Below are positions 1-64,000 of a stretch of 64,000 nucleotides of DNA, piece after piece. Under the pieces are notes generated by a model, which was not told the DNA's origin, made no database searches, and saw only the letters and a list, made by a program, of their open reading frames with translations. The position numbers and the translations under genes are program-made. The first letter of the stretch is position 1; each line of letters starts with the position of its first letter. Source of the stretch: Arthrobacter sp. CDRTa11 (GTDB lineage Bacteria > Actinomycetota > Actinomycetes > Actinomycetales > Micrococcaceae); NCBI RefSeq assembly GCF_026427775.1, contig NZ_CP044532.1:2418001-2482000 (forward strand), written 5' to 3'.

Positions 1-83
1 TGGCGGACCGCCGCAGTCTTGGCGGGACCGGCGGTGCCGGCGCCGTTGCTGCCGTTGTTCAGGCGGAGGGTGAGGAGTCTCAT
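1..83 (-). CDS. FAH-family hydrolase, N-terminal fragment (cut by window edge)
   Basis: Only the first 27 codons lie in the window. The reading frame begins MRLLTLRLNNG, which resembles the start of fumarylacetoacetate hydrolase (FAH) family proteins, and continues past base 1. An AAGGA ribosome binding site lies about 11 bases before the ATG at 81-83. The gene follows the binding-protein gene at 121-978 by 37 bases on the same strand, so the two probably share a transcript. The family call rests on a very short stretch and on the neighbouring FAH genes, so it is tentative. Confidence 0.45.
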   Translation of the reverse strand, partial: MRLLTLRLNNGSNGAGTAGPAKTAAVR

Positions 84-120
84 GCGTTCTTGCGTCCTTC
101 GATGTAGGTGCGGTTAAAGC

Positions 121-978
121 TCAGGCTTGTGAGTGGGCTGCTATCAGCTGCCCGATATCCTGGGGCGGTGCCCATCCTGAGGTGAATCGTGCGCGGAGGC
201 GTGCCGCCTCCTCCATGCCGTGTTTGAGCCGTGACTGATCGGCCATCAGCCCTTGAGGGCCCATCACGTCCGCAGCCACGGCCTCGGAGCTTTCCTGACT
301 CCAGCCGCGCCTGCCCAGAACTTCGGCTAACGCTGCGGGTCCGCCCGCCTGCAGATCCTCTCTCGCCTGATCCAGGGCATGCAGGTAGCCCGAGAGCCGG
401 CTGGAAGCAAGATCCGGGCGTGAAGCGACGAGGACTACGGTGGCCAAATCGGGCGCCACGGTGAGGTGGCCGGCCAGCCGGATGCATCCATGCGCTTCGG
501 CTGCTGCGTCAAAAGGCGGATGCAGAGTCGTCCCGTCGATACTCCCGGAGATCAAGGCCTCGAGCCGTTGCTTGGTACCGCCAACAGGTATGACGTTTCT
601 GACGCTGACGGGAATTGAGCGTTCTGCCAGGATGGCCTGCAGCACAAACGCGAAGGCGCTGTCCGGCCCGTCGACACCCCATCGGACCGTGGCCCAACCT
701 CTCAGCGGAACGTCCGGCCGGACATAGACGGCCAGTTCGCCCACCCCCTCAAGGCGCAGCGCCACTGGATCCCGCTTACGGTCCCTCAGCAAGTGATCGG
801 GGGCCGTATGCATGAAATCCGCCCGTGCTGTGTCCCAAAGCAGCATTTGTTCCTCCGATGACCGCACTTCGATGACACGTACATCGATCCCCGCCTGCTC
901 GAAGAGTCCGTGGTCCTGCGCGTACCAGATGTGGGCACTGCCGGCGGACGGAAAAACAGCTGTAGTTACCTTTTCCAC
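121..978 (-). CDS. ABC-type substrate-binding protein, NMT1/THI5-like (no signal peptide)
   Basis: A 285-residue protein of the NMT1/SsuA-like binding-protein fold: AVFPSAGSAHIWYAQDHGLF near the start followed by AGIDVRVIE, typical of nitrate/sulfonate/pyrimidine-precursor binders and of related dihydroxyphthalate decarboxylase-like proteins. I chose the GTG at 976-978 because AAAGGA lies seven bases upstream; the longer frame to 1065 has no ribosome binding site. No signal peptide or lipobox is visible with this start, so it may be cytoplasmic, or an enzyme on the same fold, rather than a transporter component. No permease or ATPase gene is adjacent. It is divergent from the GntR gene and upstream of an FAH gene. 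The CTGTATACAG palindrome 25 bases before the start is a likely operator. Confidence 0.6.
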   Translation of the reverse strand: MEKVTTAVFPSAGSAHIWYAQDHGLFEQAGIDVRVIEVRSSEEQMLLWDTARADFMHTAPDHLLRDRKRDPVALRLEGVGELAVYVRPDVPLRGWATVRWGVDGPDSAFAFVLQAILAERSIPVSVRNVIPVGGTKQRLEALISGSIDGTTLHPPFDAAAEAHGCIRLAGHLTVAPDLATVVLVASRPDLASSRLSGYLHALDQAREDLQAGGPAALAEVLGRRGWSQESSEAVAADVMGPQGLMADQSRLKHGMEEAARLRARFTSGWAPPQDIGQLIAAHSQA

Positions 979-1002
979 GTAGTTTCCTTTGCTAAGAGGT
1001 TT

Positions 1003-1012
1003 CTGTATACAG
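1003..1012. promoter_or_regulatory. Palindromic operator candidate CTGTATACAG
   Basis: Perfect 10-bp inverted repeat just upstream of the GTG start at 978. Related TGTACACA/TGTATACAG elements recur at 3655-3666, 3802-3811, 7242-7252 and 7384-7394, all near module A promoters. TGTATACA-like palindromes are typical targets of FCD-type GntR regulators, and one is encoded at 1216-1968. Confidence 0.5.
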
Positions 1013-1153
1013 TCCCGTAGGCTCGCAATGGCTGCATTGAATCGCAGCAGGTGGTCCAATTGCATTCATTGAGGTGTTGGGCAGCTCTGGGCTGAGTCCC
1101 TGCTGACGGCAGGGCGTGTTATCGACGAGAATTCATCCGGCGCGCTAAGCTCA

Positions 1154-1173
1154 CAGAAGTACATGTACTTCTG
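1154..1173. promoter_or_regulatory. Perfect 20-bp palindrome upstream of gntR
   Basis: CAGAAGTACATGTACTTCTG is a perfect 20-bp inverted repeat, centred about 52 bases before the TTG start of the GntR gene. There is no T tract, so it is more likely an operator than a terminator. It shares the GTAC/TGTAC core with the other module A elements. Autoregulation of gntR is the simplest reading. Confidence 0.5.
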
Positions 1174-1215
1174 AGGCTTTAAGGCCACCCGACCCTCAGG
1201 CTAGGAGACCACACT

Positions 1216-1968
1216 TTGAGCGATCCCGCTGTCCTGGAAGGGCTGCCCCGACCAACCTTCAGCTCTCCCCGGGCCACCAGTCTGGAACTGCACAGCCATC
1301 TCCGTCAGCTCATCACTGATAGCCTCCTGCCTCCAGGGGCAATCTTGAAACAAGCCGAGCTTGCCAGGGTCTTCGATGTCAGCCGTACACCTATGCGCGA
1401 AGCTTTTCGAATGCTGCAGGAGGAGGGTCTCATTGAGGCCGATCTGAATCAGCGTGCCAAGGTAAAAGGGCTGGATGCCCTGGAGTTGGATCAGCTCTAT
1501 GGGGCGCGCATCTGTCTGGAGAGCCTGGGATGCCGGATGAGCACCGGCAAGCTCACAGCGGAAGAATCCCAGGAGGCACGGGAATGCCTCGAGGAAATGG
1601 ACAAGGCGAGAAAAGTTCAGGACATGTCGGCCTGGATGGACAGCCACCGTCGTTTCCACAGCCTTTGCATGTCCCGTGTGAGCGAACCGCTTCGCAGGAC
1701 CATTGACTCCTACGCCCAGCGGAGTGAACGGTATCTTCGACTTTTCCAGCTGTGGCACCCGCAGTCCTTTGATGCCGCACTAAAAGAGCATGAACTCATC
1801 CTGGAGGCGGTGGAGGGAATGGACCCCCAGGCCTCTGGCAGCCTCATGGCAAAGCATTTGTCGAGGACTGCGCTGAGAGTCATTCAGGATGTATCGCCCG
1901 AGTCTGATGCTTTGGCTATTCGTGAAGGGCTGGCAATGGCGACGGGCGCCAGGAGCCGGCAGAAGTAG
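1216..1968 (+). CDS. GntR family transcriptional regulator, FCD (FadR-like) type
   Basis: A 250-residue regulator. Residues about 10-75 form the GntR winged helix-turn-helix (AELARVFDVSRTPMREAFRM, then EEGLIEADLN). The rest is an all-helical FCD ligand-binding domain with SHRRFHSLCM and HELILEAVEGMD segments that usually supply metal/acid ligands. The start is TTG at 1216, chosen because AGGAGA lies seven bases upstream. It diverges from the binding-protein/FAH transcript and converges on the MFS gene. It probably controls module A through TGTAYACA-type palindromes and itself through the 20-bp palindrome at 1154. FCD regulators usually respond to organic acids; the ligand here is unknown. Confidence 0.88.
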   Translation: MSDPAVLEGLPRPTFSSPRATSLELHSHLRQLITDSLLPPGAILKQAELARVFDVSRTPMREAFRMLQEEGLIEADLNQRAKVKGLDALELDQLYGARICLESLGCRMSTGKLTAEESQEARECLEEMDKARKVQDMSAWMDSHRRFHSLCMSRVSEPLRRTIDSYAQRSERYLRLFQLWHPQSFDAALKEHELILEAVEGMDPQASGSLMAKHLSRTALRVIQDVSPESDALAIREGLAMATGARSRQK

Positions 1969-2025
1969 CCTGCGGCTTCACACCTGAGGCCCGACGGCGA
2001 TCCCGGCCCTTAGGTCAGCAGCTGG

Positions 2026-2067
2026 GGCACGTTGAGGTTCCTTTCCTGTGCAGGACCTCAACGTGCC
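2026..2067. terminator. Inverted repeat between convergent genes (likely bidirectional terminator)
   Basis: GGCACGTTGAGGT (2026-2038) pairs perfectly over 13 bp with ACCTCAACGTGCC (2055-2067) across a 16-base loop. It sits between the stop of gntR (1968) and the stop of the convergent MFS gene (2091). No long T tract follows on either side, so termination efficiency is uncertain. Confidence 0.5.
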
Positions 2068-2090
2068 TGGCCGCCGCGCTGCGGTGGCCG

Positions 2091-3392
2091 TCAGCTCGAT
2101 GCGCTTCCCGTTCTCGAAGCAGTGCGCGCGCCGCCGATCATGGTTCGGGTGTCAACGAAGAACAGGATAAGGGCCGCCCCCAGCGGGAGAACGGACAGCT
2201 GCCAGATGCCTGCTGCAGACCATCCCCACTGCGACACCGAGGATGCGAAGAGCAGCCCTGAGAATGCCGCGGCCACGTAGTACATCAGCATGAACAGTCC
2301 CTGTCCACGGCCAATATGCGCCGGACGGACAGAGCGTTGCATGGCTGTTGCGAGATTGGGAAACAGGGCCCCGCTCGCCAGCGCGCCCATCAGGAATGCC
2401 AGGCAGTACTGCCCCAGGGGCTCGGTCACAACGGCGTACATTAGCCAGCCCACGACTGCCACGAGAACGAATGCGATCATCAGAAGCCATTTTTGGCTCA
2501 GGATGTCACCCAGCCATCCTGCCAGCACCGCCAGCATGGCGCCCAGCCCGGCCATGGAAATGGCGATGGTGGCTTCGCCCGGCGCGAATCCGAGCTCTTC
2601 GCGCAGGAAGGTGGGGTAGAGACCCATAAAACCGTAGAAGGCGAGTCCGCCAACCACTGCCGCGAGGCCAAATAGGATCGCGTTGCGGTTATAGGGGTTG
2701 GCCGGAACGTGGTCGTAGTTCACCGTGACCTGGGATATGGAATAGGCGTTTTTATCCACGCTGGTCAACGTGCGGGGCACTGTAACGGCGATGACAACCA
2801 CCATCAGCAGGCCAAGTGCAGCGAAGAGGAAGAACGGCGCCTTCCAGGTGTGGAGCTGCATGGCGAAGGGAACCCCTACCAGGGGGCCAATGAACACCCC
2901 GGCGCCGAACGCTACGCCGATAAAGCCAGATGCAAAGGCCCTGCGGCGGAAAAACAGAGAGCCGGCAATCGCGAACAGTGCGGTGGCCTGCACTCCCTCA
3001 CCCACACCGGAAATGATGCGATATACCGACATGTCGACCAAACCCGCCGAGAGCGGGATCGCAAAAGTTCCTGCCGAGTAGACAAGAATGCTGGCGATGA
3101 CAACCACTTTCCGCGAGTAACGGTCAACAACGAAGCCGGCCAGAAAGCCAGCTACCGCCAGGCCAAGAGTGAAGCCGGTTGCGAGGAATCCCGATTCCTC
3201 AAGCGTGAAGCCGAATTCCTTGCGGATCTCGGGGAGGAGCGGGTAGAACACCTGACGGTCCATGGCGTTGAGCATGAACGACAGGCAGAGTACGGCGAAG
3301 GCCAGAAGGATCGCGCCGCGCCGTGGACCAGTGGCGACCAAAGCCGGCGACGCTGCGGCCGTGACCTGAGTTGCTGACTGATGTTGATTCAA
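2091..3392 (-). CDS. MFS transporter (aromatic acid/metabolite:H+ symporter type)
   Basis: A 433-residue integral membrane carrier with about 12 hydrophobic segments. After helix 1 it carries LNAMDRQVFYPLLPEIRKEFGF, and between helices 2 and 3 GFVVDRYSRKVV, the usual MFS signature loop. A long hydrophilic central loop follows helix 6. I placed the start at the TTG at 3390-3392 because AAGGAG lies six bases upstream; the open frame extends further but has no such site. It is a close relative of the MFS carrier at 39699-41072: both have LNAMDRQVF, FSRK/YSRK loops, VYRIISG and GEGxQA. The two modules therefore probably import related compounds. Its long leader (3393-3781) carries two TGTACAC-type operator candidates. 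Confidence 0.85.
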   Translation of the reverse strand: MNQHQSATQVTAAASPALVATGPRRGAILLAFAVLCLSFMLNAMDRQVFYPLLPEIRKEFGFTLEESGFLATGFTLGLAVAGFLAGFVVDRYSRKVVVIASILVYSAGTFAIPLSAGLVDMSVYRIISGVGEGVQATALFAIAGSLFFRRRAFASGFIGVAFGAGVFIGPLVGVPFAMQLHTWKAPFFLFAALGLLMVVVIAVTVPRTLTSVDKNAYSISQVTVNYDHVPANPYNRNAILFGLAAVVGGLAFYGFMGLYPTFLREELGFAPGEATIAISMAGLGAMLAVLAGWLGDILSQKWLLMIAFVLVAVVGWLMYAVVTEPLGQYCLAFLMGALASGALFPNLATAMQRSVRPAHIGRGQGLFMLMYYVAAAFSGLLFASSVSQWGWSAAGIWQLSVLPLGAALILFFVDTRTMIGGARTASRTGSASS

Positions 3393-3781
3393 AATATTCT
3401 CCTTGTTGTCTTTGGGCTCCACGTTGAGCTGAAGATGTAGGGTGCGGACTGGTGAGTGCGCCGGTGTGGGACTAAGTGGCCTCAACCTGCCGGCGTTCGT
3501 CCCGCCATGCCACGATGTATTGCTGCATCCGGCGCCCCTCTTGATTGAGATGAAAAATAGAACTTCATTGGCCGCCTTCCTCAAGGGGAGCGGGTAAGGC
3601 GCCGAGTTGCTTACTGAACGCGTCCTTGCGGCCAAGCGCTAACGCGACAATCAGAGTGTACACACTTATTGTGGCAGAAGAGTGGCGACGATCACAATGG
3701 TTGAGCCGCGCTTCTTTCTGAACTTCGAGGCACTTCGCCTTTGCCCCTGCGTTCTTTCTCCCGCGTCGCAGTAACTACTGG
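3393..3781. promoter_or_regulatory. MFS promoter region with TGTACAC-type elements
   Basis: No convincing gene lies in this 389-base stretch. AGTGTACACACTTA (from 3655) shares TGTACACACTTA exactly with the element at 7244-7255 upstream of the dioxygenase gene, and GTGTGTACAG occurs at 3802-3811 just outside. I read it as the control region of the MFS gene. Confidence 0.4.
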
Positions 3782-4142
3782 CTAGGGCTGGCAAGATCCG
3801 TGTGTGTACAGTTGAGCCGAACGGGGAGGTCTTGATGTCTGGCTAATCATTGCGCATGGCTCCGTGCTCTTCTCCCGAGTGGTCCTGAACGGAACCGCTG
3901 TTGTCACTTCGACTTGGAAACAGTTGTGGCCATGACGGGTCACTAACACGCCCTGGCGACGGAGGAGGGCTACCTCTACTGCTTGGGTAACCGCCAATTC
4001 CAGGAGTTTGTCCCGGACAGAACGATCTGCAACTTGGAAGTGGGTTATTAGTGCATCTTCTCGCAAGGTTTCTCCGTATGGGGTAAGGCTCCGGTCCGGC
4101 TGGGCAGCCTTTACGTGCCGCCCAGCCTTATGCAGAAAACCG
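3782..4142 (-). pseudogene. Degenerate copy of a small conserved hypothetical protein
   Basis: The frame encodes TPYGETLREDALITHFQVAD, then GVLVTRHGHNCFQVEVTTAV and PFRTTRE. This parallels the intact 73-residue protein at 27938-28159 (RTPYAVEVRISHRNELED, GVLVTRHDDKTFTVELSHEV, PHGT). No ATG, GTG or TTG is available in frame until 4219, deep inside the neighbouring reductase gene. The tail after the conserved part is longer than in the intact copy. It is either a 5'-truncated remnant, or a real gene with a non-standard start. Function is unknown for both. Confidence 0.4.
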
Positions 4143-5240
4143 CTACTCGACCTCGAGGGATACGCGGCCCACGTTGCGGCCGGCTTCAACATAATGGTGC
4201 GCAGCGGGGGCTTGCTCAAGCGTAAAAGTCTTATCGGTGATGGTCCTGAAGCCCTTGGCCACTTCCTGCCACAGCTGACCGACCGCTGCGAGGTTGCCGG
4301 TTTTTACGCCGACAATCCGCTGGCCTTTCGAGTAGAGCCGTTGGAGGTTGACGGGAACGTTGTGTCCAAGAAATGCGCCTGAGGACACAATGGCCCCTCC
4401 GGGTGCCAGAACCTGAAGGCCGTGCTCCCAAACCATCGGGGCGCCGAGATTATCCGAGATGAGCTGGGCGCCCTTACCTTCAAACACTTCCCCGACCTCG
4501 TCAACGAATGAGGGTTCCACGGCGTCGAGGACGTGATCGAACCCGAAGCCGCGGAGTTGGGCCTGTTTGCTTTCATGCCGGGAAGTAACGATGACTTGGG
4601 CACCCAGGTGCTTTGCCAGCAGTGCTGTGGTGAGGCCCAAGGCCGATGTCGCTCCTTGGACGATGACCCTGGTTCCCTGTCCAACTCCGCCTGCCCTGGT
4701 GAACTGATTCATGGCCACTGGTCCGGCCAGGGCCAAGGCCGCAACCTCGGCTGGATTCATGGTGTCTGGAACCACCGTGAGGTTCTCGGCCGGAATGCAC
4801 ACGTACTGTGCGTATGCTCCAGGCCGGTGGGTTCCCAGGAGTTGCAGGCGAGGGGACAATTCGGAATAGCCGGCTCGTGTGAACTCGTCCTCGCCCTGCA
4901 CAACAACCGGAAATCCCGCTACTTTGTTGCCGATCTGCAGTTCCGTGACGCCTGGGCCGAGAGCTGCCACGACGCCGGCGTGTTCTGCGCCCAATATATG
5001 GGGAAAGGTGAAGCTGGCGTAGGGGTGCTTGCCGGAACGGGCCACTACGTCCAGTAGCCGGCCCACACTGACCGAGGCAACCCTGACCAGAGCTTCTCCA
5101 GGCTTGGGCACCGGAGTGGGCGCCGAGTGCATTTGCAGCACCTCCGGCCCGCCAAACCTGGTCAGGACGGCCGCAGCCATTTCGGAAGGGACAGAGGTGA
5201 CAGCAGGCCAGGCGCCAGTGGTAAGCGTGGAGGGAGTCAT
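4143..5240 (-). CDS. MDR-family NADPH:quinone reductase-like / zinc-independent alcohol dehydrogenase
   Basis: A 365-residue medium-chain reductase. The N-terminal GroES-like half has FGGPEVLQMHSAPTPVPKPG, as in quinone reductases. The Rossmann half has GQGTRVIVQGATSALGLTTA and LLAKHLGAQVIVTSRH for NADP(H) binding. In place of the zinc-site GHE motif it reads LGAEHAGVVA, and the structural-zinc cysteines are absent, so it should be zinc-independent. It starts within the stop of the FAH gene (overlap 5237-5240), so the two are translationally coupled. It likely reduces or oxidises an enone or quinone intermediate of the module A pathway. The substrate is unknown. Confidence 0.8.
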   Translation of the reverse strand: MTPSTLTTGAWPAVTSVPSEMAAAVLTRFGGPEVLQMHSAPTPVPKPGEALVRVASVSVGRLLDVVARSGKHPYASFTFPHILGAEHAGVVAALGPGVTELQIGNKVAGFPVVVQGEDEFTRAGYSELSPRLQLLGTHRPGAYAQYVCIPAENLTVVPDTMNPAEVAALALAGPVAMNQFTRAGGVGQGTRVIVQGATSALGLTTALLAKHLGAQVIVTSRHESKQAQLRGFGFDHVLDAVEPSFVDEVGEVFEGKGAQLISDNLGAPMVWEHGLQVLAPGGAIVSSGAFLGHNVPVNLQRLYSKGQRIVGVKTGNLAAVGQLWQEVAKGFRTITDKTFTLEQAPAAHHYVEAGRNVGRVSLEVE

Positions 5241-6133
5241 TTTCCAATCATCCTGTTCCGAATGGATCCGATACCTTCGATTTCCACCCTGACAACGTCG
5301 TCGGCCTTGAGGAATGTCCCCTTGGGCATCCCGACACCCGCGGGTGTTCCGGTGAGAATGAGATCGCCTGGCTGCAATGTCAGCAGCCGGCTGGCGGCGG
5401 CCACCAGCTTGGCGATGGTTATCACCATGTCCCTGGTGTTTCCGTCCTGCTTCAGCTCATCATTGACGAAAAGCTGAACGGCCAGCGTTTGTGGATCCTT
5501 GACCAGCCAGGAGGGAACGACGCCGGGGCCAATGGGGCAGAACCCGTCCTGGCTCTTGTGCGCGAACCAGTCAAAACTGAAGGCGGGAAACACTGCCCCG
5601 GCGCGCGGGAAAAGACCGCGGTCCGAGAGATCGTTGGCCACTGTGTACCCGGCTACGTAGCTGAGTGCGTCTTCGGCGGAGGCATTCTTGCAGGTCTTGC
5701 CCACCACGACGGCCAGCTCGGCTTCCCAGTCCACTTTCGAAGCCGGGTTGCCGGGCAGCTGGATGTCGTCATACGGTCCCACGATGGTCGTCGTGGGGGT
5801 TTTAAGGAAGAAAAACGGGTCCGCCTCGGAATCTGGGCGGGCGGTTCCCATCTCTTGGGCATGGTCGTAGTAGTTCACGCCTGCGCAGATCACCTTGTGG
5901 GGAAACGTCAGGGGAGCGACGAGGGCTGCGTCGTGTACCGGCTCTAGCACCGAGGTGTCCAGGCTTTCAAGGACGGAAGCGTAAGCGTCCCAATTTTCCA
6001 GCAGTTCCATCATGGTTGCAGCGGTGATTTGCGGGGGCAGTCTGCGCACCTCTCCGTCGGCCTGGATTCCAAGTCTTGGGGTCGGATCCCCGGGGAGGAT
6101 GTACTGGATAAGGGCCGATGATGGTTTATTCAT
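5237..6133 (-). CDS. Fumarylacetoacetate hydrolase (FAH) family protein
   Basis: A 298-residue FAH-fold enzyme. CAGVNYYDHAQE at 83-94 is the family signature. The acidic metal ligands are visible as E137 and E139 in DWEAELAVVVG and D168 in ANDLSDRG, and LILTGTPAGVG marks the C-terminal core. The family hydrolyses C-C bonds of acylpyruvates or isomerises/decarboxylates 2-oxo-hept-3-ene-dioates, all typical after extradiol ring cleavage. It lies between the dioxygenase gene (upstream) and the MDR gene (overlapping downstream) in one minus-strand operon, which supports a ring-cleavage product as substrate. Confidence 0.88.
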   Translation of the reverse strand: MNKPSSALIQYILPGDPTPRLGIQADGEVRRLPPQITAATMMELLENWDAYASVLESLDTSVLEPVHDAALVAPLTFPHKVICAGVNYYDHAQEMGTARPDSEADPFFFLKTPTTTIVGPYDDIQLPGNPASKVDWEAELAVVVGKTCKNASAEDALSYVAGYTVANDLSDRGLFPRAGAVFPAFSFDWFAHKSQDGFCPIGPGVVPSWLVKDPQTLAVQLFVNDELKQDGNTRDMVITIAKLVAAASRLLTLQPGDLILTGTPAGVGMPKGTFLKADDVVRVEIEGIGSIRNRMIGK

Positions 6134-6246
6134 TCGATTCTCCTGTAGGCACGTCTGTGGGCCTGTGCATGGTGTTGTGTATGTGCTGTTGCCGATTAAT
6201 GCGGGCGAGCGTCGGGCAGCGCTTCGGCTCGCAAAGGTCGAGCTGT

Positions 6247-7167
6247 TTAGTGCTCCATAAGGGCTGGGTTGATCGGGCCCCAGCTGTTGATCGTCATGAC
6301 ATCGACTTCCCAGGTTTTGGGGTACTGCGGAAAGTCGTTGTGCCAGGGACGGGGTTCCCAGTAGCCTTTGGACTCGTCGTGGATGACGTCGAGCTGGGTG
6401 AAGAGCTCGATGTTGTTGCCGTCCGGATCCTTGTGGTAGGTGAAGAGGTTGTGGCCCGGGCCGTGTCGGCCGGGGCCCCAGTCCAGTTGGTAGCCGTTCT
6501 TTGCCAGGTGGTCGATCATGGTCTGCAGGTGGTTGACGTCACGCATCTCGTAGGCGATGTGGTGGAGGGAACGCTTGACCTTGGAAGCCATGAAATTCGC
6601 GGCGTGATGGTCGGAATTGCACCGAAGGAACACAAAAAAATCTCCGATGGTGTCAGCCCATTTGAAGCCCAGAAGACCTTGGTAAAAATCCTGCAGCGGT
6701 TTCAAATCAGGTACGAATGCGGCCACGTGACCGAGCTTGGTCGGTCGAATAGGCGTGTAACCGTCAATGCCGCTCCCGGACTGCGCGTCATAGAGGTGTA
6801 GCGGGATGCCGGTTGAGGGCTCCTCCACGATCAGCACGTCGGGGGTCGAAGGCGCGATGTCGGTACGGCGCTCAACATCGTAGCCGGCCTCCTTCAACCG
6901 TCGCTGTGCATCGCTGATGTCTTCCCAAATCTCGTAGCCTACGAATGAGCGCGGGTTCACATCCCCCTTTTCGATCACGATGGAGTGGTGATCAAAGTTT
7001 GTGGTGAGGAAGGCCTGGGTTTCACTGCGCTCGACAAGCTTGAAGTCAAGAATTTTGGTGTAGTAGTCCACCATGCGGTCTACATCCGGGGTTTCGAACC
7101 CCACGTATCCAAGTTTTGAGACATTGACTGGCGTTGAGCTTCCCATGCCAGCTGGTGAGTTCGTCAT
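6247..7167 (-). CDS. Extradiol dioxygenase, VOC superfamily (type I, two-domain)
   Basis: A 306-residue protein with two vicinal-oxygen-chelate modules (about 18-128 and 145-260). The iron ligands expected for type I extradiol enzymes are present in the second module: H147 in KLGHVAAF, H203 in SLHHIAY and E254 in NNIELF. The second-sphere histidine equivalent to BphC H195 is also present in LRCNSDHHAANF. It should therefore open a catechol-type ring next to the diol using Fe(II) and O2. It heads the operon with the FAH and MDR genes (113-base gap to FAH). The leader contains ACTGTACACACTTA at 7242. The exact catechol is not predictable. Confidence 0.85.
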   Translation of the reverse strand: MTNSPAGMGSSTPVNVSKLGYVGFETPDVDRMVDYYTKILDFKLVERSETQAFLTTNFDHHSIVIEKGDVNPRSFVGYEIWEDISDAQRRLKEAGYDVERRTDIAPSTPDVLIVEEPSTGIPLHLYDAQSGSGIDGYTPIRPTKLGHVAAFVPDLKPLQDFYQGLLGFKWADTIGDFFVFLRCNSDHHAANFMASKVKRSLHHIAYEMRDVNHLQTMIDHLAKNGYQLDWGPGRHGPGHNLFTYHKDPDGNNIELFTQLDVIHDESKGYWEPRPWHNDFPQYPKTWEVDVMTINSWGPINPALMEH

Positions 7168-7661
7168 ACTGAATCCTCTTCGATCCCGTCGCTGCTTATA
7201 TGTGCATCTTCTTGAACGTTTTCTTAGAAGATGTGCCTCAAACTGTACACACTTAACCGCTTGGTCGGAAGACCCTGTCTCCGGACACTTTGCAAAAACG
7301 GGTATTTTGCCGCGTGAAAACTCCTATACGCCGGGTTCCCACATCCAGCCCATTCGGTTTCAAAATACTAATGAGCGAAAGTTATGTATACAGTTAGGAA
7401 CCCATTAAATCACTTATGTCCTGAGGCCTGCACGGAAAGCTCGCCAACTGCTGGATGGAGGACAGAAGCGGAGCCAGGCGCTTTCTAGCTGCCACCAGTG
7501 CGGTGTGGGAAATCGCCAGGGACGTCGTGGCTGCGGGGGGGGGAGTTGCGTCCGTCGGGGGCACGGCAGCTTCCGGAAAGATGGTTTCATCGCGTGCTCT
7601 GAAGCGGCCCATGGAGACTTTGAGTGACCTCGGCTTCCTCCGTGGAACGGTAACTCCGTAT
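7168..7661. promoter_or_regulatory. Dioxygenase promoter region and unassigned sequence
   Basis: Contains operator candidates ACTGTACACAC (7242-7252) and ATGTATACAGT (7384-7394) matching those at 1003 and 3655. The part from 7400 to 7661 lies between the dioxygenase leader and the end of the debranching-type gene. I see no supported gene in it. Confidence 0.4.
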
Positions 7662-9818
7662 TTAGGCCTTTCCGCGCGGTCTGGCGCGTTCAACCAATTC
7701 GGATGCCCGTGGTCGTGTTCCATGGTGGAACAGCATGCCCTCGGGCAGTCCCTTGATCGTCGCGCTGGAACCGGAGATGTCGATGGTGATCCTGCTGTTG
7801 GCCATGGGGGCGTTGGTGATGTGCAGGTCCCCGTAGGATTCCGGGAGGACAGGATCCATCCAGAGGCCGCCGCGGGCAACGTCGGCGTAGTAGCCCATTA
7901 GGCTTTTGATGAGGAAGATCGGGGTGGTGGCGGCCCAAGCCTGTGGTGAGCATGCAGTCGGGTAGGGTACGGGTTCGTCGAAGTGTTCGCGGCTAAAGCC
8001 GCAAAATAGCTCCGGCAGCCGCCCTTCCGAGTACTCGGCAGCCTCGAACAAAGCTGTGGAGATCCGCTGCGCCTGCTCGACGAAGCCGTAGCGCAGGAGT
8101 CCGGCTGCGATGATGGCATTGTCGTGGGGCCAGACCGATCCGTTGTGGTAGCTGGCGGGGTTGTAGGCGCCCATGTCGCTGGCCAGGGTCCTTACGCCCC
8201 AGCCGCTGAACATCTCCGGGGACATGAGCCGTTCTGCCACCATTGGGGCCTTGTCTTCATCGATGATGCCAAACACGAGGCATTGACCCATGTTGGAAGC
8301 GCACGCATCGACAGGCCGCTTCTTTCCATCTAGGGCGATTGCGTAGTACCCGCGGTCGGGCAACCAGAACTGTTCGTTGAACTGCCTTTTCAACTGTGCC
8401 GCGAGGTCCCGGTACTCCGCTGCCAGGCCTAGGTCCCCAGCGTCATAGGCTATCCAGGAGCGGGCCAGATAGGCGCCGTAGACGTAGGCCTGCACTTCGC
8501 AGAGGGCGATCGGGGGTTCGGCCAGAGTGCCATCGGCAAAGTTGATACCGTCCCAGGAGTCCTTCCAGCCCTGGTTGATGAGCCCCCTGTCGTTAAGGCG
8601 TTCATACTCGACGAAGCCGTCGCCGTCCTTGTCGCCGTAGTTCCGGATCCAGTCGAGCGCCCGGTCAACGTGCGGGAGCAGGGCAGTGAAGGTTTCTGCG
8701 GCGAAGCCCCAGCGGCTCACCTCCCCGAATAGAGCTACGAACAGCGGGGTGGCATCGACGCTGCCGTAATAGGCGGATTTGCCGCCCAACGCCAGCCCGC
8801 TGGAGACATCGAGCCGGACCTCGTGCAGGATCTTGCCCGGCTCCTCTTCGCTCATCTCATCCACGACCTTGCCCTGGCGTTCGGCGAGCGTCTGGATGGT
8901 GCCGAAAGCCAGTGACGGATCCACCGGCAGCGCCATCAGGGACGCCCATAGCGAGTCCCGTCCGAACAGCGCCATGAACCAGGGCGCGCCCGCAGCCACC
9001 ACGACTCGGTCCGGGTGCTTCGGGTCCTCGATGCGAAGGGCTCCCAGGTCATCGTAGCTACGCCGAAGGGTCCGCTCTATGGAGCTGTTGCCCATCTGCA
9101 GGACGGGAATCTTTGATACCCACTCCTGCCGGCGCAGGTCGCGAGGAGATAACTCATCGGCGTCAGGACGTACGAGCGGCGCCACCGGACCGGTCCCGTT
9201 GACAGTGGGCACCGCACTAACGGTGGCGCTCCATTCTCCATGGGGCGGGACAACGGCATGGAACGTCAGGGCTTCGGGTGAGGCGTCAGCGCCGTCGGCA
9301 GACACGAGGACGCCCTTCCGAATGTCCTGCCAAGTGGCCCGGATAGTCAGCCCGTCGCCGTCGGCTGCGCGGGACTCGTCCCAGTGCCGCTGGATGCGCG
9401 CCTCCTTTACCTCGAAGAGGTCCGCGAAATCCGCCTCCACCTTGATGGAAATTAGGCATTTGGCGGGGGCCGTCGAGTAGTTCCGGACGGTGATTCGCTC
9501 TAAGATCCCAGCGCCTACCTCCCGAAGGCGTTCGACGATCAGGGGGCTGTCGGCGTACCCGTCCGAATGGTTTACGCGGCCAGCAATCAGGGCCCGGTAG
9601 GGTTCTTTTGTCTTCGCGACCAGCGGCTCCACGGGCTCACCGTTAATGGTCAAATTCCAGCCGGACAGGATGCGGGTGTCCTCATAGAACACACCGTGCG
9701 GGTATTCCGGATGGATGTCCCCATTCGCTGCAGAGATGCAGAAGGATGAGCCTTCCACCAGTGTGACCGACCCGGGCCCCAAAGGGCCGGCAGCAGTGTC
9801 AGCATTCCATCCAGTCAT
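7662..9818 (-). CDS. Glycogen-debranching-type enzyme (GDE_N + amylo-alpha-1,6-glucosidase-like)
   Basis: A 719-residue cytoplasmic enzyme. The N-terminal beta-rich domain (about 15-270) has VTLVEGSSFCISAANGDIHP and GVFYEDTRILSGW, the hallmark of the bacterial glycogen-debranching N-terminal family. The C-terminal part is an (alpha/alpha)6 barrel with WFMALFGRDSLWASLMAL, DGFVEYER, and NGSVWPHDNAIIAAGLLRYG, as in amylo-alpha-1,6-glucosidase-like glycosidases. I chose the ATG at 9816-9818, which has AAGGAG six bases upstream; the frame stays open to 10013 without a better site. It appears to be a single-gene transcript unrelated to the neighbouring catabolic modules. Whether it acts on glycogen, trehalose-type or plant glycans is unresolved. 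Confidence 0.8.
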   Translation of the reverse strand: MTGWNADTAAGPLGPGSVTLVEGSSFCISAANGDIHPEYPHGVFYEDTRILSGWNLTINGEPVEPLVAKTKEPYRALIAGRVNHSDGYADSPLIVERLREVGAGILERITVRNYSTAPAKCLISIKVEADFADLFEVKEARIQRHWDESRAADGDGLTIRATWQDIRKGVLVSADGADASPEALTFHAVVPPHGEWSATVSAVPTVNGTGPVAPLVRPDADELSPRDLRRQEWVSKIPVLQMGNSSIERTLRRSYDDLGALRIEDPKHPDRVVVAAGAPWFMALFGRDSLWASLMALPVDPSLAFGTIQTLAERQGKVVDEMSEEEPGKILHEVRLDVSSGLALGGKSAYYGSVDATPLFVALFGEVSRWGFAAETFTALLPHVDRALDWIRNYGDKDGDGFVEYERLNDRGLINQGWKDSWDGINFADGTLAEPPIALCEVQAYVYGAYLARSWIAYDAGDLGLAAEYRDLAAQLKRQFNEQFWLPDRGYYAIALDGKKRPVDACASNMGQCLVFGIIDEDKAPMVAERLMSPEMFSGWGVRTLASDMGAYNPASYHNGSVWPHDNAIIAAGLLRYGFVEQAQRISTALFEAAEYSEGRLPELFCGFSREHFDEPVPYPTACSPQAWAATTPIFLIKSLMGYYADVARGGLWMDPVLPESYGDLHITNAPMANSRITIDISGSSATIKGLPEGMLFHHGTRPRASELVERARPRGKA

Positions 9819-10054
9819 CCTGGGCTCCTTCAAAGGACTGACCTCAAGGGCTTCAACACCGGGCGCCGCTCGGATCGCTGTCCACCGCGGATTCCCTACC
9901 CAACGGACGCTACGCCTGTGTGCCACATGAAGCCAGCCCCCGGCAAAGCGCGCATGAGGAGGTGACCGGGGAAGCGGCAACAGCGGCCGTAAGAGCAGGG
10001 GGTGACGAACCACGCTTCAGGCGAATCGATGTCTGATGGGTGGAGAGTACAAAC

Positions 10055-10177
10055 CGCCCGAATGCGGCGGTTCTCTTGGAGTCGGCGGCATGGGTACACG
10101 CGCTGATCGACGGCAACAAGCGTGCGGTCTGGACTCTGATGGGTCCTAATGCTCTGGATCGACGGCTAGCGGCATGA
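10055..10177 (+). pseudogene. Fragment of a Doc/Fic-type toxin
   Basis: An open stretch of 40 codons reads NAAVLLESAAWVHALIDGNK then RAVWTLM before its stop. The segment ALIDGNKRAVW matches the Fic/Doc active-site motif family (HPFxDGNKRTA), and LLESAAWVHA matches the preceding helix. The canonical histidine is present as H in VHAL but shifted, and both ends of the gene are missing. No antitoxin partner is recognisable. I read it as a remnant of a death-on-curing toxin gene from a past mobile element. Confidence 0.5.
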
Positions 10178-10284
10178 CTTCAGCAGTGAGGAAGCATTCA
10201 ATCTCGTCGTTAGCGACCCATCTCGTCACACGAGTAGTGCAAGTGGCAGCTAATTGGAACTGCTTCGAAGTGGTCGATATTTGG

Positions 10285-10303
10285 GTGTGGACAATGTCCA
10301 CAC
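10285..10303. repeat. 19-base palindrome GTGTGGAC-AAT-GTCCACAC
   Basis: Arms of eight or more bases are perfectly complementary around a short centre. It has the same architecture as GTGTTGAC-GGT-GTCAACAC at 10767-10785. Both resemble TetR-type operators, but no regulator gene is adjacent. Confidence 0.5.
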
Positions 10304-10393
10304 TTTTCGCTTCGGACTGGGCTGTACATCGGCCGGACTGGCCCGGATTGCTTATGTTTTCGGGAGTTCCCAGTGTTTGCAGGGCCTGGAATG

Positions 10394-10416
10394 CGGTTCG
10401 AGTCCCACCTCGGGCA
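10394..10416 (+). other. tRNA 3'-end fragment (Leu-like), candidate attachment site
   Basis: CGGTTCGAGTCCCACCTCGG followed by GCA is the T-loop core GTTCGAGTC plus the 3' acceptor strand CTCGGGC and discriminator A. It would pair with a GCCCGAG 5' acceptor strand, as in actinobacterial tRNA-Leu. No anticodon or D arm precedes it, and the 5' T-stem strand does not pair, so this is only a fragment. Such 3' ends are commonly left by integrases that use tRNA genes as attachment sites. Confidence 0.5.
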
Positions 10417-10422
10417 CAAGAG

Positions 10423-10442
10423 ATTCCCTCGTCCGAGGGGAT
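10423..10442 (+). terminator. Hairpin after the tRNA fragment
   Basis: ATTCCCTCG and CGAGGGGAT pair over nine positions (one U-G wobble) around a two-base loop and are followed by TTTTGCTTT. This is the usual tRNA-gene terminator geometry and supports that the fragment came with its downstream flank. Confidence 0.55.
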
Positions 10443-10766
10443 TTTGCTTTAACGTGTGTACAAGCTTGTGATGGCGTCCCTCTGACGCTATTGCGCGGGC
10501 TGTTGCCTGGCTGCCGCGGGGCCTATTCAGGTGTGTGGGTGGCGGGTTAGGGTCCTGGCTGGTGGGCCTTCCGCCTGCTGGGCTGTGGGGGACTCGTCCT
10601 CTTCTCTGGTTTGTTCTGATGGCCGTGGTTGGCAATCACTCATTCATGGCTAAGGTTTCTGTTGACGACATGACCAAGGGGAACGTTCATCCGGGTTTTC
10701 CATCCATTCGCTGTTTCCTGCGGGCCCGGGAGGGTGGCTGGCGGCGAGTTTATCCGGCCAACGGGG

Positions 10767-10785
10767 GTGTTGACGGTGTCAACAC
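10767..10785. repeat. 19-base palindrome GTGTTGAC-GGT-GTCAACAC
   Basis: Eight-base perfect arms around a three-base centre; partner of the palindrome at 10285-10303 (consensus GTGTKGAC-N3-GTCMACAC). Likely a regulator-binding site, or a relic of one. Confidence 0.5.
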
Positions 10786-10817
10786 CGTGTCATCACCCCT
10801 ATCAGCGGGGCCGCCGG

Positions 10818-11125
10818 TAGGCCTGCGCGCCGGTGAATCGGAGTGCTCGGAAGCGTTTGATTGTCCCGGGTGCCGGCAGCGTCGCGCCCTTCAAAAACCA
10901 TGACAAGTCGGCGGCCGGAAGCCTTGAGCGATTTCTGCAGCTTCAGCAGCTCGATCTGCGGCAGGCGCTTTTCCATTTCGTAATGGTTCCGCGTCATTCT
11001 TGTCGTGTAGGGGTAGCCTTCCCGCCAGGTGTCGACCGGTGTGCCGTCCGGCGAGATGAGAAGGGGTCTTCGTCATCTTCGTCGGGAACAGTAAAGCCGT
11101 GGCGGGACAGATCGAAAACGTTCAC
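10818..11125 (-). pseudogene. Polyphosphate kinase 2 (PPK2) gene remnant
   Basis: From a GTG at 11123-11125 the sequence reads VNVFDLSRHGFTVPDEDDED, then after a one-base loss near 11058-11064 the frame shifts and continues TPVDTWREGYPYTTRMTRNH, EMEKRLPQIELLKLQKSLKA and VMVFEGRDAAG. This is the N-terminal part of PPK2, which transfers phosphate between polyphosphate and nucleotides. The Walker A GKGG codons are damaged around 10859-10877, although the following ACAATCAAACGCTTC still encodes the expected TIKRF. Homology fades near 10820, and the remaining two thirds of a PPK2 gene are absent. The gene is clearly dead. Confidence 0.8.
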
Positions 11126-11180
11126 GCCGAGGCCCTATCCGGGGGCAGTGAACGGCTGATGAACGCCGGCAGAAGTACCA

Positions 11181-11609
11181 CTACGAGCGCCGATCAAGGA
11201 GTTCTGCGCGTTTTCTGACTGCAGCGACGTAGGAATACAGGTCCTGCCGGGAGACCGGAATGGCGCTGCTGGCGAACCTGAGCAGGGGCCCACCGAATTC
11301 GTCCTTGACCCGGAGGTGCGTCAGCTCCGCGTGTGGCGAGAGGCTGTACGTGCGGGTCCACGTCAGCAGACCAAGAAGCAGGCCTGTCTTCCAGATCATG
11401 ATCTGGCCCGGCATTTGCTGCACGCGCGTGTGGAAGGTCCGGCGGTCACCGCCGGTGGTTCTGATCCGGATCAGGGCGCCGTTGCGTACCTCGCCGTCGA
11501 TCCATATGATTCCTGATTCCCAGACGGTGAAATTGCCGGCATCCGTGATGATGTCCCACACCGTTGATGAGCGGGCATTGATGGGCTCTTCGGACTCAAA
11601 CGACTGCAT
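11181..11609 (-). CDS. SRPBCC (START/polyketide cyclase-like) family protein
   Basis: A 142-residue protein with a helix-grip fold pattern: VWDIITDAGNFTVWESGI near the start, WIDGEVRNGALIRIRTT, then paired strands (QIMIWKTGLLLGLLTWTRTY) and a C-terminal amphipathic helix. SRPBCC proteins bind hydrophobic ligands; few in this subgroup have a known function. It lies 77 bases downstream of the YbdK-like ligase gene on the same strand and may be co-transcribed. No catalytic residues can be assigned. Confidence 0.7.
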   Translation of the reverse strand: MQSFESEEPINARSSTVWDIITDAGNFTVWESGIIWIDGEVRNGALIRIRTTGGDRRTFHTRVQQMPGQIMIWKTGLLLGLLTWTRTYSLSPHAELTHLRVKDEFGGPLLRFASSAIPVSRQDLYSYVAAVRKRAELLDRRS

Positions 11610-11686
11610 CAGCCAAGGGTAGCCAGCCGTGATCCTGAACGGGCCGGCGCTAACCCAGAATTCACCCCGAGTTCGCTTTGGGACGG

Positions 11687-12826
11687 TCAGCCCAAAACAG
11701 AGACAAGGTCCGGAAAGTGCCCCGCCAACTCCTGGTGGGTGCCGTCAATGGCGTCAGAAACCACGTCAGCCAATCTATCGCCGCGTGTTAGTGCCTGCCG
11801 CTGGCGGGTGGCACCTGTGCCCTGACTGGAAATCCTTGCCAGCGACTCTGCAACAAAGCCGGCGTCCCCGGCGTCGTCCAAGGCGTCCCGGACATGGTTG
11901 AGGAACGCTGCGACGACGGTTCCTGCGGTGTCCGGGCGGTGTGTCATGGGGTGGAGCAGGTCCGCGTGCACTCCGTACCGGCTGGCCCGCCAGGCCGCCT
12001 GGCGCAGAATTACTGCGGGGACACGACCCGGGTGCAGGCCAGACTCCCACTCCCGGGCCGCTGTATCAACCAGGGCCCGGACCAAGGCTGCGACAAGGAC
12101 CGCGTCCCGGGAGTCAACGCAAACGTCGGCCACGCGGACCTCTACTGTGGGGTGATTGACGGAGAGGCGCGCATCAAAATCCGGACTCTTAACGACGCCG
12201 GTGCCGGCAAGGTCCGTCACCAGCGCATGGTAGGCCCGGGCAGATCCGAAGACTTCTGTGGGCCCTGCCGAGGACCACCGGTTCCATGCCTGGGTCCGGA
12301 AGCTGGCGTATCCGCTGTCTGCGCCGTTCCAGAACGGTGAATTGGAGCTCAACGCAGTGAGTATCGGAAGCCATGACCGGATCCGGTCAAGGACCGCGAC
12401 CCCTTCCTCGTCGGAGTCGACGGAAACGTGGACATGCATTCCGCAGGTCAGTTGCTCCCGGGCCGTGAGGGCAAATTTTTCCTGCAGGGAGTCGTAGCGC
12501 TCCGTGCGGGTCGGGCAGGGCGTCACGGCCAGCGGCGAGGTGCCCAGTGCCGCGACTCTTGCGCCCGCCATCCGGGCCAATGAATCGGCGTAGGTCCGGC
12601 CAGCCCGGATCTCAGCGGCCAGTGCCGCCAGGCTGCTGTGCGGGCGGGTGATGACTTCGAGCTGTTCCTGCTGGAGCTCCCCGGACAGCGTTGGCAGGCG
12701 CAAAGCGTCGCGGTCGACCTGAACGCCCGGATCGTGCAGACGCAATAGTTCCCCGGCCAACGGCAGGGGAACACCGCTGTCGGGGTTCACGATCAGGAAT
12801 TCTTCTTCGACACCAAAAGTACGCAT
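11687..12826 (-). CDS. Carboxylate-amine ligase / glutamate-cysteine ligase family, YbdK type
   Basis: A 379-residue ATP-grasp-like ligase of the GCS2 family. It begins RTFGVEEEFLIVNPDSG, carries LTCGMHVHVSVDSDEEG (the family HVHV signature near 130) and TVEVRVADVCVDSRDA near 235. Relatives form an amide bond between glutamate (or another carboxylate) and an amine; EgtA and YbdK are examples. The length fits YbdK-type proteins. It is followed on the same strand by an SRPBCC gene. There is no mycothiol or ergothioneine gene nearby, so the biological substrate is open. Confidence 0.82.
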   Translation of the reverse strand: MRTFGVEEEFLIVNPDSGVPLPLAGELLRLHDPGVQVDRDALRLPTLSGELQQEQLEVITRPHSSLAALAAEIRAGRTYADSLARMAGARVAALGTSPLAVTPCPTRTERYDSLQEKFALTAREQLTCGMHVHVSVDSDEEGVAVLDRIRSWLPILTALSSNSPFWNGADSGYASFRTQAWNRWSSAGPTEVFGSARAYHALVTDLAGTGVVKSPDFDARLSVNHPTVEVRVADVCVDSRDAVLVAALVRALVDTAAREWESGLHPGRVPAVILRQAAWRASRYGVHADLLHPMTHRPDTAGTVVAAFLNHVRDALDDAGDAGFVAESLARISSQGTGATRQRQALTRGDRLADVVSDAIDGTHQELAGHFPDLVSVLG

Positions 12827-13383
12827 CGGCCAAGTGTGGGGGACGAAAGCGAACGCAAAGCGCTAAAGGCTTGTCCTGCCTGCCCTCGGAGATGACATAC
12901 AAGTGGCCGGGAGGGGTGGCGGGCCGAGTCTCTGATCCGCGGAACCGGATCCGGGCCGTAGCCCAAATATGGGGTGTTGGCTCTCCTGATGGACATGGAC
13001 ATGATGGGATTCGGCGCGGACCAAGGGTGGCCGGCCGGCCGGTCCGCTGGTGCTGGGAGTCCGCTGGCAGCCGGCGGGGCAACTGATCGGCACGGCCGCC
13101 AACCTGGCAATGAGTCTAGACCGGTACCTGATCCGTTCTGCGTCGATCCAGCGAGCTACCTGACCGAGTGGGGCCCGCAGGGCTCCCGGACTTAAGACTC
13201 TCTGGACCCGGCAGCCGATGATGAGTCGCCGATCCCGCCGGGGACGTTCAGCACCGGCTCGATCGAAGAGCCATGGTGGTTGCCTCATGAAGTTGAGGCT
13301 TCGCACTTCCAAGCCCTGAGAAACGTCGACCTCAGCAACTCCAAGTGGAGATCAGTTCAAAACTTTGAATTGCGCAAGCAAAA
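12827..13383. other. Intergenic stretch with no supported gene
   Basis: Open frames here overlap each other in several frames and lack ribosome binding sites. A short stretch near 13240-13390 (+ strand) reads STGSIEEPWWLPHEVEASHF, which looks protein-like, but I could not assign it and no start is evident. It may be decayed coding sequence. The importer operon promoter begins at its right edge. Confidence 0.35.
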
Positions 13384-13405
13384 CCTGTAGGTTTTCCTAT
13401 ACGAT
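13384..13405. promoter_or_regulatory. Tandem CCTATA-type operator upstream of the ABC importer operon
   Basis: Two elements CCTGTAGG and CCTATACG start 12 bases apart. The same 12-base tandem spacing recurs at 18472, 24427 and 25646, at every promoter region in this module, which fits binding by the GntR regulator at 23654-24343. It lies about 70 bases before the ATG at 13476. Confidence 0.55.
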
Positions 13406-13475
13406 ATGAGATAGCATGATTTACATCACAGAGACGTGACCGAGAGGGGGCGTCCAAACCCAGGAAGGACCTGAA

Positions 13476-14435
13476 ATGGCCATCAGCGACAAGACCGAGA
13501 ACGACTCCGAGACTGCATCTGCAACTTCGAGCAACGAACATCCTGGCCGCCGGGGGCTGATCGCCGGCGCAGCGGCTGGCGCGGCAGTCTTTGGACTTAC
13601 CCGGCTCATCCCGGGAGCCGACGGGGGAGCGGGGGCCACCGGCGCAGGCTCGCCCACCGACAAGGAACCCTTGGTTGACAAGTGGCGGCGGACCAAAGAG
13701 GCAAACCTGGGCTGGGAATTCTCTACTCCGCTGATGCAGTTCCGCAACTCCGCCGGTGAACCGGACGGTTTCAGTGTGGAGATGGTCAAGATGATGATGG
13801 CGGATCTGGATAAAGACATAAAGATCAACTTCACGGAAATGCCCTTCGCGCAGCTTGTACCCGCGCTGGTGTCGGGCAAGGTTGAAATGCTCGAACCCGT
13901 CACGAATCTGCCCGCCCGGGCCAATGAGGGCCTGTTCGCTGACATCCCCGCGAACTACGCACCGATCTACGCGCTGCGTAAGCCCGGGAGCACTATCGAA
14001 ACGGATGAGGCTCTGAACGATCCCGCCGTGAAGATCGCCGTGATCCAGGGATCCTCCCAGGCATCAATTGGCGCCCAGCGCTATCCGAAGGCCACGTTCG
14101 TTGCTCTGGCTGACGCGACGGTGGCGATCGCAGAGGTCGCGTCGGGACGGGCTGACATCACACTGGCATCGATCTTCAATGTCATGAATGGGCTCCGAAA
14201 CAACCCGGGCCTGACCGTCCTGCCGGGCGAGCCCCTTTATGTGGACGTTAACACTTTCCTGTTGCCTCATGGTGACTACAAGTCACACATCTGGATTTCG
14301 AACTGGCTGCGGCATCATGCCGGACGCGGAACGATCGCTGCGCTTTGGAACAAATGGGTTGGCGACGCGCTTCGGAGTGAGTTCAAGCTCCCGGTCGTGA
14401 CCGTCGGCCCAGGCGGCGGCCTCATACAGGTCTAA
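13476..14435 (+). CDS. Amino-acid-type ABC transporter substrate-binding protein with Tat-like signal
   Basis: A 319-residue family 3 extracellular solute-binding protein. Residues 24-42 carry twin arginines followed by a hydrophobic run (GRRGLIAGAAAGAAVFGL), a Tat-like signal with an unusually long, acidic N-terminal leader. The mature part shows the family pattern: LGWEFSTPLMQFRNSAGEPD, SVEMVKMMMADLD, PFAQLVPALVSGKVEMLEPV, and VAEVASGRADIT. It delivers a polar ligand to the two permeases downstream. It has GGACCTGAAATG-type upstream spacing and a tandem CCTATA operator. The ligand is probably an amino acid or a small nitrogenous acid. Confidence 0.82.
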   Translation: MAISDKTENDSETASATSSNEHPGRRGLIAGAAAGAAVFGLTRLIPGADGGAGATGAGSPTDKEPLVDKWRRTKEANLGWEFSTPLMQFRNSAGEPDGFSVEMVKMMMADLDKDIKINFTEMPFAQLVPALVSGKVEMLEPVTNLPARANEGLFADIPANYAPIYALRKPGSTIETDEALNDPAVKIAVIQGSSQASIGAQRYPKATFVALADATVAIAEVASGRADITLASIFNVMNGLRNNPGLTVLPGEPLYVDVNTFLLPHGDYKSHIWISNWLRHHAGRGTIAALWNKWVGDALRSEFKLPVVTVGPGGGLIQV

Positions 14436-14471
14436 CCCCACGCTGGCCGCCCAATACCCACCTAGGAAACG

Positions 14472-15128
14472 ATGCCTGATATGAATTGGGGCGCAGTCCT
14501 CAGCCGGTATGACCTCTTCCTTGCGGGAGCCGCGGTGGACATCTACATCGCGCTGGCAAGCTTCGCCCTCACGGTCGTCATTGGGCTTTGCTTGGCCTCG
14601 ATGTCTCGCGGAAACGGGTTTTCCCGGACCGTTTCGTACATTCTTGTCCAGATCATTCGCGGAGCGCCGCTGTACGTCCTGCTGCTGTGGGTCTACTTCG
14701 GCGTGTCTCAGGTCATCGGAATCAACATCCCACCCATAGCCGCCGTGATCATCGCCCTCGGCATAGCAACCTCCGGGGTAACCGCCGAGGTCTTCCGGTC
14801 CTCGTTCCTTGCCCTCGACAAGGGACAGGCGCTGGCAGCAAAGTCCTTTGGCATGACACGGTGGCAGGCCTACACATCCGTACTCTTCCCCCAGGCGATC
14901 CGCATCGCTTTGCCCCAGTTGGGAAACGTTTTCGTGATGCAGCTCAAAGGGGCCACTTACGCTGCCGTAATCGGTGTCGCCGAGGCCGTCTTCGTGGCCC
15001 AGGAAATCTCCACGAGCCTGTTCCTGCCGTTCGAAGCCTATGGAGCACTGGCAATAGTTCTGGTCCTGATGGCTTTCGCAGCCTCCTTCGCCTTCAACCT
15101 CGCTGAAAGGAGGCTAAAGATCAAATGA
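14472..15128 (+). CDS. Amino-acid-type ABC transporter permease (HisM/GlnP type)
   Basis: A 218-residue membrane protein with about five transmembrane helices (first around 12-40). The cytoplasmic EAA loop is visible near 125-145 as LAAKSFGMTRWQAYTSVLFP. The upstream part VQIIRGAPLYVLLLWVYFG matches HisM/GlnP-type permeases. The downstream permease gene starts inside its stop codon (ATGA at 15125-15128), so the two are probably translated together as a heterodimer. Confidence 0.85.
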   Translation: MPDMNWGAVLSRYDLFLAGAAVDIYIALASFALTVVIGLCLASMSRGNGFSRTVSYILVQIIRGAPLYVLLLWVYFGVSQVIGINIPPIAAVIIALGIATSGVTAEVFRSSFLALDKGQALAAKSFGMTRWQAYTSVLFPQAIRIALPQLGNVFVMQLKGATYAAVIGVAEAVFVAQEISTSLFLPFEAYGALAIVLVLMAFAASFAFNLAERRLKIK

Positions 15129-15802
15129 TCGACTGGTTCGAGAAGCTATGGTCCACCTGGGGTCCCGTCCTGGGCTCTACGGGTGCAATTTCTGAGGGCA
15201 TTTACATCACTCTCGCAGTGTCTTTCGCATCCTTCGGCCTTGCTTGTGTCGGTGGCCTGGTTTTGACTCTGATGCGTTTGAGCGGGCTGAAGTGGCTCGA
15301 AAGGACGGCATTCACTCTGACACAAGTCTTCAGATCGCTGTCCGCCTATGTCTACGTCCTCTTCATCTACTTCGCACTGCCTGCCATCATAGGCGTCCCC
15401 ATTCCACCGATCGTCGCAGGTATCATCGGCCTCACTATCCTCAATAGCGCTTACATCGCCGAAATCCTCCGATCAGCGCTTTCCAGCGTCGGAAGCGGGC
15501 AGCGGGAGGCTGCGGCCGTCCTGGGAATGTCCACTGGCCGCACCTATACGGACATCATCCTGCCGCAGGGAATCCGCGTGGCCATCCCGTCTTTGGTGAG
15601 CCAGCTGACCATCATCCTGAAGGATTCTTCCATCATTGGCGTCATTGGTGTCGCCGACATCATGTACAGGGCCAGCCACACGGCGGCGTTGACCTTCCAG
15701 TACTTCGAGTACTACACGCTTGTCGGACTCATGTATGTGGTGGTCGTGTTCATCCTGACCACCTTCAGCTCCTGGGTCGAGAGAAAGCTGCGCATTCCAT
15801 GA
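15125..15802 (+). CDS. Amino-acid-type ABC transporter permease, second subunit
   Basis: A 225-residue permease with the same layout: N-terminal hydrophobic helix, LTQVFRSLSAYVYVLFIYFA, and an EAA loop REAAAVLGMSTGRTYTDIIL near 125-145 with DIILPQGIRVAIPSL. It overlaps the previous permease by four bases and probably pairs with it. After a 118-base gap comes an SDR gene, so the operon continues into enzymes. Confidence 0.85.
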   Translation: MIDWFEKLWSTWGPVLGSTGAISEGIYITLAVSFASFGLACVGGLVLTLMRLSGLKWLERTAFTLTQVFRSLSAYVYVLFIYFALPAIIGVPIPPIVAGIIGLTILNSAYIAEILRSALSSVGSGQREAAAVLGMSTGRTYTDIILPQGIRVAIPSLVSQLTIILKDSSIIGVIGVADIMYRASHTAALTFQYFEYYTLVGLMYVVVVFILTTFSSWVERKLRIP

Positions 15803-15920
15803 TGCCGCGCTCTCACGTGCCCGAGCCCGCTGACCCCTGTCCTCCAAAGCGCGCTGGGATAGCCAGCCCCCTCGATCCTGTTGGCCTCCTAAACGACACC
15901 TACCAAATCGAAAGGTTCTC

Positions 15921-16685
15921 ATGCGTTTTCAAGGAAAGGTAGTCCTGATAACCGGAGCTGCCGGCGGTCTGGGTGAAGCGTCCACCCGAAAGTTCGCCGC
16001 GGAAGGCGCCCAACTGATCCTCACGGACCTGGACCACGAGAAGGTAGAAACCCTGGCTGCCAAATGCAGAGCCGAATTCGGTACATCTGTGGTGGCACTG
16101 GGCGGCGACATTGGCGAAGAGACCGTCGTAAACGATGTAGTGGCTGCCGGCCTAGCGAAGTTCGGCAGGATCGACATCCTGTTCAACAACGCCGGAATCA
16201 ATCCGACAGGAAACGTTGTTGAAACGAGCCTTGATGTCTGGGACAGGACGATGAGCATCAATCTTCGTTCAGCGTTCATGATGACGTCCCGGGTTGTACC
16301 CGGAATGGTCAGCGCCGGCGGTGGCGTGATCGTAAACACCGCGTCCATTGCCTCCTTCAAAGCGTCGACCAACGAAGCCGCCTACAGCGTTTCCAAAGCC
16401 GCGCTGCTGCAACTCACCAAAGTGACCGCCCGTGACTTCGCCGATGCAAACATCAGGGCCAACGCAGTTTGTGCCGGCATTCTCGAAAATTTCATGGCCG
16501 ATCGGAAAGCGATCTCATCGGACGAGATGATCGAAAAACGCCGGAACCGAGTGCGGGAAATTGTCCCCTTCAAGCGAGAAGGACGCTATGAGGAGATCGC
16601 CAACGTTGTGGCGTTCCTGGCCAGCGACGACGCCTCCTACATCACAGGAGCAGCGCTGACAGCCGATGGCGGACTCACCGTATGA
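15921..16685 (+). CDS. Short-chain dehydrogenase/reductase (SDR)
   Basis: A 254-residue classical SDR. Cofactor motif TGAAGGLG is at 11-18, D37-type acidic residue follows in LTDLDHEK (NAD preference), NNAG is at about 90, the catalytic serine lies in NTASIASF, and the Y-K pair in YSVSKAAL. The C-terminal FLASDDASYITGAALTADGG is the usual SDR end. It sits inside the importer operon between permease and ATPase genes, so it most likely oxidises an alcohol of the imported compound or of its first breakdown product. Confidence 0.88.
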   Translation: MRFQGKVVLITGAAGGLGEASTRKFAAEGAQLILTDLDHEKVETLAAKCRAEFGTSVVALGGDIGEETVVNDVVAAGLAKFGRIDILFNNAGINPTGNVVETSLDVWDRTMSINLRSAFMMTSRVVPGMVSAGGGVIVNTASIASFKASTNEAAYSVSKAALLQLTKVTARDFADANIRANAVCAGILENFMADRKAISSDEMIEKRRNRVREIVPFKREGRYEEIANVVAFLASDDASYITGAALTADGGLTV

Positions 16686-16700
16686 AAGGGGCCAAAGGCC

Positions 16701-17609
16701 ATGACAGATCCGCTAGTTAAGAATGAGGATGAACTCATGACTAATGAGGACATCGACGCCGTCGAGTTCACGCCCATACCCATGCCGGAACCGGATGGGC
16801 AGCCCGAAGCGACCGAGGCGCGGACGCCCATTATTTCCCTAAGGAACGTCAGGAAAACCTACAACGCAGGGACGCCCAAAGAAGTCACCGTCCTCAAAGG
16901 CATCAGTCTGGACATTTATCCCGGTGAAGTAGTGGTGTTGGTAGGTCCCAGTGGCTGCGGGAAGAGCACCCTACTGCGGTCCATGAACCTCATCGCGCCC
17001 CCCGACAGCGGAAAGATAACGTTCAAGGGCAGCACGTGGTCCAACAGCCAGATTGATTTCTTCGATTTCAAGGCCCGGCGGGCAGAAATGCGGGCCATCG
17101 CCGCATGGCGCATGTCCATGGGCATGGTATTTCAGAGCTTTAATCTGTTCCCGCACAGGACGGTCCTGCAGAATGCCATGATCGGTCCACTTCGGGCGAA
17201 GAACACAGACCGGGCTGAGGCCGAAAAACTCGCACTGGCCGGGCTCCGCAAAGTCGGAATGGAGGAAAAGAAGGACTTTTTCCCCAGCAGCCTCTCCGGC
17301 GGGCAGAAGCAAAGGGTGGCGATCGCGCGAGCCCTTGCAATGCAGCCGGAGGTCATGCTCTTTGACGAAGCCACGTCCGCCCTGGACCCGGAACTGCGGG
17401 TCGACATTCTTGAGGAAATGAAGCAGCTCGCCTCCGAGGGAATGACCATGGTGGTCGTAACCCACGAACTGGCGTTCGCGAGGGAAGTAGGCAGCCGGGT
17501 CATTTTCATGGAGAACGGCCAAATCGCAGAGGACGGACCTGCCAAGGAAACCATCGATAACGCAACCCATCCACGCTTCATCGAGTTCCTCCGTGCGCTT
17601 CACCACTGA
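16701..17609 (+). CDS. ABC transporter ATP-binding protein (GlnQ/HisP type) with N-terminal extension
   Basis: A 302-residue ATPase. The first 45 residues are an acidic extension not usual for the family. The nucleotide-binding domain follows with Walker A GPSGCGKST, Q-loop VFQSFNLFPH, signature LSGGQKQR, Walker B EVMLFDEATSALDPE and switch histidine in VVVTHELAFA. A second in-frame ATG 13 codons on (GAGGATG upstream) is also possible. It follows the SDR gene by 15 bases. A second ATPase gene at 17705 means that the operon encodes two ATPases for two permeases, perhaps a heterodimeric motor. Confidence 0.85.
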   Translation: MTDPLVKNEDELMTNEDIDAVEFTPIPMPEPDGQPEATEARTPIISLRNVRKTYNAGTPKEVTVLKGISLDIYPGEVVVLVGPSGCGKSTLLRSMNLIAPPDSGKITFKGSTWSNSQIDFFDFKARRAEMRAIAAWRMSMGMVFQSFNLFPHRTVLQNAMIGPLRAKNTDRAEAEKLALAGLRKVGMEEKKDFFPSSLSGGQKQRVAIARALAMQPEVMLFDEATSALDPELRVDILEEMKQLASEGMTMVVVTHELAFAREVGSRVIFMENGQIAEDGPAKETIDNATHPRFIEFLRALHH

Positions 17610-17704
17610 CAACTAGAGCGCATCTGCCCCGATGAACGGATTACACGCCTTGGTACAGGGCGTGCCGCAAGCAGCACCCCGTTACGCAAATAAAGGAAGA
17701 GCAA

Positions 17705-18433
17705 ATGATCAGTGTTAAGGGCGTATCGAAGTCCTATGGGGACGTTGAGGTCCTGACCGGTTGTTCCCTCCAGGTGGAGAAAGGGGAGGTCGTCGTAATC
17801 TGCGGCCCCTCAGGTTCGGGCAAGAGCACCTTCATCAAAACCCTCAACGGATTGGAACCAATTAACTCCGGATCCATCGACATCGCGGGTTTCACGCTGC
17901 AGCCGAGGAAGAAGGTTCCCCGGAAGCTCCACTTCAACGTCGGCATGGTCTTCCAGCACTTCGAGCTGTTTCCGCACCTCACAGCACTGCAGAACGTGGC
18001 TCTGCCGCAGCTCAAAGTACTCCGTCGGAGCAAAAAGGAAGCGATGGAGCGCTCAGCACACCTGCTGGCCCGCGTAGGCCTGGAGGCGCACGCAGACAAG
18101 TACCCGCAGAGCCTGTCCGGCGGGCAACAGCAGCGTGTTGCAATAGCCCGCACCTTGGCCATGGACCCAAAAATCATGCTCTTCGACGAGCCAACCTCGG
18201 CGCTTGATCCAGAGATGGTCAACGAAGTGCTCGCTGTCATGACCGGTCTGGCAAAGGAGGGTATGACGATGCTCTGCGTTACCCACGAAATGGGGTTTGC
18301 CAAACGAGCGGCCGACCGGGTGGTTTTTATGGACCACGGCAGAATCCTTGAAGATCTTCCCGTCGAAGATTTCTTCACCAACTCAACCACGCAGCGTGCT
18401 CGCGACTTTCTCTCCAAAATCCTGGTGCTCTAG
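17705..18433 (+). CDS. ABC transporter ATP-binding protein (GlnQ type), second copy
   Basis: A 242-residue ATPase without extension. Walker [10 protein letters not shown] is near 37-45, Q-loop [14 protein letters not shown], signature LSGGQQQR, Walker [16 protein letters not shown], and switch histidine [10 protein letters not shown]. It is clearly different from the ATPase at 16701 rather than a recent duplicate. The ribosome binding site AAAGGAAG precedes the ATG by seven bases. The 95-base gap before it and the operator after it (18472) mark it as the end of the importer operon. Confidence 0.86.
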
Positions 18434-18471
18434 GGAGCACGCGCTGGAACACATTTCATTGGTAAAGATCT

Positions 18472-18493
18472 CCTATAGGATTTCCAATAGTAT
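18472..18493. promoter_or_regulatory. Tandem CCTATA-type operator upstream of the FAD dehydrogenase operon
   Basis: CCTATAGG (itself palindromic) and CCAATAGT start 12 bases apart, about 30-50 bases before the ATG at 18521. Same spacing and similar core as at 13384, 24427 and 25646. Confidence 0.55.
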
Positions 18494-18520
18494 TATCACC
18501 AACTACGAAGGATCATCACC

Positions 18521-20152
18521 ATGAGCAGGCCTACATATGACCTGGCGGTGGTTGGCTCTGGCGGAGCCGCCCTCGTTGCAGCCTGCGCGGCGGCTGACCG
18601 CGGTCTTTCGGTGATCGTGCTGGAATCAACAGATTTCCTTGGCGGGACCACCGCCTTGTCGGGTGGCCAGATGTGGATTCCCTGCTCGCCGGCAATGATC
18701 CGTGCAGGGTTCCATGATTCTGTGGACGCGGCAATGGCGTACCTGCAGCGGGTGACCCTCGGGGTATCCCCATCGGCCAATCTGCGGTCTTTCCTGGAAA
18801 ATGCACCCAATTTCATCACCTACCTCGAAGAAGAGCTCAACATACCCGTCGTTAATATTGACCGTCCCGACTACCACCCAGAATGGGCGGGCGCAGCGAT
18901 GGGCCGCACTGTTGAACCCCTCCCCGTTCCCGCTCAGGATCTCGGCGCCTGGAGGGAACGAACACGTACCTCTCCTACCAGGCGGCCCGTCACCGGGCCC
19001 GAGACCCGCACTGCGCTAGACAACGTTCTCGTGGCGGAGCGGCAAGCGTCCGACGTGCGGACCCAGGGATCCGGACTCGTTGCGGGACTCGTCAGCGCGG
19101 CCTTGCGCCGCGGCGTTGAACTGCGGATCCGCGCCCGAGTAACGTCCGTCAGCCGGTCGATTGGACAATTCGTGCTCGGCATTGAGGATGGAGACGTCGG
19201 AGCCCAAAACGTTGTCCTCGCATCAGGCGGTTTCGCCCGCAACTCCGATCTCCGCAAGGACTTCCTTCCGCCCGTGGAGATTGTTCCGACGGCTGCTCCC
19301 GGGTCGCTGGGAGACAGTATCCGGCTGGGCACGGCGTTGGGAGGCAGGCTGCGCGGAATGAGCGAAGCCTGGTGGACTGCCGCCGCATCTATCGAGGGCG
19401 AGACTATCGATGGCGTAGCCCTTCACAGGAATGTGGTTCGGGAGCTCGCCTACCCAGGCTCGATTCTGGTGAACGCGGCCGGCGTCCGCTTCGTGAATGA
19501 GGCGAGCTCCTACAACGATCTGGGTAAGTCGTTCTACACGTTTGACGCCGCGGGCCATCGGTTCCCCAACCAACCCGCATGGCTCATTTTCGATGCCAAC
19601 TTCAGGAGCACCCGATCCGTAGCAGGCATCGGGCCCTCGGCACCGGCGCCGAAGGAATTCATCGAGGCGGACGATCTCTCATCCCTTGCCAGGAAGTGCG
19701 GCATCGACGCCGCGGCCCTGCACCTGACCGTGGCAGAGAACAACAACTCAGCCCACACCGGAGCGGACAGAAGGTTCAGCCGCGGCGCAAACGCGCACGA
19801 CCGGTTCAACGGGGAAGAAGCGCATCAACCCAACCCGTGCCTTGGCCCCATCACTGAACCGCCGTTCGTTGCCGTGCCCATCACCCTGGGCGCAAATGGC
19901 ACCAAGGGGGGTCTGGTCACCGACGAATTTTCCCGTGTACTTGACCACCGCGGCGAACCCATCCAGGGCCTCTTCGCAGTGGGCGAATCCGCAGCCGCCC
20001 TCATGGGCCCAGGCTATGCCGGATCCGGTGCCTCTCTCGGTCCGGCGCTGACATCCGCATTCACCCTTGCAGTCAAGCTTTCGCCCCCCGACCCGGAGTC
20101 CATGGGCTCCCATACAGGCATGGTGACGAGGACGGAAAGGGCAGGACAATGA
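18521..20152 (+). CDS. FAD-dependent dehydrogenase (FAD_binding_2; ketosteroid dehydrogenase/fumarate reductase-like)
   Basis: A 543-residue flavoprotein. The N-terminal dinucleotide motif is YDLAVVGSGGAALVAACAAA at 6-25, followed by VIVLESTDFLGGTTALSGGQ. The C-terminal FAD site is visible as GLFAVGESAAALMGPGYAGS. Relatives such as 3-ketosteroid-delta-1-dehydrogenases insert a double bond next to a carbonyl. The MBL hydrolase gene begins inside its stop codon (ATGA at 20149-20152). It opens a four-gene operon with the hydrolase, a ThDP enzyme and a P-loop protein. A steroid substrate is not implied by the neighbours; an alicyclic ketone is more likely. Confidence 0.83.
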   Translation: MSRPTYDLAVVGSGGAALVAACAAADRGLSVIVLESTDFLGGTTALSGGQMWIPCSPAMIRAGFHDSVDAAMAYLQRVTLGVSPSANLRSFLENAPNFITYLEEELNIPVVNIDRPDYHPEWAGAAMGRTVEPLPVPAQDLGAWRERTRTSPTRRPVTGPETRTALDNVLVAERQASDVRTQGSGLVAGLVSAALRRGVELRIRARVTSVSRSIGQFVLGIEDGDVGAQNVVLASGGFARNSDLRKDFLPPVEIVPTAAPGSLGDSIRLGTALGGRLRGMSEAWWTAAASIEGETIDGVALHRNVVRELAYPGSILVNAAGVRFVNEASSYNDLGKSFYTFDAAGHRFPNQPAWLIFDANFRSTRSVAGIGPSAPAPKEFIEADDLSSLARKCGIDAAALHLTVAENNNSAHTGADRRFSRGANAHDRFNGEEAHQPNPCLGPITEPPFVAVPITLGANGTKGGLVTDEFSRVLDHRGEPIQGLFAVGESAAALMGPGYAGSGASLGPALTSAFTLAVKLSPPDPESMGSHTGMVTRTERAGQ

Positions 20153-21039
20153 ACAGCACCGCAGACACGGCATTCGGACGCCCGAGCGTAAATGAAGTCG
20201 TAGTACTTGGCTCTGCCGGTGGCCCGACACCCAAGCCCGGCCGGCGCCCGGTGTCGCATGCCGTCATCATCGATGATGAGGTGACGCTCATCGACTGTGG
20301 AAACGGCACGGTCAACCACTTTGTCACCGCAGGGCTGGATCTGGGCCAGCTCAGACGGATTCTCATAACGCACCATCACATCGACCATGTGGCTGACGTC
20401 GCCATGTTGCTGCACTTGGCGTGGTCTCAGCTGGACAGGGTTATCCAGGTCATCGGCCCACCGCCCTTGGCAAGACTTTTCGAGCTCCACTACGAGGCTT
20501 TCGAATTCGACATCCGCTCCCGCATGGATGACGAAGGACGGAAGCACCTGAGGGAGTTTGTCGAGGTCATCGAAATCGAGGCGGATGCGACCATTCAACT
20601 TGGCAAAGCGGTGATAACCGCGGTGTTGGTTGATCATCAACCGGTGCCTTATGCCTTCGGCTACAGGATCGACCAATCGGGCCTGAGTGTGTGCTTCTCA
20701 GGGGACACCCGGCCCTCCAATTTCCTGGCCAGGCTCGCTCAGGACGCGGACTTGCTCGTCCACGAAACCACGTATCTGGCCAACGCTGCCGACTACCTCA
20801 GCCCAGCAAGGGCAGCCCGCGTACTACCCCGCATGAACTCAGTCCACAGCGACCCAACGGGCGCCGCCCGGATCGCGGCATCTGCCAAGGCGAAAGCCCT
20901 TCTCCTCTGCCCTGTTGGCACCTTCGGACCGGCGTCCGACGAGGAAATACTGGCCGAAGCCGGCGTCGAGTTTCCCGGAAAGACCTGGGTTGGCAGCGAC
21001 TTCCTGCGAGTCCCACTTCCCATCAAAGGAGAGATCTAA
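20149..21039 (+). CDS. MBL-fold metallohydrolase (RNase Z/arylsulfatase-like subgroup)
   Basis: A 296-residue metallo-beta-lactamase-fold hydrolase. The metal-site motif HHHIDH occupies 75-80 (pattern HxHxDH). A later D in CFSGDTRPSN and H in LVHETTYL complete the two-metal site. The N-terminal strand EVVVLGSAGGPTPKPGRRPV is typical of RNase Z-like members that also include lactonases and esterases. In this operon a hydrolase of a cyclic ester, lactone or CoA thioester is more plausible than RNA processing. Four-base overlap with the flavoprotein gene indicates coupled translation. Confidence 0.82.
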   Translation: MNSTADTAFGRPSVNEVVVLGSAGGPTPKPGRRPVSHAVIIDDEVTLIDCGNGTVNHFVTAGLDLGQLRRILITHHHIDHVADVAMLLHLAWSQLDRVIQVIGPPPLARLFELHYEAFEFDIRSRMDDEGRKHLREFVEVIEIEADATIQLGKAVITAVLVDHQPVPYAFGYRIDQSGLSVCFSGDTRPSNFLARLAQDADLLVHETTYLANAADYLSPARAARVLPRMNSVHSDPTGAARIAASAKAKALLLCPVGTFGPASDEEILAEAGVEFPGKTWVGSDFLRVPLPIKGEI

Positions 21040-21042
21040 GTT

Positions 21043-22647
21043 ATGACCACGTACAACACCGGCGGCGAAGCCGTCGTCAACAGCCTTAAGGCGAACGGCC
21101 TAACCACCATTTTCGGATTGCCTGGCGTACAGAACGACTGGCTCTACAACGCCTTTTATGACGCGGGAGAGGACATTCGCGTGATCCACACCCGTCATGA
21201 GCAGGGTGCCGCATACATGGCTCTGGGCCACACCTTGGCCACGGGCAAGCCAAGCGTCTGCAATGTTGTGCCAGGGCCAGGCGTTCTGAACGCCGGGGCG
21301 GCGCTTGCCACTGCGTACGGATTGAATGCAAAGATGCTGTTCCTTACCGGTCAGGTCCCGCAGAAGATGATTGGCCGGGAAATGGGAACGCTGCATGAGG
21401 TCCCGGACCAGCCTGGGCTCCTTCGTTCCCTCACAAAGCACTACGACAGGGTCACCCATCCAGCAGAAGCGGGAACCAAAATTGCGGCTGCCATCGGCGC
21501 CCTGAACACCGGACGGCCCCGTCCGGCTGCGATTGAGGTGCCGATGGACGTGCTGGAGCATCGTGCTCCGGTCCCGGACCGGTTCCCTGTCGCTGACGGT
21601 CCCCAAGACGTCATCGATGAGGAAGGAATAGAAAAAGCCCTCTCCATCCTGGGCAACGCCAAGAATCCCATGATCTTCGTCGCCAACGGGGCACAGGATG
21701 TCTCAGCCGAAGTCACACGGCTTGCTGAAATTCTTCAGGCACCCGTGGTCGGCTACCGCACAGGACGCGGCATCGTCGACAGCCGGCATCCCCTCAGCTG
21801 CTTTCTGCCCGAGGCCAAGCCCCTGTGGGCCGAGACCGACGTTCTCATCACTCTGGGAGGCAGCGCACGCTCGGCTCTCCAGGGCTGGGGGAGAGGCGCG
21901 CGCAAGGTGATCCGAATCGACGTCGACCAGACTGTCCACGGCCGCTATGGCCAGCCCGATGCGGCAATCACGGGGCGCCTCGAATCACACCTCCCGGTCC
22001 TCATCGAAGGACTGGAGAAGAGAGGCATCCAGAATGCCGACATCACCGAGCAAATGACACTGGTGCATAAGGAGTGGCGGGAACGCAGCGCCGTACTGGA
22101 CCAGCAGACCGCCTTTCTCACTGTCATTCGCGAGGCGCTTGGCATCGATGGCATCTTCGTCGATGAACTCACCCAGGTCGGCTTTGCCAGCCGCATCCTG
22201 CTGCCGGTCTACAAGCCCCGGACTTTCATCTCCACCGGCTATATGGGCACGCTCGGCTATGGCTTCCCCACTGCCCTGGGAGCCAAGGTCGCAAAACCAG
22301 ACACGCGCGTGCTTTCGGTGACAGGCGACGGTGGTTTCATGTTCGCCGCAACGGAGTTGGCAACTGCAGTTCAGCACAATATCGGGTTGGTCACGGTTCT
22401 TTTTAACAATTCCCAGTACGGCAACGTCCAGCAGATGCAGCGGGACCTCTACGGTGGAAAGGTGATAGCCACCGACCTGGTTAACCCGAACTTCGAGCAG
22501 TTCGTCACGTCATTCGGAGCCTCCTACGGACGTGCCACATCGCCGCAGGAACTGGCCCCGGTACTCGAGAACGCCTTCAGGTCCGGCAAACCCACCGTGG
22601 TGGAGGTTGTAGTCGGCGACATGATCAGCGTGGACCAGTTCCGGTGA
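21043..22647 (+). CDS. Thiamine-diphosphate-dependent enzyme (acetolactate synthase/benzoylformate decarboxylase family)
   Basis: A 534-residue ThDP enzyme. The N-terminal pyrimidine-binding domain shows TIFGLPGVQNDWLYNAF and the catalytic glutamate in HTRHEQGAAYMALGH (E around 49). The C-terminal domain has GYGFPTALGAK and the ThDP/Mg motif GDGGFMFAATELATAV followed by LFNNSQYGN. Members decarboxylate 2-oxo acids or cleave 1,2-diketones (cyclohexane-1,2-dione hydrolase, IolD). Length is closer to decarboxylases. The gene is flanked by a flavoprotein, a hydrolase and, farther on, an aldehyde dehydrogenase, consistent with producing an aldehyde. The next gene starts within its stop (GTGA). Confidence 0.85.
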   Translation: MTTYNTGGEAVVNSLKANGLTTIFGLPGVQNDWLYNAFYDAGEDIRVIHTRHEQGAAYMALGHTLATGKPSVCNVVPGPGVLNAGAALATAYGLNAKMLFLTGQVPQKMIGREMGTLHEVPDQPGLLRSLTKHYDRVTHPAEAGTKIAAAIGALNTGRPRPAAIEVPMDVLEHRAPVPDRFPVADGPQDVIDEEGIEKALSILGNAKNPMIFVANGAQDVSAEVTRLAEILQAPVVGYRTGRGIVDSRHPLSCFLPEAKPLWAETDVLITLGGSARSALQGWGRGARKVIRIDVDQTVHGRYGQPDAAITGRLESHLPVLIEGLEKRGIQNADITEQMTLVHKEWRERSAVLDQQTAFLTVIREALGIDGIFVDELTQVGFASRILLPVYKPRTFISTGYMGTLGYGFPTALGAKVAKPDTRVLSVTGDGGFMFAATELATAVQHNIGLVTVLFNNSQYGNVQQMQRDLYGGKVIATDLVNPNFEQFVTSFGASYGRATSPQELAPVLENAFRSGKPTVVEVVVGDMISVDQFR

Positions 22648-23513
22648 CGGGAAAACCCGTGACAGACAAACCGAAGAGTCCTCCGGCTCCGTACCTTCAG
22701 GAACTGTGGAGCAGAATCGCAGGGCTTCGCTGTATCGTCGTCGTCGGACTGCCCGGTACAGGGAAGAGCCTCCTCGTCCGTGAGATCGCGGCGGCAGCCG
22801 ACGCAGACGGACGCCACAGCACCGTCATGCAATGGGACGTCTCGCGAGAATCCTGGGACAGTCACCCTTCGGCGGCGGCTACATATCCTGAAATTGATGG
22901 CGTCACCCATGAGGGCATCCGAACGGCGATGGGCACTTGGGTCCGGGAAGCCGTCGGAGATTGGTATTCCCAGCACGTCGACAGGGATGATTTGCTCATC
23001 GTTGAAGCCCCGCACATCGGCGGTAGGTTCTCAGAACTCGCCCACGTCGTTGACGACGTGGCCGAATCAGGCCTGCGGGGGCCGGGCACGCTATTCGTTC
23101 TCGTGGCCCCTACCAAGGAGCTTCAGCTGAGGCTGAAAAACCAGCGAGCCGCAGACATGGAGAGCCAGGGGGAGGGCTCGTACGAAAGTAACAACGCCTC
23201 GCCGGATCTCTTGGATGAGCTCACGAACTCATTGCGTGGACCAGCCCAGGAACTCGGGATAGTGAGCACCTCCTCCACCGGATACGATCCGGAGCTCTAT
23301 GCAGAACTGATGCAACATGTTCTGCGGCACAGGAACGTTCTCGTGTTGCGCCCGGACCAGCTCATGGAGGTTACTGGATCCGTCTACTCATTGGGAGACC
23401 AGTCCAACAGGCTCTGGGCAACGGAAGAACAGGTTCAGCGGTCCTTGGACGTTGTTGAATCCATGTCCCAAAAGGAACTGGTCCAACATACGAGCGACTG
23501 GTTCCGCTCGTAG
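22644..23513 (+). CDS. P-loop ATP/GTP-binding protein of unknown function
   Basis: A 289-residue protein. IVVVGLPGTGKSLLVREIAA holds a clear Walker A (GLPGTGKS at 35-42). A likely Walker B-type segment is RDDLLIVEAPHIGG near 115-128. LFVLVAPTKELQLRLKNQRA resembles the base-recognition and lid part of small nucleotide kinases (zeta-toxin or kinase-like). The remainder is not recognised. It starts at GTG overlapping the stop of the ThDP gene, so it is translationally coupled to a catabolic enzyme, which is unusual. It could be a small-molecule kinase or an activator of the operon's enzymes. A second GTG at 22659 is an alternative start. Confidence 0.6.
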   Translation: MTGKPVTDKPKSPPAPYLQELWSRIAGLRCIVVVGLPGTGKSLLVREIAAAADADGRHSTVMQWDVSRESWDSHPSAAATYPEIDGVTHEGIRTAMGTWVREAVGDWYSQHVDRDDLLIVEAPHIGGRFSELAHVVDDVAESGLRGPGTLFVLVAPTKELQLRLKNQRAADMESQGEGSYESNNASPDLLDELTNSLRGPAQELGIVSTSSTGYDPELYAELMQHVLRHRNVLVLRPDQLMEVTGSVYSLGDQSNRLWATEEQVQRSLDVVESMSQKELVQHTSDWFRS

Positions 23514-23653
23514 GCGTTGGCCGCCGGAAGGAGGCCCTTCCCCGGACATGCAGCCTGTGGAGGAGTAGACACGTCGAGCTTTGGCAGCTAGCCAACGAAA
23601 AGGCGGGCCGGCCCCTTAGGAGCCGCTCCGCTCTTTCGGGGATTGGAATCCGG
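23514..23653. other. Convergent intergenic gap
   Basis: This lies between the stops of the P-loop gene (+) and the GntR gene (-). A weak hairpin TTGGC-AGCTA-GCCAA is at 23581-23595 and a GC-rich GGGCCGGCCC palindrome follows. Termination is likely here, but I cannot point to a strong terminator. Confidence 0.3.
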
Positions 23654-24343
23654 TTAGGCTGCGCTGCGATTGCTCAGTTTCTCCTGGACACGGCGCACCA
23701 GGACCAGCGTGTGCTCGCGGCTTATCTCTTCGAGATTTGTGTCGGCTTCGCCGTTCTCGATGGCGTCGATGATCCGTGTATGGAAGCCGATGGTTTCCTT
23801 ACCGGCAGATAGTCCCAAGGTCTGAATGATGATGCCGCGTTCGCGGGCGAACACCAAGCTGCTGACTGTGTCCGTCCACTGGGAGAGCCGCTGAAGTTCC
23901 CGGATCAGGAGAACATTGGGGCAGCGACTATGAATCATCTCGTGAAACTGCCGGTTCAGCGTTGTCCATGCCTCAAAATCGAACTCCTCCAAGGCGCCCA
24001 ACAGCTTACCGTTGGTCTCGCGGAGGGCTGAGATCTCCTCACCGGACAGCAGGGGGGCTGCGGCGCGGGTGGCGTACGCCTCCAGGACGGCTTTCATCTC
24101 CATGAGATTGAACCAATGTGTCTTATCAAGCTGAACGATGGAAGGTCCCGAGTTTGTCCCGTATTCAACCAGTCCCTCGGCTTCCAGCCGACGAAGTGCC
24201 TCCCTGATGGGGGCCTGGCTGACGCCGATGTCCTTGACGAGGTTGTCGATGATCAGACGCTGTCCGGCCGCATACTGAGAGCCCACAATGCGTGTCCGCA
24301 ATATTTCATGGGCAAAGTCGACCTTAGACTGGACAGCTGTCAT
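23654..24343 (-). CDS. GntR family transcriptional regulator, FCD type
   Basis: A 229-residue regulator. The winged helix is in 8-75 with LVKDIGVSQAPIREALRRLE as recognition segment and AEGLVEYGTNSG as wing. The FCD domain includes LNRQFHEMIHSRCPN and GFHTRIIDAIENGE. The ATG at 24341-24343 was chosen for its upstream GAGAGGGAAAC; a frame to 24379 exists without such a site. Tandem CCTATA elements stand upstream of this gene (24427), of the importer operon (13384), of the flavoprotein operon (18472) and of the aminotransferase/aldehyde dehydrogenase pair (25646). It is therefore the best candidate regulator for all of them. Confidence 0.87.
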   Translation of the reverse strand: MTAVQSKVDFAHEILRTRIVGSQYAAGQRLIIDNLVKDIGVSQAPIREALRRLEAEGLVEYGTNSGPSIVQLDKTHWFNLMEMKAVLEAYATRAAAPLLSGEEISALRETNGKLLGALEEFDFEAWTTLNRQFHEMIHSRCPNVLLIRELQRLSQWTDTVSSLVFARERGIIIQTLGLSAGKETIGFHTRIIDAIENGEADTNLEEISREHTLVLVRRVQEKLSNRSAA

Positions 24344-24426
24344 GTTTCCCTCTCGGAGCAACTTTGTGGACGAAATCAAGGCTCATGGTCTGCCCGTTTC
24401 CGCATCAGCAACCAACAGCCTACAAA

Positions 24427-24450
24427 GCGTATAGCTAATCCTATGCGATC
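24427..24450. promoter_or_regulatory. Tandem CCTATA-type operator upstream of the GntR gene
   Basis: GCGTATAGC and CCTATGCG have their TAT cores 12 bases apart (24430 and 24442). It lies between the stop of the aminotransferase gene and the start of gntR on the same strand, suggesting that gntR has its own autoregulated promoter. Confidence 0.5.
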
Positions 24451-24485
24451 TCCTTCATTTTCGAAGAGCTTCCATAGGAATGCCT

Positions 24486-25625
24486 TTACGCACCGCTGGT
24501 CAGACCTTTCGTCACGACTCTGTCCAAAGCTGCAATCGTAGCGTTCACCTGTTCCGGGGTTCCTACGGTGATCCGAACGCTTGAAGGATCACCCATGGCG
24601 TTTCCGGGGCGTACGATAATGCCCTCCGCCTCAAGTGCTTTGGTGAACGCCTTCGCGTCACCTACTCGGACGTAGACGAAATTCGCGTGTGAGACTAATG
24701 GCTCAAATCCGAGGTTGCGGAGGCCTTCGGTTAGTTCGTTGCGGCCATGCTCATTTAATCCCACACGGCGTTCGAGTTCTTCGTGCTCTCGCAGGCTTGC
24801 CAATGCCGCAGCCTGGGCGACGCTGGACACTTCGTAGTTGCTCTGCACCTTTTGGACAGCCCCGATAATTTCGGGGGACCCCACCAGGTACGCGACGCGC
24901 AGACCCGCCAGGCCGTAGGCCTTGGAGAAGGTCCGCAGCGTGACCAAGTTACGACGCTTGAAGTCCCTTTCGGCGATTGTGTCCGAGTACTCCGGAGACT
25001 TGGCGTACTCAAAGTAGGCCTCGTCCACGACAATCGTCACGTGCTCCGGGACGGCCGCAATAAAGCTGAGCAGCTCTTCCCTGCTGACAATGCCGCCCGT
25101 GGGATTGTTCGGGTTGCAAACATAGACAATGCGCGTTGCCTCGCTGATAAGACCCAGCATAGAACCCAGATCGTAACTTCCGTCTTGGCGGACAGGTGTA
25201 CTGAGCGTTGTGGCACCCTGCTTTCGGGCGTCCAAGGCATATGCATGGAAAGTGGGTGTGGAAACAACGATGTTTGTGCCCTCATCCAGGAGCGCTATTG
25301 AGAGATGGTGGATCAGTCCGATCCCGCCGGCGCCAACGGCAACCTCTGCAATATCGACCCCAAGCATGTCAGCGAGTTCTCCACGAAGAGTGCGGAAACC
25401 TGACTCGGGATACAAGTTGGCCCGGCCTACCTGTTCCAGTGCAGCCTTGGCAGCCGAAGGAAATGGACCATACGGCCCTTCGTTCGCAGCAAGGCCCAGC
25501 AATTCGAGAACTGCACCCTCGCCCGCTGCGTCACGGACGCTCCTGCCCGCGCTGTAGGGCGGGAGCTCCTCGATCGCTGCCCGAATCTTCGGGCCCGAAC
25601 CGGTTTCTGAAATAGCGGTTTGCAT
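24486..25625 (-). CDS. PLP-dependent aminotransferase, class I/II (histidinol-phosphate aminotransferase-like)
   Basis: A 379-residue fold-type I aminotransferase. LAANEGPYGPFPSAAKAALE resembles the HisC substrate-entry motif. YVCNPNNPTGGIVSREELL, VVDEAYFEYAKSPEYSD and RTFSKAYGLAGLRVAYLVG hold the PLP-binding asparagine, aspartate and tyrosine, the Schiff-base lysine and the phosphate-binding arginine. No other his genes are nearby, so it likely transaminates a catabolic amino or oxo acid of this module. It is divergent from the aldehyde dehydrogenase gene across a 68-base operator region. Confidence 0.85.
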   Translation of the reverse strand: MQTAISETGSGPKIRAAIEELPPYSAGRSVRDAAGEGAVLELLGLAANEGPYGPFPSAAKAALEQVGRANLYPESGFRTLRGELADMLGVDIAEVAVGAGGIGLIHHLSIALLDEGTNIVVSTPTFHAYALDARKQGATTLSTPVRQDGSYDLGSMLGLISEATRIVYVCNPNNPTGGIVSREELLSFIAAVPEHVTIVVDEAYFEYAKSPEYSDTIAERDFKRRNLVTLRTFSKAYGLAGLRVAYLVGSPEIIGAVQKVQSNYEVSSVAQAAALASLREHEELERRVGLNEHGRNELTEGLRNLGFEPLVSHANFVYVRVGDAKAFTKALEAEGIIVRPGNAMGDPSSVRITVGTPEQVNATIAALDRVVTKGLTSGA

Positions 25626-25645
25626 ATTTACCCATCCCTAAATCT

Positions 25646-25667
25646 CCTATAGACTTTCCTATACGAT
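25646..25667. promoter_or_regulatory. Tandem CCTATA-type operator in the divergent aminotransferase/aldehyde dehydrogenase promoter
   Basis: CCTATAGA and CCTATACG start exactly 12 bases apart in a 68-base divergent intergenic region. The second element plus flank, TTTCCTATACGAT, matches 13393-13405 exactly. One bound regulator could control both directions. Confidence 0.6.
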
Positions 25668-25693
25668 TCTATACACGCTGAGGAAAAAGGACA

Positions 25694-27112
25694 ATGGCTG
25701 AAATCGCAGAGTTGAGCCGCATCTTCGCCGGAGGGCGCTGGACTCCCGCCACCGGAACAGACATTTTGCATGTGTACAACCCGGCGGACGGCAGCCGCAT
25801 CGGCCAGGTCACGGCTGCAAGTGTCCATGATGTGAACCACGCCAGCCTTGCCGCCTCGGAGGCATTCGCGGGCTGGCGTGATACCGCGGTGAGCGAAAGG
25901 GCGGCCGTCGTGGCCCGTATCGCCGACGGCCTCGCTGCCCGGTCAGAAGAACTTGCCGAGGGAATCACGCTGGAAGTGGGCACCCCCCGACACGGATGTG
26001 TCCGAATGCAGGTCACTCCTGCCGTCGAAACGTTCAAAAGCGCGGCAAGGCTCGGACCTGAAGTCCTCGTCGATGAACAACTGGACGCTACATGGATCCG
26101 CAAGGTGCCGGTCGGCGTGGTCGCGTGCATCACGCCGTGGAACTACCCGCTCTATCAGATAGCCTCAAAGGTCGCCGCTGCACTTATGGCCGGCTGCACC
26201 ATAGTCCTAAAACCAAGCGAAGTGGCACCAACCAACGCAGCTATCCTCGCCGACGTCGCCTCAGCAGCGGGTCTGCCGCCAGGAGTTTTCAACGTGGTCT
26301 TCGGGAACGGACCCACCACAGGAGAGGCTCTCATAAGCCACCCGGCAATTGACTTCGTCTCCTTTACAGGATCCACCCGCGCCGGTGCCAGAATCGCCGC
26401 CATAGCAGGCCAGCACATCAAACAGGTTTCTCTGGAACTGGGCGGAAAGTCAGCAAGCCTGGTACTCCCTGGCGTCGACGTTCAGCTGGCAGTAAGCAAA
26501 ACCCTTGAAAAGAGCTTTCAAAACTCGGGTCAGACCTGTGCCGCTCTGACCCGACTCCTCGTTCCATCAGAGGCCCTCGCACAGGTGTCCGCGTCACTCA
26601 AAACTCAGGTTGCTTCCTTCCCTGTTGGCGATCCCTCGAAAGCCAGCACGGTGCTTGGCCCTGTCGCAACCGCTGACCAGAGGGACAAAGTGCTTAGCCT
26701 GACGGCCGCTGCCCGCGAATCCGGCGCTGAACTCCTTGCTTCCGGTCCAGTCTGGGGCGACCCCGCAGGCTTCTATGTTCCGGCTGAGGCCTACCTCACC
26801 GACGCCGACGGCGGACTCGCCCGGGAAGAAGTGTTTGGACCGGTCCTGGCCGTAGTGCCATACAGCGACATCGACGAAGCGGTGGCCATGGCAAACAATT
26901 CCCCTTACGGACTCAGCGGTGCGGTATGGGGACCCGACTCCGCTGAGGCGGGCAAGGTCGCTGCACGAATCCGTACCGGGAGCGTATCCATCAACGGCGC
27001 GGCCACACATCCCGATGCGCCCTTCGGGGGGTTTCGGATGTCCGGTTTTGGCAGGGAACGGGGTGCCCATGGCATCGAAGAATTCCTCACTACCCAGTCA
27101 CTCCACTTCTAA
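25694..27112 (+). CDS. NAD(P)-dependent aldehyde dehydrogenase
   Basis: A 472-residue ALDH. TPWNYPLYQIASKVAAAL and FTGSTRAGARIA define the cofactor site, the general-base glutamate lies in QVSLELGGKSAS, and the catalytic cysteine is C282 in NSGQTCAAL. The C-terminal FGGFRMSGFGRERGAHGIEE is typical. It oxidises an aldehyde of the module C pathway to an acid, plausibly the product of the ThDP enzyme. A tandem CCTATA operator precedes it. A 33-codon Cys-rich ORF with its own ribosome binding site follows 36 bases later. Confidence 0.88.
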   Translation: MAEIAELSRIFAGGRWTPATGTDILHVYNPADGSRIGQVTAASVHDVNHASLAASEAFAGWRDTAVSERAAVVARIADGLAARSEELAEGITLEVGTPRHGCVRMQVTPAVETFKSAARLGPEVLVDEQLDATWIRKVPVGVVACITPWNYPLYQIASKVAAALMAGCTIVLKPSEVAPTNAAILADVASAAGLPPGVFNVVFGNGPTTGEALISHPAIDFVSFTGSTRAGARIAAIAGQHIKQVSLELGGKSASLVLPGVDVQLAVSKTLEKSFQNSGQTCAALTRLLVPSEALAQVSASLKTQVASFPVGDPSKASTVLGPVATADQRDKVLSLTAAARESGAELLASGPVWGDPAGFYVPAEAYLTDADGGLAREEVFGPVLAVVPYSDIDEAVAMANNSPYGLSGAVWGPDSAEAGKVAARIRTGSVSINGAATHPDAPFGGFRMSGFGRERGAHGIEEFLTTQSLHF

Positions 27113-27148
27113 CATCCCCAGGCAGACCAAACAATTGAGGAGAATCCA

Positions 27149-27250
27149 GTGACGAACAACCGAACGAAATCGGGCGGTTACGTGTCAACTCGCTACGAGG
27201 TCGGGTGTGAAGAAGATTGCCAGTTCTGCAGCGGCCCCGAAACAGACTGA
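27149..27250 (+). CDS. Very small Cys-rich protein (33 aa), function unknown
   Basis: From a GTG with GAGGAG seven bases upstream the frame gives 33 residues: VTNNRTKSGGYVSTRYEVG, then CEEDCQFCSGPETD. The core C-x3-C-x2-C (CEEDCQFC, residues 20-27) is a compact metal-binding pattern. The spacing also matches the iron-sulfur motif of radical SAM enzymes, but the protein is far too short for that family. It lies 36 bases after the aldehyde dehydrogenase stop and is probably on the same transcript. It may be a zinc knuckle, a small electron carrier or a peptide precursor. Chance is possible, given the length. Confidence 0.4.
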   Translation: MTNNRTKSGGYVSTRYEVGCEEDCQFCSGPETD

Positions 27251-27540
27251 GACGATAGCAGTGCGTTTGCACAGCGAAGCTGCTTTGGCTTTCTAGTCAT
27301 TCAATAATTGTGGGGGAGCGGGAATGACTAACAGGCGTGGACTCGACCTCTGACACCTGAATGCTTGACGACAGATGCTGGCGGGTGCCTGGCGCTGAGG
27401 TGCTGACGCGCCCGGTAACCTGACAACTCGGCCCTGAAGTTTCGCCGCAGACTTTATTCGCCGCAGACTTTATACGTCAGTGTTCTTCTTCTCTGAGTCG
27501 GTCATCTTGTGTATGGATCACTATCCAATCTGTAGCAAGG
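27251..27540. other. Intergenic region with a 2 x 16 bp tandem duplication
   Basis: No gene is seen. A perfect direct duplication (27441-27456 and 27457-27472) lies shortly before the truncated reductase, and the region probably marks a rearrangement junction. Confidence 0.45.
27441..27472. repeat. Perfect tandem repeat, 16 bp x 2
   Basis: TTCGCCGCAGACTTTA occurs twice in immediate succession. Its position about 70 bases before the broken reductase gene suggests a small duplication linked to the deletion. Confidence 0.75.
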
Positions 27541-27933
27541 ATGGCCCGAGGCAGTCCCGAAACGTACAACGTGGTCAACGGTGACGTGCTTGTGTGGCAA
27601 GACGTGTGGCCTGACCTGGCAGGGCATTTCGGAGTGGACGTCGATGAGCCGCTCAGCCGGTCGTTGGCGGCCGAGATGCCGGGGGAGACGGGGGTCTGGA
27701 ACGAGATTGTGCGGGACAGCGGGCTAAGGCCCCTGACCATGCACGAAGTCATTGGCGGGGCTTGGCAGTTTGCTGATCATGCCTTTGCCCATGGCCAGCC
27801 GAATCCTCCGGACAGGATTGTGACGAGCCCCATCAAGGCGCGCCTGGCGGGTTTCCAAGATTGCTACGACACCGAGGACTCAATCATCTATTGGTTGAAG
27901 CGGCTTCAGGAGAAACGCATCATTCCCCGATGA
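27541..27933 (+). pseudogene. 5'-truncated SDR of the PRISE type (C-terminal third)
   Basis: The 130-residue frame reads SPETYNVVNGDVLVWQDVWP, then LAGHFGVDVDE, WNEIVRDSGLRPLTMHEVIG, and SPIKARLAGFQDCYDTEDSI ending in RIIPR. This is the C-terminal part of progesterone-5-beta-reductase/iridoid-synthase-like enzymes, where VTNGDVFRW and IKARQAGFxDCxDTED are conserved. The Rossmann half and active site are missing. Homology seems to extend a few codons upstream of the ATG (QSVARMARG), so the gene was broken, not shortened naturally. No ribosome binding site precedes the ATG. Confidence 0.7.
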
Positions 27934-27937
27934 TTAG

Positions 27938-28159
27938 CTAGGGGTAAAGGACTAATTCGCTGATAGTCCCGTGGGGAACCTCGTGGGAGAGCTCTACAGT
28001 GAAAGTCTTGTCGTCATGGCGGGTGACCAGCACGCCGTGCCCGGGGGCGTTGTGGGCTTCTCGGATCGCACCCTCTACGGCTTGGTCGAGTTCGTCTTCG
28101 AGTTCGTTACGGTGGCTGATCCTGACCTCTACGGCGTAGGGGGTCCTTTGGTTAATCAT
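27938..28159 (-). CDS. Small conserved hypothetical protein (73 aa)
   Basis: A 73-residue protein with GGAAGGAGCACC directly before its ATG. RTPYAVEVRISHRNELEDEL is followed by a helix and GVLVTRHDDKTFTVELSHEV and PHGT. A degenerate relative lies at 3782-4142. The alternating pattern suggests a small alpha/beta fold. I know no function. It stands alone between a broken reductase and the six-gene LacI operon. Confidence 0.6.
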   Translation of the reverse strand: MINQRTPYAVEVRISHRNELEDELDQAVEGAIREAHNAPGHGVLVTRHDDKTFTVELSHEVPHGTISELVLYP

Positions 28160-28226
28160 GGTGCTCCTTCCCCTGGCTCTGATGTAGCTCAGGGCGCGTT
28201 CCGGTGGATGGTGTTGCTGAGTGGCA

Positions 28227-29165
28227 CTAAGGGGTTAGGACGAGCTTGCGGGGCGCACCCTGCTGCTGAAGCTCCCACGCCCTTTGGCAGTCGGCCAGCG
28301 GAAGGGTCATCGTGTCGACGGCCAAAGCTCCGGTGGCCGCGAGGCCTGTCAGCTGCAGGTAGGCCTCGCGCCGGACCTGCGCCGGCGGATCCATGTGGGC
28401 GAACCCGAGGAGCTCCAGGCGGGCTGCGCGGACGATGCCGGCAGGCAGTTCAAGGGTTGCGCCTGCGGACTGGCCGATCTGGACGTGGCGGGCGCCCCGG
28501 GCAGCTACGTGCATAGCGGCAAGGGCTGGTTCTCCCCATACCGGGTCAATAATGACGTCGAATCCGCTGTCACCGACCGTGTTGCGGAAGGCGGCCACGA
28601 GGTCGGTGTCCGGGCTAATGGTCACGGTGGCATCGGCGCCCCGTTTCCGGGACAGGGCGAGGCGGCCCGGGTCACGGTCGGCAGCGACCACCGTTGCCGC
28701 GCCGAGGGATTTGGCGAGTTGGACGGCGATGGAACCCAGTGCACCGGTTGCGCCGAGCACCAGCACGTTCTGGCCCGGCTGGAGCCCGGCCCGCCAGGTG
28801 AGGGCCAGCCAGGCGGCAAGTCCGGTGTTGCCGAGCGCGGCCGCGGTAACGTCGTCCACGTCGTCCGCGAGGTCCAGCAGGTCCTCCTCGGCCACAACGG
28901 TGCGTTCGGCCCAGGAACCGTGCGGCGAAACCGGTGAGGTGAAGAAGACGCGACGTCCGGCGGAGGTCCTGCCCACGCCGTCGGCGCCTATCACGTACGG
29001 CATGGTGCCGGGATCTCCGTATGCACCCGAGGCCTTGGCCAGATCGAGATGATGTACCCCGGCCGCGGCAACCTCGATGACTGCAAGGCCGCTGTGAGGC
29101 TCCGGCTCATGGAAATCGTCGTACGTGGGGACTGTTCCGGTCTGGGTCAGAACGGCTGCCTTCAT
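28227..29165 (-). CDS. MDR-family NAD(P)H-dependent oxidoreductase (zinc-independent)
   Basis: A 312-residue quinone-reductase-like protein. The N-terminal domain has MKAAVLTQTGTVPTYDDFHE and VIEVAAAGVHHLDLAKASGA; the cofactor domain has GQNVLVLGATGALGSIAVQL and AATVVAADRDPGRLALSRKR. No zinc ligands are visible. The ATG at 29163-29165 has AAGGAG six bases upstream and defines the start; the longer frame does not. It is the last gene of the LacI-controlled operon 28227-34543 and follows an FAH gene by 28 bases. Confidence 0.83.
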   Translation of the reverse strand: MKAAVLTQTGTVPTYDDFHEPEPHSGLAVIEVAAAGVHHLDLAKASGAYGDPGTMPYVIGADGVGRTSAGRRVFFTSPVSPHGSWAERTVVAEEDLLDLADDVDDVTAAALGNTGLAAWLALTWRAGLQPGQNVLVLGATGALGSIAVQLAKSLGAATVVAADRDPGRLALSRKRGADATVTISPDTDLVAAFRNTVGDSGFDVIIDPVWGEPALAAMHVAARGARHVQIGQSAGATLELPAGIVRAARLELLGFAHMDPPAQVRREAYLQLTGLAATGALAVDTMTLPLADCQRAWELQQQGAPRKLVLTP

Positions 29166-29193
29166 GGTCTGCTCCTTAGAATCTGGTGGGGTG

Positions 29194-30132
29194 TCAGGCT
29201 GGCTGGTCGGTGTCGGCGGGAATGATCTGCACGCTGATGGATCCAAGGCCGCTGATCCGTCCCTCAAGCTGGTCTCCGGGGTGCATCCAGGTTCCGGTGC
29301 TGAGGCCAACACCGGCGGGAGTTCCCGTGAGCACAACGTCGCCAGGTTCGAGGGTCACATGCTCGCTGATCAGGGAGACCAGCTCGGGAACAGACCAGAT
29401 CAGGTCCGACGTGTTGGCATTTTGCCGCAGCTCTCCGTTGAGCCAGAACTGCAGCTGGAGGTTGGTGTCGTCGATGAAGCGGGCCGGCACAATGCCCGGA
29501 CCAAGCGGACAGCTGTCGTCGAAGACCTTGCCGCCGAAGAGGTCGAATTTGACCAGGTGCTTGGGGTGGCGCTGCCAGTCACGGGCCGACAGGTCCAGGG
29601 CGATGGTGTAGCCTGCGATGTGCTCACGGGCCCGCTCCACCGGGATGTGCCGGCCGCGCCGGCCGATGACAAACGCCAGTTCGAGTTCGTAGTCGAACTT
29701 TTCCGTCTGGCTGGGGTACCTTACCGCTTTGCCTTGGCCGACGAGCGTGGTGCTGGGCGGTTTAAGGAAGAAGACCGGAATGTTGTCTTCCTTCGAAAAG
29801 CCGGCATGACCGCCGTCGTTGACCACGTGGTCGTAATAGTTGGCGCCGGCGCAGATGACCTTGTTCGGGTACTGCAGCGGCGTGAGCCAGTCTTCGGGCC
29901 GGGCTGGCTCAGGCACGTGACCTGCCCCGCTGCCGGTGAGGGTTTCGACGGCAGCGAGGAGCCGAGGCTCGGAGGTCTCCCAGTTGGCGAAGACGGTCAT
30001 GAGCCCGCCCGCCGGATTGGCGTCGAGAACCTCCGGTGCGACGTCGGCGAGTCTGTACAGGGGACCGTCAGGGAGCCGGAGCACAGGAGTGGGCACTCCG
30101 TCGATCCGAACGGTGGACAGGGAAAAGGTCAC
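29194..30132 (-). CDS. Fumarylacetoacetate hydrolase (FAH) family protein
   Basis: A 312-residue FAH-fold enzyme. The signature CAGANYYDHV is at 94-103. Metal ligands are E149 and E151 in DYELELAFVIG and D180 in ALDLSARDW, and VVLTGTPAGVGL is in the C-terminal core. It starts at a GTG overlapping the stop of the kinase gene (30129-30132) with GGAG upstream. It could cleave or tautomerise the 2-oxo acid product of this operon. It is one of two FAH genes in this operon, and the two differ strongly in sequence. Confidence 0.86.
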   Translation of the reverse strand: MTFSLSTVRIDGVPTPVLRLPDGPLYRLADVAPEVLDANPAGGLMTVFANWETSEPRLLAAVETLTGSGAGHVPEPARPEDWLTPLQYPNKVICAGANYYDHVVNDGGHAGFSKEDNIPVFFLKPPSTTLVGQGKAVRYPSQTEKFDYELELAFVIGRRGRHIPVERAREHIAGYTIALDLSARDWQRHPKHLVKFDLFGGKVFDDSCPLGPGIVPARFIDDTNLQLQFWLNGELRQNANTSDLIWSVPELVSLISEHVTLEPGDVVLTGTPAGVGLSTGTWMHPGDQLEGRISGLGSISVQIIPADTDQPA

Positions 30133-31175
30133 CTGGTCTGCTCCTTCATGGGTGTCGCGCCGGCCGCTGGAGCGCCTGCCATCTGCATCCATTCCTTGAG
30201 GACCGTGTCGAGGGCCGGTGCCGGTCGGGCCAGCAGGTCCCTCGCGGCGTTGCGGACCTGGCCGCGTTGCTCGGGTGTCAGATACTCCACCGGCGAGGCT
30301 CCGTCCACCCGGGCCAGGGCGAGCAGCGGCAGCAGGGCCGCGGCGCGCGCCGTCAGGTCCGGGGCAGGCTCCCAGTCAATATGGCGGGCATATCCGTCCA
30401 GCAGCATGCGGGCGGAGCTGTGCAGCTGCGCCGTATGGTCCGGCAGGATGATCGCCTTGAGCAGCAGGTGGTTCAGGCAGAATGCGACGTCGAACGCCGG
30501 GTCACCGAACCAGCCGCACTCGGCATCGAGCAGCACCGGACCGTCCGGACCCAGGAGGATGTTCTTGGGACTGACGTCGCCGTGAACCACCGCCAAGTGA
30601 GTGCCGGCGGTTCTCTCGGCGATGACATCGATCCGGTCCGCCAGGTCCGGGTTGGCACGTGCAGTGACCCGGAAGTACGGCTCGATGCGCAGGGCGTCGA
30701 AGTTGCTGTCGGTGCCGAACTTGCCCGGGAGCGAAAGATCCTTGGTGCTTGCTGAGTGCAGCCTGCCGAGGAGGTCGCCGACGGCGTGCGCGGCAGCGGG
30801 GTCAACCTGTCCGGTGAGGAGGCTGTCCTTCCACACCGGGTAGTCCTCGGCGGGGAGGAACTGCATGGCGAACAATCCGGCCTGCCCATCGTAGGCGAGG
30901 ACCTGTGGGACCTGTGTGGGAGCGACGGTCCCGGCAAACTGCAGCCAATCGTATTCCACGCGGTTGCGGGACAGGGGAGCGAGCCATTCGTGAGCCACCT
31001 TCAGCCGGGCCAATGCTCCCTTGACGCACAGCGTCCGGCCCGGCAGCGACACTTGCCAGAGGTCCGAGCTCACGCCGCCGGTCAAGGGACTCAGTATCGC
31101 CTCTTCACCCGGCTCCATCAGCCCGTGACGGAGCAGGAACTCCTGCACCCGCTCCTGGGGTCCGGCGACGTTCAC
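30129..31175 (-). CDS. APH-fold small-molecule kinase (aminoglycoside phosphotransferase family)
   Basis: A 348-residue kinase-fold protein. The catalytic loop HGDVSPKNILL holds D200 and N205, and LLDAECGWFGDP holds the metal-binding D217. A conserved lysine may be K52 in LCVKGAL, and LTGGVSSDLWQV forms the glycine-rich loop. The family also phosphorylates choline, homoserine, methylthioribose and fructosamines, so antibiotic resistance is not implied. It overlaps the enolase-like gene upstream and the FAH gene downstream by four bases, so all three should be made together. A role in phosphorylating a hydroxy acid that the enolase-like enzyme then dehydrates is my inference. Confidence 0.8.
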   Translation of the reverse strand: MNVAGPQERVQEFLLRHGLMEPGEEAILSPLTGGVSSDLWQVSLPGRTLCVKGALARLKVAHEWLAPLSRNRVEYDWLQFAGTVAPTQVPQVLAYDGQAGLFAMQFLPAEDYPVWKDSLLTGQVDPAAAHAVGDLLGRLHSASTKDLSLPGKFGTDSNFDALRIEPYFRVTARANPDLADRIDVIAERTAGTHLAVVHGDVSPKNILLGPDGPVLLDAECGWFGDPAFDVAFCLNHLLLKAIILPDHTAQLHSSARMLLDGYARHIDWEPAPDLTARAAALLPLLALARVDGASPVEYLTPEQRGQVRNAARDLLARPAPALDTVLKEWMQMAGAPAAGATPMKEQTR

Positions 31176-32476
31176 CGGCCACCGTCCGCGGTCAAGGCCA
31201 GGGCCGGCAGGTTCCTGAAGTCCAGCGTGGGGTCCTCGGCGATGCGCACCAGCTGGTTGTACTTGGCGAGCCGCTCAGAGTTCCTGACGGACCCGATCTT
31301 GATCTGCCCGGCGGCGCTGCCCACAGCCAGATCTGCCAGGAAGTCATCTTCGGTCTCACCGGAGCGCGCCGATACCACCGGGGCGTAACCAGCGGCGCGC
31401 GCCTCGGCCACCACGTCAAGGGTGCCGGTCAGCGTGCCGTTCTGGTTCACTTTGACCAGGACGCCGTTGGCAACACCCTGGGAGATGCCTCTGGCCAGCC
31501 GTTCGCTGTTGGTGGTGAACAGGTCGTCGCCAATCAGCCTGATCCTGTGACCTAGGCGTTTGGTCAGGGTCTGCCAGCCGTCCCAGTCGTCTTCGCCGAG
31601 CGGATCTTCAATTGAGACGATAGCGAAGCGGTCAACCCATGAGGACACCATGTCAATCATTTCGGCTGTGCTGAGGTGCCGTTCCTGCCGTCGCAGGTGG
31701 TAGTCACCTGCCTCACTGTCGTACAGGGATGCGGCAGCGACGTCGATGGCGATGGCTATGTCTGTGCCGGGCCGCAGTCCGGCGGCCAGAATGGACTCGG
31801 TGATGAGCTCGAGAGCCTCCTCGCCCGTTCGGCAGCCAGGGCTCAGTCCGCCCTCGTCCGCCAACAGCGTGGGCAGTCCCCGTTTGGCAGAAAGGGCAGC
31901 CGCAGCCGCACGGACACGTGATGTGAGCTGGATGGCTTCGAGTGCGGACGTTGCCGCGACTGGTACCGCGAGGAAATCCTGGACGTCCATGCCGCGGCCT
32001 GCGTGGAGGCCGCCGGAAAGGATGTTGACCATCGGCATCGGAAGCACGGGCTCGTCGACGCCTGCGAGCTGGGCGATCCTGCGGTACAGCGGCAGTCCGC
32101 TGGCCACAGCGGAGGCGCGGCAGACCGCCAGTGAGGTTCCCAGCACCGCGTTTGCGCCGAGCCGCGACAGTGTGGAGGTTCCGTCCAGGTTCCGCAGCGT
32201 TTCGTCGATGGCCCGCTGGTTGTCGACATCGTGGCCGCGGAGCGCCGCGGCGATCTCACCGTTCACATGCTCGACGGCGGAGGTGACGCCGAGGCCGTCG
32301 AACACCGATGCGTCTCCATCGCGCAGTTCGTGGGCCTCGTGCGTACCGGTGGAGGCTCCGGAGGGAACCGATGCCCGGGCGCTGACGCCGTTTTCGAGGG
32401 TGATGTCCACCTCGACGGTGGGGCGGCCGCGGGAATCGAAGATCTGGCGGCCGTGGACGGTGCGGATGATGCTCAC
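31172..32476 (-). CDS. Enolase homologue with altered active site
   Basis: A 434-residue full-length enolase-family protein. Retained are the SGASTG loop (39-44), H158, E208 (ADEGG), D245, E290 (SIEDP), D317/D318 (GDD), K342 (VKVNQ), R371-S372 and K393, so the metal site and the proton-abstracting lysine are intact. Two near-invariant positions differ: the canonical SHRSGETED is SARSGETED (A370), and QEFM becomes QDFL (D167). QIGSLTET is also QNGTLTGT. It is embedded by four-base overlaps between a 2-hydroxyacid dehydrogenase and a kinase, not in a glycolytic context. It probably acts on a different phosphorylated hydroxy acid, like specialised enolases of secondary metabolism. A functional glycolytic paralogue cannot be excluded. 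Confidence 0.88.
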   Translation of the reverse strand: MSIIRTVHGRQIFDSRGRPTVEVDITLENGVSARASVPSGASTGTHEAHELRDGDASVFDGLGVTSAVEHVNGEIAAALRGHDVDNQRAIDETLRNLDGTSTLSRLGANAVLGTSLAVCRASAVASGLPLYRRIAQLAGVDEPVLPMPMVNILSGGLHAGRGMDVQDFLAVPVAATSALEAIQLTSRVRAAAAALSAKRGLPTLLADEGGLSPGCRTGEEALELITESILAAGLRPGTDIAIAIDVAAASLYDSEAGDYHLRRQERHLSTAEMIDMVSSWVDRFAIVSIEDPLGEDDWDGWQTLTKRLGHRIRLIGDDLFTTNSERLARGISQGVANGVLVKVNQNGTLTGTLDVVAEARAAGYAPVVSARSGETEDDFLADLAVGSAAGQIKIGSVRNSERLAKYNQLVRIAEDPTLDFRNLPALALTADGGR

Positions 32477-33462
32477 AATGACACTCCTGTGGCGAGGACG
32501 GAAGGGGTGTTACAGGGATAGTTTGCGGGTTCGCCGCGCAGGACGCGGACCACTTCCTCGGCAGCGCTGCGCCGCAGGTCGATCACCGAAGCGTCGGAGG
32601 CGAAAGCGATGTGTGGTGTAACGATCACGCCAGGGTGGGCCAGCAGCCCGGCGGGAACCGTGGGCTCCTCCTCCAGGACATCCAGTCCTGCTCCGCCGAG
32701 CTTGCCTGACTGCAGGGCGGCCAGCAGTGCTGCGGTGTCTACCAGTCCGCCGCGGCTGACATTGATCAGGAAGGCATCCTGCGGTAGCAGGGCCAGTTCG
32801 CGGGCCCCGATCAGGTGATGTGTCTGCGGGACCAGGGGAGCGTGCAGGACCACGATGTCGCTTGCGGCCAGGAGGCCGTCCAATGCCATTACCTCACTAC
32901 CGCCGGTGTCGGCCGGGGGGTGCGGATCGCTGATCACCACGCGGGCTCCGAGCGCCTTGAGCTTGGCTGCAGTGGCTCTGCCGATGCGGCCGTATCCCAC
33001 AACGCCGCAGGTCAGGTTGGAAAGGCGGCGAAGCCGGGCACCGGCGGGGTTCCATCGTCCGGCTCGTACCTCGCGGTCCGCGGCCACCAGGCCGCGCGTC
33101 CAGGCAAGGGCCAGCCCGACGGCGTGGTCGGAGACCTCCTCGACGCAGTAGTCCGGCACATTGGTTACCTGCACGCCGCGATCCGTGGCAGCGGGCACGG
33201 CAATGTTGTCCAGGCCAACGCCCATCCGGGCAACAACCCGCAAGGGGGCCGAGGAAGCGATTGCTTCGGCGGACACTGTTGCCCAGCAGGTGAGGATGGC
33301 GGAAGGCTGGTGTTCGGCGATCAGGGCGTCAATGGCCTCAACCGGTGCGGGGTCGGCCGGGCCGGCGACAAGACGGAAGCCGGCGTCTTCGATGATGCCG
33401 CGTTCGATACTGTCGTCGGGCCACGCCCGGTCTGTCAGCAGGACTGTTTGCTGCAGCGTCAT
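32473..33462 (-). CDS. D-isomer-specific 2-hydroxyacid dehydrogenase
   Basis: A 329-residue NAD-dependent enzyme of the phosphoglycerate dehydrogenase family. GVGLDN (81-86), the Rossmann motif GYGRIG (156-161), catalytic R237 in NVSRGGLVDTAAL, an acidic residue in DVLEEEP (264-266) and H284 in VTPHIAF are all present. There is no ACT regulatory domain, and the length matches glyoxylate/hydroxypyruvate and D-3-phosphoglycerate-type members. It is overlapped by the enolase-like gene and preceded by an FAH gene 13 bases upstream. It may reduce a 2-oxo acid to the hydroxy acid used by the kinase, or run in reverse. Confidence 0.88.
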   Translation of the reverse strand: MTLQQTVLLTDRAWPDDSIERGIIEDAGFRLVAGPADPAPVEAIDALIAEHQPSAILTCWATVSAEAIASSAPLRVVARMGVGLDNIAVPAATDRGVQVTNVPDYCVEEVSDHAVGLALAWTRGLVAADREVRAGRWNPAGARLRRLSNLTCGVVGYGRIGRATAAKLKALGARVVISDPHPPADTGGSEVMALDGLLAASDIVVLHAPLVPQTHHLIGARELALLPQDAFLINVSRGGLVDTAALLAALQSGKLGGAGLDVLEEEPTVPAGLLAHPGVIVTPHIAFASDASVIDLRRSAAEEVVRVLRGEPANYPCNTPSVLATGVSL

Positions 33463-33475
33463 GAGTCTGCTCTCC

Positions 33476-34543
33476 TTAGGTGGTGGTTAGGCCTGAAGCG
33501 GCCAGGTTTGAGTGGGATGGGCTGGGAAAAGATCTGGGACCAACGAACCGGGTGTTTTGCTCGCCGAGCCCGGTTACTGAAGCCCTCACGGTGTCCCCGG
33601 GACGCAGGAAACGGCCGTGGTGGATGCCGAACCCGGCGGGGGAGCCGGTGCAGAGCAGGTCTCCGGGGCGAAGGCGGGTGTGTTGGGACAGGTAGGACAG
33701 CTGTTCGGGAATGGTGAACACCATGTCGTCGGCCGTGTCGTCCTGCATGGGCGAGCCGTTGAGCGAAAGCTGAAGCCGCAGGGCGGACGGGTCCGGGACC
33801 TGCCAGGCGGGCACGAACCAGGGTCCGAGTGGCAGGGATCCCCGCATGCCCTTGCATTGCAGCCAGTCCGAGGCCAGCGCAGGCAGGTCCGGCCGGACGA
33901 TGCGGGAGCGGATGGTCAGGTCGTTGACCACGCAGTAGCCGGCGATCACTGCCTCAGCCTCCGGCACAGTCAAGCGGGAGCCTGAACCTCCGATGACGGC
34001 ACCGATTTCCACCTCCCAGTCCAGGGTGTCCACCTCCGCTTCCAGGGCCAGCTCGCCAACAGCGGGGCCCACCCTGTCGTTGCTGGTCAGGCAAACATAG
34101 GGGCTGCCGTCCCGGCGCCGCTGGTTGAGCGCCTGGGTGGTGGCGGCCGCCAACTTCGCGGCGTCGGCGGGGCCGCCGGCATCCACTGCGGCCTCGATGA
34201 CCTGCCGGCGGTAGTTGCCGATGGTGCAGAACACCTGCGTGGGCTGGAAGGGAGCCTCCAGCCGCAGCGAAGCCACTGGAACACCCTCTTCGCTGATGGT
34301 CGCCGACGTCTGCGGGAGCTCGAGGAGCTGCCGAAGCTCCGCGTGAACGGCTCCCCAATGCCCGATCAAATCGGTGACTGAGGTAAACCTCGCGCAAGGC
34401 CAGCGCCCGGCCCAGGTTTGCAGGGGAAGCGCCCGGCCGCTGTGCATCAGCCAGATGGCCGGGGTTTCCTCGGGGAGGCCTGCCTGGGCAAGGACGATTC
34501 CAGCTGGAGCGAGGGCGTCGTCGAGGTTGTCTTCTTCAAGCAT
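33476..34543 (-). CDS. FAH-family protein, first gene of the LacI-controlled operon
   Basis: A 355-residue protein; the N-terminal 95 residues form the variable domain and the rest is the FAH core. QVFCTIGNYRRQVIE replaces the usual CAGxNYxDH signature, so the arginine-rich variant may bind a different acid. Ligands E177 and E179 (DWEVEIGAVIG) and D208 (VNDLTIRS) are kept. It heads the six-gene minus-strand operon down to 28227. A TGCTAACGATAGCA operator lies 3-16 bases upstream of its start, where a bound repressor would block initiation. Confidence 0.83.
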   Translation of the reverse strand: MLEEDNLDDALAPAGIVLAQAGLPEETPAIWLMHSGRALPLQTWAGRWPCARFTSVTDLIGHWGAVHAELRQLLELPQTSATISEEGVPVASLRLEAPFQPTQVFCTIGNYRRQVIEAAVDAGGPADAAKLAAATTQALNQRRRDGSPYVCLTSNDRVGPAVGELALEAEVDTLDWEVEIGAVIGGSGSRLTVPEAEAVIAGYCVVNDLTIRSRIVRPDLPALASDWLQCKGMRGSLPLGPWFVPAWQVPDPSALRLQLSLNGSPMQDDTADDMVFTIPEQLSYLSQHTRLRPGDLLCTGSPAGFGIHHGRFLRPGDTVRASVTGLGEQNTRFVGPRSFPSPSHSNLAASGLTTT

Positions 34544-34545
34544 AA

Positions 34546-34559
34546 TGCTAACGATAGCA
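34546..34559. promoter_or_regulatory. LacI-type operator TGCTAACGATAGCA (site 1)
   Basis: A 14-bp near-palindrome with central CG, immediately upstream of the FAH gene at 34543. The same sequence recurs at 39370 and, inverted, at 38113 and 39459. Confidence 0.75.
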
Positions 34560-34666
34560 CAAACCTTTGGAAATACCAGACGCTTAGCCGACTAAATGGG
34601 CCAGCGGAAGGGAAGTGCTGGATGTCGCTTGCATCCCTTGACGCCGCGTATCAAAGCACGAGATAG

Positions 34667-34680
34667 TGCTAACGATTGCA
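34667..34680. promoter_or_regulatory. LacI-type operator TGCTAACGATTGCA (site 2)
   Basis: One-mismatch copy of the operator, about 20 bases before the cupin GTG start at 34701. It is on the opposite side of the divergent promoter region from site 1 (121 bases apart). Confidence 0.7.
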
Positions 34681-34700
34681 CAAGAGGAAGAGGATTTTTC

Positions 34701-35243
34701 GTGACTGTACGCAGAGTGGTGACCGGCATGGACGAATCTGGAAAGTCGGTATTCGTCTCCGACGGACCCGTGCCCAATAGCCATGCCTTCGAGAGTATGC
34801 CGGGGCAGGCTCAGGTCCGGGTCTGGTTTACGCCGGACCTGCCGTCCGGAACCATCCCCGAAACGGAGCCCACTGACAACCATGGGCCCGTGGTGCCGGG
34901 CCCCGGCGGGGCAAGCTTCGTGATTGTGAGTTACGCACCGGAATCCGTAATGATGAGCCCGGGATTCGATCCGGACGCCGCAGGGCAGGAGATGGCCTCC
35001 TACGCTCCTGATCTCGCCGAGGTGTTCGAGCCGGACGGGATGCACCGCACGCGCAGTGTCGACTATGGAGTGGTGCTGGAAGGGGAGCTGTGGCTGGAGC
35101 TCGACGACGGCGCGCAGGTGCTGCTGACGCAGGGTGACACCGTTGTGCAGCTCGCCGCACGCCATGCCTGGCGGAACAAGACACAGGCGCCGGCAACGGT
35201 GGCGTTTGTGCTCACCGGCGCCGGCGCCTCAGTGGTGTCCTGA
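34701..35243 (+). CDS. Cupin-domain protein
   Basis: A 180-residue protein ending in a single conserved beta-barrel cupin: HRTRSVDYGVVLEGELWLEL (motif 1-like, G-x5-H variant) and LTQGDTVVQLAARHAWRNKT (motif 2). The metal-ligand pattern is incomplete, with only the second histidine clear. The GTG start is chosen because GAGGAAGAGGA is upstream. It is transcribed divergently from the FAH operon under operator site 2 and ends at a pair of strong hairpins. It might bind or isomerise a pathway intermediate. Confidence 0.75.
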   Translation: MTVRRVVTGMDESGKSVFVSDGPVPNSHAFESMPGQAQVRVWFTPDLPSGTIPETEPTDNHGPVVPGPGGASFVIVSYAPESVMMSPGFDPDAAGQEMASYAPDLAEVFEPDGMHRTRSVDYGVVLEGELWLELDDGAQVLLTQGDTVVQLAARHAWRNKTQAPATVAFVLTGAGASVVS

Positions 35244-35272
35244 GTGGTGTCCGGGTGTATCCCGGACACCAC
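35244..35272 (+). terminator. Perfect hairpin immediately after the cupin stop
   Basis: GTGGTGTCCGGG (35244-35255) pairs perfectly over 12 bp with CCCGGACACCAC (35261-35272), starting at the base after the TGA. No T tract follows directly. Confidence 0.6.
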
Positions 35273-35273
35273 G

Positions 35274-35303
35274 GGCCGGCCGTCCCCAGAGGGACGGCCG
35301 GCC
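35274..35303 (+). terminator. Rho-independent terminator
   Basis: GGCCGGCCGTCCC and GGGACGGCCGGCC form a perfect 13-bp stem with loop CAGA, followed by GCAATTTTTTAT. This is a textbook intrinsic terminator for the cupin transcript. Confidence 0.85.
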
Positions 35304-35314
35304 GCAATTTTTTA

Positions 35315-36424
35315 TCAGGGAATGACGACATAGTTGCTGAAGCCACCGCGCGGGTCCTTCAACCGCCCTGAGATTGCATTGTTGACGTCCGACAGCGGGA
35401 ACGCCTCGGTCTCAAGGTAGGTGAGGTCCAGGGTGCCGGTCTCGATCATGTCTGCCATCTCCTGGCCCTGGGCTGCGGTGAACCAGTTCGAGCCGATGAT
35501 CTGCACCTGCTCGTCCATCAGCCATTTCATGTCCACCGGAACCTCGTCAGCAACTCCGCCGACGTTCACCACGCGGCCGCCGCGCCGGACCCCGCGCATG
35601 GAATCCACCATGGTTGCGGCGTCCGCCCGGGCCCCGAGCGCACTGATCACGAAGTGGGCGCCGTCGCCGCGTGTCTGCGCCTTGGCCCACTCCCCGGACG
35701 ACTGCCCGCCGAGGTTCATGACTTCTATCCTGTTCGGCGCCAGTGCCTTCACGCGCTGAAGCAGCTCCTCGTTGCGCCCCGTGCCCAGGATCTTTGCAAC
35801 GCCCATGCTCAAACAGAGCACAGTCGCGGCCACGCCCAGGGTGCCGGTAATGCCGTCTATCAGGCCCACTGTGCCGGGTCCGGCATCTGCCAGGCGGAGC
35901 GCCCCGTAAGCGGTGCCGATGTAGCCAAAACGGGCTGCCAGCTCAAACGGAAGGTTGTCCGGAATCTTAACCAGGGCCTGCTGCGGCGCGGTCATGAACT
36001 CACTGAACCCGCCGTAAGGGTAGAGATCGAAGATCCGCTGACCGTCGAGGGACGTGCTGAAGTATCCGTTGAGGGTGTAGTAGCGGCAGCGGCTGGGGGT
36101 TCCCCCTGAACAGGCGTAGCAGCTGCCGCAGGAGCGGAGCGGGCTGACGTACACCCGGTCACCAGGTTTGACGTTGATGACGGACTCTCCGACCTCTTCC
36201 ACCACCCCGGTGGGATCAAGCCCGAAGATCGCCGGGAAATTGGGGATGGGCTGGTGCGGAAACCAGGTGGGCCAGTTGTTGATTACGTTGGCCATGTTCG
36301 GCACAATGCCGACGGCCTTGACCCTGACCAGTACGTCGGTGGGTCGGGGCTTGGGTACTTCGATGGTGTCGATCGACATCGGGTCGCCGATCTGATGCAG
36401 TCTGGCTGCGCGCATCGTCGCCAT
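35315..36424 (-). CDS. Alcohol dehydrogenase-like MDR enzyme with structural-zinc motif only
   Basis: A 369-residue MDR protein. Cysteines C99, C102, C105 and C113 in RSCGSCYACSGGTPSRC fit the structural zinc lobe. The catalytic-zinc GHE is replaced by GLDPTG and the usual first catalytic cysteine is absent (VGIVPNMANV). The Rossmann part is GTVGLIDGITGTLGVAATVL. This mixture, structural zinc without the catalytic site, is uncommon. AAGGAG precedes the ATG. It is the third gene of the operon 38082-35315 and lies downstream of the dioxygenase and CMD genes. Confidence 0.8.
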   Translation of the reverse strand: MATMRAARLHQIGDPMSIDTIEVPKPRPTDVLVRVKAVGIVPNMANVINNWPTWFPHQPIPNFPAIFGLDPTGVVEEVGESVINVKPGDRVYVSPLRSCGSCYACSGGTPSRCRYYTLNGYFSTSLDGQRIFDLYPYGGFSEFMTAPQQALVKIPDNLPFELAARFGYIGTAYGALRLADAGPGTVGLIDGITGTLGVAATVLCLSMGVAKILGTGRNEELLQRVKALAPNRIEVMNLGGQSSGEWAKAQTRGDGAHFVISALGARADAATMVDSMRGVRRGGRVVNVGGVADEVPVDMKWLMDEQVQIIGSNWFTAAQGQEMADMIETGTLDLTYLETEAFPLSDVNNAISGRLKDPRGGFSNYVVIP

Positions 36425-36478
36425 TGACGGCTCCTTCTGGGAAAAGGTGGTGATTCTGGGGAGGGGGTTGGCAGGCAG

Positions 36479-37021
36479 CTACTTGCGGTAGCTGTCCTCA
36501 AGTTCGATGCCGAGCAGGCCCATTATCCGTACGCCTGAGTTGTACCAGGCGATGGTCAGCGTGAGCTCCACCATCTGCTGGTCATCGAGGTGCTTGGCGG
36601 CGGCCGCCCAGCTGGCATCGGACACGTTCACGTTGATGGTGGATTCCCGTGCCAGCGCTATCACGGCGCGTTCGGCGTCATTGAACAGCTGAATGCTGGT
36701 GCCCTCAGCCACTGCAGCAAGCTGCTCATCCGTGAGGCCGGCTTTCCGGCCATGTGACTGGTGGTGCGCGATTTCATATTCAGAGCCGGTGGCATGGCCC
36801 ACGGACAGGATGGCCAGCTCCCGCAGCTTGGGACTCAGCACGGAGCTGTCACGCATGGCGTTGGCATAGGAGAGGAACGCGTCGAGCAGGACGGGGGCAT
36901 TTGCCAGTGAGCGGAAGATATTGGCAGTGGGCATTTTGCGCTCCGCCTCGATGCGGTCCCACAGCGGCTGCTGGTGGACCGAAGCGGCGTCGTTGCGGGA
37001 CAGGGAAGGAACTCGGGACAT
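36479..37021 (-). CDS. Carboxymuconolactone decarboxylase family protein
   Basis: A 180-residue all-helical CMD-fold protein. SPKLRELAILSVGHATGSEY then EIAHHQSHGRKAGLTDEQ is the family core (E/H proton relay with HHQSHG). The CxxC of AhpD-type peroxidase members is absent, so it is not an AhpD reductase. The C-terminal AWYNSGVRIMGLLGIELEDS is typical of catabolic CMD paralogues. It lies between the dioxygenase and MDR genes and probably acts on a ring-cleavage product. Confidence 0.83.
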   Translation of the reverse strand: MSRVPSLSRNDAASVHQQPLWDRIEAERKMPTANIFRSLANAPVLLDAFLSYANAMRDSSVLSPKLRELAILSVGHATGSEYEIAHHQSHGRKAGLTDEQLAAVAEGTSIQLFNDAERAVIALARESTINVNVSDASWAAAAKHLDDQQMVELTLTIAWYNSGVRIMGLLGIELEDSYRK

Positions 37022-37080
37022 GATGTGGGTCTCCAGTCGGGTTGGGGGTCAGCGGGGCTGGTGATCAGCGGGGCCGGCAA

Positions 37081-38082
37081 TCAGGGGAGTTGGGGGCTGG
37101 CCAGGAACTTCTCCAGCGTCATGGGGGCAGGACGGACAGCCGGGGACTTCAGCGGGGCGCCGACGAAGGGCGAGGCCTCGAAGTACCACTGCTCCAGGGC
37201 GGGCAGGCCCCAGCGGGCGTTGGTGCTCACCGATGCGGCGTCCCAGCGCACCGGCTCGGTCTCAAGATCGATGGTCTGGTAGTGGCTGTTGAAGACCTCA
37301 ACCCGGTGGCCGTCCGGATCACGCAGATAAGCGAAGAGCATGCCGCCGGGTCCATGCCGGCCGGGGCCGCGTTCCACCTGGTCGCCGTAGCCCAGGATGC
37401 CGGCGAAATCGCAGGCGGTGAAGATGTCATGGCTCTCGGAGACGGTGTAAGCGAAGTGATGGAGGCTTGGACCGTCGCCGGGCACCATGGCCAGGTCAAG
37501 GCAGGTGCCCTTGCGGTACATGAAGGCGCCCACAAGCTCGTCGCCGTACTCGAGGTACTCCGAGTTGCGGAAGCCCAGTTCGCTGTAGAACGCGCACAGT
37601 TCGTAGACGTCGGGCGTGAGCAGCTGGAAGTGGTCCAGTCGCTGGGCGTGGGCGCCTTTGTACTGCTCAAAGTTGATGTGCAGCCGGGGCCTGGTCTCCA
37701 TGGTTGCGCACAGCTCCAGCGGCGTCCCGACAGGGTCTGCGACATGCAGCGTCCGCCCCTGGTGTGGCATGTCCACCCACTCGGCCGGGAGGCTCCGGTC
37801 ACGAAACCAGCGGTAGGCCTTGTCCAGGTCCTCGTCGAAGAAGACTCGGAATCCTATCCGGCGGGCCGTGCCGCCGTCGGCGCTCTGCTCCAACACCAGG
37901 CTGTGGTGACAGGCCTCCGCCAGGCCCCGCAGGTACACAGTGGAGGAGTCCTCCTCGGTGACCACCAGGCCGAGGACAGTGGTGTAGAAATCACGGCTCG
38001 CCGCAAGGTCAGCCACATTCAGCCGCAGGTGGCTGGTTCGGGTGATGTTGAACGGCGGACGTAGATCGACCGGTGGCAGCAT
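37081..38082 (-). CDS. Extradiol dioxygenase, homoprotocatechuate 2,3-dioxygenase-like (VOC), with altered second-sphere residue
   Basis: A 333-residue two-module VOC enzyme similar in layout to Brevibacterium homoprotocatechuate 2,3-dioxygenase. Iron ligands are H151 (RLDHFQL), H209 (SLHHFAY) and E262 (HRVEVFN), and RGPGRHGPGG is the expected loop. The position equivalent to the catalytic second-sphere H200 (GTVHDTAL in the known enzyme) is L195 here (GTCLDLAM). The start has GGAG 12 bases upstream. It heads the operon with CMD and MDR genes, under operator site 3 (38113). The loss of that histidine suggests an altered substrate or chemistry. Confidence 0.83.
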   Translation of the reverse strand: MLPPVDLRPPFNITRTSHLRLNVADLAASRDFYTTVLGLVVTEEDSSTVYLRGLAEACHHSLVLEQSADGGTARRIGFRVFFDEDLDKAYRWFRDRSLPAEWVDMPHQGRTLHVADPVGTPLELCATMETRPRLHINFEQYKGAHAQRLDHFQLLTPDVYELCAFYSELGFRNSEYLEYGDELVGAFMYRKGTCLDLAMVPGDGPSLHHFAYTVSESHDIFTACDFAGILGYGDQVERGPGRHGPGGMLFAYLRDPDGHRVEVFNSHYQTIDLETEPVRWDAASVSTNARWGLPALEQWYFEASPFVGAPLKSPAVRPAPMTLEKFLASPQLP

Positions 38083-38112
38083 ATTTGTCCATCTCCAATG
38101 GGATCATCACGG

Positions 38113-38126
38113 TGCTATCGTTAGCA
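38113..38126. promoter_or_regulatory. LacI-type operator TGCTATCGTTAGCA (site 3)
   Basis: Reverse complement of TGCTAACGATAGCA, about 30 bases upstream of the dioxygenase gene start at 38082 and downstream of the LacI gene stop. Confidence 0.72.
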
Positions 38127-38179
38127 TCCGCATTATGGGTGTCTGCGCAGGAGGCGCAGCTTCTTTTAGGTGATGCGGT

Positions 38180-39211
38180 TCAGGCAGAGCGCTCGCGCGA
38201 TGCCGCGGGAGGTGCAGCAGTGCTGCCCCGCGGCACCAGCCAGCCCACTGACGCGGACTCGTAGGGGTCATTCCCGGCGGGTGGATTGTTGAGCCTGCGA
38301 ATGAACCAGAGGCCGCAGGAGGTGGCCACATCTCCGATGGGCAGGCTGACGGTAGTCAGGCCGGGTCCCCACCAGGAGAATCCGCTTTGATCGCCGAAGC
38401 CCACCACAGACAATTCCGTGGGGACGTCGACGCCCATTTCCAGCAATCCATCCAGCAGCCCCACAGTATGGAGGACGGAGCCGAGGACGACGGCGGTGGG
38501 CGGGCTGGGCCGGTTCAGTAACCGGCGCGCCGCCTCCCGCGCATGCTCGGGGGACGCCGGAGGGCCCAGTTCGATCAGCTGTGAGCGCTGTGGAATGTTC
38601 TTTTCCCGCAATGCCTGGCGGTAGCCTTCGAGCCGCTCCCGGCCGGTGGGCAGGTCGGCGGGCGCTCCGATGTAGGCGATGCGGGAGTGGCCCAGATCCA
38701 GCAGGTGTGTGGTGGCATCCTTGAGCGCCCTGCGGTCATCAAGGCCGAACCACTGGGCACCCAAGGATGAATGTTTGCGCAGCAGCTGGACGTGCGGCAT
38801 TCCGCTCAGCATATTGATCGAATCGCTGTGTGGATTGGGGGTGGGGGCGATGACAACCCCCGCCGCATGGCTCGCCGACAGCTCACGAAGGTGGCGCCTC
38901 TCAATGAGCCTGTCATCGAATGTCTCGGCGAGCATCAACTGATAGTCCTCACCGGCCATGATTGCGGACAGTTCGTGGGCAATCGTGTAGTAGAAACTGT
39001 TTCGAATGTCCGGGATGACCAGCCCTACGACGTTGCTCGGAGCCCCGCGCATCATCCGGGCAGCATGGTTGCCTACGTATCCCAGCTCGGAGGCTGCCTG
39101 GCGGACCCGCGCCTTGGTCTGGTCGCTGATACGGGCGTCATCCGCCAGCGCCCGGCCAACGGTGGAGACCGACAGCTGCAGATGTACAGCGATATCCTTG
39201 GTCGTGACCAT
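38180..39211 (-). CDS. LacI family transcriptional regulator
   Basis: A 343-residue repressor. The N-terminal helix-turn-helix is VTTKDIAVHLQLSVSTVGRA (1-20), the hinge helix follows (HAARMMRGAPSNVVGLVIPD), and the periplasmic-binding-type core includes IAHELSAIMAGEDYQLMLAE, DDRRALKDATTHLLDLGHSR and VVGFGDQSGFSWWGPGLTTV. AGGAGG precedes the ATG. It is surrounded by five TGCTAWCGWTAGCA palindromes with the central CG typical of LacI/GalR operators, at four transcription units. It most likely represses module D until a pathway metabolite binds. Confidence 0.92.
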   Translation of the reverse strand: MVTTKDIAVHLQLSVSTVGRALADDARISDQTKARVRQAASELGYVGNHAARMMRGAPSNVVGLVIPDIRNSFYYTIAHELSAIMAGEDYQLMLAETFDDRLIERRHLRELSASHAAGVVIAPTPNPHSDSINMLSGMPHVQLLRKHSSLGAQWFGLDDRRALKDATTHLLDLGHSRIAYIGAPADLPTGRERLEGYRQALREKNIPQRSQLIELGPPASPEHAREAARRLLNRPSPPTAVVLGSVLHTVGLLDGLLEMGVDVPTELSVVGFGDQSGFSWWGPGLTTVSLPIGDVATSCGLWFIRRLNNPPAGNDPYESASVGWLVPRGSTAAPPAASRERSA

Positions 39212-39369
39212 CGTTCCTCCTGTGCAAGCCGGTAAGCGGATACTACCGGGAACTGGGCTGGGATCAGTGTACTGATGTGGCTTGGCCTGGCACGCCCATC
39301 CTTTGACGCCAGTCCGCGTGAGGCTCCTTGGTGCCAGGATTCAAACCAGCCGGCGTCGCCACTTCCTGA

Positions 39370-39383
39370 TGCTAACGATAGCA
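39370..39383. promoter_or_regulatory. LacI-type operator TGCTAACGATAGCA (site 4)
   Basis: Exact copy of site 1, in the lacI/MFS divergent region. Confidence 0.75.
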
Positions 39384-39458
39384 CCGATGGGCCTGCAGTC
39401 AACACGGAAGAGTTTTCCGAGCTTCTGGCAAGTCGACGCTTGACTTGCCGCAGCCGGG

Positions 39459-39472
39459 TGCTATCGTTAGCA
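39459..39472. promoter_or_regulatory. LacI-type operator TGCTATCGTTAGCA (site 5)
   Basis: Exact inverse of site 4, 89 bases away, and about 230 bases upstream of the MFS start. Confidence 0.75.
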
Positions 39473-39698
39473 CAAGTTCCATATCCCGCCGCATCAGCTG
39501 CACAGACTTGCGTTACGCAGAATGGCAGCCCGTACAGTGCGGCGCACCAGGTGGTCCACCTGACCAGAGGGAGGAGACTTCCGGGTGTGATCAGGATCGG
39601 CCACCTGCCGTAGTTCATGTAATTCCGCTGATCATCGGTTAATTCCAGAGCCGATTAAATCCACATGAGAACGCAACTCTCTCGACTAGGAGACAAAG

Positions 39699-41072
39699 AT
39701 GTCCCACTCGACCCCCTCCAGCACAGGCCAGGCCCCGGCTGCAGCTGGATCTGCCTCCGGGCCCGCCGTGCCCACCTACCCTGAACCCATGGACGCCATT
39801 TCGATGGATGCGATTCCGTCCAGCCCCGCACCATCACGGGTCAAGGACAACCCCGAGGGCATGCCCACCAAGGTGGTTGCTGCCGTTTCGCTCGGGGTGC
39901 TGGCAGTGACCTTTATGCTCAATGCGATGGACAGGCAGGTCTTCTTTCCGCTGCTGGGAACTATCAGCAAAGAGAACGGGTTCAGCCTGCAGGCCGGCGG
40001 ACTGCTGGCTACAATCTTCACCCTGGGGATGGCCATCGCAGGCATCCCTGCCGGGTTCCTGGTGGAGCGCTTCTCACGCAAAGCCGTCCTGATAGTCAGC
40101 ATTGTGATCTATTCCCTGGGCACCCTGGCCACGCCGCTTGCCTCCTCGTGGGCCGATATGGCCGTGTACCGAATCATCTCCGGGCTGGGTGAGGGGATGC
40201 AGGCCGCAGCGCTGTTCGCCGCGGTGGGCGCGTTCTTCCACCATCGCAGAGGCCTCGCCCTGGGCATACTGGGCTTCGCGTTCGGACTGGGTGCAACATT
40301 TGGACCCGCCCTCGGCATCATGTTCGCCGGCCAGTTCGGAACCTGGCGGGCCCCCTTCATCATTTTCGGGGTGATAGGGCTGCTGCTCGCAGTGGTCGTA
40401 GCGTTCACTGTCAGCCGCAAATTCACCGAACGGGCGATCAGCCTGACCGGCGTCGAAGGATCCTATGACTACATGCCGGCCAAGGCCTACAACCGCAACT
40501 CCATTGCGATCGCGGCGGCAGCGGGCTGCGGCTCCATCGCCCTCTACGGCTTCCTGGGCCTGTACCCCACGTTCCTGACAACTCAGCTGGGCATTTCCAC
40601 CGGAGAGTCAGCAGTGGCGCTGAGCTTCGTGGGCCTGGGAGGCCTGGCCGGCCTGCTCGGCGGCTGGATCGGGGACCGGATCAACCAGAGGCTGCTGCTG
40701 ATCGTTTCCCTGGTGGTGATGGCGGTGCTCGGTGTGCTGATCTACCAGGTCCAGGCATCGTTCGCCTGGCAGTGCGTCTTCGCCTGCCTCATGGGTGTAT
40801 TCGGTACCGGCGTCTTCTTCCCCAACATGAACAGTGCCATCCAGCGGGCAGTCCGTCCGCACCAGGTGGGCCGTGCCGCCGGTCTTTTCGTCACCTGCTA
40901 CTACGGATCGGCCGCCTTTTCCGGCCTCCTGTTCGCAGCTCTGGTGCCGAGCGTCGGTTGGCAAGGAGCCGGCCTGCTGCAGGTGACGGCGTTGCCGCTG
41001 GCGGCCGCCGCCATCATGCTGATCGTCCGGACGCCACTGTTCAACAACGCGGTCCGCGCGGCCGGTCACTGA
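39699..41072 (+). CDS. MFS transporter, paralogue of the carrier at 2091-3392
   Basis: A 457-residue membrane carrier with a 55-residue hydrophilic leader, then about 12 helices. LNAMDRQVFFPLLGTISKEN, LVERFSRKAVLIVSIVIYSL, VYRIISGLGEGMQAAALFAA and GDRINQRLLLI match the other MFS protein segment by segment, so the two are clearly related carriers. AGGAGA lies about 7 bases before the ATG. It heads the operon leading to the CoA-dependent genes and has two LacI operators upstream. The transported compound is probably an organic or aromatic acid. Confidence 0.86.
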   Translation: MSHSTPSSTGQAPAAAGSASGPAVPTYPEPMDAISMDAIPSSPAPSRVKDNPEGMPTKVVAAVSLGVLAVTFMLNAMDRQVFFPLLGTISKENGFSLQAGGLLATIFTLGMAIAGIPAGFLVERFSRKAVLIVSIVIYSLGTLATPLASSWADMAVYRIISGLGEGMQAAALFAAVGAFFHHRRGLALGILGFAFGLGATFGPALGIMFAGQFGTWRAPFIIFGVIGLLLAVVVAFTVSRKFTERAISLTGVEGSYDYMPAKAYNRNSIAIAAAAGCGSIALYGFLGLYPTFLTTQLGISTGESAVALSFVGLGGLAGLLGGWIGDRINQRLLLIVSLVVMAVLGVLIYQVQASFAWQCVFACLMGVFGTGVFFPNMNSAIQRAVRPHQVGRAAGLFVTCYYGSAAFSGLLFAALVPSVGWQGAGLLQVTALPLAAAAIMLIVRTPLFNNAVRAAGH

Positions 41073-41105
41073 TCACCGGCGTTGATCACTAACTAAGGAG
41101 TTCCA

Positions 41106-42401
41106 ATGACTGACACCGGCTCACGCGGTCCGTCAGCAGGCGCAATGGCGGGGATCGTCGTCGCAGATTTCAGCAGGGTCCTGGCCGCGCCGTACGCGAC
41201 GATGTTGTTCGGTGACCTTGGCGCCGACGTCATTAAGATCGAACGTCCCGGTTCCGGTGACGACACCCGTCACTGGGGTCCGCCGTTTACCGAAGATCAT
41301 GAGGCGACGTACTTCCTGTCGGTCAACCGCAACAAGCGCTCCTTCACTGCCGACATGTCAGCAGCGGCAGACCATGAGGACCTGGTCAAGCTGATTCGGC
41401 GGGCTGACGTGCTGATCGAAAACTTCCGCCCCGGAACGATGGCACGGCACGGGCTGTCCTACGACGAGATGGCCGCGATCAATCCACGGCTGGTTTACTG
41501 CTCGATCACAGGGTTCGGATCGGACGATGCCGCCGCGGACCTGCCTGGCTACGACCTGCTGGTCCAGGCCGTAGGAGGGCTGATGAGCGTCACCGGGCCG
41601 GCACCCGGTGAACCGGTCAAGGCCGGCGTCGCCCTGGTTGACGTGCTGACGGGGCTGCATGCCGCGATCGGCGTGCTGGCCGCCCTGCGGGCACGGGAGA
41701 CAACCGGCCGGGGCCAGCTTGTGGAGGTCAACCTGCTCAGCACTTTGCTGTCCAGCATGGTCAACCAGAGCGTCGGGTACACCGCAGCGGGCGCGGTTCC
41801 GGGCATCCTGGGAAACCGGCACCCTTCGATCGCGCCTTACCAGCTGTTCCCCGCTTCGGACAGATCGGTGGTCATCGCTGTTGGCAACGACCGGCAGTTC
41901 ACGCAGCTGTGCAGCGCCCTTGGCATTCCCGGGGCAGCGAAGGATCCACGCTTTGCCACCAACACCGCCCGCGTAGCCCACATCGATGATCTCGATCGCA
42001 CCATCACGGCCCGGACCACAGGCCAGACCGCGGACCACTGGTACCGGGTGCTCTCAGCGCATGGGATTCCCTGCGGACCGGTCAATAACATCGCCGAAGC
42101 CTTTGCGATGGCCAGTGAACTCGGCCTCAGCCCGCGCGTAACCGTCGGAGCTGGCCAGGCCAGCTTGAATCACGACAGTTTGAATCACGACAGCCCTAAT
42201 CAGGACAGCGTAGACCTGGCCGCCAACCCGATCACCCTGTCCGACACCCCGGTCTCTTACCGCCGGCGGCCACCCAGGCTTGGGCAGCACGCCGACGAAG
42301 TGCGTGCCTGGCTCAACAGCCTGCCCGTCACAGAACCCCCGCAACAGCACAGCAGCAACAACGACAGCAACAACCACCAGCCATTGGGAGCACACCCGTG
42401 A
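41106..42401 (+). CDS. Family III CoA transferase (CaiB/BaiF), succinyl-CoA:glutarate CoA-transferase-like
   Basis: A 431-residue class III transferase. IVVADFSRVLAAPYATMLFG, DLGADVIKIERPGSGDDTRH, NRNKRSFTADMS and the catalytic-aspartate segment GYDLLVQAVGGLMSVTGPAP are present. Near the C-terminus three short repeats (SLNHD-SLNHD-SPNQD) and a Q/N/S-rich tail precede the stop. The next gene starts inside its stop (GTGA). Pairing with a glutaryl-CoA dehydrogenase-like gene suggests that it activates glutarate or a homologous diacid, as SUGCT does. The diacid itself is inferred. Confidence 0.85.
   Translation: MTDTGSRGPSAGAMAGIVVADFSRVLAAPYATMLFGDLGADVIKIERPGSGDDTRHWGPPFTEDHEATYFLSVNRNKRSFTADMSAAADHEDLVKLIRRADVLIENFRPGTMARHGLSYDEMAAINPRLVYCSITGFGSDDAAADLPGYDLLVQAVGGLMSVTGPAPGEPVKAGVALVDVLTGLHAAIGVLAALRARETTGRGQLVEVNLLSTLLSSMVNQSVGYTAAGAVPGILGNRHPSIAPYQLFPASDRSVVIAVGNDRQFTQLCSALGIPGAAKDPRFATNTARVAHIDDLDRTITARTTGQTADHWYRVLSAHGIPCGPVNNIAEAFAMASELGLSPRVTVGAGQASLNHDSLNHDSPNQDSVDLAANPITLSDTPVSYRRRPPRLGQHADEVRAWLNSLPVTEPPQQHSSNNDSNNHQPLGAHP
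42164..42208 (+). repeat. Short tandem repeat coding SLNHD-type units
   Basis: Three imperfect 15-base units (AGCTTGAATCACGAC-like) encode SLNHD, SLNHD and SPNQD near the C-terminus of the CoA transferase. They probably arose by slippage and are unlikely to be functional. Confidence 0.7.
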
Positions 42402-43561
42402 TCGACCTCGCCACCGACTATCTTGATATCGACTCCCTGCTCAGCCAGCAGGAGCTCGACCTGCGCAGCCAGGTCCGCCAGTTCGTCGACGACCGTATTC
42501 GGCCCAACATCAACGCCTGGTATGAGGACGCTGTCTTTCCCCAGGACCTTGTCAAGGAGATGGGAAGCCTGGGCCTGTTGGGCATGCATCTGACCGGCTA
42601 TGGCTGCGGCGGCCGCAGCGCCGTCGAATACGGGATCGCTGCCATGGAACTTGAGGCCGGCGATTCCGGCATCCGCACCTTCGTCTCCGTGCAGGGTTCC
42701 TTGGCCATGAGCGCGATCGCGAAGTTTGGGTCGGAGGAGCACAAGCGGCAGTGGCTCCCTGGCATGGCCGCAGGTGAGCTCATCGGCTGCTTCGGCCTCA
42801 CCGAACCCACCGCCGGCAGCGATCCCGCCAACATGCTCACACGGGCGGAACGGGTTGGGTCCGGCTGGGTGCTGAACGGCGCCAAGCGCTGGATCGGTCT
42901 GGCCTCCATCGCAGATGTTGCCATTATCTGGGCGGCAACCGACGACGGCATTCGCGGCTTCGTCGTCCCGACGGACACCGAGGGCTTCGTGGCCACCCCG
43001 ATCCCGGAGAAGCTGTCCATGCGCGCCTCCATCCAGTGCGACATCACCATGGAGAACGTCCAGCTGCCTGCCACTGCCGTACTCCCCGAGGTCACCGGTC
43101 TCCGGGGCCCCTTCTCCTGCCTGAATGAGGCAAGGTACGGCATCCTGTGGGGCGCCATGGGTGCCGCCCGGGACGCGTATCAGACAGTCTTGGCCTATGC
43201 GAACCAGCGGACCCAGTTTGGCAAGCCGCTCGCGTCGTTCCAGCTCACCCAGCAGAAGCTGGTGGATATGGTCCTGGAGATCCAAAAGGGGACGCTTGTG
43301 GCCCTCCAGACCGGGCGCCTGAAGGACTCCGGACGGCTGCGCCCCGAGCAGATTTCTTTTGGCAAGCTCAACAATGTCCGGCAGGCAATCGAAATCTGCC
43401 GCTCGGCGCGCACCATCCTCGGCGGAAACGGGATCACGCTGGAATACTCGCCGCTGCGGCACGCCAACAACCTTGAAAGCGTCCGGACCTATGAGGGCAC
43501 CGACGAGATCCACACCCTGATCATGGGCCGCGCGATCACTGGCATTCAGAGTTTTTCGTAG
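42398..43561 (+). CDS. Glutaryl-CoA dehydrogenase-like acyl-CoA dehydrogenase
   Basis: A 387-residue acyl-CoA dehydrogenase. GCFGLTEPTAGSDP, GAKRWIGLASIADVAIIWA and the FAD motif RTQFGKPLASFQLTQ are present. The catalytic base is E366 in TYEGTDEIHTLIMGRAITG. R93 in SGIRTFVSVQGSLAM aligns with the glutaryl-CoA dehydrogenase arginine that binds the distal carboxylate, which favours the decarboxylating enzyme over generic dehydrogenases. The product would be crotonyl-CoA plus CO2. It is translationally coupled to the CoA transferase and followed by the crotonase/HCDH fusion. Confidence 0.85.
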   Translation: MIDLATDYLDIDSLLSQQELDLRSQVRQFVDDRIRPNINAWYEDAVFPQDLVKEMGSLGLLGMHLTGYGCGGRSAVEYGIAAMELEAGDSGIRTFVSVQGSLAMSAIAKFGSEEHKRQWLPGMAAGELIGCFGLTEPTAGSDPANMLTRAERVGSGWVLNGAKRWIGLASIADVAIIWAATDDGIRGFVVPTDTEGFVATPIPEKLSMRASIQCDITMENVQLPATAVLPEVTGLRGPFSCLNEARYGILWGAMGAARDAYQTVLAYANQRTQFGKPLASFQLTQQKLVDMVLEIQKGTLVALQTGRLKDSGRLRPEQISFGKLNNVRQAIEICRSARTILGGNGITLEYSPLRHANNLESVRTYEGTDEIHTLIMGRAITGIQSFS

Positions 43562-43638
43562 CCGCCGTGAATCCGCAGGCCTGGCCTCCGCGGAGGCCGG
43601 GCACCGCAGTCCTGTATGCCTATGTGAAGGGAACTTTT

Positions 43639-45777
43639 GTGTCAGAAACTGTGTCAGAAACCGTTACCGAAACCCGGGCGAGCTACGTCAACCACGGCGG
43701 TTACCGCTTTGCTGTCCTGACCCTGGCAAACTCCAGTCACCGCCCTGTGACACTGGGACCGGCGTCGCTTGCCGGGTTTGAGGCAGCAGTGCGCGCCCTG
43801 GACCTGCCCGGAGTGGACGCCGTGGCCGTGACCGGAGAAGGCCCGGTCTTCTGTGCGGGTGCAGACCTGAAGATGATGACCGAAGCGGCTACACCCGAGC
43901 AGGCCAGGGATGTGGCCCGCCGGGGCCTGCAGGCGCTTGGGCTTCTGGCAGCGCTTCCGGTGCCAACCTTCGCGTTTATCAACGGGACCGCGCTGGGAGG
44001 CGGGTTGGAACTGGCTCTGCACGCCAACTACCGCACTGCCGCCGACTCTGTCCGGGCCATGGGCTTTCCAGAGGTCCGTCTGGGTTTGATTCCGGGCTGG
44101 GGTGGCATCCCACGCACCGTTGCGCTGCTCGGAGCGGCCGAGACAGCCCGTCTGGTGATTACCGATTCGCTCGCCGGGAAGAACCTTTCCGCCCGGAGGG
44201 CTGGAGACCTCGGCCTGGTTGATGCCATCCTGCCGGAGGACGGGTTCCTGCCCGCATCGCTCGATTTTGCTGCCGGCACCCTTTCCCGAAGAGCGGTAAC
44301 AGGTGCGGCGACGGCGACAGAGTCGACAGCGGCAACAGAGCCGACAGCAGCGGCACAGTCCAGCAAAAAGCACGGGCCTTCCGGCACTGTGACGAATGCA
44401 TCAGCAGCGCTGGACGCCGTCCGGAGGCAGCTGGATGTCCGGCTGCACGGCGCCGCGCCTGCGCCTTACCGCGCCCTTGATCTGATTGCAGCGGCCGCGG
44501 CCGCGAACGAACAGGCGGGGGCAGCCGCCGTCAACCCGGCAGGCATTGCAGGAGAGCAGGCTGAGACGAAGGCCTTCGGCGAACTGCTGCTCTCCGACGA
44601 GGCCCGCGCGAGCATTTACGCCTTCCACCTCACCCAGTCCCTGGGAAGGAAGCCCGCGGGCAGGCCGGCTGCCCAACCTTTGCCGCTGAGGTCTGTAGGC
44701 GTGGTGGGGGCCGGACTGATGGCCAGCCAACTCGCCCTGGTCTTCGCGCAGCAGCTCCGCGTTCCGGTGCGGATCACGGACCTGTCCCCAGACCGCATCG
44801 ACACCTCGCTGGCGTGGATCGCCGGGCAGCTGGACAAACTCCTGAAACGCGGACTCCTGACTGCGGCCGAGGCCGAGGCCATCCGCGTGCTGGTCACCGG
44901 AGGCACTGACAAGGCGGCCTTCGCGGACTGCGACGTGGTCATCGAAGCGGTCTTTGAGGAACTGGAGGTCAAGCGCGCAGTCTTTGCGGAGCTCGAACCG
45001 CTGCTACGGCCGGAGACACTGCTGCTGACCAATACGTCCTCGCTGTCCATCGAAGCCATGGGCGCCGGCCTGGCCCGGCCCGGACGGCTGATCGGCTTCC
45101 ACTTTTTCAACCCGGTGGCCGTGCTCCCGCTGGTTGAGATCATTGCCGCGCCGAAGACAGACGAAACCACACTGGCAACCGGGTTTGAGCTGGCCAGACG
45201 CTTACGTAAGACGGCTGTACTGGCCACGGACACGGCCGGCTTTGTAGTGAACCGTGTCCTGACGCGGTTGTTCGACGAGGTCCTCGCCCTGATTGATGGA
45301 GGCAGCGATCCGACCGTGGTCAACCACGCCCTGGATCCGCTCGGACTGCCCATGACGCCACTGGCACTGCTGCAGTTCATCGGGCCGGCGGTGCAATTGC
45401 ACATCTGCGAAACGATGCACCAGGCCTACCCGCAGCGCTTCGGTGTGAGCCGCAGCCTGACCGCGCTGGTGGCGGCCGGCCTCCCCGGCTATTTGGATCA
45501 CGACGGCGGACTCTCACCTTCCGCCGCTGCCCTGCTGCCGCCGTCGGCCCCCACCGACGCGGGCAGAGTCCGGGCCACGCTCCTGGGGGCCCTGGCCGAG
45601 GAAGTTACGGCGATGCTGGACGAATCGGTGGTGGCAGGACCGGAGGAGGTTGACCTGTGCATGATCCTCGGCGCCAATTTCCCGTTTCATACCGGCGGCC
45701 TTACGCCGCTGCTCGACCGGGAGGCGGGCTCCGCCTTCTATCCTGAACTGCGCGTACGTGTCCCTGCCGTCGGCTAA
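43639..45777 (+). CDS. Bifunctional enoyl-CoA hydratase / 3-hydroxyacyl-CoA dehydrogenase
   Basis: A 712-residue fusion. The N-terminal crotonase domain (about 15-230) has VTGEGPVFCAGADLKMMTEA and INGTALGGGLELALH. A low-complexity Thr/Ala linker follows. The dehydrogenase domain begins near 353 with SVGVVGAGLMASQLALVFAQ, and carries HFFNPVAVLPLVEII and TAGFVVNRVL. I chose the GTG at 43639 (AAGGGA upstream); a frame from 43567 is possible but lacks a site. It would convert crotonyl-CoA to acetoacetyl-CoA. The long linker and the standalone thiolase gene differ from classical FadB/FadA organisation. Confidence 0.85.
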   Translation: MSETVSETVTETRASYVNHGGYRFAVLTLANSSHRPVTLGPASLAGFEAAVRALDLPGVDAVAVTGEGPVFCAGADLKMMTEAATPEQARDVARRGLQALGLLAALPVPTFAFINGTALGGGLELALHANYRTAADSVRAMGFPEVRLGLIPGWGGIPRTVALLGAAETARLVITDSLAGKNLSARRAGDLGLVDAILPEDGFLPASLDFAAGTLSRRAVTGAATATESTAATEPTAAAQSSKKHGPSGTVTNASAALDAVRRQLDVRLHGAAPAPYRALDLIAAAAAANEQAGAAAVNPAGIAGEQAETKAFGELLLSDEARASIYAFHLTQSLGRKPAGRPAAQPLPLRSVGVVGAGLMASQLALVFAQQLRVPVRITDLSPDRIDTSLAWIAGQLDKLLKRGLLTAAEAEAIRVLVTGGTDKAAFADCDVVIEAVFEELEVKRAVFAELEPLLRPETLLLTNTSSLSIEAMGAGLARPGRLIGFHFFNPVAVLPLVEIIAAPKTDETTLATGFELARRLRKTAVLATDTAGFVVNRVLTRLFDEVLALIDGGSDPTVVNHALDPLGLPMTPLALLQFIGPAVQLHICETMHQAYPQRFGVSRSLTALVAAGLPGYLDHDGGLSPSAAALLPPSAPTDAGRVRATLLGALAEEVTAMLDESVVAGPEEVDLCMILGANFPFHTGGLTPLLDREAGSAFYPELRVRVPAVG

Positions 45778-45863
45778 CACTGCCCCCGGCTAGCTCTGCC
45801 CCCCCGAGCTGGTCCTGGGCAGACGAAACCAGCCATCCATTCGCCCCACTCAAAGGAGAAGAA

Positions 45864-47048
45864 ATGCACGACACTGACATTGTGATCGTCGGCGCAGCGC
45901 GCACGCCCCAAGGCAAGCTGATGGGACAGCTTGCCCCGTTGACGGCCGTGGAGCTCGGGAGCGCTGCCATCGCGGCGGCAGTTGACCGTTCCGGCATCAA
46001 CCCCGAAGCCGTCGGCGCCGTCATCATGGGACACGTTCTCCAGGCCGGGGCAGGGCAGAACCCGGCGCGGCAGGCAGCAGTGGCAGCGGGCATCCCGCTG
46101 GGTGCCCACGCCGTCACAGTGAATAAGGTGTGCCTGTCCGGATTGAGCGCGATCATTGACGCCAGCCGGCTCTTGCGGCTGGGGGAGGCTGACGTGGTGG
46201 TGGCAGGAGGGCAGGAATCAATGAGCAACGCCCCGCACCTGCTTCCGGGCTCGCGGGCCGGACATCTCTACGGCGATTCTGCCCTCATCGACTCGGCAGC
46301 CCACGACGGCCTCACCGATGCATTTGATCACCAGGTCATGGGCCTCGCCACAGACCACGCCAATGATGCATTGGGAATTACCCGCGCCGACCAGGACAAA
46401 GCTGCGGCCGGCTCCCACCGGAGGGCAGCGGCGGCGCAGGCACAAGGGGTCTTCGATGCTGAGATTGTCCCCGTCAAGGTGCCGCGGCGCCGCGGGGAAG
46501 CCCAGCTGGCAAGCAGTGACGAGGGGGTGCGGGCCGAGAGCAACGAGGAGACCCTTGCCAAACTCAGGCCGGCGTTCTCCCCAACCGGCACTGTTACCGC
46601 AGGCAATGCTTCGCCATTGAACGACGGTGGAGCCGCCGTCGTCCTCACAACCCGCGGCTACGCGGAGGCGCACGGCGTGGAGATCATGGCGGCGCTAAAT
46701 GCCCATGGGCAGACGGCCGGCCCTGACACCACGCTGCCCGACAAACCGGCCCATGCCATCAGCAAGGCACTGGAGACGGCCGGCTGGAGCGTTGGCGATC
46801 TGGACTTCGTGGAGATCAATGAGGCGTTTGCCTCAGTCTCTGTCCACTCAGCCGCGCAACTGGGGATCGGCATGGACCGGGTCAACGTCAACGGGGGAGC
46901 CATCGCGCTCGGCCATCCCATCGGCGCTTCCGGAGCACGTGTGGTGGTGGCTGCCGTCTATGAGCTCCAGCGCCGCGGCACCGGCAAGGCCGCTGTAGCG
47001 CTCTGCGGCGGCGGTGGCCAGGGCGAAGCGCTGCTCCTGTCACGATGA
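45864..47048 (+). CDS. Acetyl-CoA acetyltransferase (thiolase)
   Basis: A 394-residue thiolase. The nucleophile C90 is in VNKVCLSGLSAI, H351 in GGAIALGHPIGASGAR and C381 in VALCGGGGQGEA, so the complete catalytic set is present. AAAGGAGAAGAA precedes the ATG. With the CoA transferase, glutaryl-CoA dehydrogenase-like and fusion genes it completes the conversion of a C5 diacid to two acetyl-CoA. It is the last clear enzyme of the operon; two small ORFs follow. Confidence 0.92.
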   Translation: MHDTDIVIVGAARTPQGKLMGQLAPLTAVELGSAAIAAAVDRSGINPEAVGAVIMGHVLQAGAGQNPARQAAVAAGIPLGAHAVTVNKVCLSGLSAIIDASRLLRLGEADVVVAGGQESMSNAPHLLPGSRAGHLYGDSALIDSAAHDGLTDAFDHQVMGLATDHANDALGITRADQDKAAAGSHRRAAAAQAQGVFDAEIVPVKVPRRRGEAQLASSDEGVRAESNEETLAKLRPAFSPTGTVTAGNASPLNDGGAAVVLTTRGYAEAHGVEIMAALNAHGQTAGPDTTLPDKPAHAISKALETAGWSVGDLDFVEINEAFASVSVHSAAQLGIGMDRVNVNGGAIALGHPIGASGARVVVAAVYELQRRGTGKAAVALCGGGGQGEALLLSR

Positions 47049-47077
47049 CTCCGGAAGCTACGAAGGGACCATGACCC

Positions 47078-47398
47078 GTGACGCAGAATCCGCGGATTCC
47101 CAGCCACGCTCACTTAGTGGATGGCATGCCGGTCGTCGTATGGCCACACGGTCTCGTGGCTGCCCCGACATCTCCCTGTCAGGAATGGCAGCTGCTGATC
47201 GGCGTGCAGGTGGAAATCCGCCGGCACGGGCGGCTCCTGGGCATCGGCGTTGTAGACAACGCCACCGCGTCGGGCGACATTGCGTGGATAGCGGCGGACG
47301 CAAACAACGGCAGATCCATGATTGAAAAGGCCGGTGGCTACGAACTGTCAATCGCGCCGCCGCACCTTCGGTCTGCAAACACCACAACGAGGAGGTGA
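47078..47398 (+). CDS. Small hypothetical protein (106 aa)
   Basis: A 106-residue frame with a GTG start and GAAGGGA about a dozen bases upstream, 29 bases after the thiolase stop. A likely beta-rich core reads WQLLIGVQVEIRRHGRLLGI and GVVDNATASGDIAWIAADAN. I do not recognise a family. The next small gene begins one base after its stop, which argues that this frame is translated. Confidence 0.5.
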   Translation: MTQNPRIPSHAHLVDGMPVVVWPHGLVAAPTSPCQEWQLLIGVQVEIRRHGRLLGIGVVDNATASGDIAWIAADANNGRSMIEKAGGYELSIAPPHLRSANTTTRR

Positions 47399-47399
47399 C

Positions 47400-47600
47400 A
47401 TGAACCGGATCACGCGAAACGACGCGAGTACTCCGCTTCAGCCAGCAGACGGAAACGGCAACCCCGCAGGGCCTACATCGGAAGATCCGTTGTGGTCCAG
47501 GCAAATCACATCCTTACCCTGGGAAGGGTGGTGGTGGGGGGATCCTGCAGAAGAGCCAGCAACCGATTCCGAAATCAGGACGACTGAAGGCTGGTCCTAG
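47400..47600 (+). CDS. Small hypothetical protein (66 aa)
   Basis: A 66-residue frame whose ATG follows a perfect AGGAGGTGA at the end of the preceding gene. It is rich in Gly, Pro and Trp (PWEGWWWGDPAEEPATDSE) and acidic at the C-terminus. There are no known domains. It is probably co-translated with the preceding gene. Function is unknown. Confidence 0.5.
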   Translation: MNRITRNDASTPLQPADGNGNPAGPTSEDPLWSRQITSLPWEGWWWGDPAEEPATDSEIRTTEGWS

Positions 47601-47643
47601 ATCCCGTGGAATCGGGACCTGGAAGGGGCGCCAACGTTTGATG

Positions 47644-47700
47644 GCCGCCACCGGCACCCCGTTCCCGAATACGGACCGTTTGAGGGTGTCCGGTGGCGGC
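47644..47700. terminator. Inverted repeat between convergent genes
   Basis: GCCGCCACCGG-CACCC (47644-47659) pairs with GGGTGTCCGGTGGCGGC (47684-47700) with one bulged base. It lies between the small-ORF stop (47600) and the aldehyde dehydrogenase stop (47713) on opposite strands. The loop is 24 bases and there is no T tract, so it is a likely but not classical bidirectional terminator. Confidence 0.45.
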
Positions 47701-47712
47701 GCGTAAGTGGGT

Positions 47713-49224
47713 TTAGCGTGCCTTGTTGTGCATTACGTGTTTGGTGCGGGAGTAGTCGTCCAGGGAGTAGGCGGACAGATCGCGTCCATAGCCGGAGCTC
47801 TTGAATCCGGCCCAGGGCATTTCGTTGGCCAGCACCAGGTGGGAGTTTACCCACACAGTGCCCGCGTCCAGGCGGGAGGCAACGTCGTGGCTGCGCTGTG
47901 CATTGAGCGTCCACACCGAAGCGGCAAGGCCATACGGAACCTCGTTGGCCCGGGTCAATGCTTCTTCTTCAGTGGTAAAAGTTTCGACGGTGACAACCGG
48001 GCCGAAGATTTCCTCAAGACTGCAGGCGGCACCTTCGGGGACGTCCACGAGGACGGTGGGGGCGATGAAGTAGCCCGGTCCTTCCATGGCTCCGCCGCCG
48101 ACGGCCGCCTTCGCTCCGTCGGCCTGGGCGCGCTCAAGGTGGCCAAGGACTCGCTCGTAGTGCGCTTTGGAGATCATCGGGCCGAGTTCGACGTCGGCTC
48201 CGGCGGTAGATTCGCCGACCACCAGGGATCCGACCTGCTCGACGAGCAGGCCGGTGAACTTCTCGGCCACCGATTCGTGGACCAGGACCCGACAACCGGC
48301 GCCGCATTCCTGTCCGGAGTTCCAGTAACCGGCTGCGCGCAGGGATTCCGCAGCGGCGGCGAGGTCGGCGTCGTCGAAGATTACCACCGGTGCCTTGCCG
48401 CCCAGTTCGAGGTGCACGCGTTTGACCGTTTCCGAAGCCGCCCGGGCGACGGCCCGGCCGCTGTTCACGGAGCCGGTCAGGGCGATCATGTCAACCTTGG
48501 GGTGCTCGGCGAGACGTGCGCCGACTATGGGGCCGAGGCCGGTGACGACGTTGAACACTCCCGCTGGCAGCAGGTCCCTGGTGAGTTCGGCGAACTTGAG
48601 CGTGGTCAGCGGGGTCTGCTCGGAGGGCTTGAGCACGATGGTGTTGCCGGCCGCAAGGATGGGGGCGATTTTCCAGGCCGCCATCAGCAGGGGATAGTTC
48701 CACGGTGTCACCACGCCGACGACTCCGAGAGGCTCGCGAATTATGACGGAGAGGTGGTCCTGGGCGTACTCGCCTGCGGCAATTGACGTGGTGGCCCGGG
48801 CCGCGCCGGCCATGAAGCGGAATGTGTCGATGGAGTTGGTGATGTCGTCCTCGGCCACCATGAGTGGTTTGCCGGTATTGCGTGCTTCCAGACGGGCGAG
48901 AAGGTCAGCGTTCTCGGCGAGCCGGTCGGCGATGGCGAGAAGGATTTCGGCACGCTGTTTCGGCAGCGTGCGTCCCCAGGCCTCCTTGGCCTCAACGGCG
49001 GCGAGGACAGCGGCGTCGACATCCTCGGCCGTGCCCTGTGGCACTTCGCAGATGGTTTCCTCGCTACCGGGATCCACTAGGGACTGGGTCTCGCTGCCAG
49101 TTCCGCCAGTGAACTGCCCACCTATGAAGTGCTGCGTAGGAGGCAGTTCCTCGGCGGCGAGGATCGGAGATGGGTCTGCGGCCCGGCGTACAGTGCTCGA
49201 GATGGTCATTGCTGGAGATGTCAT
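47713..49224 (-). CDS. NAD-dependent aldehyde dehydrogenase (aminoaldehyde/betaine aldehyde type)
   Basis: A 503-residue ALDH. LGVVGVVTPWNYPLLMAAWK gives the cofactor core, VHLELGGKAPVVIFDDADLA holds the general-base glutamate, and NSGQECGAGCRVLVHESVAE holds the catalytic cysteine. The C-terminal PWAGFKSSGYGRDLSAYSLD fits aminobutyraldehyde and betaine-aldehyde type enzymes. It follows the DapA-family gene by 55 bases and is probably in the same transcript from the promoter near 50330. It fits oxidation of an amine-derived aldehyde. Confidence 0.86.
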   Translation of the reverse strand: MTSPAMTISSTVRRAADPSPILAAEELPPTQHFIGGQFTGGTGSETQSLVDPGSEETICEVPQGTAEDVDAAVLAAVEAKEAWGRTLPKQRAEILLAIADRLAENADLLARLEARNTGKPLMVAEDDITNSIDTFRFMAGAARATTSIAAGEYAQDHLSVIIREPLGVVGVVTPWNYPLLMAAWKIAPILAAGNTIVLKPSEQTPLTTLKFAELTRDLLPAGVFNVVTGLGPIVGARLAEHPKVDMIALTGSVNSGRAVARAASETVKRVHLELGGKAPVVIFDDADLAAAAESLRAAGYWNSGQECGAGCRVLVHESVAEKFTGLLVEQVGSLVVGESTAGADVELGPMISKAHYERVLGHLERAQADGAKAAVGGGAMEGPGYFIAPTVLVDVPEGAACSLEEIFGPVVTVETFTTEEEALTRANEVPYGLAASVWTLNAQRSHDVASRLDAGTVWVNSHLVLANEMPWAGFKSSGYGRDLSAYSLDDYSRTKHVMHNKAR

Positions 49225-49279
49225 GATCAGTCCTAAAAGTTGATTGGTTGGGGTGAATGGACGGTCAGGGGGTCGCGGC

Positions 49280-50179
49280 CTAGGCGTAGGCCGCCTGCAG
49301 TTGCAGTTCGGTCAGGATCTTTTCGATGCGGGCGGTGTCGGCCGCGTTGAGGTCTGCGGTTGGGCGGCGCGGGGTACCGATGGGGTGGCCGAGTACTCCG
49401 AGGGCGGCCTTGACAGCCGGCACGAAGGGCGCGGAGAGAATGGCGTCGATCAGCGGGTAGATCCGGTTCCACTCGGCCTGGGCGGTGGTGAAGTCGCCGG
49501 TGGCGACGGCCTGGTAGACGGCAACGATTTCGCGCGGCAGGATGTTGGCCGTACCCGCCATGACGGCGGTTGCGCCTTCCGTTAGGGCGGCAAGGATCAG
49601 GTTGTCCGCCCCAATGATCGTGGAGATGTGCTCGCTGTGCTGGTGGATCAGCTGGGTGGCCTGTCCCATGTCGCCGCTGGAGTCCTTGATGTAGCGGATG
49701 TTCTCCACCTCGCGGGCCAGCTTTCCCACGGTATCGGCGTCGAGGTTGACCCCGGTTGCGGCCGGGTAGTTGTACAGCATCACTGGCAGCTTCACCGCCT
49801 CGGCCACGGTGCGGATGTACCCGGTGGCCTCAGGCAGTGAGAGCGGATCGTAGTAGGGGAGGCCCAGCATGAGCACGTCGGCACCGCACTCCTGGGCATG
49901 CAGGGACAACCCGATCGCCTCGTTCGTGCTGGTTGCCCCCGTCTGTGCCACGACAGGTACCCGCCCTGCTGTATGCTGCACCACGGTCTCTACGACGAGT
50001 CGCCGTTCGTCGGCGCTGAGCGCCGCGAACTCACCGGTAGAGCCGCAGGCGACAACCCCGTTGACTCCACCGTCGATGGAGCGGTCCACCAGAAGTCGCA
50101 GTTTTGGCTCGTCGATCTGGCCGTCGGCGGTAAAAGGGGTGGCGAGGGCGGTGAGTACACCGCTGAGCTGTGAGGACAT
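49280..50179 (-). CDS. DapA-family (dihydrodipicolinate synthase/N-acetylneuraminate lyase) aldolase/dehydratase
   Basis: A 299-residue TIM-barrel class I aldolase. The 2-oxo acid loop GSTGE is at 46-50, the catalytic tyrosine Y136 is in VMLYNYPAATG, and the Schiff-base lysine K165 is in IRYIKDSSGD. Family members make lysine precursors, cleave sialic acids, dehydrate deoxyglucarate or deaminate hydroxyproline-derived pyrroline acids. With two aldehyde dehydrogenase genes in this module, the last two roles (yielding 2-oxoglutarate semialdehyde) are attractive but inferred. A CGTTCAT-N3-ATGAACG palindrome lies about 150 bases upstream. Confidence 0.86.
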   Translation of the reverse strand: MSSQLSGVLTALATPFTADGQIDEPKLRLLVDRSIDGGVNGVVACGSTGEFAALSADERRLVVETVVQHTAGRVPVVAQTGATSTNEAIGLSLHAQECGADVLMLGLPYYDPLSLPEATGYIRTVAEAVKLPVMLYNYPAATGVNLDADTVGKLAREVENIRYIKDSSGDMGQATQLIHQHSEHISTIIGADNLILAALTEGATAVMAGTANILPREIVAVYQAVATGDFTTAQAEWNRIYPLIDAILSAPFVPAVKAALGVLGHPIGTPRRPTADLNAADTARIEKILTELQLQAAYA

Positions 50180-50327
50180 GAGGCTTCCTGTCTGCTGATG
50201 GTGGAACTGGACATGTTGTGCGATGGGAGGAAGTAGTCTTCCCCGCGAAATCAGTCCGTGTATCCTGCTGTGTCGCGTTTAGCGGGGTCCGAGGGAGTGG
50301 GCCGGCGGCTTCCGCACGGCCTGTTGG

Positions 50328-50344
50328 CGTTCATCATATGAACG
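50328..50344. promoter_or_regulatory. Palindrome CGTTCAT-CAT-ATGAACG (IclR-type operator candidate)
   Basis: Perfect 7-bp arms with a 3-base centre, between the DapA-family gene and the iclR stop. Related GTTCA/TGAAC palindromes lie upstream of both flavin monooxygenase genes (56510, 58540). Confidence 0.55.
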
Positions 50345-50408
50345 TTAGGATCAATTATTGACTATGTCCCGTTCTTCCACAAGAGATGTTTCGGGAGTTC
50401 AGTGAGAG

Positions 50409-51206
50409 TCACTCCTTCGCCGGCATGGTACTGGTTAGCTGTTGTGTGAGCTGTTTGGCGCCATCGAGCAGGAGCTTTAGATGGTGTTGTCTTGTGGCCT
50501 CTGATTCAATTCGAGTCTTGGGTGCAACCATGGCCAAGGCAGCGAACAACTGCCCTATGTTGTCCCGGAGCGGCACGGCCATGGCGAAGAGTCCGTTTTC
50601 GAGTTCGTCATCAATTTGCGCCCATCCCTGGCTGCGGACGCGGTCCAACTCGACCCGGAGGTCCTCCCGGTTGGATATGGTCCTTGCAGCGATTTTGGGT
50701 AGTTCCCCGCCTGCGGCCCGGTACACCTGTTCGGGGGCGAGTTCGGCCAGAAGCAGCTTTCCGGTAGCGGATGCGTGGAGCGGCCATCTCATTCCGCGCA
50801 TGTCGGACATCGTCACAAGAACGGATCTGGGGGACTCTTGGAGCACGAGGTCGAACTCAGCCAGGCCCCGGCGCAGACTTAGGGTGATCGTTTCTCCAAG
50901 CTGTTCGGCAAGACCCTTGACCGCCCTCCTTGTCCGCGCCTCCACTCCTGCCGCGGGATCTGCCGATTGCGCGATTCGCGCAAGATCCCAGCCCAGTGAG
51001 TAGTGGTTGTCCCGCCGATCCACAAAGCCTTCCTCTTCCAGCGTCAGCAGTAGCCGGAAGGTTGTTGCCCGGGGCAAGCCGACCTTCTTCGCTACGTCCG
51101 TGGCCGTGGCTGCTTCCGGATTGCCGGCCAGGGCCCGTAGCACGCTGATGGCGCGTGCTACGGACCTGTTGGCGCTGATCGTGGTCTTGAAATTCTTATC
51201 GTTCAC
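50409..51206 (-). CDS. IclR family transcriptional regulator
   Basis: A 265-residue regulator. The N-terminal winged HTH contains ATDVAKKVGLPRATTFRLLL and TLEEEGFVDRRDNHYSLGW; the effector domain contains WPLHASATGKLLLAELAPEQ and GWAQIDDELENGLFAMAVPL. It follows the binding-protein gene by 18 bases and is probably last in the transporter/monooxygenase operon. It is close to the other IclR at 57475. It is a candidate regulator of the DapA and monooxygenase promoters through GTTCA-type palindromes. Confidence 0.88.
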   Translation of the reverse strand: MNDKNFKTTISANRSVARAISVLRALAGNPEAATATDVAKKVGLPRATTFRLLLTLEEEGFVDRRDNHYSLGWDLARIAQSADPAAGVEARTRRAVKGLAEQLGETITLSLRRGLAEFDLVLQESPRSVLVTMSDMRGMRWPLHASATGKLLLAELAPEQVYRAAGGELPKIAARTISNREDLRVELDRVRSQGWAQIDDELENGLFAMAVPLRDNIGQLFAALAMVAPKTRIESEATRQHHLKLLLDGAKQLTQQLTSTMPAKE

Positions 51207-51224
51207 GACAAGCCGGCAGTGCCA

Positions 51225-52118
51225 TTACTTGAACCATGCGTCCGCGGCTGCGCGGTTCTCGGCGTTTTCGAGCCACTTCTTCGCACCTTCTGCAGCGGTC
51301 TTGGTTTCGCTGACGGCGAGCATCAGGGATGCGAACTGCTCTTCAGTGAGTTTGCTCTTGGACATCCATTCAGCGACCTGGGGTTCTTCTTCGTTGAATT
51401 TCTTCGAGAGCACCACGTAAGACCCGTCGGGCTTGGGCCAGCCGGACATATCGTCCTCGAGCGCCTTGATCGGCATCGAGGCAAAGGCCCAGTGCGGTGT
51501 CCACAACGTCGCCACGACGGGCTTGTTTTTAGCTGCGCCGTCCTTCAGGGCAGCCAGTGCTGCGGGTGTGCTTCCCGCGACGATATCCAATTTCCCCTCT
51601 GCGCCGTAGGTTTTCAGGACGTCGGGGAGGAGCTTCATCATTCCCGCTCCTGCCTCGATTCCGACGATCCTGGAGTCGTACTTTTCGGCATTCTTGAGGA
51701 CCTCGCTGATGGTGTTTTCTTCAACCGACTTCGGCACGGCCAGGACCAAGCGGTCGTTGTCAAAGAAGGGGCCGTTCTTATCCAGGACGACGAGGTCGTC
51801 GCGGTACTTCTCGACGTAGGAGGCGTGGGTTGAGGGAAGCCAGGCGTTGAGGTAGCCGTCCAGGTCTCCGCGGGCTATGCCGGAGAAGCCAGCTGCCAGA
51901 TCAACCGTTTTGGTCTCCAAGTTGTATCCGTGCTCGGAGAGCAGTTCTGTCCAAAGTGCGGTGACGGCGACGGTGTCGTCGAATCCGGGAACCTCGGCCA
52001 CGGTGATGGTCTTCTGGCTGGTTTGCGCCGGGGTGCCGGCACCCGAGCATGCACTCATCGTTGTTGTCAGGACCGCGCAAGCAAGGATGGCGCCGATAGT
52101 CTTCTTGATCAAGGTCAA
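51225..52118 (-). CDS. Glycine betaine/carnitine/choline-type ABC substrate-binding lipoprotein (OpuAC family)
   Basis: A 297-residue protein with a lipoprotein signal: KKTIGAILACAVLTTTMSAC, lipobox cysteine at 23. The body carries the OpuAC/ProX pattern: ALWTELLSEHGYNLETKTVD, GDLDGYLNAWLPSTHASYVE, and LWTPHWAFASMPI, with tryptophans that form aromatic cages around quaternary ammonium groups. It is downstream of the permease and ATPase genes in one operon with the monooxygenase. The ligand is probably a betaine-like or other cationic compound. Confidence 0.85.
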   Translation of the reverse strand: MTLIKKTIGAILACAVLTTTMSACSGAGTPAQTSQKTITVAEVPGFDDTVAVTALWTELLSEHGYNLETKTVDLAAGFSGIARGDLDGYLNAWLPSTHASYVEKYRDDLVVLDKNGPFFDNDRLVLAVPKSVEENTISEVLKNAEKYDSRIVGIEAGAGMMKLLPDVLKTYGAEGKLDIVAGSTPAALAALKDGAAKNKPVVATLWTPHWAFASMPIKALEDDMSGWPKPDGSYVVLSKKFNEEEPQVAEWMSKSKLTEEQFASLMLAVSETKTAAEGAKKWLENAENRAAADAWFK

Positions 52119-52156
52119 TCTCCAATATGTGGGGGTGGGTTGGGGATGGGTGGGTT

Positions 52157-53053
52157 CTAGTGGGCGGCAGCGACTGCGGGCTTGGGGCCTGCTGCACGCT
52201 GTTCTTTGCGAATGCGCCGGTTGCGCAGGACGTCGCCTATGGAGCGTGCACCGCTGGTGACGCGGTCAAGGTAGACGGCAAGGATGACGACGGCGAGGCC
52301 GCCTTCGAAGCCGCGGGCGGTGTCCAGTTGGGCAACGCCCTCGACGACGACGCCGCCAAGTCCGCCTGCACCAACGAGTCCGGCGACCACAACCATGGAC
52401 AATGCCAGCATGATGACCTGATTGACGCCTGCCATGATCGACGAGAACGCGAGCGGGAGTTGGACTTCCTTGAGGATCGTCCCCCTCTTGGCGCCGAATG
52501 CCATTGCGGCTTCAAGCAGTTCCACGTCAAGCTTTCGGATCCCCAGTTCCGTCAGCCTTACGGCCGGAGGGATGGAGAACACGATGGTCGCGGCGATTCC
52601 GGGTACCATTCCGACGCCGAAGAAGAAGACTGCGGGAATGAGGTAAACGAATACCGGCATGGCCTGCATGAGGTCGAGTACGGGGCGGATTACCGCGCTG
52701 ACTGAGGAGTTGAGGGCGGCCCAGATTCCAAGTGGGATGCCGATCGCGAGGGAGAACATCACGGAGACGAGTACTACGGCCAGTGTGGACATGCTTTCCA
52801 CCCAGAGCCCCATGGAGACGATCAGCGGAAACGCTATCGCCGCGAAGAGGGTGATGCCCAGGCTCCGGGTCAAAGCGGCTGCGGCAGCGGCGAGCAAACC
52901 TATGATCAGGAACGGATGCAGACCGACCAGCACAAACTCCACGCCGCCGACGATCTGGCTAACCAGCCAGGCGACGCCGTCGAAGAACCAGCCGAAGTTG
53001 GCCAGCATCCAGTCGATTATCGACGCGAACCAGCCTCCAATATCAGGACGCAT
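52157..53053 (-). CDS. Glycine betaine/proline-type ABC transporter permease
   Basis: A 298-residue permease of the ProW/OpuAB type. It has six or so helices; LDLMQAMPVFVYLIPAVFFF then GVGMVPGIAATIVF leads to the EAA-like segment ELLEAAMAFGAKRGTILKEV and QLPLAFSSIMAGVNQVIMLA, which is diagnostic. I prefer the ATG at 53051-53053 (AAGGGG about eight bases upstream), giving an 11-base overlap with the ATPase gene. Confidence 0.87.
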   Translation of the reverse strand: MRPDIGGWFASIIDWMLANFGWFFDGVAWLVSQIVGGVEFVLVGLHPFLIIGLLAAAAAALTRSLGITLFAAIAFPLIVSMGLWVESMSTLAVVLVSVMFSLAIGIPLGIWAALNSSVSAVIRPVLDLMQAMPVFVYLIPAVFFFGVGMVPGIAATIVFSIPPAVRLTELGIRKLDVELLEAAMAFGAKRGTILKEVQLPLAFSSIMAGVNQVIMLALSMVVVAGLVGAGGLGGVVVEGVAQLDTARGFEGGLAVVILAVYLDRVTSGARSIGDVLRNRRIRKEQRAAGPKPAVAAAH

Positions 53054-54140
53054 TGCTAAACCCCTTGGGTGAGAGTGCTTCAAAGACTTTTTCGGCCGTG
53101 ACGTGGCCTAGTGACGATCCCTGCTGGTTGACTACATTCACTGATCCGGCTCCTGTAGCGAAGATCGGCAGCAGGTCATTCAGGAAGGTTGTGTCGGAGA
53201 CGGGCATGGCTCCGTCCGGGAAAGATCCGGACGAAGTCCGGGAGGCCGGGGACGGATCGTGGTGCTCGGCGAGCATCCCGGCGGTGAGGACTTTGCTCCG
53301 GTCGACTTCCGCAACAAACTTCTCTATGTACGGATCGGCGGGTGCCTCGAGAAGATCCAGCGCGGTGCCGGATTGGACGATCTTGCCCTGTTTCATCACC
53401 ATGATGCGGTCTCCGAGGTACATGGCCTCGTTCAAATCGTGCGTGACGAAGACAATGGTTTTCTTGAAATTGCGCTGCAGCTTAATGAGCAGCTCTTGCA
53501 TGTCCTTGCGTATGAGCGGGTCCAGTGCACTGAACGGTTCATCCATCAGTAGGATTTCCGCGTCCGTTGCCAAGGCACGCGCCAGGCCGACGCGCTGCTT
53601 CATGCCGCCGCTCAGTTGGTCCGGCATTGCATGAATGCGATCGCCGAGTCCCACAAGTTCGAGTGCTTCCGCAGCTCTTTGCTCGCGGGTTTCCCTGTCC
53701 ATTCCGCGTACCTTCAAGCCGAAGTCAACGTTGTGGACCAGAGACTTGTGCGGAAAGAGTCCGAAGTGCTGGAAGACCATGTTGATGGTCCGGTTCCTGT
53801 AGTCGCGCAGCTCTGCAGGAGGCAGGGAGCGGACGTCCTTTCCGTCAACGGAGATGGACCCGTCGCTGGCGTCGATGAGGCGGTTCAGCATGCGGATGAT
53901 GGTTGATTTGCCCGAGCCGGACAGGCCCATGATGACGAAAATCTGGCCCTGCTCTACCTGGAAGGAAACATCATCGACGGCGACGAAGCCAGGGGGGCCA
54001 TTCTTCCTGCCGGGCAGTCCCAGCGACCGCTTTTTGGCGGGATGGAAGATCTTGGTGAGGTGCTCCACCTTGATGAAAGGCTCTTCCGGTTTCATGGCTT
54101 GCTCGCCATAGGTCGGTGCGTTGAGGTGCATGGCGCTCAC
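53043..54140 (-). CDS. Glycine betaine/proline-type ABC transporter ATP-binding protein
   Basis: A 365-residue ProV/OpuAA-type ATPase. Walker A GLSGSGKST, Q-loop VFQHFGLFPHKSLVHNVDFG, signature LSGGMKQRVGLARALATDAE, Walker B LLMDEPFSALDPL and VFVTHDLNEAMYLGDRIMVM are all present. A C-terminal extension of about 80 residues is shorter than a tandem CBS pair, and only a degenerate domain is recognisable. It starts inside the stop of the SnoaL-like gene (54137-54140), which links transport to the monooxygenase genes. Confidence 0.88.
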   Translation of the reverse strand: MSAMHLNAPTYGEQAMKPEEPFIKVEHLTKIFHPAKKRSLGLPGRKNGPPGFVAVDDVSFQVEQGQIFVIMGLSGSGKSTIIRMLNRLIDASDGSISVDGKDVRSLPPAELRDYRNRTINMVFQHFGLFPHKSLVHNVDFGLKVRGMDRETREQRAAEALELVGLGDRIHAMPDQLSGGMKQRVGLARALATDAEILLMDEPFSALDPLIRKDMQELLIKLQRNFKKTIVFVTHDLNEAMYLGDRIMVMKQGKIVQSGTALDLLEAPADPYIEKFVAEVDRSKVLTAGMLAEHHDPSPASRTSSGSFPDGAMPVSDTTFLNDLLPIFATGAGSVNVVNQQGSSLGHVTAEKVFEALSPKGFSNAS

Positions 54141-54562
54141 GGGTTTGTCCTAACTTGGTGGCCTAGGTGCCAGATGTTCATGGAGGAGAGGAGTTCCCGG
54201 GGGTCCCAGACCACTGATTCCTCGGTTATGAGACCGTCTTTGTGCCGAAGGAAGGAGGCTCCGTTCACTGTCACAATGCGCTGAGTGGGCGGAACACCCA
54301 TGAAGGTGCCCGTGTGCCTTCCGTGGCTCTGCCAGTTGATTGCGATGAGGTCAGAGTCTTCTACGGCGTGCAGGACGTCCATAGTGAAGTCGGAGAATGC
54401 AGCATGGGACTCCTCGATTTGGCGAATGACCTCAGGCAGGCCTTCTTGTCCGCTCTTGGACCGGCGTACATAGTTCTCGGCGACAATCTCTTCGAAGGCA
54501 CGGGTGTCACCTTCCCCCCAGGCGCGGCTCCAGGCCTCGATGATGCGCGGCAACATGTTCAT
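54137..54562 (-). CDS. SnoaL-like (NTF2-fold) protein, paralogue of 62489-62905
   Basis: A 141-residue NTF2-like protein. AWSRAWGEGDTRAFEEIVAE, YVRRSKSGQEGLPEVIRQIE, HAAFSDFTMDVLHAVEDSDL and AINWQSHGRHTGTFMGVPPT match the family, and the motif WDPRELLSSMNIWHLG ends it. The paralogue at 62489 shares the same segments, including YIRRSKSG, VVWDPRELLSALGIWHLG and TVTGASFLR. Its start overlaps the end of the flavin reductase gene region by a short spacing, and it overlaps the ATPase gene. It may position or hydrolyse the monooxygenase product. Function is unknown. Confidence 0.8.
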   Translation of the reverse strand: MNMLPRIIEAWSRAWGEGDTRAFEEIVAENYVRRSKSGQEGLPEVIRQIEESHAAFSDFTMDVLHAVEDSDLIAINWQSHGRHTGTFMGVPPTQRIVTVNGASFLRHKDGLITEESVVWDPRELLSSMNIWHLGHQVRTNP

Positions 54563-54566
54563 GTGT

Positions 54567-55100
54567 TTAGGCTTTCTCGGTCGGTGTGGGGGAGGGCCAA
54601 AGGGTGAATTCTCCGAACTTCCCGCCACAGAACATCAGTGCGTCGCCCATTCCGGCTTCCATGGCCGATACCGAACCGACGATCATGTAGTGGTCCCCGG
54701 CAACAATTTCGGAGAGCACTTTGCAGTCAATCCATGCTGTGGAGTTGATGATTCTCGGGGTGCCTATGGCACTTTCCTCATAGTCGATGCCGTGGAACTT
54801 GTCGTCGCCCTTCCGTGCCAGCGCCTTGCAGACGCTCAGTTGCTCTATCGAGAGCATGTTGGCCGTGAACCGGCCCAGGTTGCGCAGGGCGGGCCACGTA
54901 CTTGAGGACTTATCCACGCAGAAAGTGACCAGGGCAGGTTCGAGGGATAGGGACTGGAACGTTCCCACCACGAACCCCATGGGTTTGCCATCATCGGTCA
55001 GGCCCGTGATCGCAACAACGCCGGTGGGGAGCAGGCCGAATATCTGGCGGTAGTCGCTTGGCGTGATTGTTCCTACCGGAACAGTTGTTTGCGCGTTCAT
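54567..55100 (-). CDS. Flavin reductase (HpaC/NtaB-like), partner of the flavin monooxygenase
   Basis: A 177-residue flavin reductase-like protein. DYRQIFGLLPTGVVAITGLT, GFVVGTFQSLSLEPALVTFC, VDKSSSTWPALRNLGRFTAN and HYMIVGSVSAMEAGMGDALM are typical of the small-component FMN/FAD reductases. It lies 11 bases downstream of the LLM monooxygenase gene and should supply reduced flavin to it. It is most similar in wording to the reductase at 61944-62492 (VGTFQSLSLEPxLVxFCVDKSS). Confidence 0.88.
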   Translation of the reverse strand: MNAQTTVPVGTITPSDYRQIFGLLPTGVVAITGLTDDGKPMGFVVGTFQSLSLEPALVTFCVDKSSSTWPALRNLGRFTANMLSIEQLSVCKALARKGDDKFHGIDYEESAIGTPRIINSTAWIDCKVLSEIVAGDHYMIVGSVSAMEAGMGDALMFCGGKFGEFTLWPSPTPTEKA

Positions 55101-55111
55101 TGCTGTTCTCC

Positions 55112-56494
55112 CTATAGGGCTTTGGTCGATAAGTTGTCGCGGTACACGGCTCCGGGGTGGTCGTCGGCCAGTCGCGTTTGGCCGGCGCCGAAGAGATTCT
55201 CACGCAACGTTCCGCCGTCGTACCCCGTGCGCATCAGGCCGCGGCGCTGAAGCTCGGGAACCACAAAATCGGTGAAATCCTTGATGTCCTGATACTTCAC
55301 GGCATGGCTGACGTTGAAACCGTCCACGCCGGTTTCCTCGATCCATGAGTTCAGTTCATCGGCGACTGTCTCCGGCCCTCCGACGATGACCGGCGAAGTT
55401 CCGCCGATGCCGATGTACTCCGCTATGTCCCGAGGTGTCCATTCCTTATCGGGGTCCATCTTTGAAAAGATGTCAACCATCGTCTGGCCGGCGTTGGTCT
55501 TAACGTGCCGCAGGGGAACGTCGGGGTCGAACGTGGACATGTCCAATCCGCTCCACCCGCTGTACCTGGCCATAGCACCCTCGTAGGACACCAGCTTCCG
55601 GTACGCCTCATACTTTTTCTGCGCCTCAGAATCCGTCGCTCCGCTGATCACGGTGATCATCTGAAGGGCGGCGATGTGGGCAGGATTCCTTCCTGCTTCC
55701 TCCGCTTGCTTGCGGAGTCGGTCGACCTGCTGCTTTAGCCCTGACTTGGACGTGGCATTCATGAATACCGCTTCCGCGGTGGCCGCTGCCAGGGCGATGC
55801 CTTTGCTGGAGCCTCCTGCCTGGAAGATCACCGGGGTGCGCTGCGGGGAGGGCTCGCAGAGGAAAATGCCTGGAACCGTGAAGTGCTGACCTGAGTGTTC
55901 GATGGGATGCACACGCTGTGGATCGACGTAGGTTGAGGAAGCGGGATCCGCTACAACTGACTGCTCTTCCCATGAGGATTCCCATAGTTTGAGGGCGACA
56001 TCGATGAATTCCCCGGCTACCTCGTACCTGTCGTCGTGGGCGCGTTGGACTCCGGTTCCGAGATTCCGGGCCGCGCTGTCTGCGTAGGAAGTCACGACGT
56101 TCCAGCCGATCCGTCCGTCCGTCAGATGGTCGAGCGTGGCGAACTTCCGGGCAAGGGAGTACGGGTGGTCGTACGCAGTTGTGGAGGTCACGCCGAAGCC
56201 AAGGTGGGCGGTTACAGCTGCCATGGCGGGAATGACGTAAGAAGGATCGTTGGCAGGGATCTGCGCTGCATCCTTCAGCGCAGCGTCGACGTTGCCGCGA
56301 TAGACGTCGTGGTATCCGACGTTGTCGGCGAAGAAAATCCCATCGAAGCACGCCTCCTCCAGCATGCGTGCGTAGTCGACCCAGTACTTCAGCGACTTGT
56401 ACTCGCTACCCCTGTCTGCAGGGTGCTTCCACACCCCGGCCGACAGGTGTGCGGGCCCGGTGAAGTCGAAGGCAAAGAGCCTCATTTGCGTCAT
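55112..56494 (-). CDS. Flavin-dependent monooxygenase, LLM class, NtaA/SnaA/DszA type
   Basis: A 460-residue luciferase-like monooxygenase. RLFAFDFTGPAHLSAGVWKH, YWVDYARMLEEACFDGIFFA, DHLTDGRIGWNVVTSYADSA, and HFTVPGIFLCEPSPQRTPVI then FQAGGSSKGIALAA are the family hallmarks. Members hydroxylate or dealkylate N-, S- or C-substrates such as nitrilotriacetate, dibenzothiophene sulfone and dimethyl sulfide with reduced flavin. It heads an operon with its flavin reductase, a SnoaL-like protein and a betaine-type importer, which suggests a polar amine-containing substrate. The palindrome TGTTCAC-TAG-GTGAACA (56510) sits just before the start. A paralogue is at 58640. Confidence 0.88.
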   Translation of the reverse strand: MTQMRLFAFDFTGPAHLSAGVWKHPADRGSEYKSLKYWVDYARMLEEACFDGIFFADNVGYHDVYRGNVDAALKDAAQIPANDPSYVIPAMAAVTAHLGFGVTSTTAYDHPYSLARKFATLDHLTDGRIGWNVVTSYADSAARNLGTGVQRAHDDRYEVAGEFIDVALKLWESSWEEQSVVADPASSTYVDPQRVHPIEHSGQHFTVPGIFLCEPSPQRTPVIFQAGGSSKGIALAAATAEAVFMNATSKSGLKQQVDRLRKQAEEAGRNPAHIAALQMITVISGATDSEAQKKYEAYRKLVSYEGAMARYSGWSGLDMSTFDPDVPLRHVKTNAGQTMVDIFSKMDPDKEWTPRDIAEYIGIGGTSPVIVGGPETVADELNSWIEETGVDGFNVSHAVKYQDIKDFTDFVVPELQRRGLMRTGYDGGTLRENLFGAGQTRLADDHPGAVYRDNLSTKAL

Positions 56495-56509
56495 GGTTAG
56501 AATTCCTTC

Positions 56510-56526
56510 TGTTCACTAGGTGAACA
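56510..56526. promoter_or_regulatory. Palindrome TGTTCAC-TAG-GTGAACA (IclR-type operator candidate)
   Basis: Perfect 7-bp arms, 3-base centre, 16 bases upstream of the monooxygenase ATG; a further GGTGAACA half-site is at 56539-56546. A bound regulator here would occlude ribosome-site-proximal transcription. Confidence 0.6.
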
Positions 56527-56767
56527 CCTTGATTGCTTGGTGAACAAAGCATAGGGTGGTGTGTGTCACATCGTCAATAGGGAATTGAAAGCCGCGTTCA
56601 ATATGTGAAACGATGATGTTAATCAGAGCAGTGTCGCCGGGAGTGTGGCCGGGAAGGATGGGGGGTTTCTGGCGGCGCCAAGCTCCAGGTGGGGCGACGT
56701 GGATCACCTACGACAAGGCATCCAGCGCCATTGCCTGGCTAGCAATTTAGAAGATCTCAAGGGGGCA

Positions 56768-57079
56768 ATGGTGGCCATTTTGGCCGAACTTATTGGCTGG
56801 ATCGGAGCATTGGCCATCCTGGCGGGATATGCGGCATTCTCGCTCGGCTGGATCGCCAACGGGCCGATCTTTCAGGCGTCCAATCTTTTCGGATCGGCAG
56901 CCTTGCTCCTGAATGCGTATCACCACGGGGCTTGGCCTTCAGTGGTCCTCAATGTTGCCTGGGCCGCAATCTCGAGCATTGCGTTGTATCGCGTCCTGAA
57001 GGTCAGGAGGCCAACTGTTCCTTTGACAGGCCTGCCGGTGCCTAGGAATAAGGCTGATTCGTCGATTCTCGAAGACTGA
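56768..57079 (+). CDS. Small membrane protein, CBU_0592-like
   Basis: A 103-residue protein with three or so hydrophobic segments. LIGWIGALAILAGYAAFSLG, GPIFQASNLFGSAALLLNAY and WPSVVLNVAWAAISSIALYR match the CBU_0592 family of small membrane proteins with unknown role. I chose the ATG at 56768 (AAGGGG just upstream); the open frame begins at 56645. It is alone between two catabolic operons on the opposite strand from its left neighbour. Confidence 0.65.
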   Translation: MVAILAELIGWIGALAILAGYAAFSLGWIANGPIFQASNLFGSAALLLNAYHHGAWPSVVLNVAWAAISSIALYRVLKVRRPTVPLTGLPVPRNKADSSILED

Positions 57080-57474
57080 TCACGGCGGCGCAAACAGGGT
57101 CAAGCGTGGTCCATCTTGGAAGGCGTCGTCGATCAGGGCGTTTGAGTTCGACGGGAGATGCCTGCTTCCACAGCTGACATCCTCAATCGAAGAACGCCCA
57201 ACTATGGACCCACTATCCGCAATGTCCCGATTGGATAACCATTATGACTCCGCAGACGCAGTTGCCCGCCTGGGCAATCCAACGTGTGGCTACGATTCTT
57301 GAATCCCAGAATCGGGAGGGCGCGCAAATTAATTCAGCCGTTGACCTTGCTCGGCGGAGCGGACTTAGCAAGAACCTGGCCCGGCGCTGTCTTGATCACC
57401 TGCGAAACGGCCCCTTCAGGCCTGCTCGCTAATCCCCAGCTAAGACGACGCCGTATTGAGATCGTGGGTCGTGG
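57080..57474. other. Intergenic region, one doubtful small ORF
   Basis: Apart from a 62-residue frame at 57244-57432, I see no gene in this stretch. That frame has a helix-turn-helix-like segment but no ribosome binding site. Confidence 0.3.
57244..57432 (+). CDS. Doubtful small ORF with HTH-like segment (62 aa)
   Basis: SAVDLARRSGLSKNLARRCL then DHLRNGPF looks like the helix-turn-helix part of a winged regulator, and the N-terminal IQRVATILESQNREGAQ could be helical. There is no ribosome binding site, and the size is small for a functional regulator. It could be a remnant of a regulator gene or chance. Confidence 0.25.
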   Translation: MTPQTQLPAWAIQRVATILESQNREGAQINSAVDLARRSGLSKNLARRCLDHLRNGPFRPAR

Positions 57475-58296
57475 CTAAGCCAGGGCCTTGGAAACCTCTT
57501 CGGCGGCTTGCCGAACTTCCTCGATCGTTGCCTGTAGGTGCTCCGACTTGAGCCGCTGCGTGGGGCCGTTGATCGTCACAATGCCAATAAGTTCGCCGGC
57601 GGGGTCTCGAGCCGGGCAGCCTATGGCGAAGAGGCCTTCTTCGAGCTCATTGTCAAGAACTGCGTAGCCCTGCTCCCGGACCTTAGTGAGCTCGCGAAGG
57701 AGCGCATCCCTGTTTGTGATGGTCTCGCGCGTGAAGGACTCGAGCTTCTTCGGCAACTCTGCTTTGATCTTTTCGTCGTTCTGCTCAGCGAGTATCAGCT
57801 TTCCCGTTGCGCTGGCATGTAGGGGATAGCTCCCACCAAGATACTGATGGGAAGCGCTCAGGTAGCGTGAGCCCGAGGCCTCGGCGATCACCTCGTGGTC
57901 CCATTCGCCGCGCACCATGACAAAGCTGAATGTTTCATTGAGCTTTGTCGCATACTCGTCAAGGATGGGCTGGATCTTGGCGACTGCACCAGCGTAGGGA
58001 TCGGCCAGCCTTCCCAAGCGGGCAACCTGCCATCCAAGCATGTAGCGATTGTCCGAGCGTTCAACAAAGCCTGTTTGTTCCAAGCTCAGGAGCAGGCGGA
58101 AGGCTGTTGGACGTGTCATCTTAACCGCATGAGCCAATTCTGTGACGGTGATCCCTTGTCGGTGGTGCCCAAGTTCCTTTAGCAGCACCGTGGCCTTAAT
58201 GACGGACTTGTTGGTCAGGTCAAAGGGCTCCTGCGCGGTCACAGATTCATCGTCTGCTGGTGTTTCCTCTGGCGCTACACTGCCTGCCGATGCCAT
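57475..58296 (-). CDS. IclR family transcriptional regulator
   Basis: A 273-residue regulator. KSVIKATVLLKELGHHRQGI then TVTELAHAVKMTRPTAFRLL forms the HTH, EQTGFVERSDNRYMLGWQVA the wing; the effector domain has YPLHASATGKLILAEQNDEK and GYAVLDNELEEGLFAIGCPA. It is clearly related to the other IclR at 50409-51206. I chose the ATG at 58296 (GGGAGCGGAC upstream) over a longer frame. It is divergent from the second monooxygenase operon, with the palindrome TGAACG-CAG-CGTTCA (58540) in between. Confidence 0.87.
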   Translation of the reverse strand: MASAGSVAPEETPADDESVTAQEPFDLTNKSVIKATVLLKELGHHRQGITVTELAHAVKMTRPTAFRLLLSLEQTGFVERSDNRYMLGWQVARLGRLADPYAGAVAKIQPILDEYATKLNETFSFVMVRGEWDHEVIAEASGSRYLSASHQYLGGSYPLHASATGKLILAEQNDEKIKAELPKKLESFTRETITNRDALLRELTKVREQGYAVLDNELEEGLFAIGCPARDPAGELIGIVTINGPTQRLKSEHLQATIEEVRQAAEEVSKALA

Positions 58297-58639
58297 GTCC
58301 GCTCCCGTTTGCCGTCTTCTTTGAGGCTTCGTGCTGCCCCTCGATTTCTCCTCCCATCTTAGGGCCTTCAAGTTCCGAACCGCGCGTTCAAAACTCGCTT
58401 AGCCAGGAGAATCCGCTTTACCTCAGGGAGGTTGCGACTGGTGCTGAGAACGACCTCGTGGATGCTCAAAGCGGACGGCTTGCTTCCTTCGGCGCCTGGC
58501 CTCTGCGTGCCTTGACAGTGAGGCAGGCAACATCTACATTGAACGCAGCGTTCATATTTTTTGGAACGCGATATTCAGTAATTGAACGTTGTCTTAAGTT
58601 GTCGCCATGTCAGGCGCAGTCCAAGGAAGCACCGCTGCC
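58297..58639. promoter_or_regulatory. Divergent iclR / monooxygenase control region
   Basis: No gene is supported here. Contains the palindrome at 58540-58554 and additional GAACG/CGTTC half-sites near 58565 and 58592. Confidence 0.5.
58540..58554. promoter_or_regulatory. Palindrome TGAACG-CAG-CGTTCA (IclR-type operator candidate)
   Basis: Perfect 6-bp arms with a 3-base centre, about 50-100 bases before the monooxygenase start. The half-site hexamer is the same as at 50328, in inverted arrangement. Confidence 0.5.
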
Positions 58640-60037
58640 ATGAAAAACGAACCACTCAGCCTTTTCGCCTTCGACGTCTTCGCACCCTCCCACCTGACCT
58701 CCGGGTCGTGGCGCGGCGAAGCGGACCAGGGCCACCGCTACACGGATCTCGCGTACTGGACCGGTATTGCCCAGATGCTTGAGAAGGCCGGTTTCGACGG
58801 GATCTTCTTCGCCGACAACCTCGGGTACCACGATGTCTTCCGCGGCAACGGCGATGCCGCCCTCCGCGACGCCGCCCAGTTCCCGATTAACGACCCGACC
58901 GTGCTGATCAGCGGTATGGCCGCAGTAACCAAGCACCTCACCTTCGGTGTCACCTGCTCGGCCACCTACGAACCGCCCTACCTGCTGGCCCGCAAGTTCA
59001 GCACGTTGGACCACCTCACCTCCGGCCGAGTCGGCTGGAACATCGTGACCTCATACTCCGAAGCAGCGGCCCGCAACCTCGGCAAAGAGCAGCAGCTCAC
59101 ACCGGCTGAGCGCTACGACCAGGCGGACGAGTACATGGAGGTGGTCTACAAGCTGTGGGAGAGCTCGTTCGAAGAGGGTGCTGTGGTTCGTGACGCCGAG
59201 TCAGCAACGTACATTAATCCTGACAAGGTGCACCAGATCAACCATTCCGGCCAGTACTTCACGGTCCCCGGTTTCCACCTGTGCGAACCGTCGCCCCAGC
59301 GCACCCCGGTCCTGTTCCAGGCCGGCTCCTCTTCCAGGGGCATGGAATTCGGCGGCAAGCATGCTGAGGCCGTCTTCATTCAGGCCACCTCCGTTGAAGG
59401 TGCAAAGCGCAGCGTGGCTAAGCTTCGTCAGGCGGTGGCCGACGCCGGCCGAGATCCCCGGGACATCAAGGTGGTCATTCTGCTCACTGTCGTAGTTGCC
59501 CCTACGGATGCGGAAGCCCAGGCGAAGTACCGGAAGGCCGTGGAAACAGCTCCGATTGACGGCATCCTCGCCCGTTTCAGCGGCTGGACCGGCATCGACA
59601 TGTCCGAGTACGAACTAGACATTCCGCTCCGGTCCGTTGGTACCAAGGCCGGCCAGTCCATGGTGGACATGTTCTCCAAGGCGGACCCGGACCGGGACTG
59701 GACCCCCCGCCAGATCGCAGAATTCCTCGCGGTGGGTGGCACCGGTTCCACCATTATCGGTTCCCCGGAGACAGTTGCTGCAGAGCTGCGCCGTTGGCGC
59801 GACGAGGCTGATATCGACGGCGTCAACCTCAGCTACATCACCAAGCCCGGCGGCTGGGAAGAGTTCATCGAACTCGCCCTTCCCGAGCTCCGCGCCCAAG
59901 GCATCATTGCCCCGGTCCGTGCCGAGGGCGAGGAACCCGTCACGTTACGCGAAAAGCTCTTCGGCCAGAAGTACACGCTAAACGGCCACCCGGCCACGGC
60001 ACAGCGCGCCCAGCACCTCACCGAAGCGGCCAGCTAG
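58640..60037 (+). CDS. Flavin-dependent monooxygenase, LLM class, NtaA/SnaA/DszA type (second copy)
   Basis: A 465-residue paralogue of the enzyme at 55112-56494. SLFAFDVFAPSHLTSGSWRG, YWTGIAQMLEKAGFDGIFFA, DHLTSGRVGWNIVTSYSEAA, and YFTVPGFHLCEPSPQRTPVL then FQAGSSSRGMEFGG parallel it closely. I start it at 58640 since the homologous alignment (MKNEPLSLFAFDV versus MTQMRLFAFDF) and AAGGAA favour it; an upstream ATG at 58607 adds 11 residues. It heads an operon with an amine oxidase, two flavin reductases, a SnoaL-like protein and an aldehyde dehydrogenase. Confidence 0.88.
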   Translation: MKNEPLSLFAFDVFAPSHLTSGSWRGEADQGHRYTDLAYWTGIAQMLEKAGFDGIFFADNLGYHDVFRGNGDAALRDAAQFPINDPTVLISGMAAVTKHLTFGVTCSATYEPPYLLARKFSTLDHLTSGRVGWNIVTSYSEAAARNLGKEQQLTPAERYDQADEYMEVVYKLWESSFEEGAVVRDAESATYINPDKVHQINHSGQYFTVPGFHLCEPSPQRTPVLFQAGSSSRGMEFGGKHAEAVFIQATSVEGAKRSVAKLRQAVADAGRDPRDIKVVILLTVVVAPTDAEAQAKYRKAVETAPIDGILARFSGWTGIDMSEYELDIPLRSVGTKAGQSMVDMFSKADPDRDWTPRQIAEFLAVGGTGSTIIGSPETVAAELRRWRDEADIDGVNLSYITKPGGWEEFIELALPELRAQGIIAPVRAEGEEPVTLREKLFGQKYTLNGHPATAQRAQHLTEAAS

Positions 60038-60080
60038 ACCCGTTCCCGTCACGACGGCCAAAACCAACGGAGATACCCCC

Positions 60081-61382
60081 ATGACTGAACAGACGGACGT
60101 AGTCGTCATCGGCGCCGGACTTGCCGGACTCATCACAGCCCGTGAACTGGGCAACCGCGGCCACAGCGTGGTTGTCCTGGAAGCCCGCGACCGCCTTGGC
60201 GGCCGCCTGTGGACCGACCGTCGTCTCGGCCAGAACCTGGAGCTCGGCGGCAACTGGCTGCACTGGACCCAGCCGCATGTCTGGGCAGAGGTCACCCGGT
60301 ACGGACTCGAGGTCTCCCGCGGCCCGCGCTCGGAAGAGACATTCTGGCTCGCCGGCAACGAGGTGCGCCGCGGAAACCTGGACGACTTCATGCAACTGAT
60401 CGACCCCGGCATGACACGGCTGCTCGAAGACACCATGAAGTGGCTCCCGCGCCCGGACGCGCCACTGACCAATCCGGACCTTGCCGAGGCGGACCAGTAC
60501 AACCTGCAGGAAATGCTGGACAAGCTGGACCTGTCCGTGGACGAGCGGAACGCCAACGAGGCAGCGTGGGTTGGCCACTTCAACGCACCCCTGAACCAGT
60601 GCGCCTACGTCAACGCCCTGCGCTGGACGGCCGGTTCCTCCGGCCACTGGCACCTGATGCACGAGGCCTCCGCCATCTTCCGGCTGAAGAACGGCAACGA
60701 CACGCTTGTGACGGCGATTGCAGAGGACACGGAAGCGGACATCCGCGTCAACGCCCCGGTCGCCTCCGTTCGCCACACGAGCGAGGGCGCCACCGTCACC
60801 TACGGCGACGGCCAGGAGATCCGGGCCAGGAAGGTGGTCATCACCCTGCCGCAGAACATTCTGCACAAGCTCGATGTCCAGCCTGCCCTGTCTGAGGGCA
60901 AGCTCGCCGCCAGCAGGGAAAGGACAGCGTCGCAGGGCGTCAAGGCCTGGATCCGCGTCAAAGGACCCATCAAGCCGTTCTTCGCCTATTCCGCGCAGGA
61001 CAAGCCGCTCTCGGTGATCCGCACAGAGTTCGTCGGGGAGGACGACGCCGTTCTGGTCGGCTTTGGTGCCGACGCGAACCGCATCGACGTCACCGATCCC
61101 GCGCAGATCCAGGAAGCCATCAAGGTATGGCGCGATGACCTGGAAGTCTTGGAAGTCACCGGTCACAAGTGGGGCGAAGACCCCTACGCCGAGGAGACCT
61201 GGCAGATCCAGCGCCCCGGCCAGCTGACCAAATACCACGCAGCACAGCAGGCCAGCGAAGGTGCGCTGCATTTCGCCAGCAGTGACATCGCCAATATCTG
61301 GGCGGGCTTCTTCGACGGTGCCATTGAATCCGGCCTGCGTGCTTCCCGCAATATCCATGCAGAACTGAAGGTCGAGCGATGA
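60081..61382 (+). CDS. Flavin-containing monoamine oxidase family protein
   Basis: A 433-residue FAD amine oxidase. DVVVIGAGLAGLITARELGN is the dinucleotide motif, EARDRLGGRLWTDRRLGQNL follows, and ASSDIANIWAGFFDGAIESG is the C-terminal FAD motif. The family oxidises amines to imines with O2, giving aldehydes after hydrolysis, which suits the aldehyde dehydrogenase at the end of the operon. The flavin reductase gene overlaps its stop (61379-61382). It suggests that the pathway substrate, or its dealkylated product, is a primary or secondary amine. Confidence 0.86.
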   Translation: MTEQTDVVVIGAGLAGLITARELGNRGHSVVVLEARDRLGGRLWTDRRLGQNLELGGNWLHWTQPHVWAEVTRYGLEVSRGPRSEETFWLAGNEVRRGNLDDFMQLIDPGMTRLLEDTMKWLPRPDAPLTNPDLAEADQYNLQEMLDKLDLSVDERNANEAAWVGHFNAPLNQCAYVNALRWTAGSSGHWHLMHEASAIFRLKNGNDTLVTAIAEDTEADIRVNAPVASVRHTSEGATVTYGDGQEIRARKVVITLPQNILHKLDVQPALSEGKLAASRERTASQGVKAWIRVKGPIKPFFAYSAQDKPLSVIRTEFVGEDDAVLVGFGADANRIDVTDPAQIQEAIKVWRDDLEVLEVTGHKWGEDPYAEETWQIQRPGQLTKYHAAQQASEGALHFASSDIANIWAGFFDGAIESGLRASRNIHAELKVER

Positions 61383-61900
61383 GCGCCCCAGCACTTGAAA
61401 GCCGACGGATCGATTCGGATACCTACCGCAGCGTCATGCGGAACCTGCCCACCGCCGTCGCCGCCGTCTGCTCCACCGATCCGATGACCGGTGACCGGAA
61501 CGGCATGATCGTGGGAACGTTCGCCTCGCTGTCCATCGAACCGGCGCTGGTGACATTCAGCGTTATGCACTCCTCCACGAGCTGGCCGAAGATCTCCGCA
61601 GCCGAAACCTTCAGCGTCAGCCTGCTCGCCGAAGACCAGCAGCAGGTCTGTCGGGCACTTTCAGCAAAAGGTGAGGACAAGCTCAGCACCGTCAGCTATT
61701 CCGAATCCCCCTGGGGAACGCCACACATCCATGGCTCCCTTGCCTGGTTCGACTGCCGGATCGAGCAACAGTTTGCTGCCGGAGACCACGTGGTGGTCAT
61801 CGCCAGCGTTCTGGAAATGACAGCCGGTGAGGGCGACCCCCTCATCTTCCACGGCGGCCGCTTCGGAAGCTTCAGCGACAGTCGTCCCACTTCCTCCTAG
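61379..61900 (+). CDS. Flavin reductase-like protein (first of two)
   Basis: A 173-residue protein. MRNLPTAVAAVCSTDPMTGD, MIVGTFASLSIEPALVTFSV, MHSSTSWPKISAAETFSVSL and DHVVVIASVLEMTAGEGDPL are the flavin-reductase core. It is more divergent from the reductase at 54567 than the next gene is. It overlaps the amine oxidase gene. Two adjacent reductase genes in one operon suggest two partner oxygenases or a non-reductase role for one copy. Confidence 0.84.
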   Translation: MSAPALESRRIDSDTYRSVMRNLPTAVAAVCSTDPMTGDRNGMIVGTFASLSIEPALVTFSVMHSSTSWPKISAAETFSVSLLAEDQQQVCRALSAKGEDKLSTVSYSESPWGTPHIHGSLAWFDCRIEQQFAAGDHVVVIASVLEMTAGEGDPLIFHGGRFGSFSDSRPTSS

Positions 61901-61943
61901 GCAGGCATAGAGGCCCGCCCCAAAAGTTTTAAGGAACACTTAC

Positions 61944-62492
61944 ATGGATATCACTCCAGACACGGAACAGACTCCGTCCACGAATATCACTCCTGCCTAT
62001 TACCGCCAGGTCCTGGGGAAGCTGCCGACAGGGGTCGTGGCCATCACCGGCATCAACGACGACAACGAAAAGCTCGGACTGGTGGTCGGAACCTTCCAGT
62101 CACTGTCCCTGGAGCCGCCACTGGTCATGTTCTGTGTGGACAAGTCGTCCTCCAGCTGGCCGAAGCTCCGCAAGCTGCAGAAATTTACCGCGAACATCCT
62201 TGCCGATGACCAGATCGCCATCTGCCGGTCGCTGTCGCGCAAGGGACCGGAAAAGTTCGAGAATCTGCCCTGCACCGAAGGGCCACTCGGCACCCCACAC
62301 CTGGACGGGGCCACCGCCTATATCGACTGCCTCGTCACTGCCGAGGTGGTCGTCGGTGACCACTACATGGTGGTGGGCGCAGTTAGCCACATGACCGAGG
62401 GCAACGGCGACGCGCTACTGTTCAGGGCTGGAAAGTTCGGCCAGTACCAACCCCTTGAAATCCCCACCGAAGCAGCAAGGAGCGCATCATGA
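61944..62492 (+). CDS. Flavin reductase (second of two), HpaC/NtaB-like
   Basis: A 182-residue reductase. YYRQVLGKLPTGVVAITGIN, LVVGTFQSLSLEPPLVMFCV, DKSSSSWPKLRKLQKFTANI and HYMVVGAVSHMTEGNGDALL make it the closer paralogue of the reductase at 54567-55100. It likely supplies reduced flavin to the monooxygenase at 58640. The SnoaL-like gene overlaps its stop (62489-62492). Confidence 0.87.
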   Translation: MDITPDTEQTPSTNITPAYYRQVLGKLPTGVVAITGINDDNEKLGLVVGTFQSLSLEPPLVMFCVDKSSSSWPKLRKLQKFTANILADDQIAICRSLSRKGPEKFENLPCTEGPLGTPHLDGATAYIDCLVTAEVVVGDHYMVVGAVSHMTEGNGDALLFRAGKFGQYQPLEIPTEAARSAS

Positions 62493-62905
62493 GCACCAGA
62501 CGGGAAACAATTCTCAAAGCTTGGAACGGTGCATGGGGAGACGGCGACGTTGACGCCTTCGAACGAATCCTCGCCCCCGGATACATCCGCCGGTCCAAGT
62601 CCGGGACCGAGGACTACGCCAGTTTGCGGAAGACCATCCAGGCAATGAACACAGCATTCCCGGATTCAGCGATCGAGATCCTGCAAATAATCGAGGACGG
62701 CGACAGGGCGGCAATCCATTGGCAGACCCGCGGCACCCACCAGGGAACCTACATGGACGTACCCGCCACCGGCCGGACCGTCACTGTTACCGGGGCATCC
62801 TTCCTGCGGTTCGAAGACGAGAAACTCGCCGAGGAATGGGTCGTCTGGGACCCGCGGGAACTTCTTTCCGCTCTCGGCATCTGGCACCTGGGCGCCGGCA
62901 ACTGA
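62489..62905 (+). CDS. SnoaL-like (NTF2-fold) protein, paralogue of 54137-54562
   Basis: A 138-residue NTF2-like protein. AWNGAWGDGDVDAFERILAP, GYIRRSKSGTEDYASLRKTI, AIHWQTRGTHQGTYMDVPAT and TVTVTGASFLRFEDEKLAEE correspond one by one with the paralogue, as does VVWDPRELLSALGIWHLG. Both copies follow a flavin reductase gene with minimal spacing, so the unit monooxygenase, reductase, SnoaL-like protein has been kept together through duplication. The active role is unknown. Confidence 0.82.
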   Translation: MSTRRETILKAWNGAWGDGDVDAFERILAPGYIRRSKSGTEDYASLRKTIQAMNTAFPDSAIEILQIIEDGDRAAIHWQTRGTHQGTYMDVPATGRTVTVTGASFLRFEDEKLAEEWVVWDPRELLSALGIWHLGAGN

Positions 62906-62981
62906 ACCGGACCGCTGCCGGCCCGCAGCCGGGGCACGGGTCCACGCACGCACATACCTCATCCTCACAGGAGACTCGACA

Positions 62982-64000
62982 ATGACACTTAACGGACATT
63001 CCCTGATCGCTGGGCATTCTGTCGCCGGCACGGACGGCACGTCCTTCGGTATCAACCCAGCCACGAATGAAGCGCTGGAACCGCCCTACACACTGGTCAG
63101 CGAGGATCAGCTTAAGACAGCAAGCGATGCCGCCACGGACGCTTTCGAGTCCTTCCGTAACCTCCCCCCGGAGCGCCACGCCCTGTTTCTGGAAAGCATC
63201 GCCGACAACATCCAAGCCATCGGTGACGAGCTAATCGACCGGGCCTCGGCGGAGACGGGGCTGGGAACTGAGCGGTTACGCGGCGAGCGTGCCCGCACCG
63301 TGGGCCAGCTGCGTTTGTTCGCGAACGTCGTGCGTCAGGGTGACTTCCGCGGCGTCCGCATCGACCCCGCCCTGCCCGGCCGGACGCCGCTGCCCCGCGC
63401 GGACATCAGGCTCCGCGAGATCCCCCTTGGACCCGTCGCTGTGTTCGGTGCCAGCAACTTTCCCTTGGCCTTCTCGGTCGCAGGCGGGGACACCGCCTCG
63501 GCCTTGGCAGCTGGCTGCCCCGTCATCGTGAAAGCACATAACGCCCACCCAGGTACCTCGGAACTGGTGGGTCACGCAATCAGCCGGGCCATCCGCGACC
63601 TGGACCTGCACCCCGGCGTCTTCTCACTGGTCTACGGATCCGGAGCAAGCATCGGCCAGGCGCTGGCCGCCGATCCCGCCATCAAGGCGATCGGCTTCAC
63701 GGGTTCCCGCGCCGGCGGCACCGCGCTGATGCGTACAGCTGCGGCCCGTCCGGAACCCATCCCCGTCTACGCGGAGATGTCCTCGATCAACCCGGTTTAC
63801 GTACTGCCTGGCGCCCTCGGCGGCGACGTCGATGCCCTGGCCCGTGGTTACGTCGCCTCGGTCACGGGCAGCTCCGGCCAGCTGTGCACCTCGCCGGGCC
63901 TCCTGTTCGTCCCCTCCGGCGAAGCTGGCGATCGGCTTGCGGCCTCCATCGAGACAGTGATCGCCGAACAGGCAGGCCAGACGATGCTCAGCCCCGGAAT
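62982..64000 (+). CDS. Aldehyde dehydrogenase, 2-oxoglutarate semialdehyde dehydrogenase-like (cut by window end)
   Basis: The first 339 codons are present and the gene runs off the window. NGHSLIAGHSVAGTDGTSFG and INPATNEALEPPYTLVSEDQ start it. FGASNFPLAFSVAGGDTASA, AAGCPVIVKAHNAHPGTSEL, and the catalytic cysteine C302 in SSGQLCTSPG match 2-oxoglutarate semialdehyde dehydrogenases, which have this NFPLAFS/KAHxxHPGTSE pattern rather than the usual NYP. ACAGGAGA precedes the ATG. It probably completes the operon's carbon route into the TCA cycle at 2-oxoglutarate. Confidence 0.85.
   Translation, partial: MTLNGHSLIAGHSVAGTDGTSFGINPATNEALEPPYTLVSEDQLKTASDAATDAFESFRNLPPERHALFLESIADNIQAIGDELIDRASAETGLGTERLRGERARTVGQLRLFANVVRQGDFRGVRIDPALPGRTPLPRADIRLREIPLGPVAVFGASNFPLAFSVAGGDTASALAAGCPVIVKAHNAHPGTSELVGHAISRAIRDLDLHPGVFSLVYGSGASIGQALAADPAIKAIGFTGSRAGGTALMRTAAARPEPIPVYAEMSSINPVYVLPGALGGDVDALARGYVASVTGSSGQLCTSPGLLFVPSGEAGDRLAASIETVIAEQAGQTMLSPG

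Follow-up and report, generated by a model that had tools for sequence, protein, structure and literature searches.

The window, a stretch of 64,000 nucleotides from the genome of the soil bacterium Arthrobacter sp. CDRTa11, carries the following genes and predicted operators at the locus considered here.

28227-29165, minus strand: MDR2, medium-chain reductase, quinone reductase-like, ATG start (PF00107; TIGR02824 at 120.6 bits, below the cut-off of 296.8)
29194-30132, minus strand: FAH2, FAH-family protein, HpaG-like (PF01557 at 8.1e-65 for the ORF from 30192; TIGR02303 HpaG at 144.3 bits, below the cut-off of 276.4)
30129-31175, minus strand: KIN, APH-fold small-molecule kinase (PF01636, 4e-18)
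31172-32476, minus strand: ENO, enolase paralogue of the module core, S154/D167/A370 replacing canonical N/E/H
32473-33462, minus strand: DHD, D-isomer 2-hydroxyacid dehydrogenase (PF02826, 2.5e-55)
33476-34543, minus strand: FAH1, FAH-family protein, proposed C-C hydrolase (PF01557, 1.4e-51)
34545-34560: predicted LacI operator directly upstream of FAH1
34596-35243, plus strand: CUP, cupin-like (weak PF07883 match, 25.6 bits, under the cut-off of 27.2)
34666-34681: predicted LacI operator in the FAH1/cupin divergent region
35315-36424, minus strand: ADH, zinc medium-chain dehydrogenase, a conserved neighbour at other loci (PF08240, PF00107)
36479-37021, minus strand: CMD, carboxymuconolactone decarboxylase-family protein (PF02627)
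37081-38082, minus strand: HPAD, extradiol ring-cleavage dioxygenase, homoprotocatechuate 2,3-dioxygenase-like
38112-38127: predicted LacI operator upstream of HPAD
38180-39211, minus strand: LacI-family regulator (PF00356, PF13377)
39369-39384: predicted LacI operator between the LacI and MFS genes
39458-39473: predicted LacI operator between the LacI and MFS genes
39699-41072, plus strand: MFS transporter, divergent unit of the regulon (PF07690)
41106-47048, plus strand: type III CoA-transferase, acyl-CoA dehydrogenase, FadJ-like protein and thiolase, a proposed route for a glutarate-like diacid fragment

The genes from FAH1 to MDR2 had been described, in a sequence-only reading, as six tightly packed genes under a LacI operator. 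Their families, strand and place are borne out by Pfam. The three four-base overlaps claimed for them exist as well: DHD/ENO at 32473-32476, ENO/KIN at 31172-31175, and, with the GTG at 30132 taken as the FAH2 start, KIN/FAH2 at 30129-30132. That start has AAGGAG upstream; the alternative FAH2 frame from the ATG at 30192 would make the KIN overlap 64 bases. The true start of CUP probably lies inside the frame 34596-35243. The operator holds too: the site at 34545-34560 adjoins FAH1, and the pattern RTGCTAWCGWTWGCAC has 10 matches in the window with at most 2 mismatches (5 sites, both strands) against 0.18 expected from shuffles. With at most one mismatch there are five sites across the 5.16 Mb genome, all within the cluster and none elsewhere. 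A PF00356 regulator and a repeated palindromic predicted operator before several units mark the cluster as a putative LacI regulon. This regulon is larger than the six genes, which form one of its units, and reaches 47048; the other units are HPAD-CMD-ADH, the cupin, LacI, and the run of MFS, CoA transferase, acyl-CoA dehydrogenase, FadJ-like protein and thiolase. Gene spacing suggests co-transcription within units. CUP is found at five of the loci compared (L003, L004, L005, L007 and L009), and the divergent MFS arrangement is repeated at L003-L005.

DHD, ENO and KIN are the three-enzyme core of the module. Few glycolytic enzymes are as conserved as enolase, and ENO had been called an altered form of it. 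It is: in yeast enolase numbering, it carries N155S, E168D and H373A, and all three side chains are smaller. E168 and H373 are present in 29/29 canonical rows of our alignment. ENO is the same as enolase (EC 4.2.1.11) in fold, catalytic base (K345), acid (E211), metal ligands (D246, E295, D320) and phosphate-binding Arg and Ser, but differs in these three residues, in belonging to its own lineage and in having an APH-fold kinase beside it. E211, K345, D246, E295, D320, H159, R374 and S375 are present in 70/70 S/D/A and G/D/A rows. The 29 canonical enolases make up one side of a tree branch with 100/100 support, and by this sequence tree the altered enolases are a separate lineage. The same three positions are changed in every kinase-linked enolase examined. 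The changed residues probably lie around the leaving group, with E168 and H373 near it. PMC10619443 describes Glu163 of M. tuberculosis enolase as contacting the carboxylate. If this residue is taken as the counterpart of E168 from residue order, the change at E168 is no sure sign of a different leaving group.

The kinase is a member of the APH-fold family. KIN scores 66.5 bits to PF01636 against a gathering score of 23.2, its catalytic motifs are present, and its predicted structure has a pLDDT of 92.7. Structure comparison puts 5-methylthioribose kinases closest among solved structures, but KIN fails the model for that enzyme (TIGR01767), scoring 52.4 bits where the cut-off is 275. Compared with MtnK and other APH-fold small-molecule kinases it has 16% identity in alignment and invariants of its own (W115-K116, R163, LAR-DG). 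Across 25 sequences K52, E74, H198, D200, N205, D217, E219, R70, W115, K116, R163, H236 and K240 are all invariant. PF01636 was the sole match in a Pfam scan, with no match to the glycerate kinase families PF02595 and PF13660.

One can imagine that the grouping is accidental, with a spare glycolytic enolase lying beside unrelated genes. In favor of this, the module is accessory: of 149 sampled genomes from the host's family, the kinase was found in that of the host alone. The sequence-only reading would have taken the grouping as accidental if the enolase homologue had ordinary 2-phosphoglycerate activity and the cluster were not conserved in other genomes, but the same gene order recurs elsewhere. 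The enolase-kinase pair is found in Actinomycetota, Pseudomonadota, Acidobacteriota, Chloroflexota and one haloarchaeon. We drew 81 enolases in 80 loci by enolase similarity alone. The kinase lies within 3 kb of 48/54 altered enolases and 0/27 canonical ones (Fisher p 5e-16, relatedness uncorrected). Among the 6/54 altered enolases lacking it within 3 kb, one has it at 4.4 kb and five have none in the stretch examined, two of these being at contig ends. DHD is within 3 kb of 24/54 altered enolases. With order and overlaps conserved in several phyla, this kinase linkage, and one operator set across the whole cluster, we reject the spare enolase as extremely improbable.

The dehydrogenase is proposed to be a reductase of a 3-substituted pyruvate. 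DHD is over the gathering score for both PF02826 (187 bits) and PF00389 (67.3 bits), and among solved structures phosphoglycerate dehydrogenase and glyoxylate reductase come closest to it. It is below the reductase equivalogs: 177.7 of 455 bits for PRK13243, 138.2 of 492 for GhrB and 211.6 of 454 for PGDH.

It is worth comparing the cluster with known pathways. Like homoprotocatechuate (4-hydroxyphenylacetate) meta-cleavage, it has an HpaD-like dioxygenase and an HpaG-like FAH protein; the closest solved structures are 1f1r for HPAD (219.3 bits) and 1gtt for FAH2. However, both proteins are under the HpaD and HpaG equivalog cut-offs (HPAD has 295.3 of 321.4 bits for TIGR02295), no HpcH/HpaI-type aldolase is among the window genes scanned, and the proposed diacid side is glutaryl-CoA-like, not succinic. 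The top match of the window CoA-transferase is succinate-glutarate CoA-transferase (377.8 bits, below the cut-off of 750). A similar protein is in the Rhizobium cluster (567.3 of 750 bits), and in Sphingobium an operator precedes a 3-hydroxybutyryl-CoA dehydrogenase gene that has an annotated gcdH close by. An FAH-family hydrolase is also shared with the L-rhamnose pathway. The top NCBIfam match of FAH1 is 2,4-didehydro-3-deoxy-L-rhamnonate hydrolase (115.7 bits, below the cut-off of 500), and a Paracoccus FAH protein beside KIN-ENO has a 2,4-diketo-3-deoxyrhamnonate hydrolase-type top match at 352.2 bits, under the same cut-off. We know of no kinase or enolase of the KIN/ENO kind in that pathway.

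Another line of reasoning concerns the product. PEP carboxylase (ppc) genes are near the module in 4/44 records, three with a LacI operator upstream and one in the same gene run; none was found near it in the other records, within about 10 kb a side. In 33 of the genomes nearness was judged by tblastn of the module stretches. Rhizobium has a ppc-DHD-KIN run with an operator 40 bases upstream of ppc, whose product scores 1133 over an equivalog cut-off of 815. The Cupriavidus (1236.5) and P. viridiflava (1088.4) proteins are also over it. In Cupriavidus the operator stands about 590 bases upstream of ppc, in Rhodococcus about 490. The Rhodococcus site has one mismatch, a MarR gene shares the divergent region in which it sits, and about 20 kb separate ppc from the module. 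The sphingomonad genomes G176 and G177 gave weak matches of the PEP carboxylase type; with no demonstrated nearness to the module, these were left out of the count. A candidate beside L035 was dropped; it is a weak match on a different contig (143,061 bases) from that of L035 (347,885 bases). Judging from these neighborhoods, the module product is probably PEP. They also make a three-carbon fragment the likely kinase substrate. The suggestion that a kinase and then an enolase act on a hydroxy acid derived from the cleaved ring thus stands in part: the gene set suits it and ENO is altered, but the kinase would act on the three-carbon fragment.

We infer the substrates, direction and leaving group X of the following pathway. 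HPAD would open the ring, and the FAH-family enzymes with ADH would split the product to CH2X-CO-COOH and a glutarate-like diacid. DHD would reduce the 3-X-pyruvate to the D-2-hydroxy acid, KIN would phosphorylate the 2-hydroxyl, and ENO would take the C2 proton and expel HX to leave PEP. PEP would enter central metabolism, in some relatives through their own PEP carboxylase, and the diacid would pass through the CoA transferase and a glutaryl-CoA-type beta-oxidation. That the core converts a D-2-hydroxy-3-X-propanoate to PEP we consider likely. That it thereby recovers a three-carbon ring-cleavage fragment as PEP we also favor, with a little more reserve. By analogy with homoprotocatechuate, and on chemical reasoning only, a candidate source would be a phenylpropanoid with a methoxy or a hydroxy next to a catechol, giving glutarate and 3-X-pyruvate.

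Methoxy, with methanol leaving, is our tentative choice for X, and it could well be wrong. A canonical enolase and two glycerate kinases (PF02595) are encoded elsewhere in the host genome, which favors methoxy over hydroxy. Elimination of water, as first suggested, is doubtful given this ordinary set and the changed residues around the leaving group. Some relatives carry O-demethylase-type genes: locus L012 has a VanA-type Rieske protein with its reductase, L011 has a 68% relative of that Rieske protein, and L035 has a DesA/LigM-like protein, the DesA-like type being at this one locus only. Most of the Rieske matches share no more than 26-34% identity, and the relatives with such genes mostly have another ring-cleavage enzyme. 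The genes for formaldehyde give weak support. An S-(hydroxymethyl)glutathione dehydrogenase directly follows KIN at L045, and gfa (at one locus only) and a class III ADH flank the Rhizobium cluster. However, class III ADH is over its cut-off at 23 places in 41 records, and two are near the module (L045, and Rhizobium at 14 kb from the enolase). The alcohol dehydrogenase beside the kinase at L033 was not counted, as it resembles NDMA-dependent alcohol dehydrogenases more closely (302 bits, cut-off 440). The PQQ-dependent alcohol dehydrogenases of six records, compared with module stretches as a check for methanol dehydrogenase, gave no match. It must be noted that the window has no match to the PEP carboxylase, Rieske, DesA-like or gfa probe proteins, so that the case for methoxy and for PEP depends on relatives.

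If X were hydroxyl the module would be a dedicated route from hydroxypyruvate to PEP. DHD would reduce hydroxypyruvate, KIN would serve as a new glycerate 2-kinase, and ENO would act as an enolase on ordinary 2-phosphoglycerate. All three steps have known counterparts, the solved relatives of DHD fit, PEP is a fitting product, and ENO is accepted by the NCBIfam enolase equivalog well over its cut-off (TIGR01060, 504.1 bits against 300). The neighbors in the haloarchaeal and Roseibium-type clusters resemble sugar catabolism, so plain glycerate would be a natural product there, and a 2,4-dioxo acid hydrolase could deliver it. The known glycerate kinase and enolase route likewise reduces, phosphorylates and eliminates, with PEP as the proposed end product of the module too. 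However, the module uses a kinase of another family and an enolase with changed leaving-group residues, in a host that has the canonical parts elsewhere. The same three-residue change in all kinase-linked enolases examined would be unexpected if the leaving group were unchanged, and yeast H373 mutants reportedly have reduced activity on 2-phosphoglycerate. We therefore regard hydroxyl as unlikely.

X could instead be chloride, an amine, sulfonate, acyloxy or aryloxy, or C3 could bear an extra carbon substituent and yield a substituted phosphoenol acid. Smaller side chains at all three positions would admit many substituents, the clusters are diverse, and the divergent PEP carboxylase homologue of the Sphingobium cluster (50.6 bits to PF00311) could have a different substrate. 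But some relatives have, in the regulon or the gene run, PEP carboxylases that pass a curated cut-off, which speaks for PEP itself and hence an unsubstituted C3. The O-demethylase-type neighbors in some relatives point to methoxy, and the reading with another X or a substituted C3 is likewise improbable. Enolase chemistry is reversible, so one can also imagine an O-alkylated or otherwise 3-substituted phosphoglycerate being built from PEP. A distant kinase and enolase-like pair does lie in an apparently biosynthetic cluster on an Enterobacter plasmid. However, a transporter, a LacI regulator and genes for ring cleavage and beta-oxidation make a catabolic unit here, and the reverse direction is very unlikely.

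Returning to methoxy, we suggest with some hesitation that this sister lineage of enolase may be a methanol-eliminating, ether-cleaving lyase, which with KIN would turn 2-phospho-3-O-methyl-D-glycerate into PEP and methanol. This would be a non-oxidative removal of methoxy after ring cleavage. It could close a gap between methoxylated plant aromatics, perhaps O-methyl sugars as well, and central metabolites, and PEP carboxylase would have been recruited to the regulon in some hosts for anaplerosis. In a literature search covering mostly open-access papers we found no description of the module. The operator provides a regulon ready for testing, and the three residues a simple rule for re-annotating such genes. 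A lineage that has a dedicated kinase and a reshaped site for the leaving group would then be a new enzyme function concealed under a housekeeping name: the annotated members examined are named enolase or phosphopyruvate hydratase, except the far Enterobacter one.

The six-gene set of the sequence-only reading is present as described in our gene calls and family searches of the window. Its four-base overlaps hold for DHD/ENO and ENO/KIN, and for KIN/FAH2 if FAH2 starts at GTG 30132. AAGGAG precedes that candidate start. The LacI operator it named is the sequence RTGCTAWCGWTWGCAC, which occurs at five window sites.

28227..34543, reverse strand: operon of FAH1 (FAH-family), DHD (D-2-hydroxyacid dehydrogenase), ENO (altered enolase paralogue), KIN (APH-fold kinase), FAH2 (FAH-family) and MDR2
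Operator site: before FAH1
Operator site: FAH1/cupin region
Operator site: before the ring-cleavage dioxygenase
Two operator sites: between LacI and the MFS gene

Allowing up to 2 mismatches, RTGCTAWCGWTWGCAC gives 10 hits over both strands of the window against 0.18 expected. With up to 1 mismatch, RTGCTAWCGWTWGCAY has no site beyond those five in the whole 5.16 Mb single-contig genome, and the backwards control of this pattern has zero sites there. The positions of the sites make the operon one unit of a larger regulon. The other units are HPAD-CMD-ADH (extradiol dioxygenase, carboxymuconolactone decarboxylase-family protein and zinc medium-chain dehydrogenase), the cupin, and MFS-CoA transferase-acyl-CoA dehydrogenase-FadJ-like-thiolase.

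ENO has S154, D167 and A370 where canonical enolases have N, E and H. We take these positions to be N155, E168 and H373 in yeast numbering. Each replacement (N155S, E168D, H373A) is by a smaller residue. H373 lies near the leaving group in enolase. Every S/D/A and G/D/A row retains the catalytic base and acid and the ligands of metal and phosphate; at S39, three S/D/A rows and 10/10 G/D/A rows have Ala instead. The triads in 99 rows of related loci plus the window are 60 S/D/A, 10 G/D/A, 1 G/D/G and 29 N/E/H, counts that include two extra copies of the window and one of a Rhizobium plasmid; all G/D/A rows except L013 came in through the kinase search. A tree of 94 rows separates the canonical enolases from the rest by a branch supported 100/100. 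A study of M. tuberculosis enolase assigns removal of the C3 hydroxyl to Glu204, has Glu163 and Glu204 proposed to act via a water molecule at the terminal carbon, and describes Glu163 as also in contact with the carboxylate (PMC10619443). By residue order these glutamates are taken as the counterparts of E168 and E211. Those roles, together with the role of H373, would place all three replaced residues around the leaving group. Judged by its residues, this enolase lineage is one in which the leaving-group site is changed.

GTDB genome contigs were scanned with ENO, and the set is the 80 best loci among the matches listed (at least 80 exist). A fair linkage test uses only these loci, listed by enolase similarity, with 81 enolases. 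Among them a kinase lies within 3 kb of 48/54 altered enolases versus 0/27 canonical ones, and at 4.4 kb from one more altered enolase. The five others in these 80 loci have no kinase in the flanking stretch: L034 and L041, which are at contig ends, and L029, L039 and L080. The last three are from Caulobacteraceae and have other neighbours in common (clusters c34, VOC23 and CoAT). For 24 of the 54 altered enolases, DHD also lies within 3 kb.

Among the matches listed, the closest named loci are Arthrobacter, and a near-complete cluster in the same order is kept at four loci, three of Arthrobacter and one of Parafrankia. Outside those four the core DHD-ENO-KIN has different partners, and several Burkholderiales have ENO-KIN without DHD. 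The kinase is 5' of the enolase and more distant (29-38% identity) in Acidobacteriota, Chloroflexota, a planctomycete and an acidimicrobial genome. Plasmid searches also gave Rhodococcus, Rhizobium, Cupriavidus, Paraburkholderia, Sphingobium, Roseibium, Paracoccus, Azospirillum, the haloarchaeon Halomarina and others. Within the host family the kinase is in 1/149 sampled genomes (the host itself) and enolase in 148/149, so the module is accessory. It is a conserved and probably catabolic unit. The literature searched yielded no description of a DHD-ENO-KIN module.

On the simplest reading the product of the module is PEP, because PEP carboxylase genes (ppc) lie near the module or its operator in some relatives. 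Rhizobium sp. N324 has the run ppc-DHD-KIN; one operator lies 40 bases upstream of ppc, and a second site, with one mismatch, lies between ppc and DHD. In P. viridiflava the run DHD-ENO-KIN-FAD hydroxylase-DUF4440 protein ends with ppc, which follows the DUF4440 gene at a distance of 16 bases; the genome has another ppc elsewhere. In Cupriavidus the module's plasmid stretch also carries ppc, and an exact operator precedes the longest ppc ORF by ~590 bases. These three exceed the curated PEP carboxylase cut-off. Rhodococcus pseudokoreensis ppc (992.9 bits to PF00311) is ~20 kb from the module; a one-mismatch operator precedes this ppc by ~490 bases, within a divergent region that it shares with a MarR gene. 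This makes 4/44 records (43 scanned together plus Cupriavidus); the others have no ppc in the stretches around the module, and the window has no ppc match. Directly downstream of the module in Sphingobium TomTYG74 (L089:12709-15453), a 'hypothetical protein' matches PEP carboxylase as a divergent homologue (50.6 bits).

With PEP as the product, ENO would act on 2-phospho-3-X-propanoate, where X is the substituent at C3. X could be OH, the substrate then coming from plain glycerate, for which the sugar-type clusters of some relatives are a possible source. However, X = OH would duplicate functions that the host already has in its canonical enolase and its two PF02595 glycerate kinases. We tentatively prefer methoxy as the most likely leaving group. 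The neighbours in L012 include a reductase and a VanA-type Rieske protein, a 68% relative of this Rieske protein is in L011, and weaker Rieske matches (26-34%) are in L013, L019, L032, L035 and L042. L035 also has a syringate/3-O-methylgallate O-demethylase-like neighbour (389.6 bits, under the cut-off of 800), and formaldehyde-oxidation genes are near two modules. Counting against methoxy, the relatives' O-demethylase-type proteins have no match in the window, and no methanol dehydrogenases were found near modules. The earlier idea is half right: the conserved unit and altered enolase stand, but elimination of water is doubtful, with methoxy tentatively favoured as X.

For the rest of the pathway we propose a scheme by analogy with the homoprotocatechuate route. 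HPAD closely resembles homoprotocatechuate 2,3-dioxygenase (HpaD), FAH2 resembles HpaG, and the top match of FAH1 is a 2,4-dioxo acid hydrolase. A candidate substrate is a catechol with a three-carbon acid side chain plus a further oxygen substituent; its cleavage would yield a 3-substituted pyruvate together with glutarate. In the Rhizobium cluster, the CoA transferase comes closest to succinate-glutarate CoA-transferase. In Sphingobium an operator lies 53 bases before a 3-hydroxybutyryl-CoA dehydrogenase gene, near a gene annotated gcdH.

Several loci deserve separate mention. One Streptomyces cluster (L013:10001-16666) has both enolase sub-types, S/D/A and G/D/A, and a single kinase. At L033:10161-10983 the kinase adjoining the altered enolase matches as two pieces, from a broken gene or a sequencing error. 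Four Acidobacteriota loci (L063, L065, L067 and L081, ~9000-12600) have the kinase and an altered-triad enolase in a conserved neighbourhood, with a sulfatase-like gene by eye. On a Halomarina plasmid (L098:2265-16885) the pair sits amid galactonate dehydratase, DHDPS-family aldolase, sugar dehydrogenase and RraA-family genes. On an Enterobacter chuandaensis plasmid (L087:6193-16826) a distant kinase (37%) adjoins an enolase-like 'hypothetical protein' with a G/D/G triad and K at the E211 place; its neighbours are U32 peptidase, aminotransferase, oxidoreductase and MFS genes, and it looks like a biosynthetic cluster. Far from the operon, window 4824-7167 has a further FAH-family match at 5246-5986 and, at 6331-6747, a weak VOC dioxygenase-like one, possibly a second ring-cleavage-type unit. 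Window 13476-23513 is another unit, where genes for ABC transporter, SDR, FAD-dependent reductase, metallo-beta-lactamase-fold and TPP enzymes follow one another.
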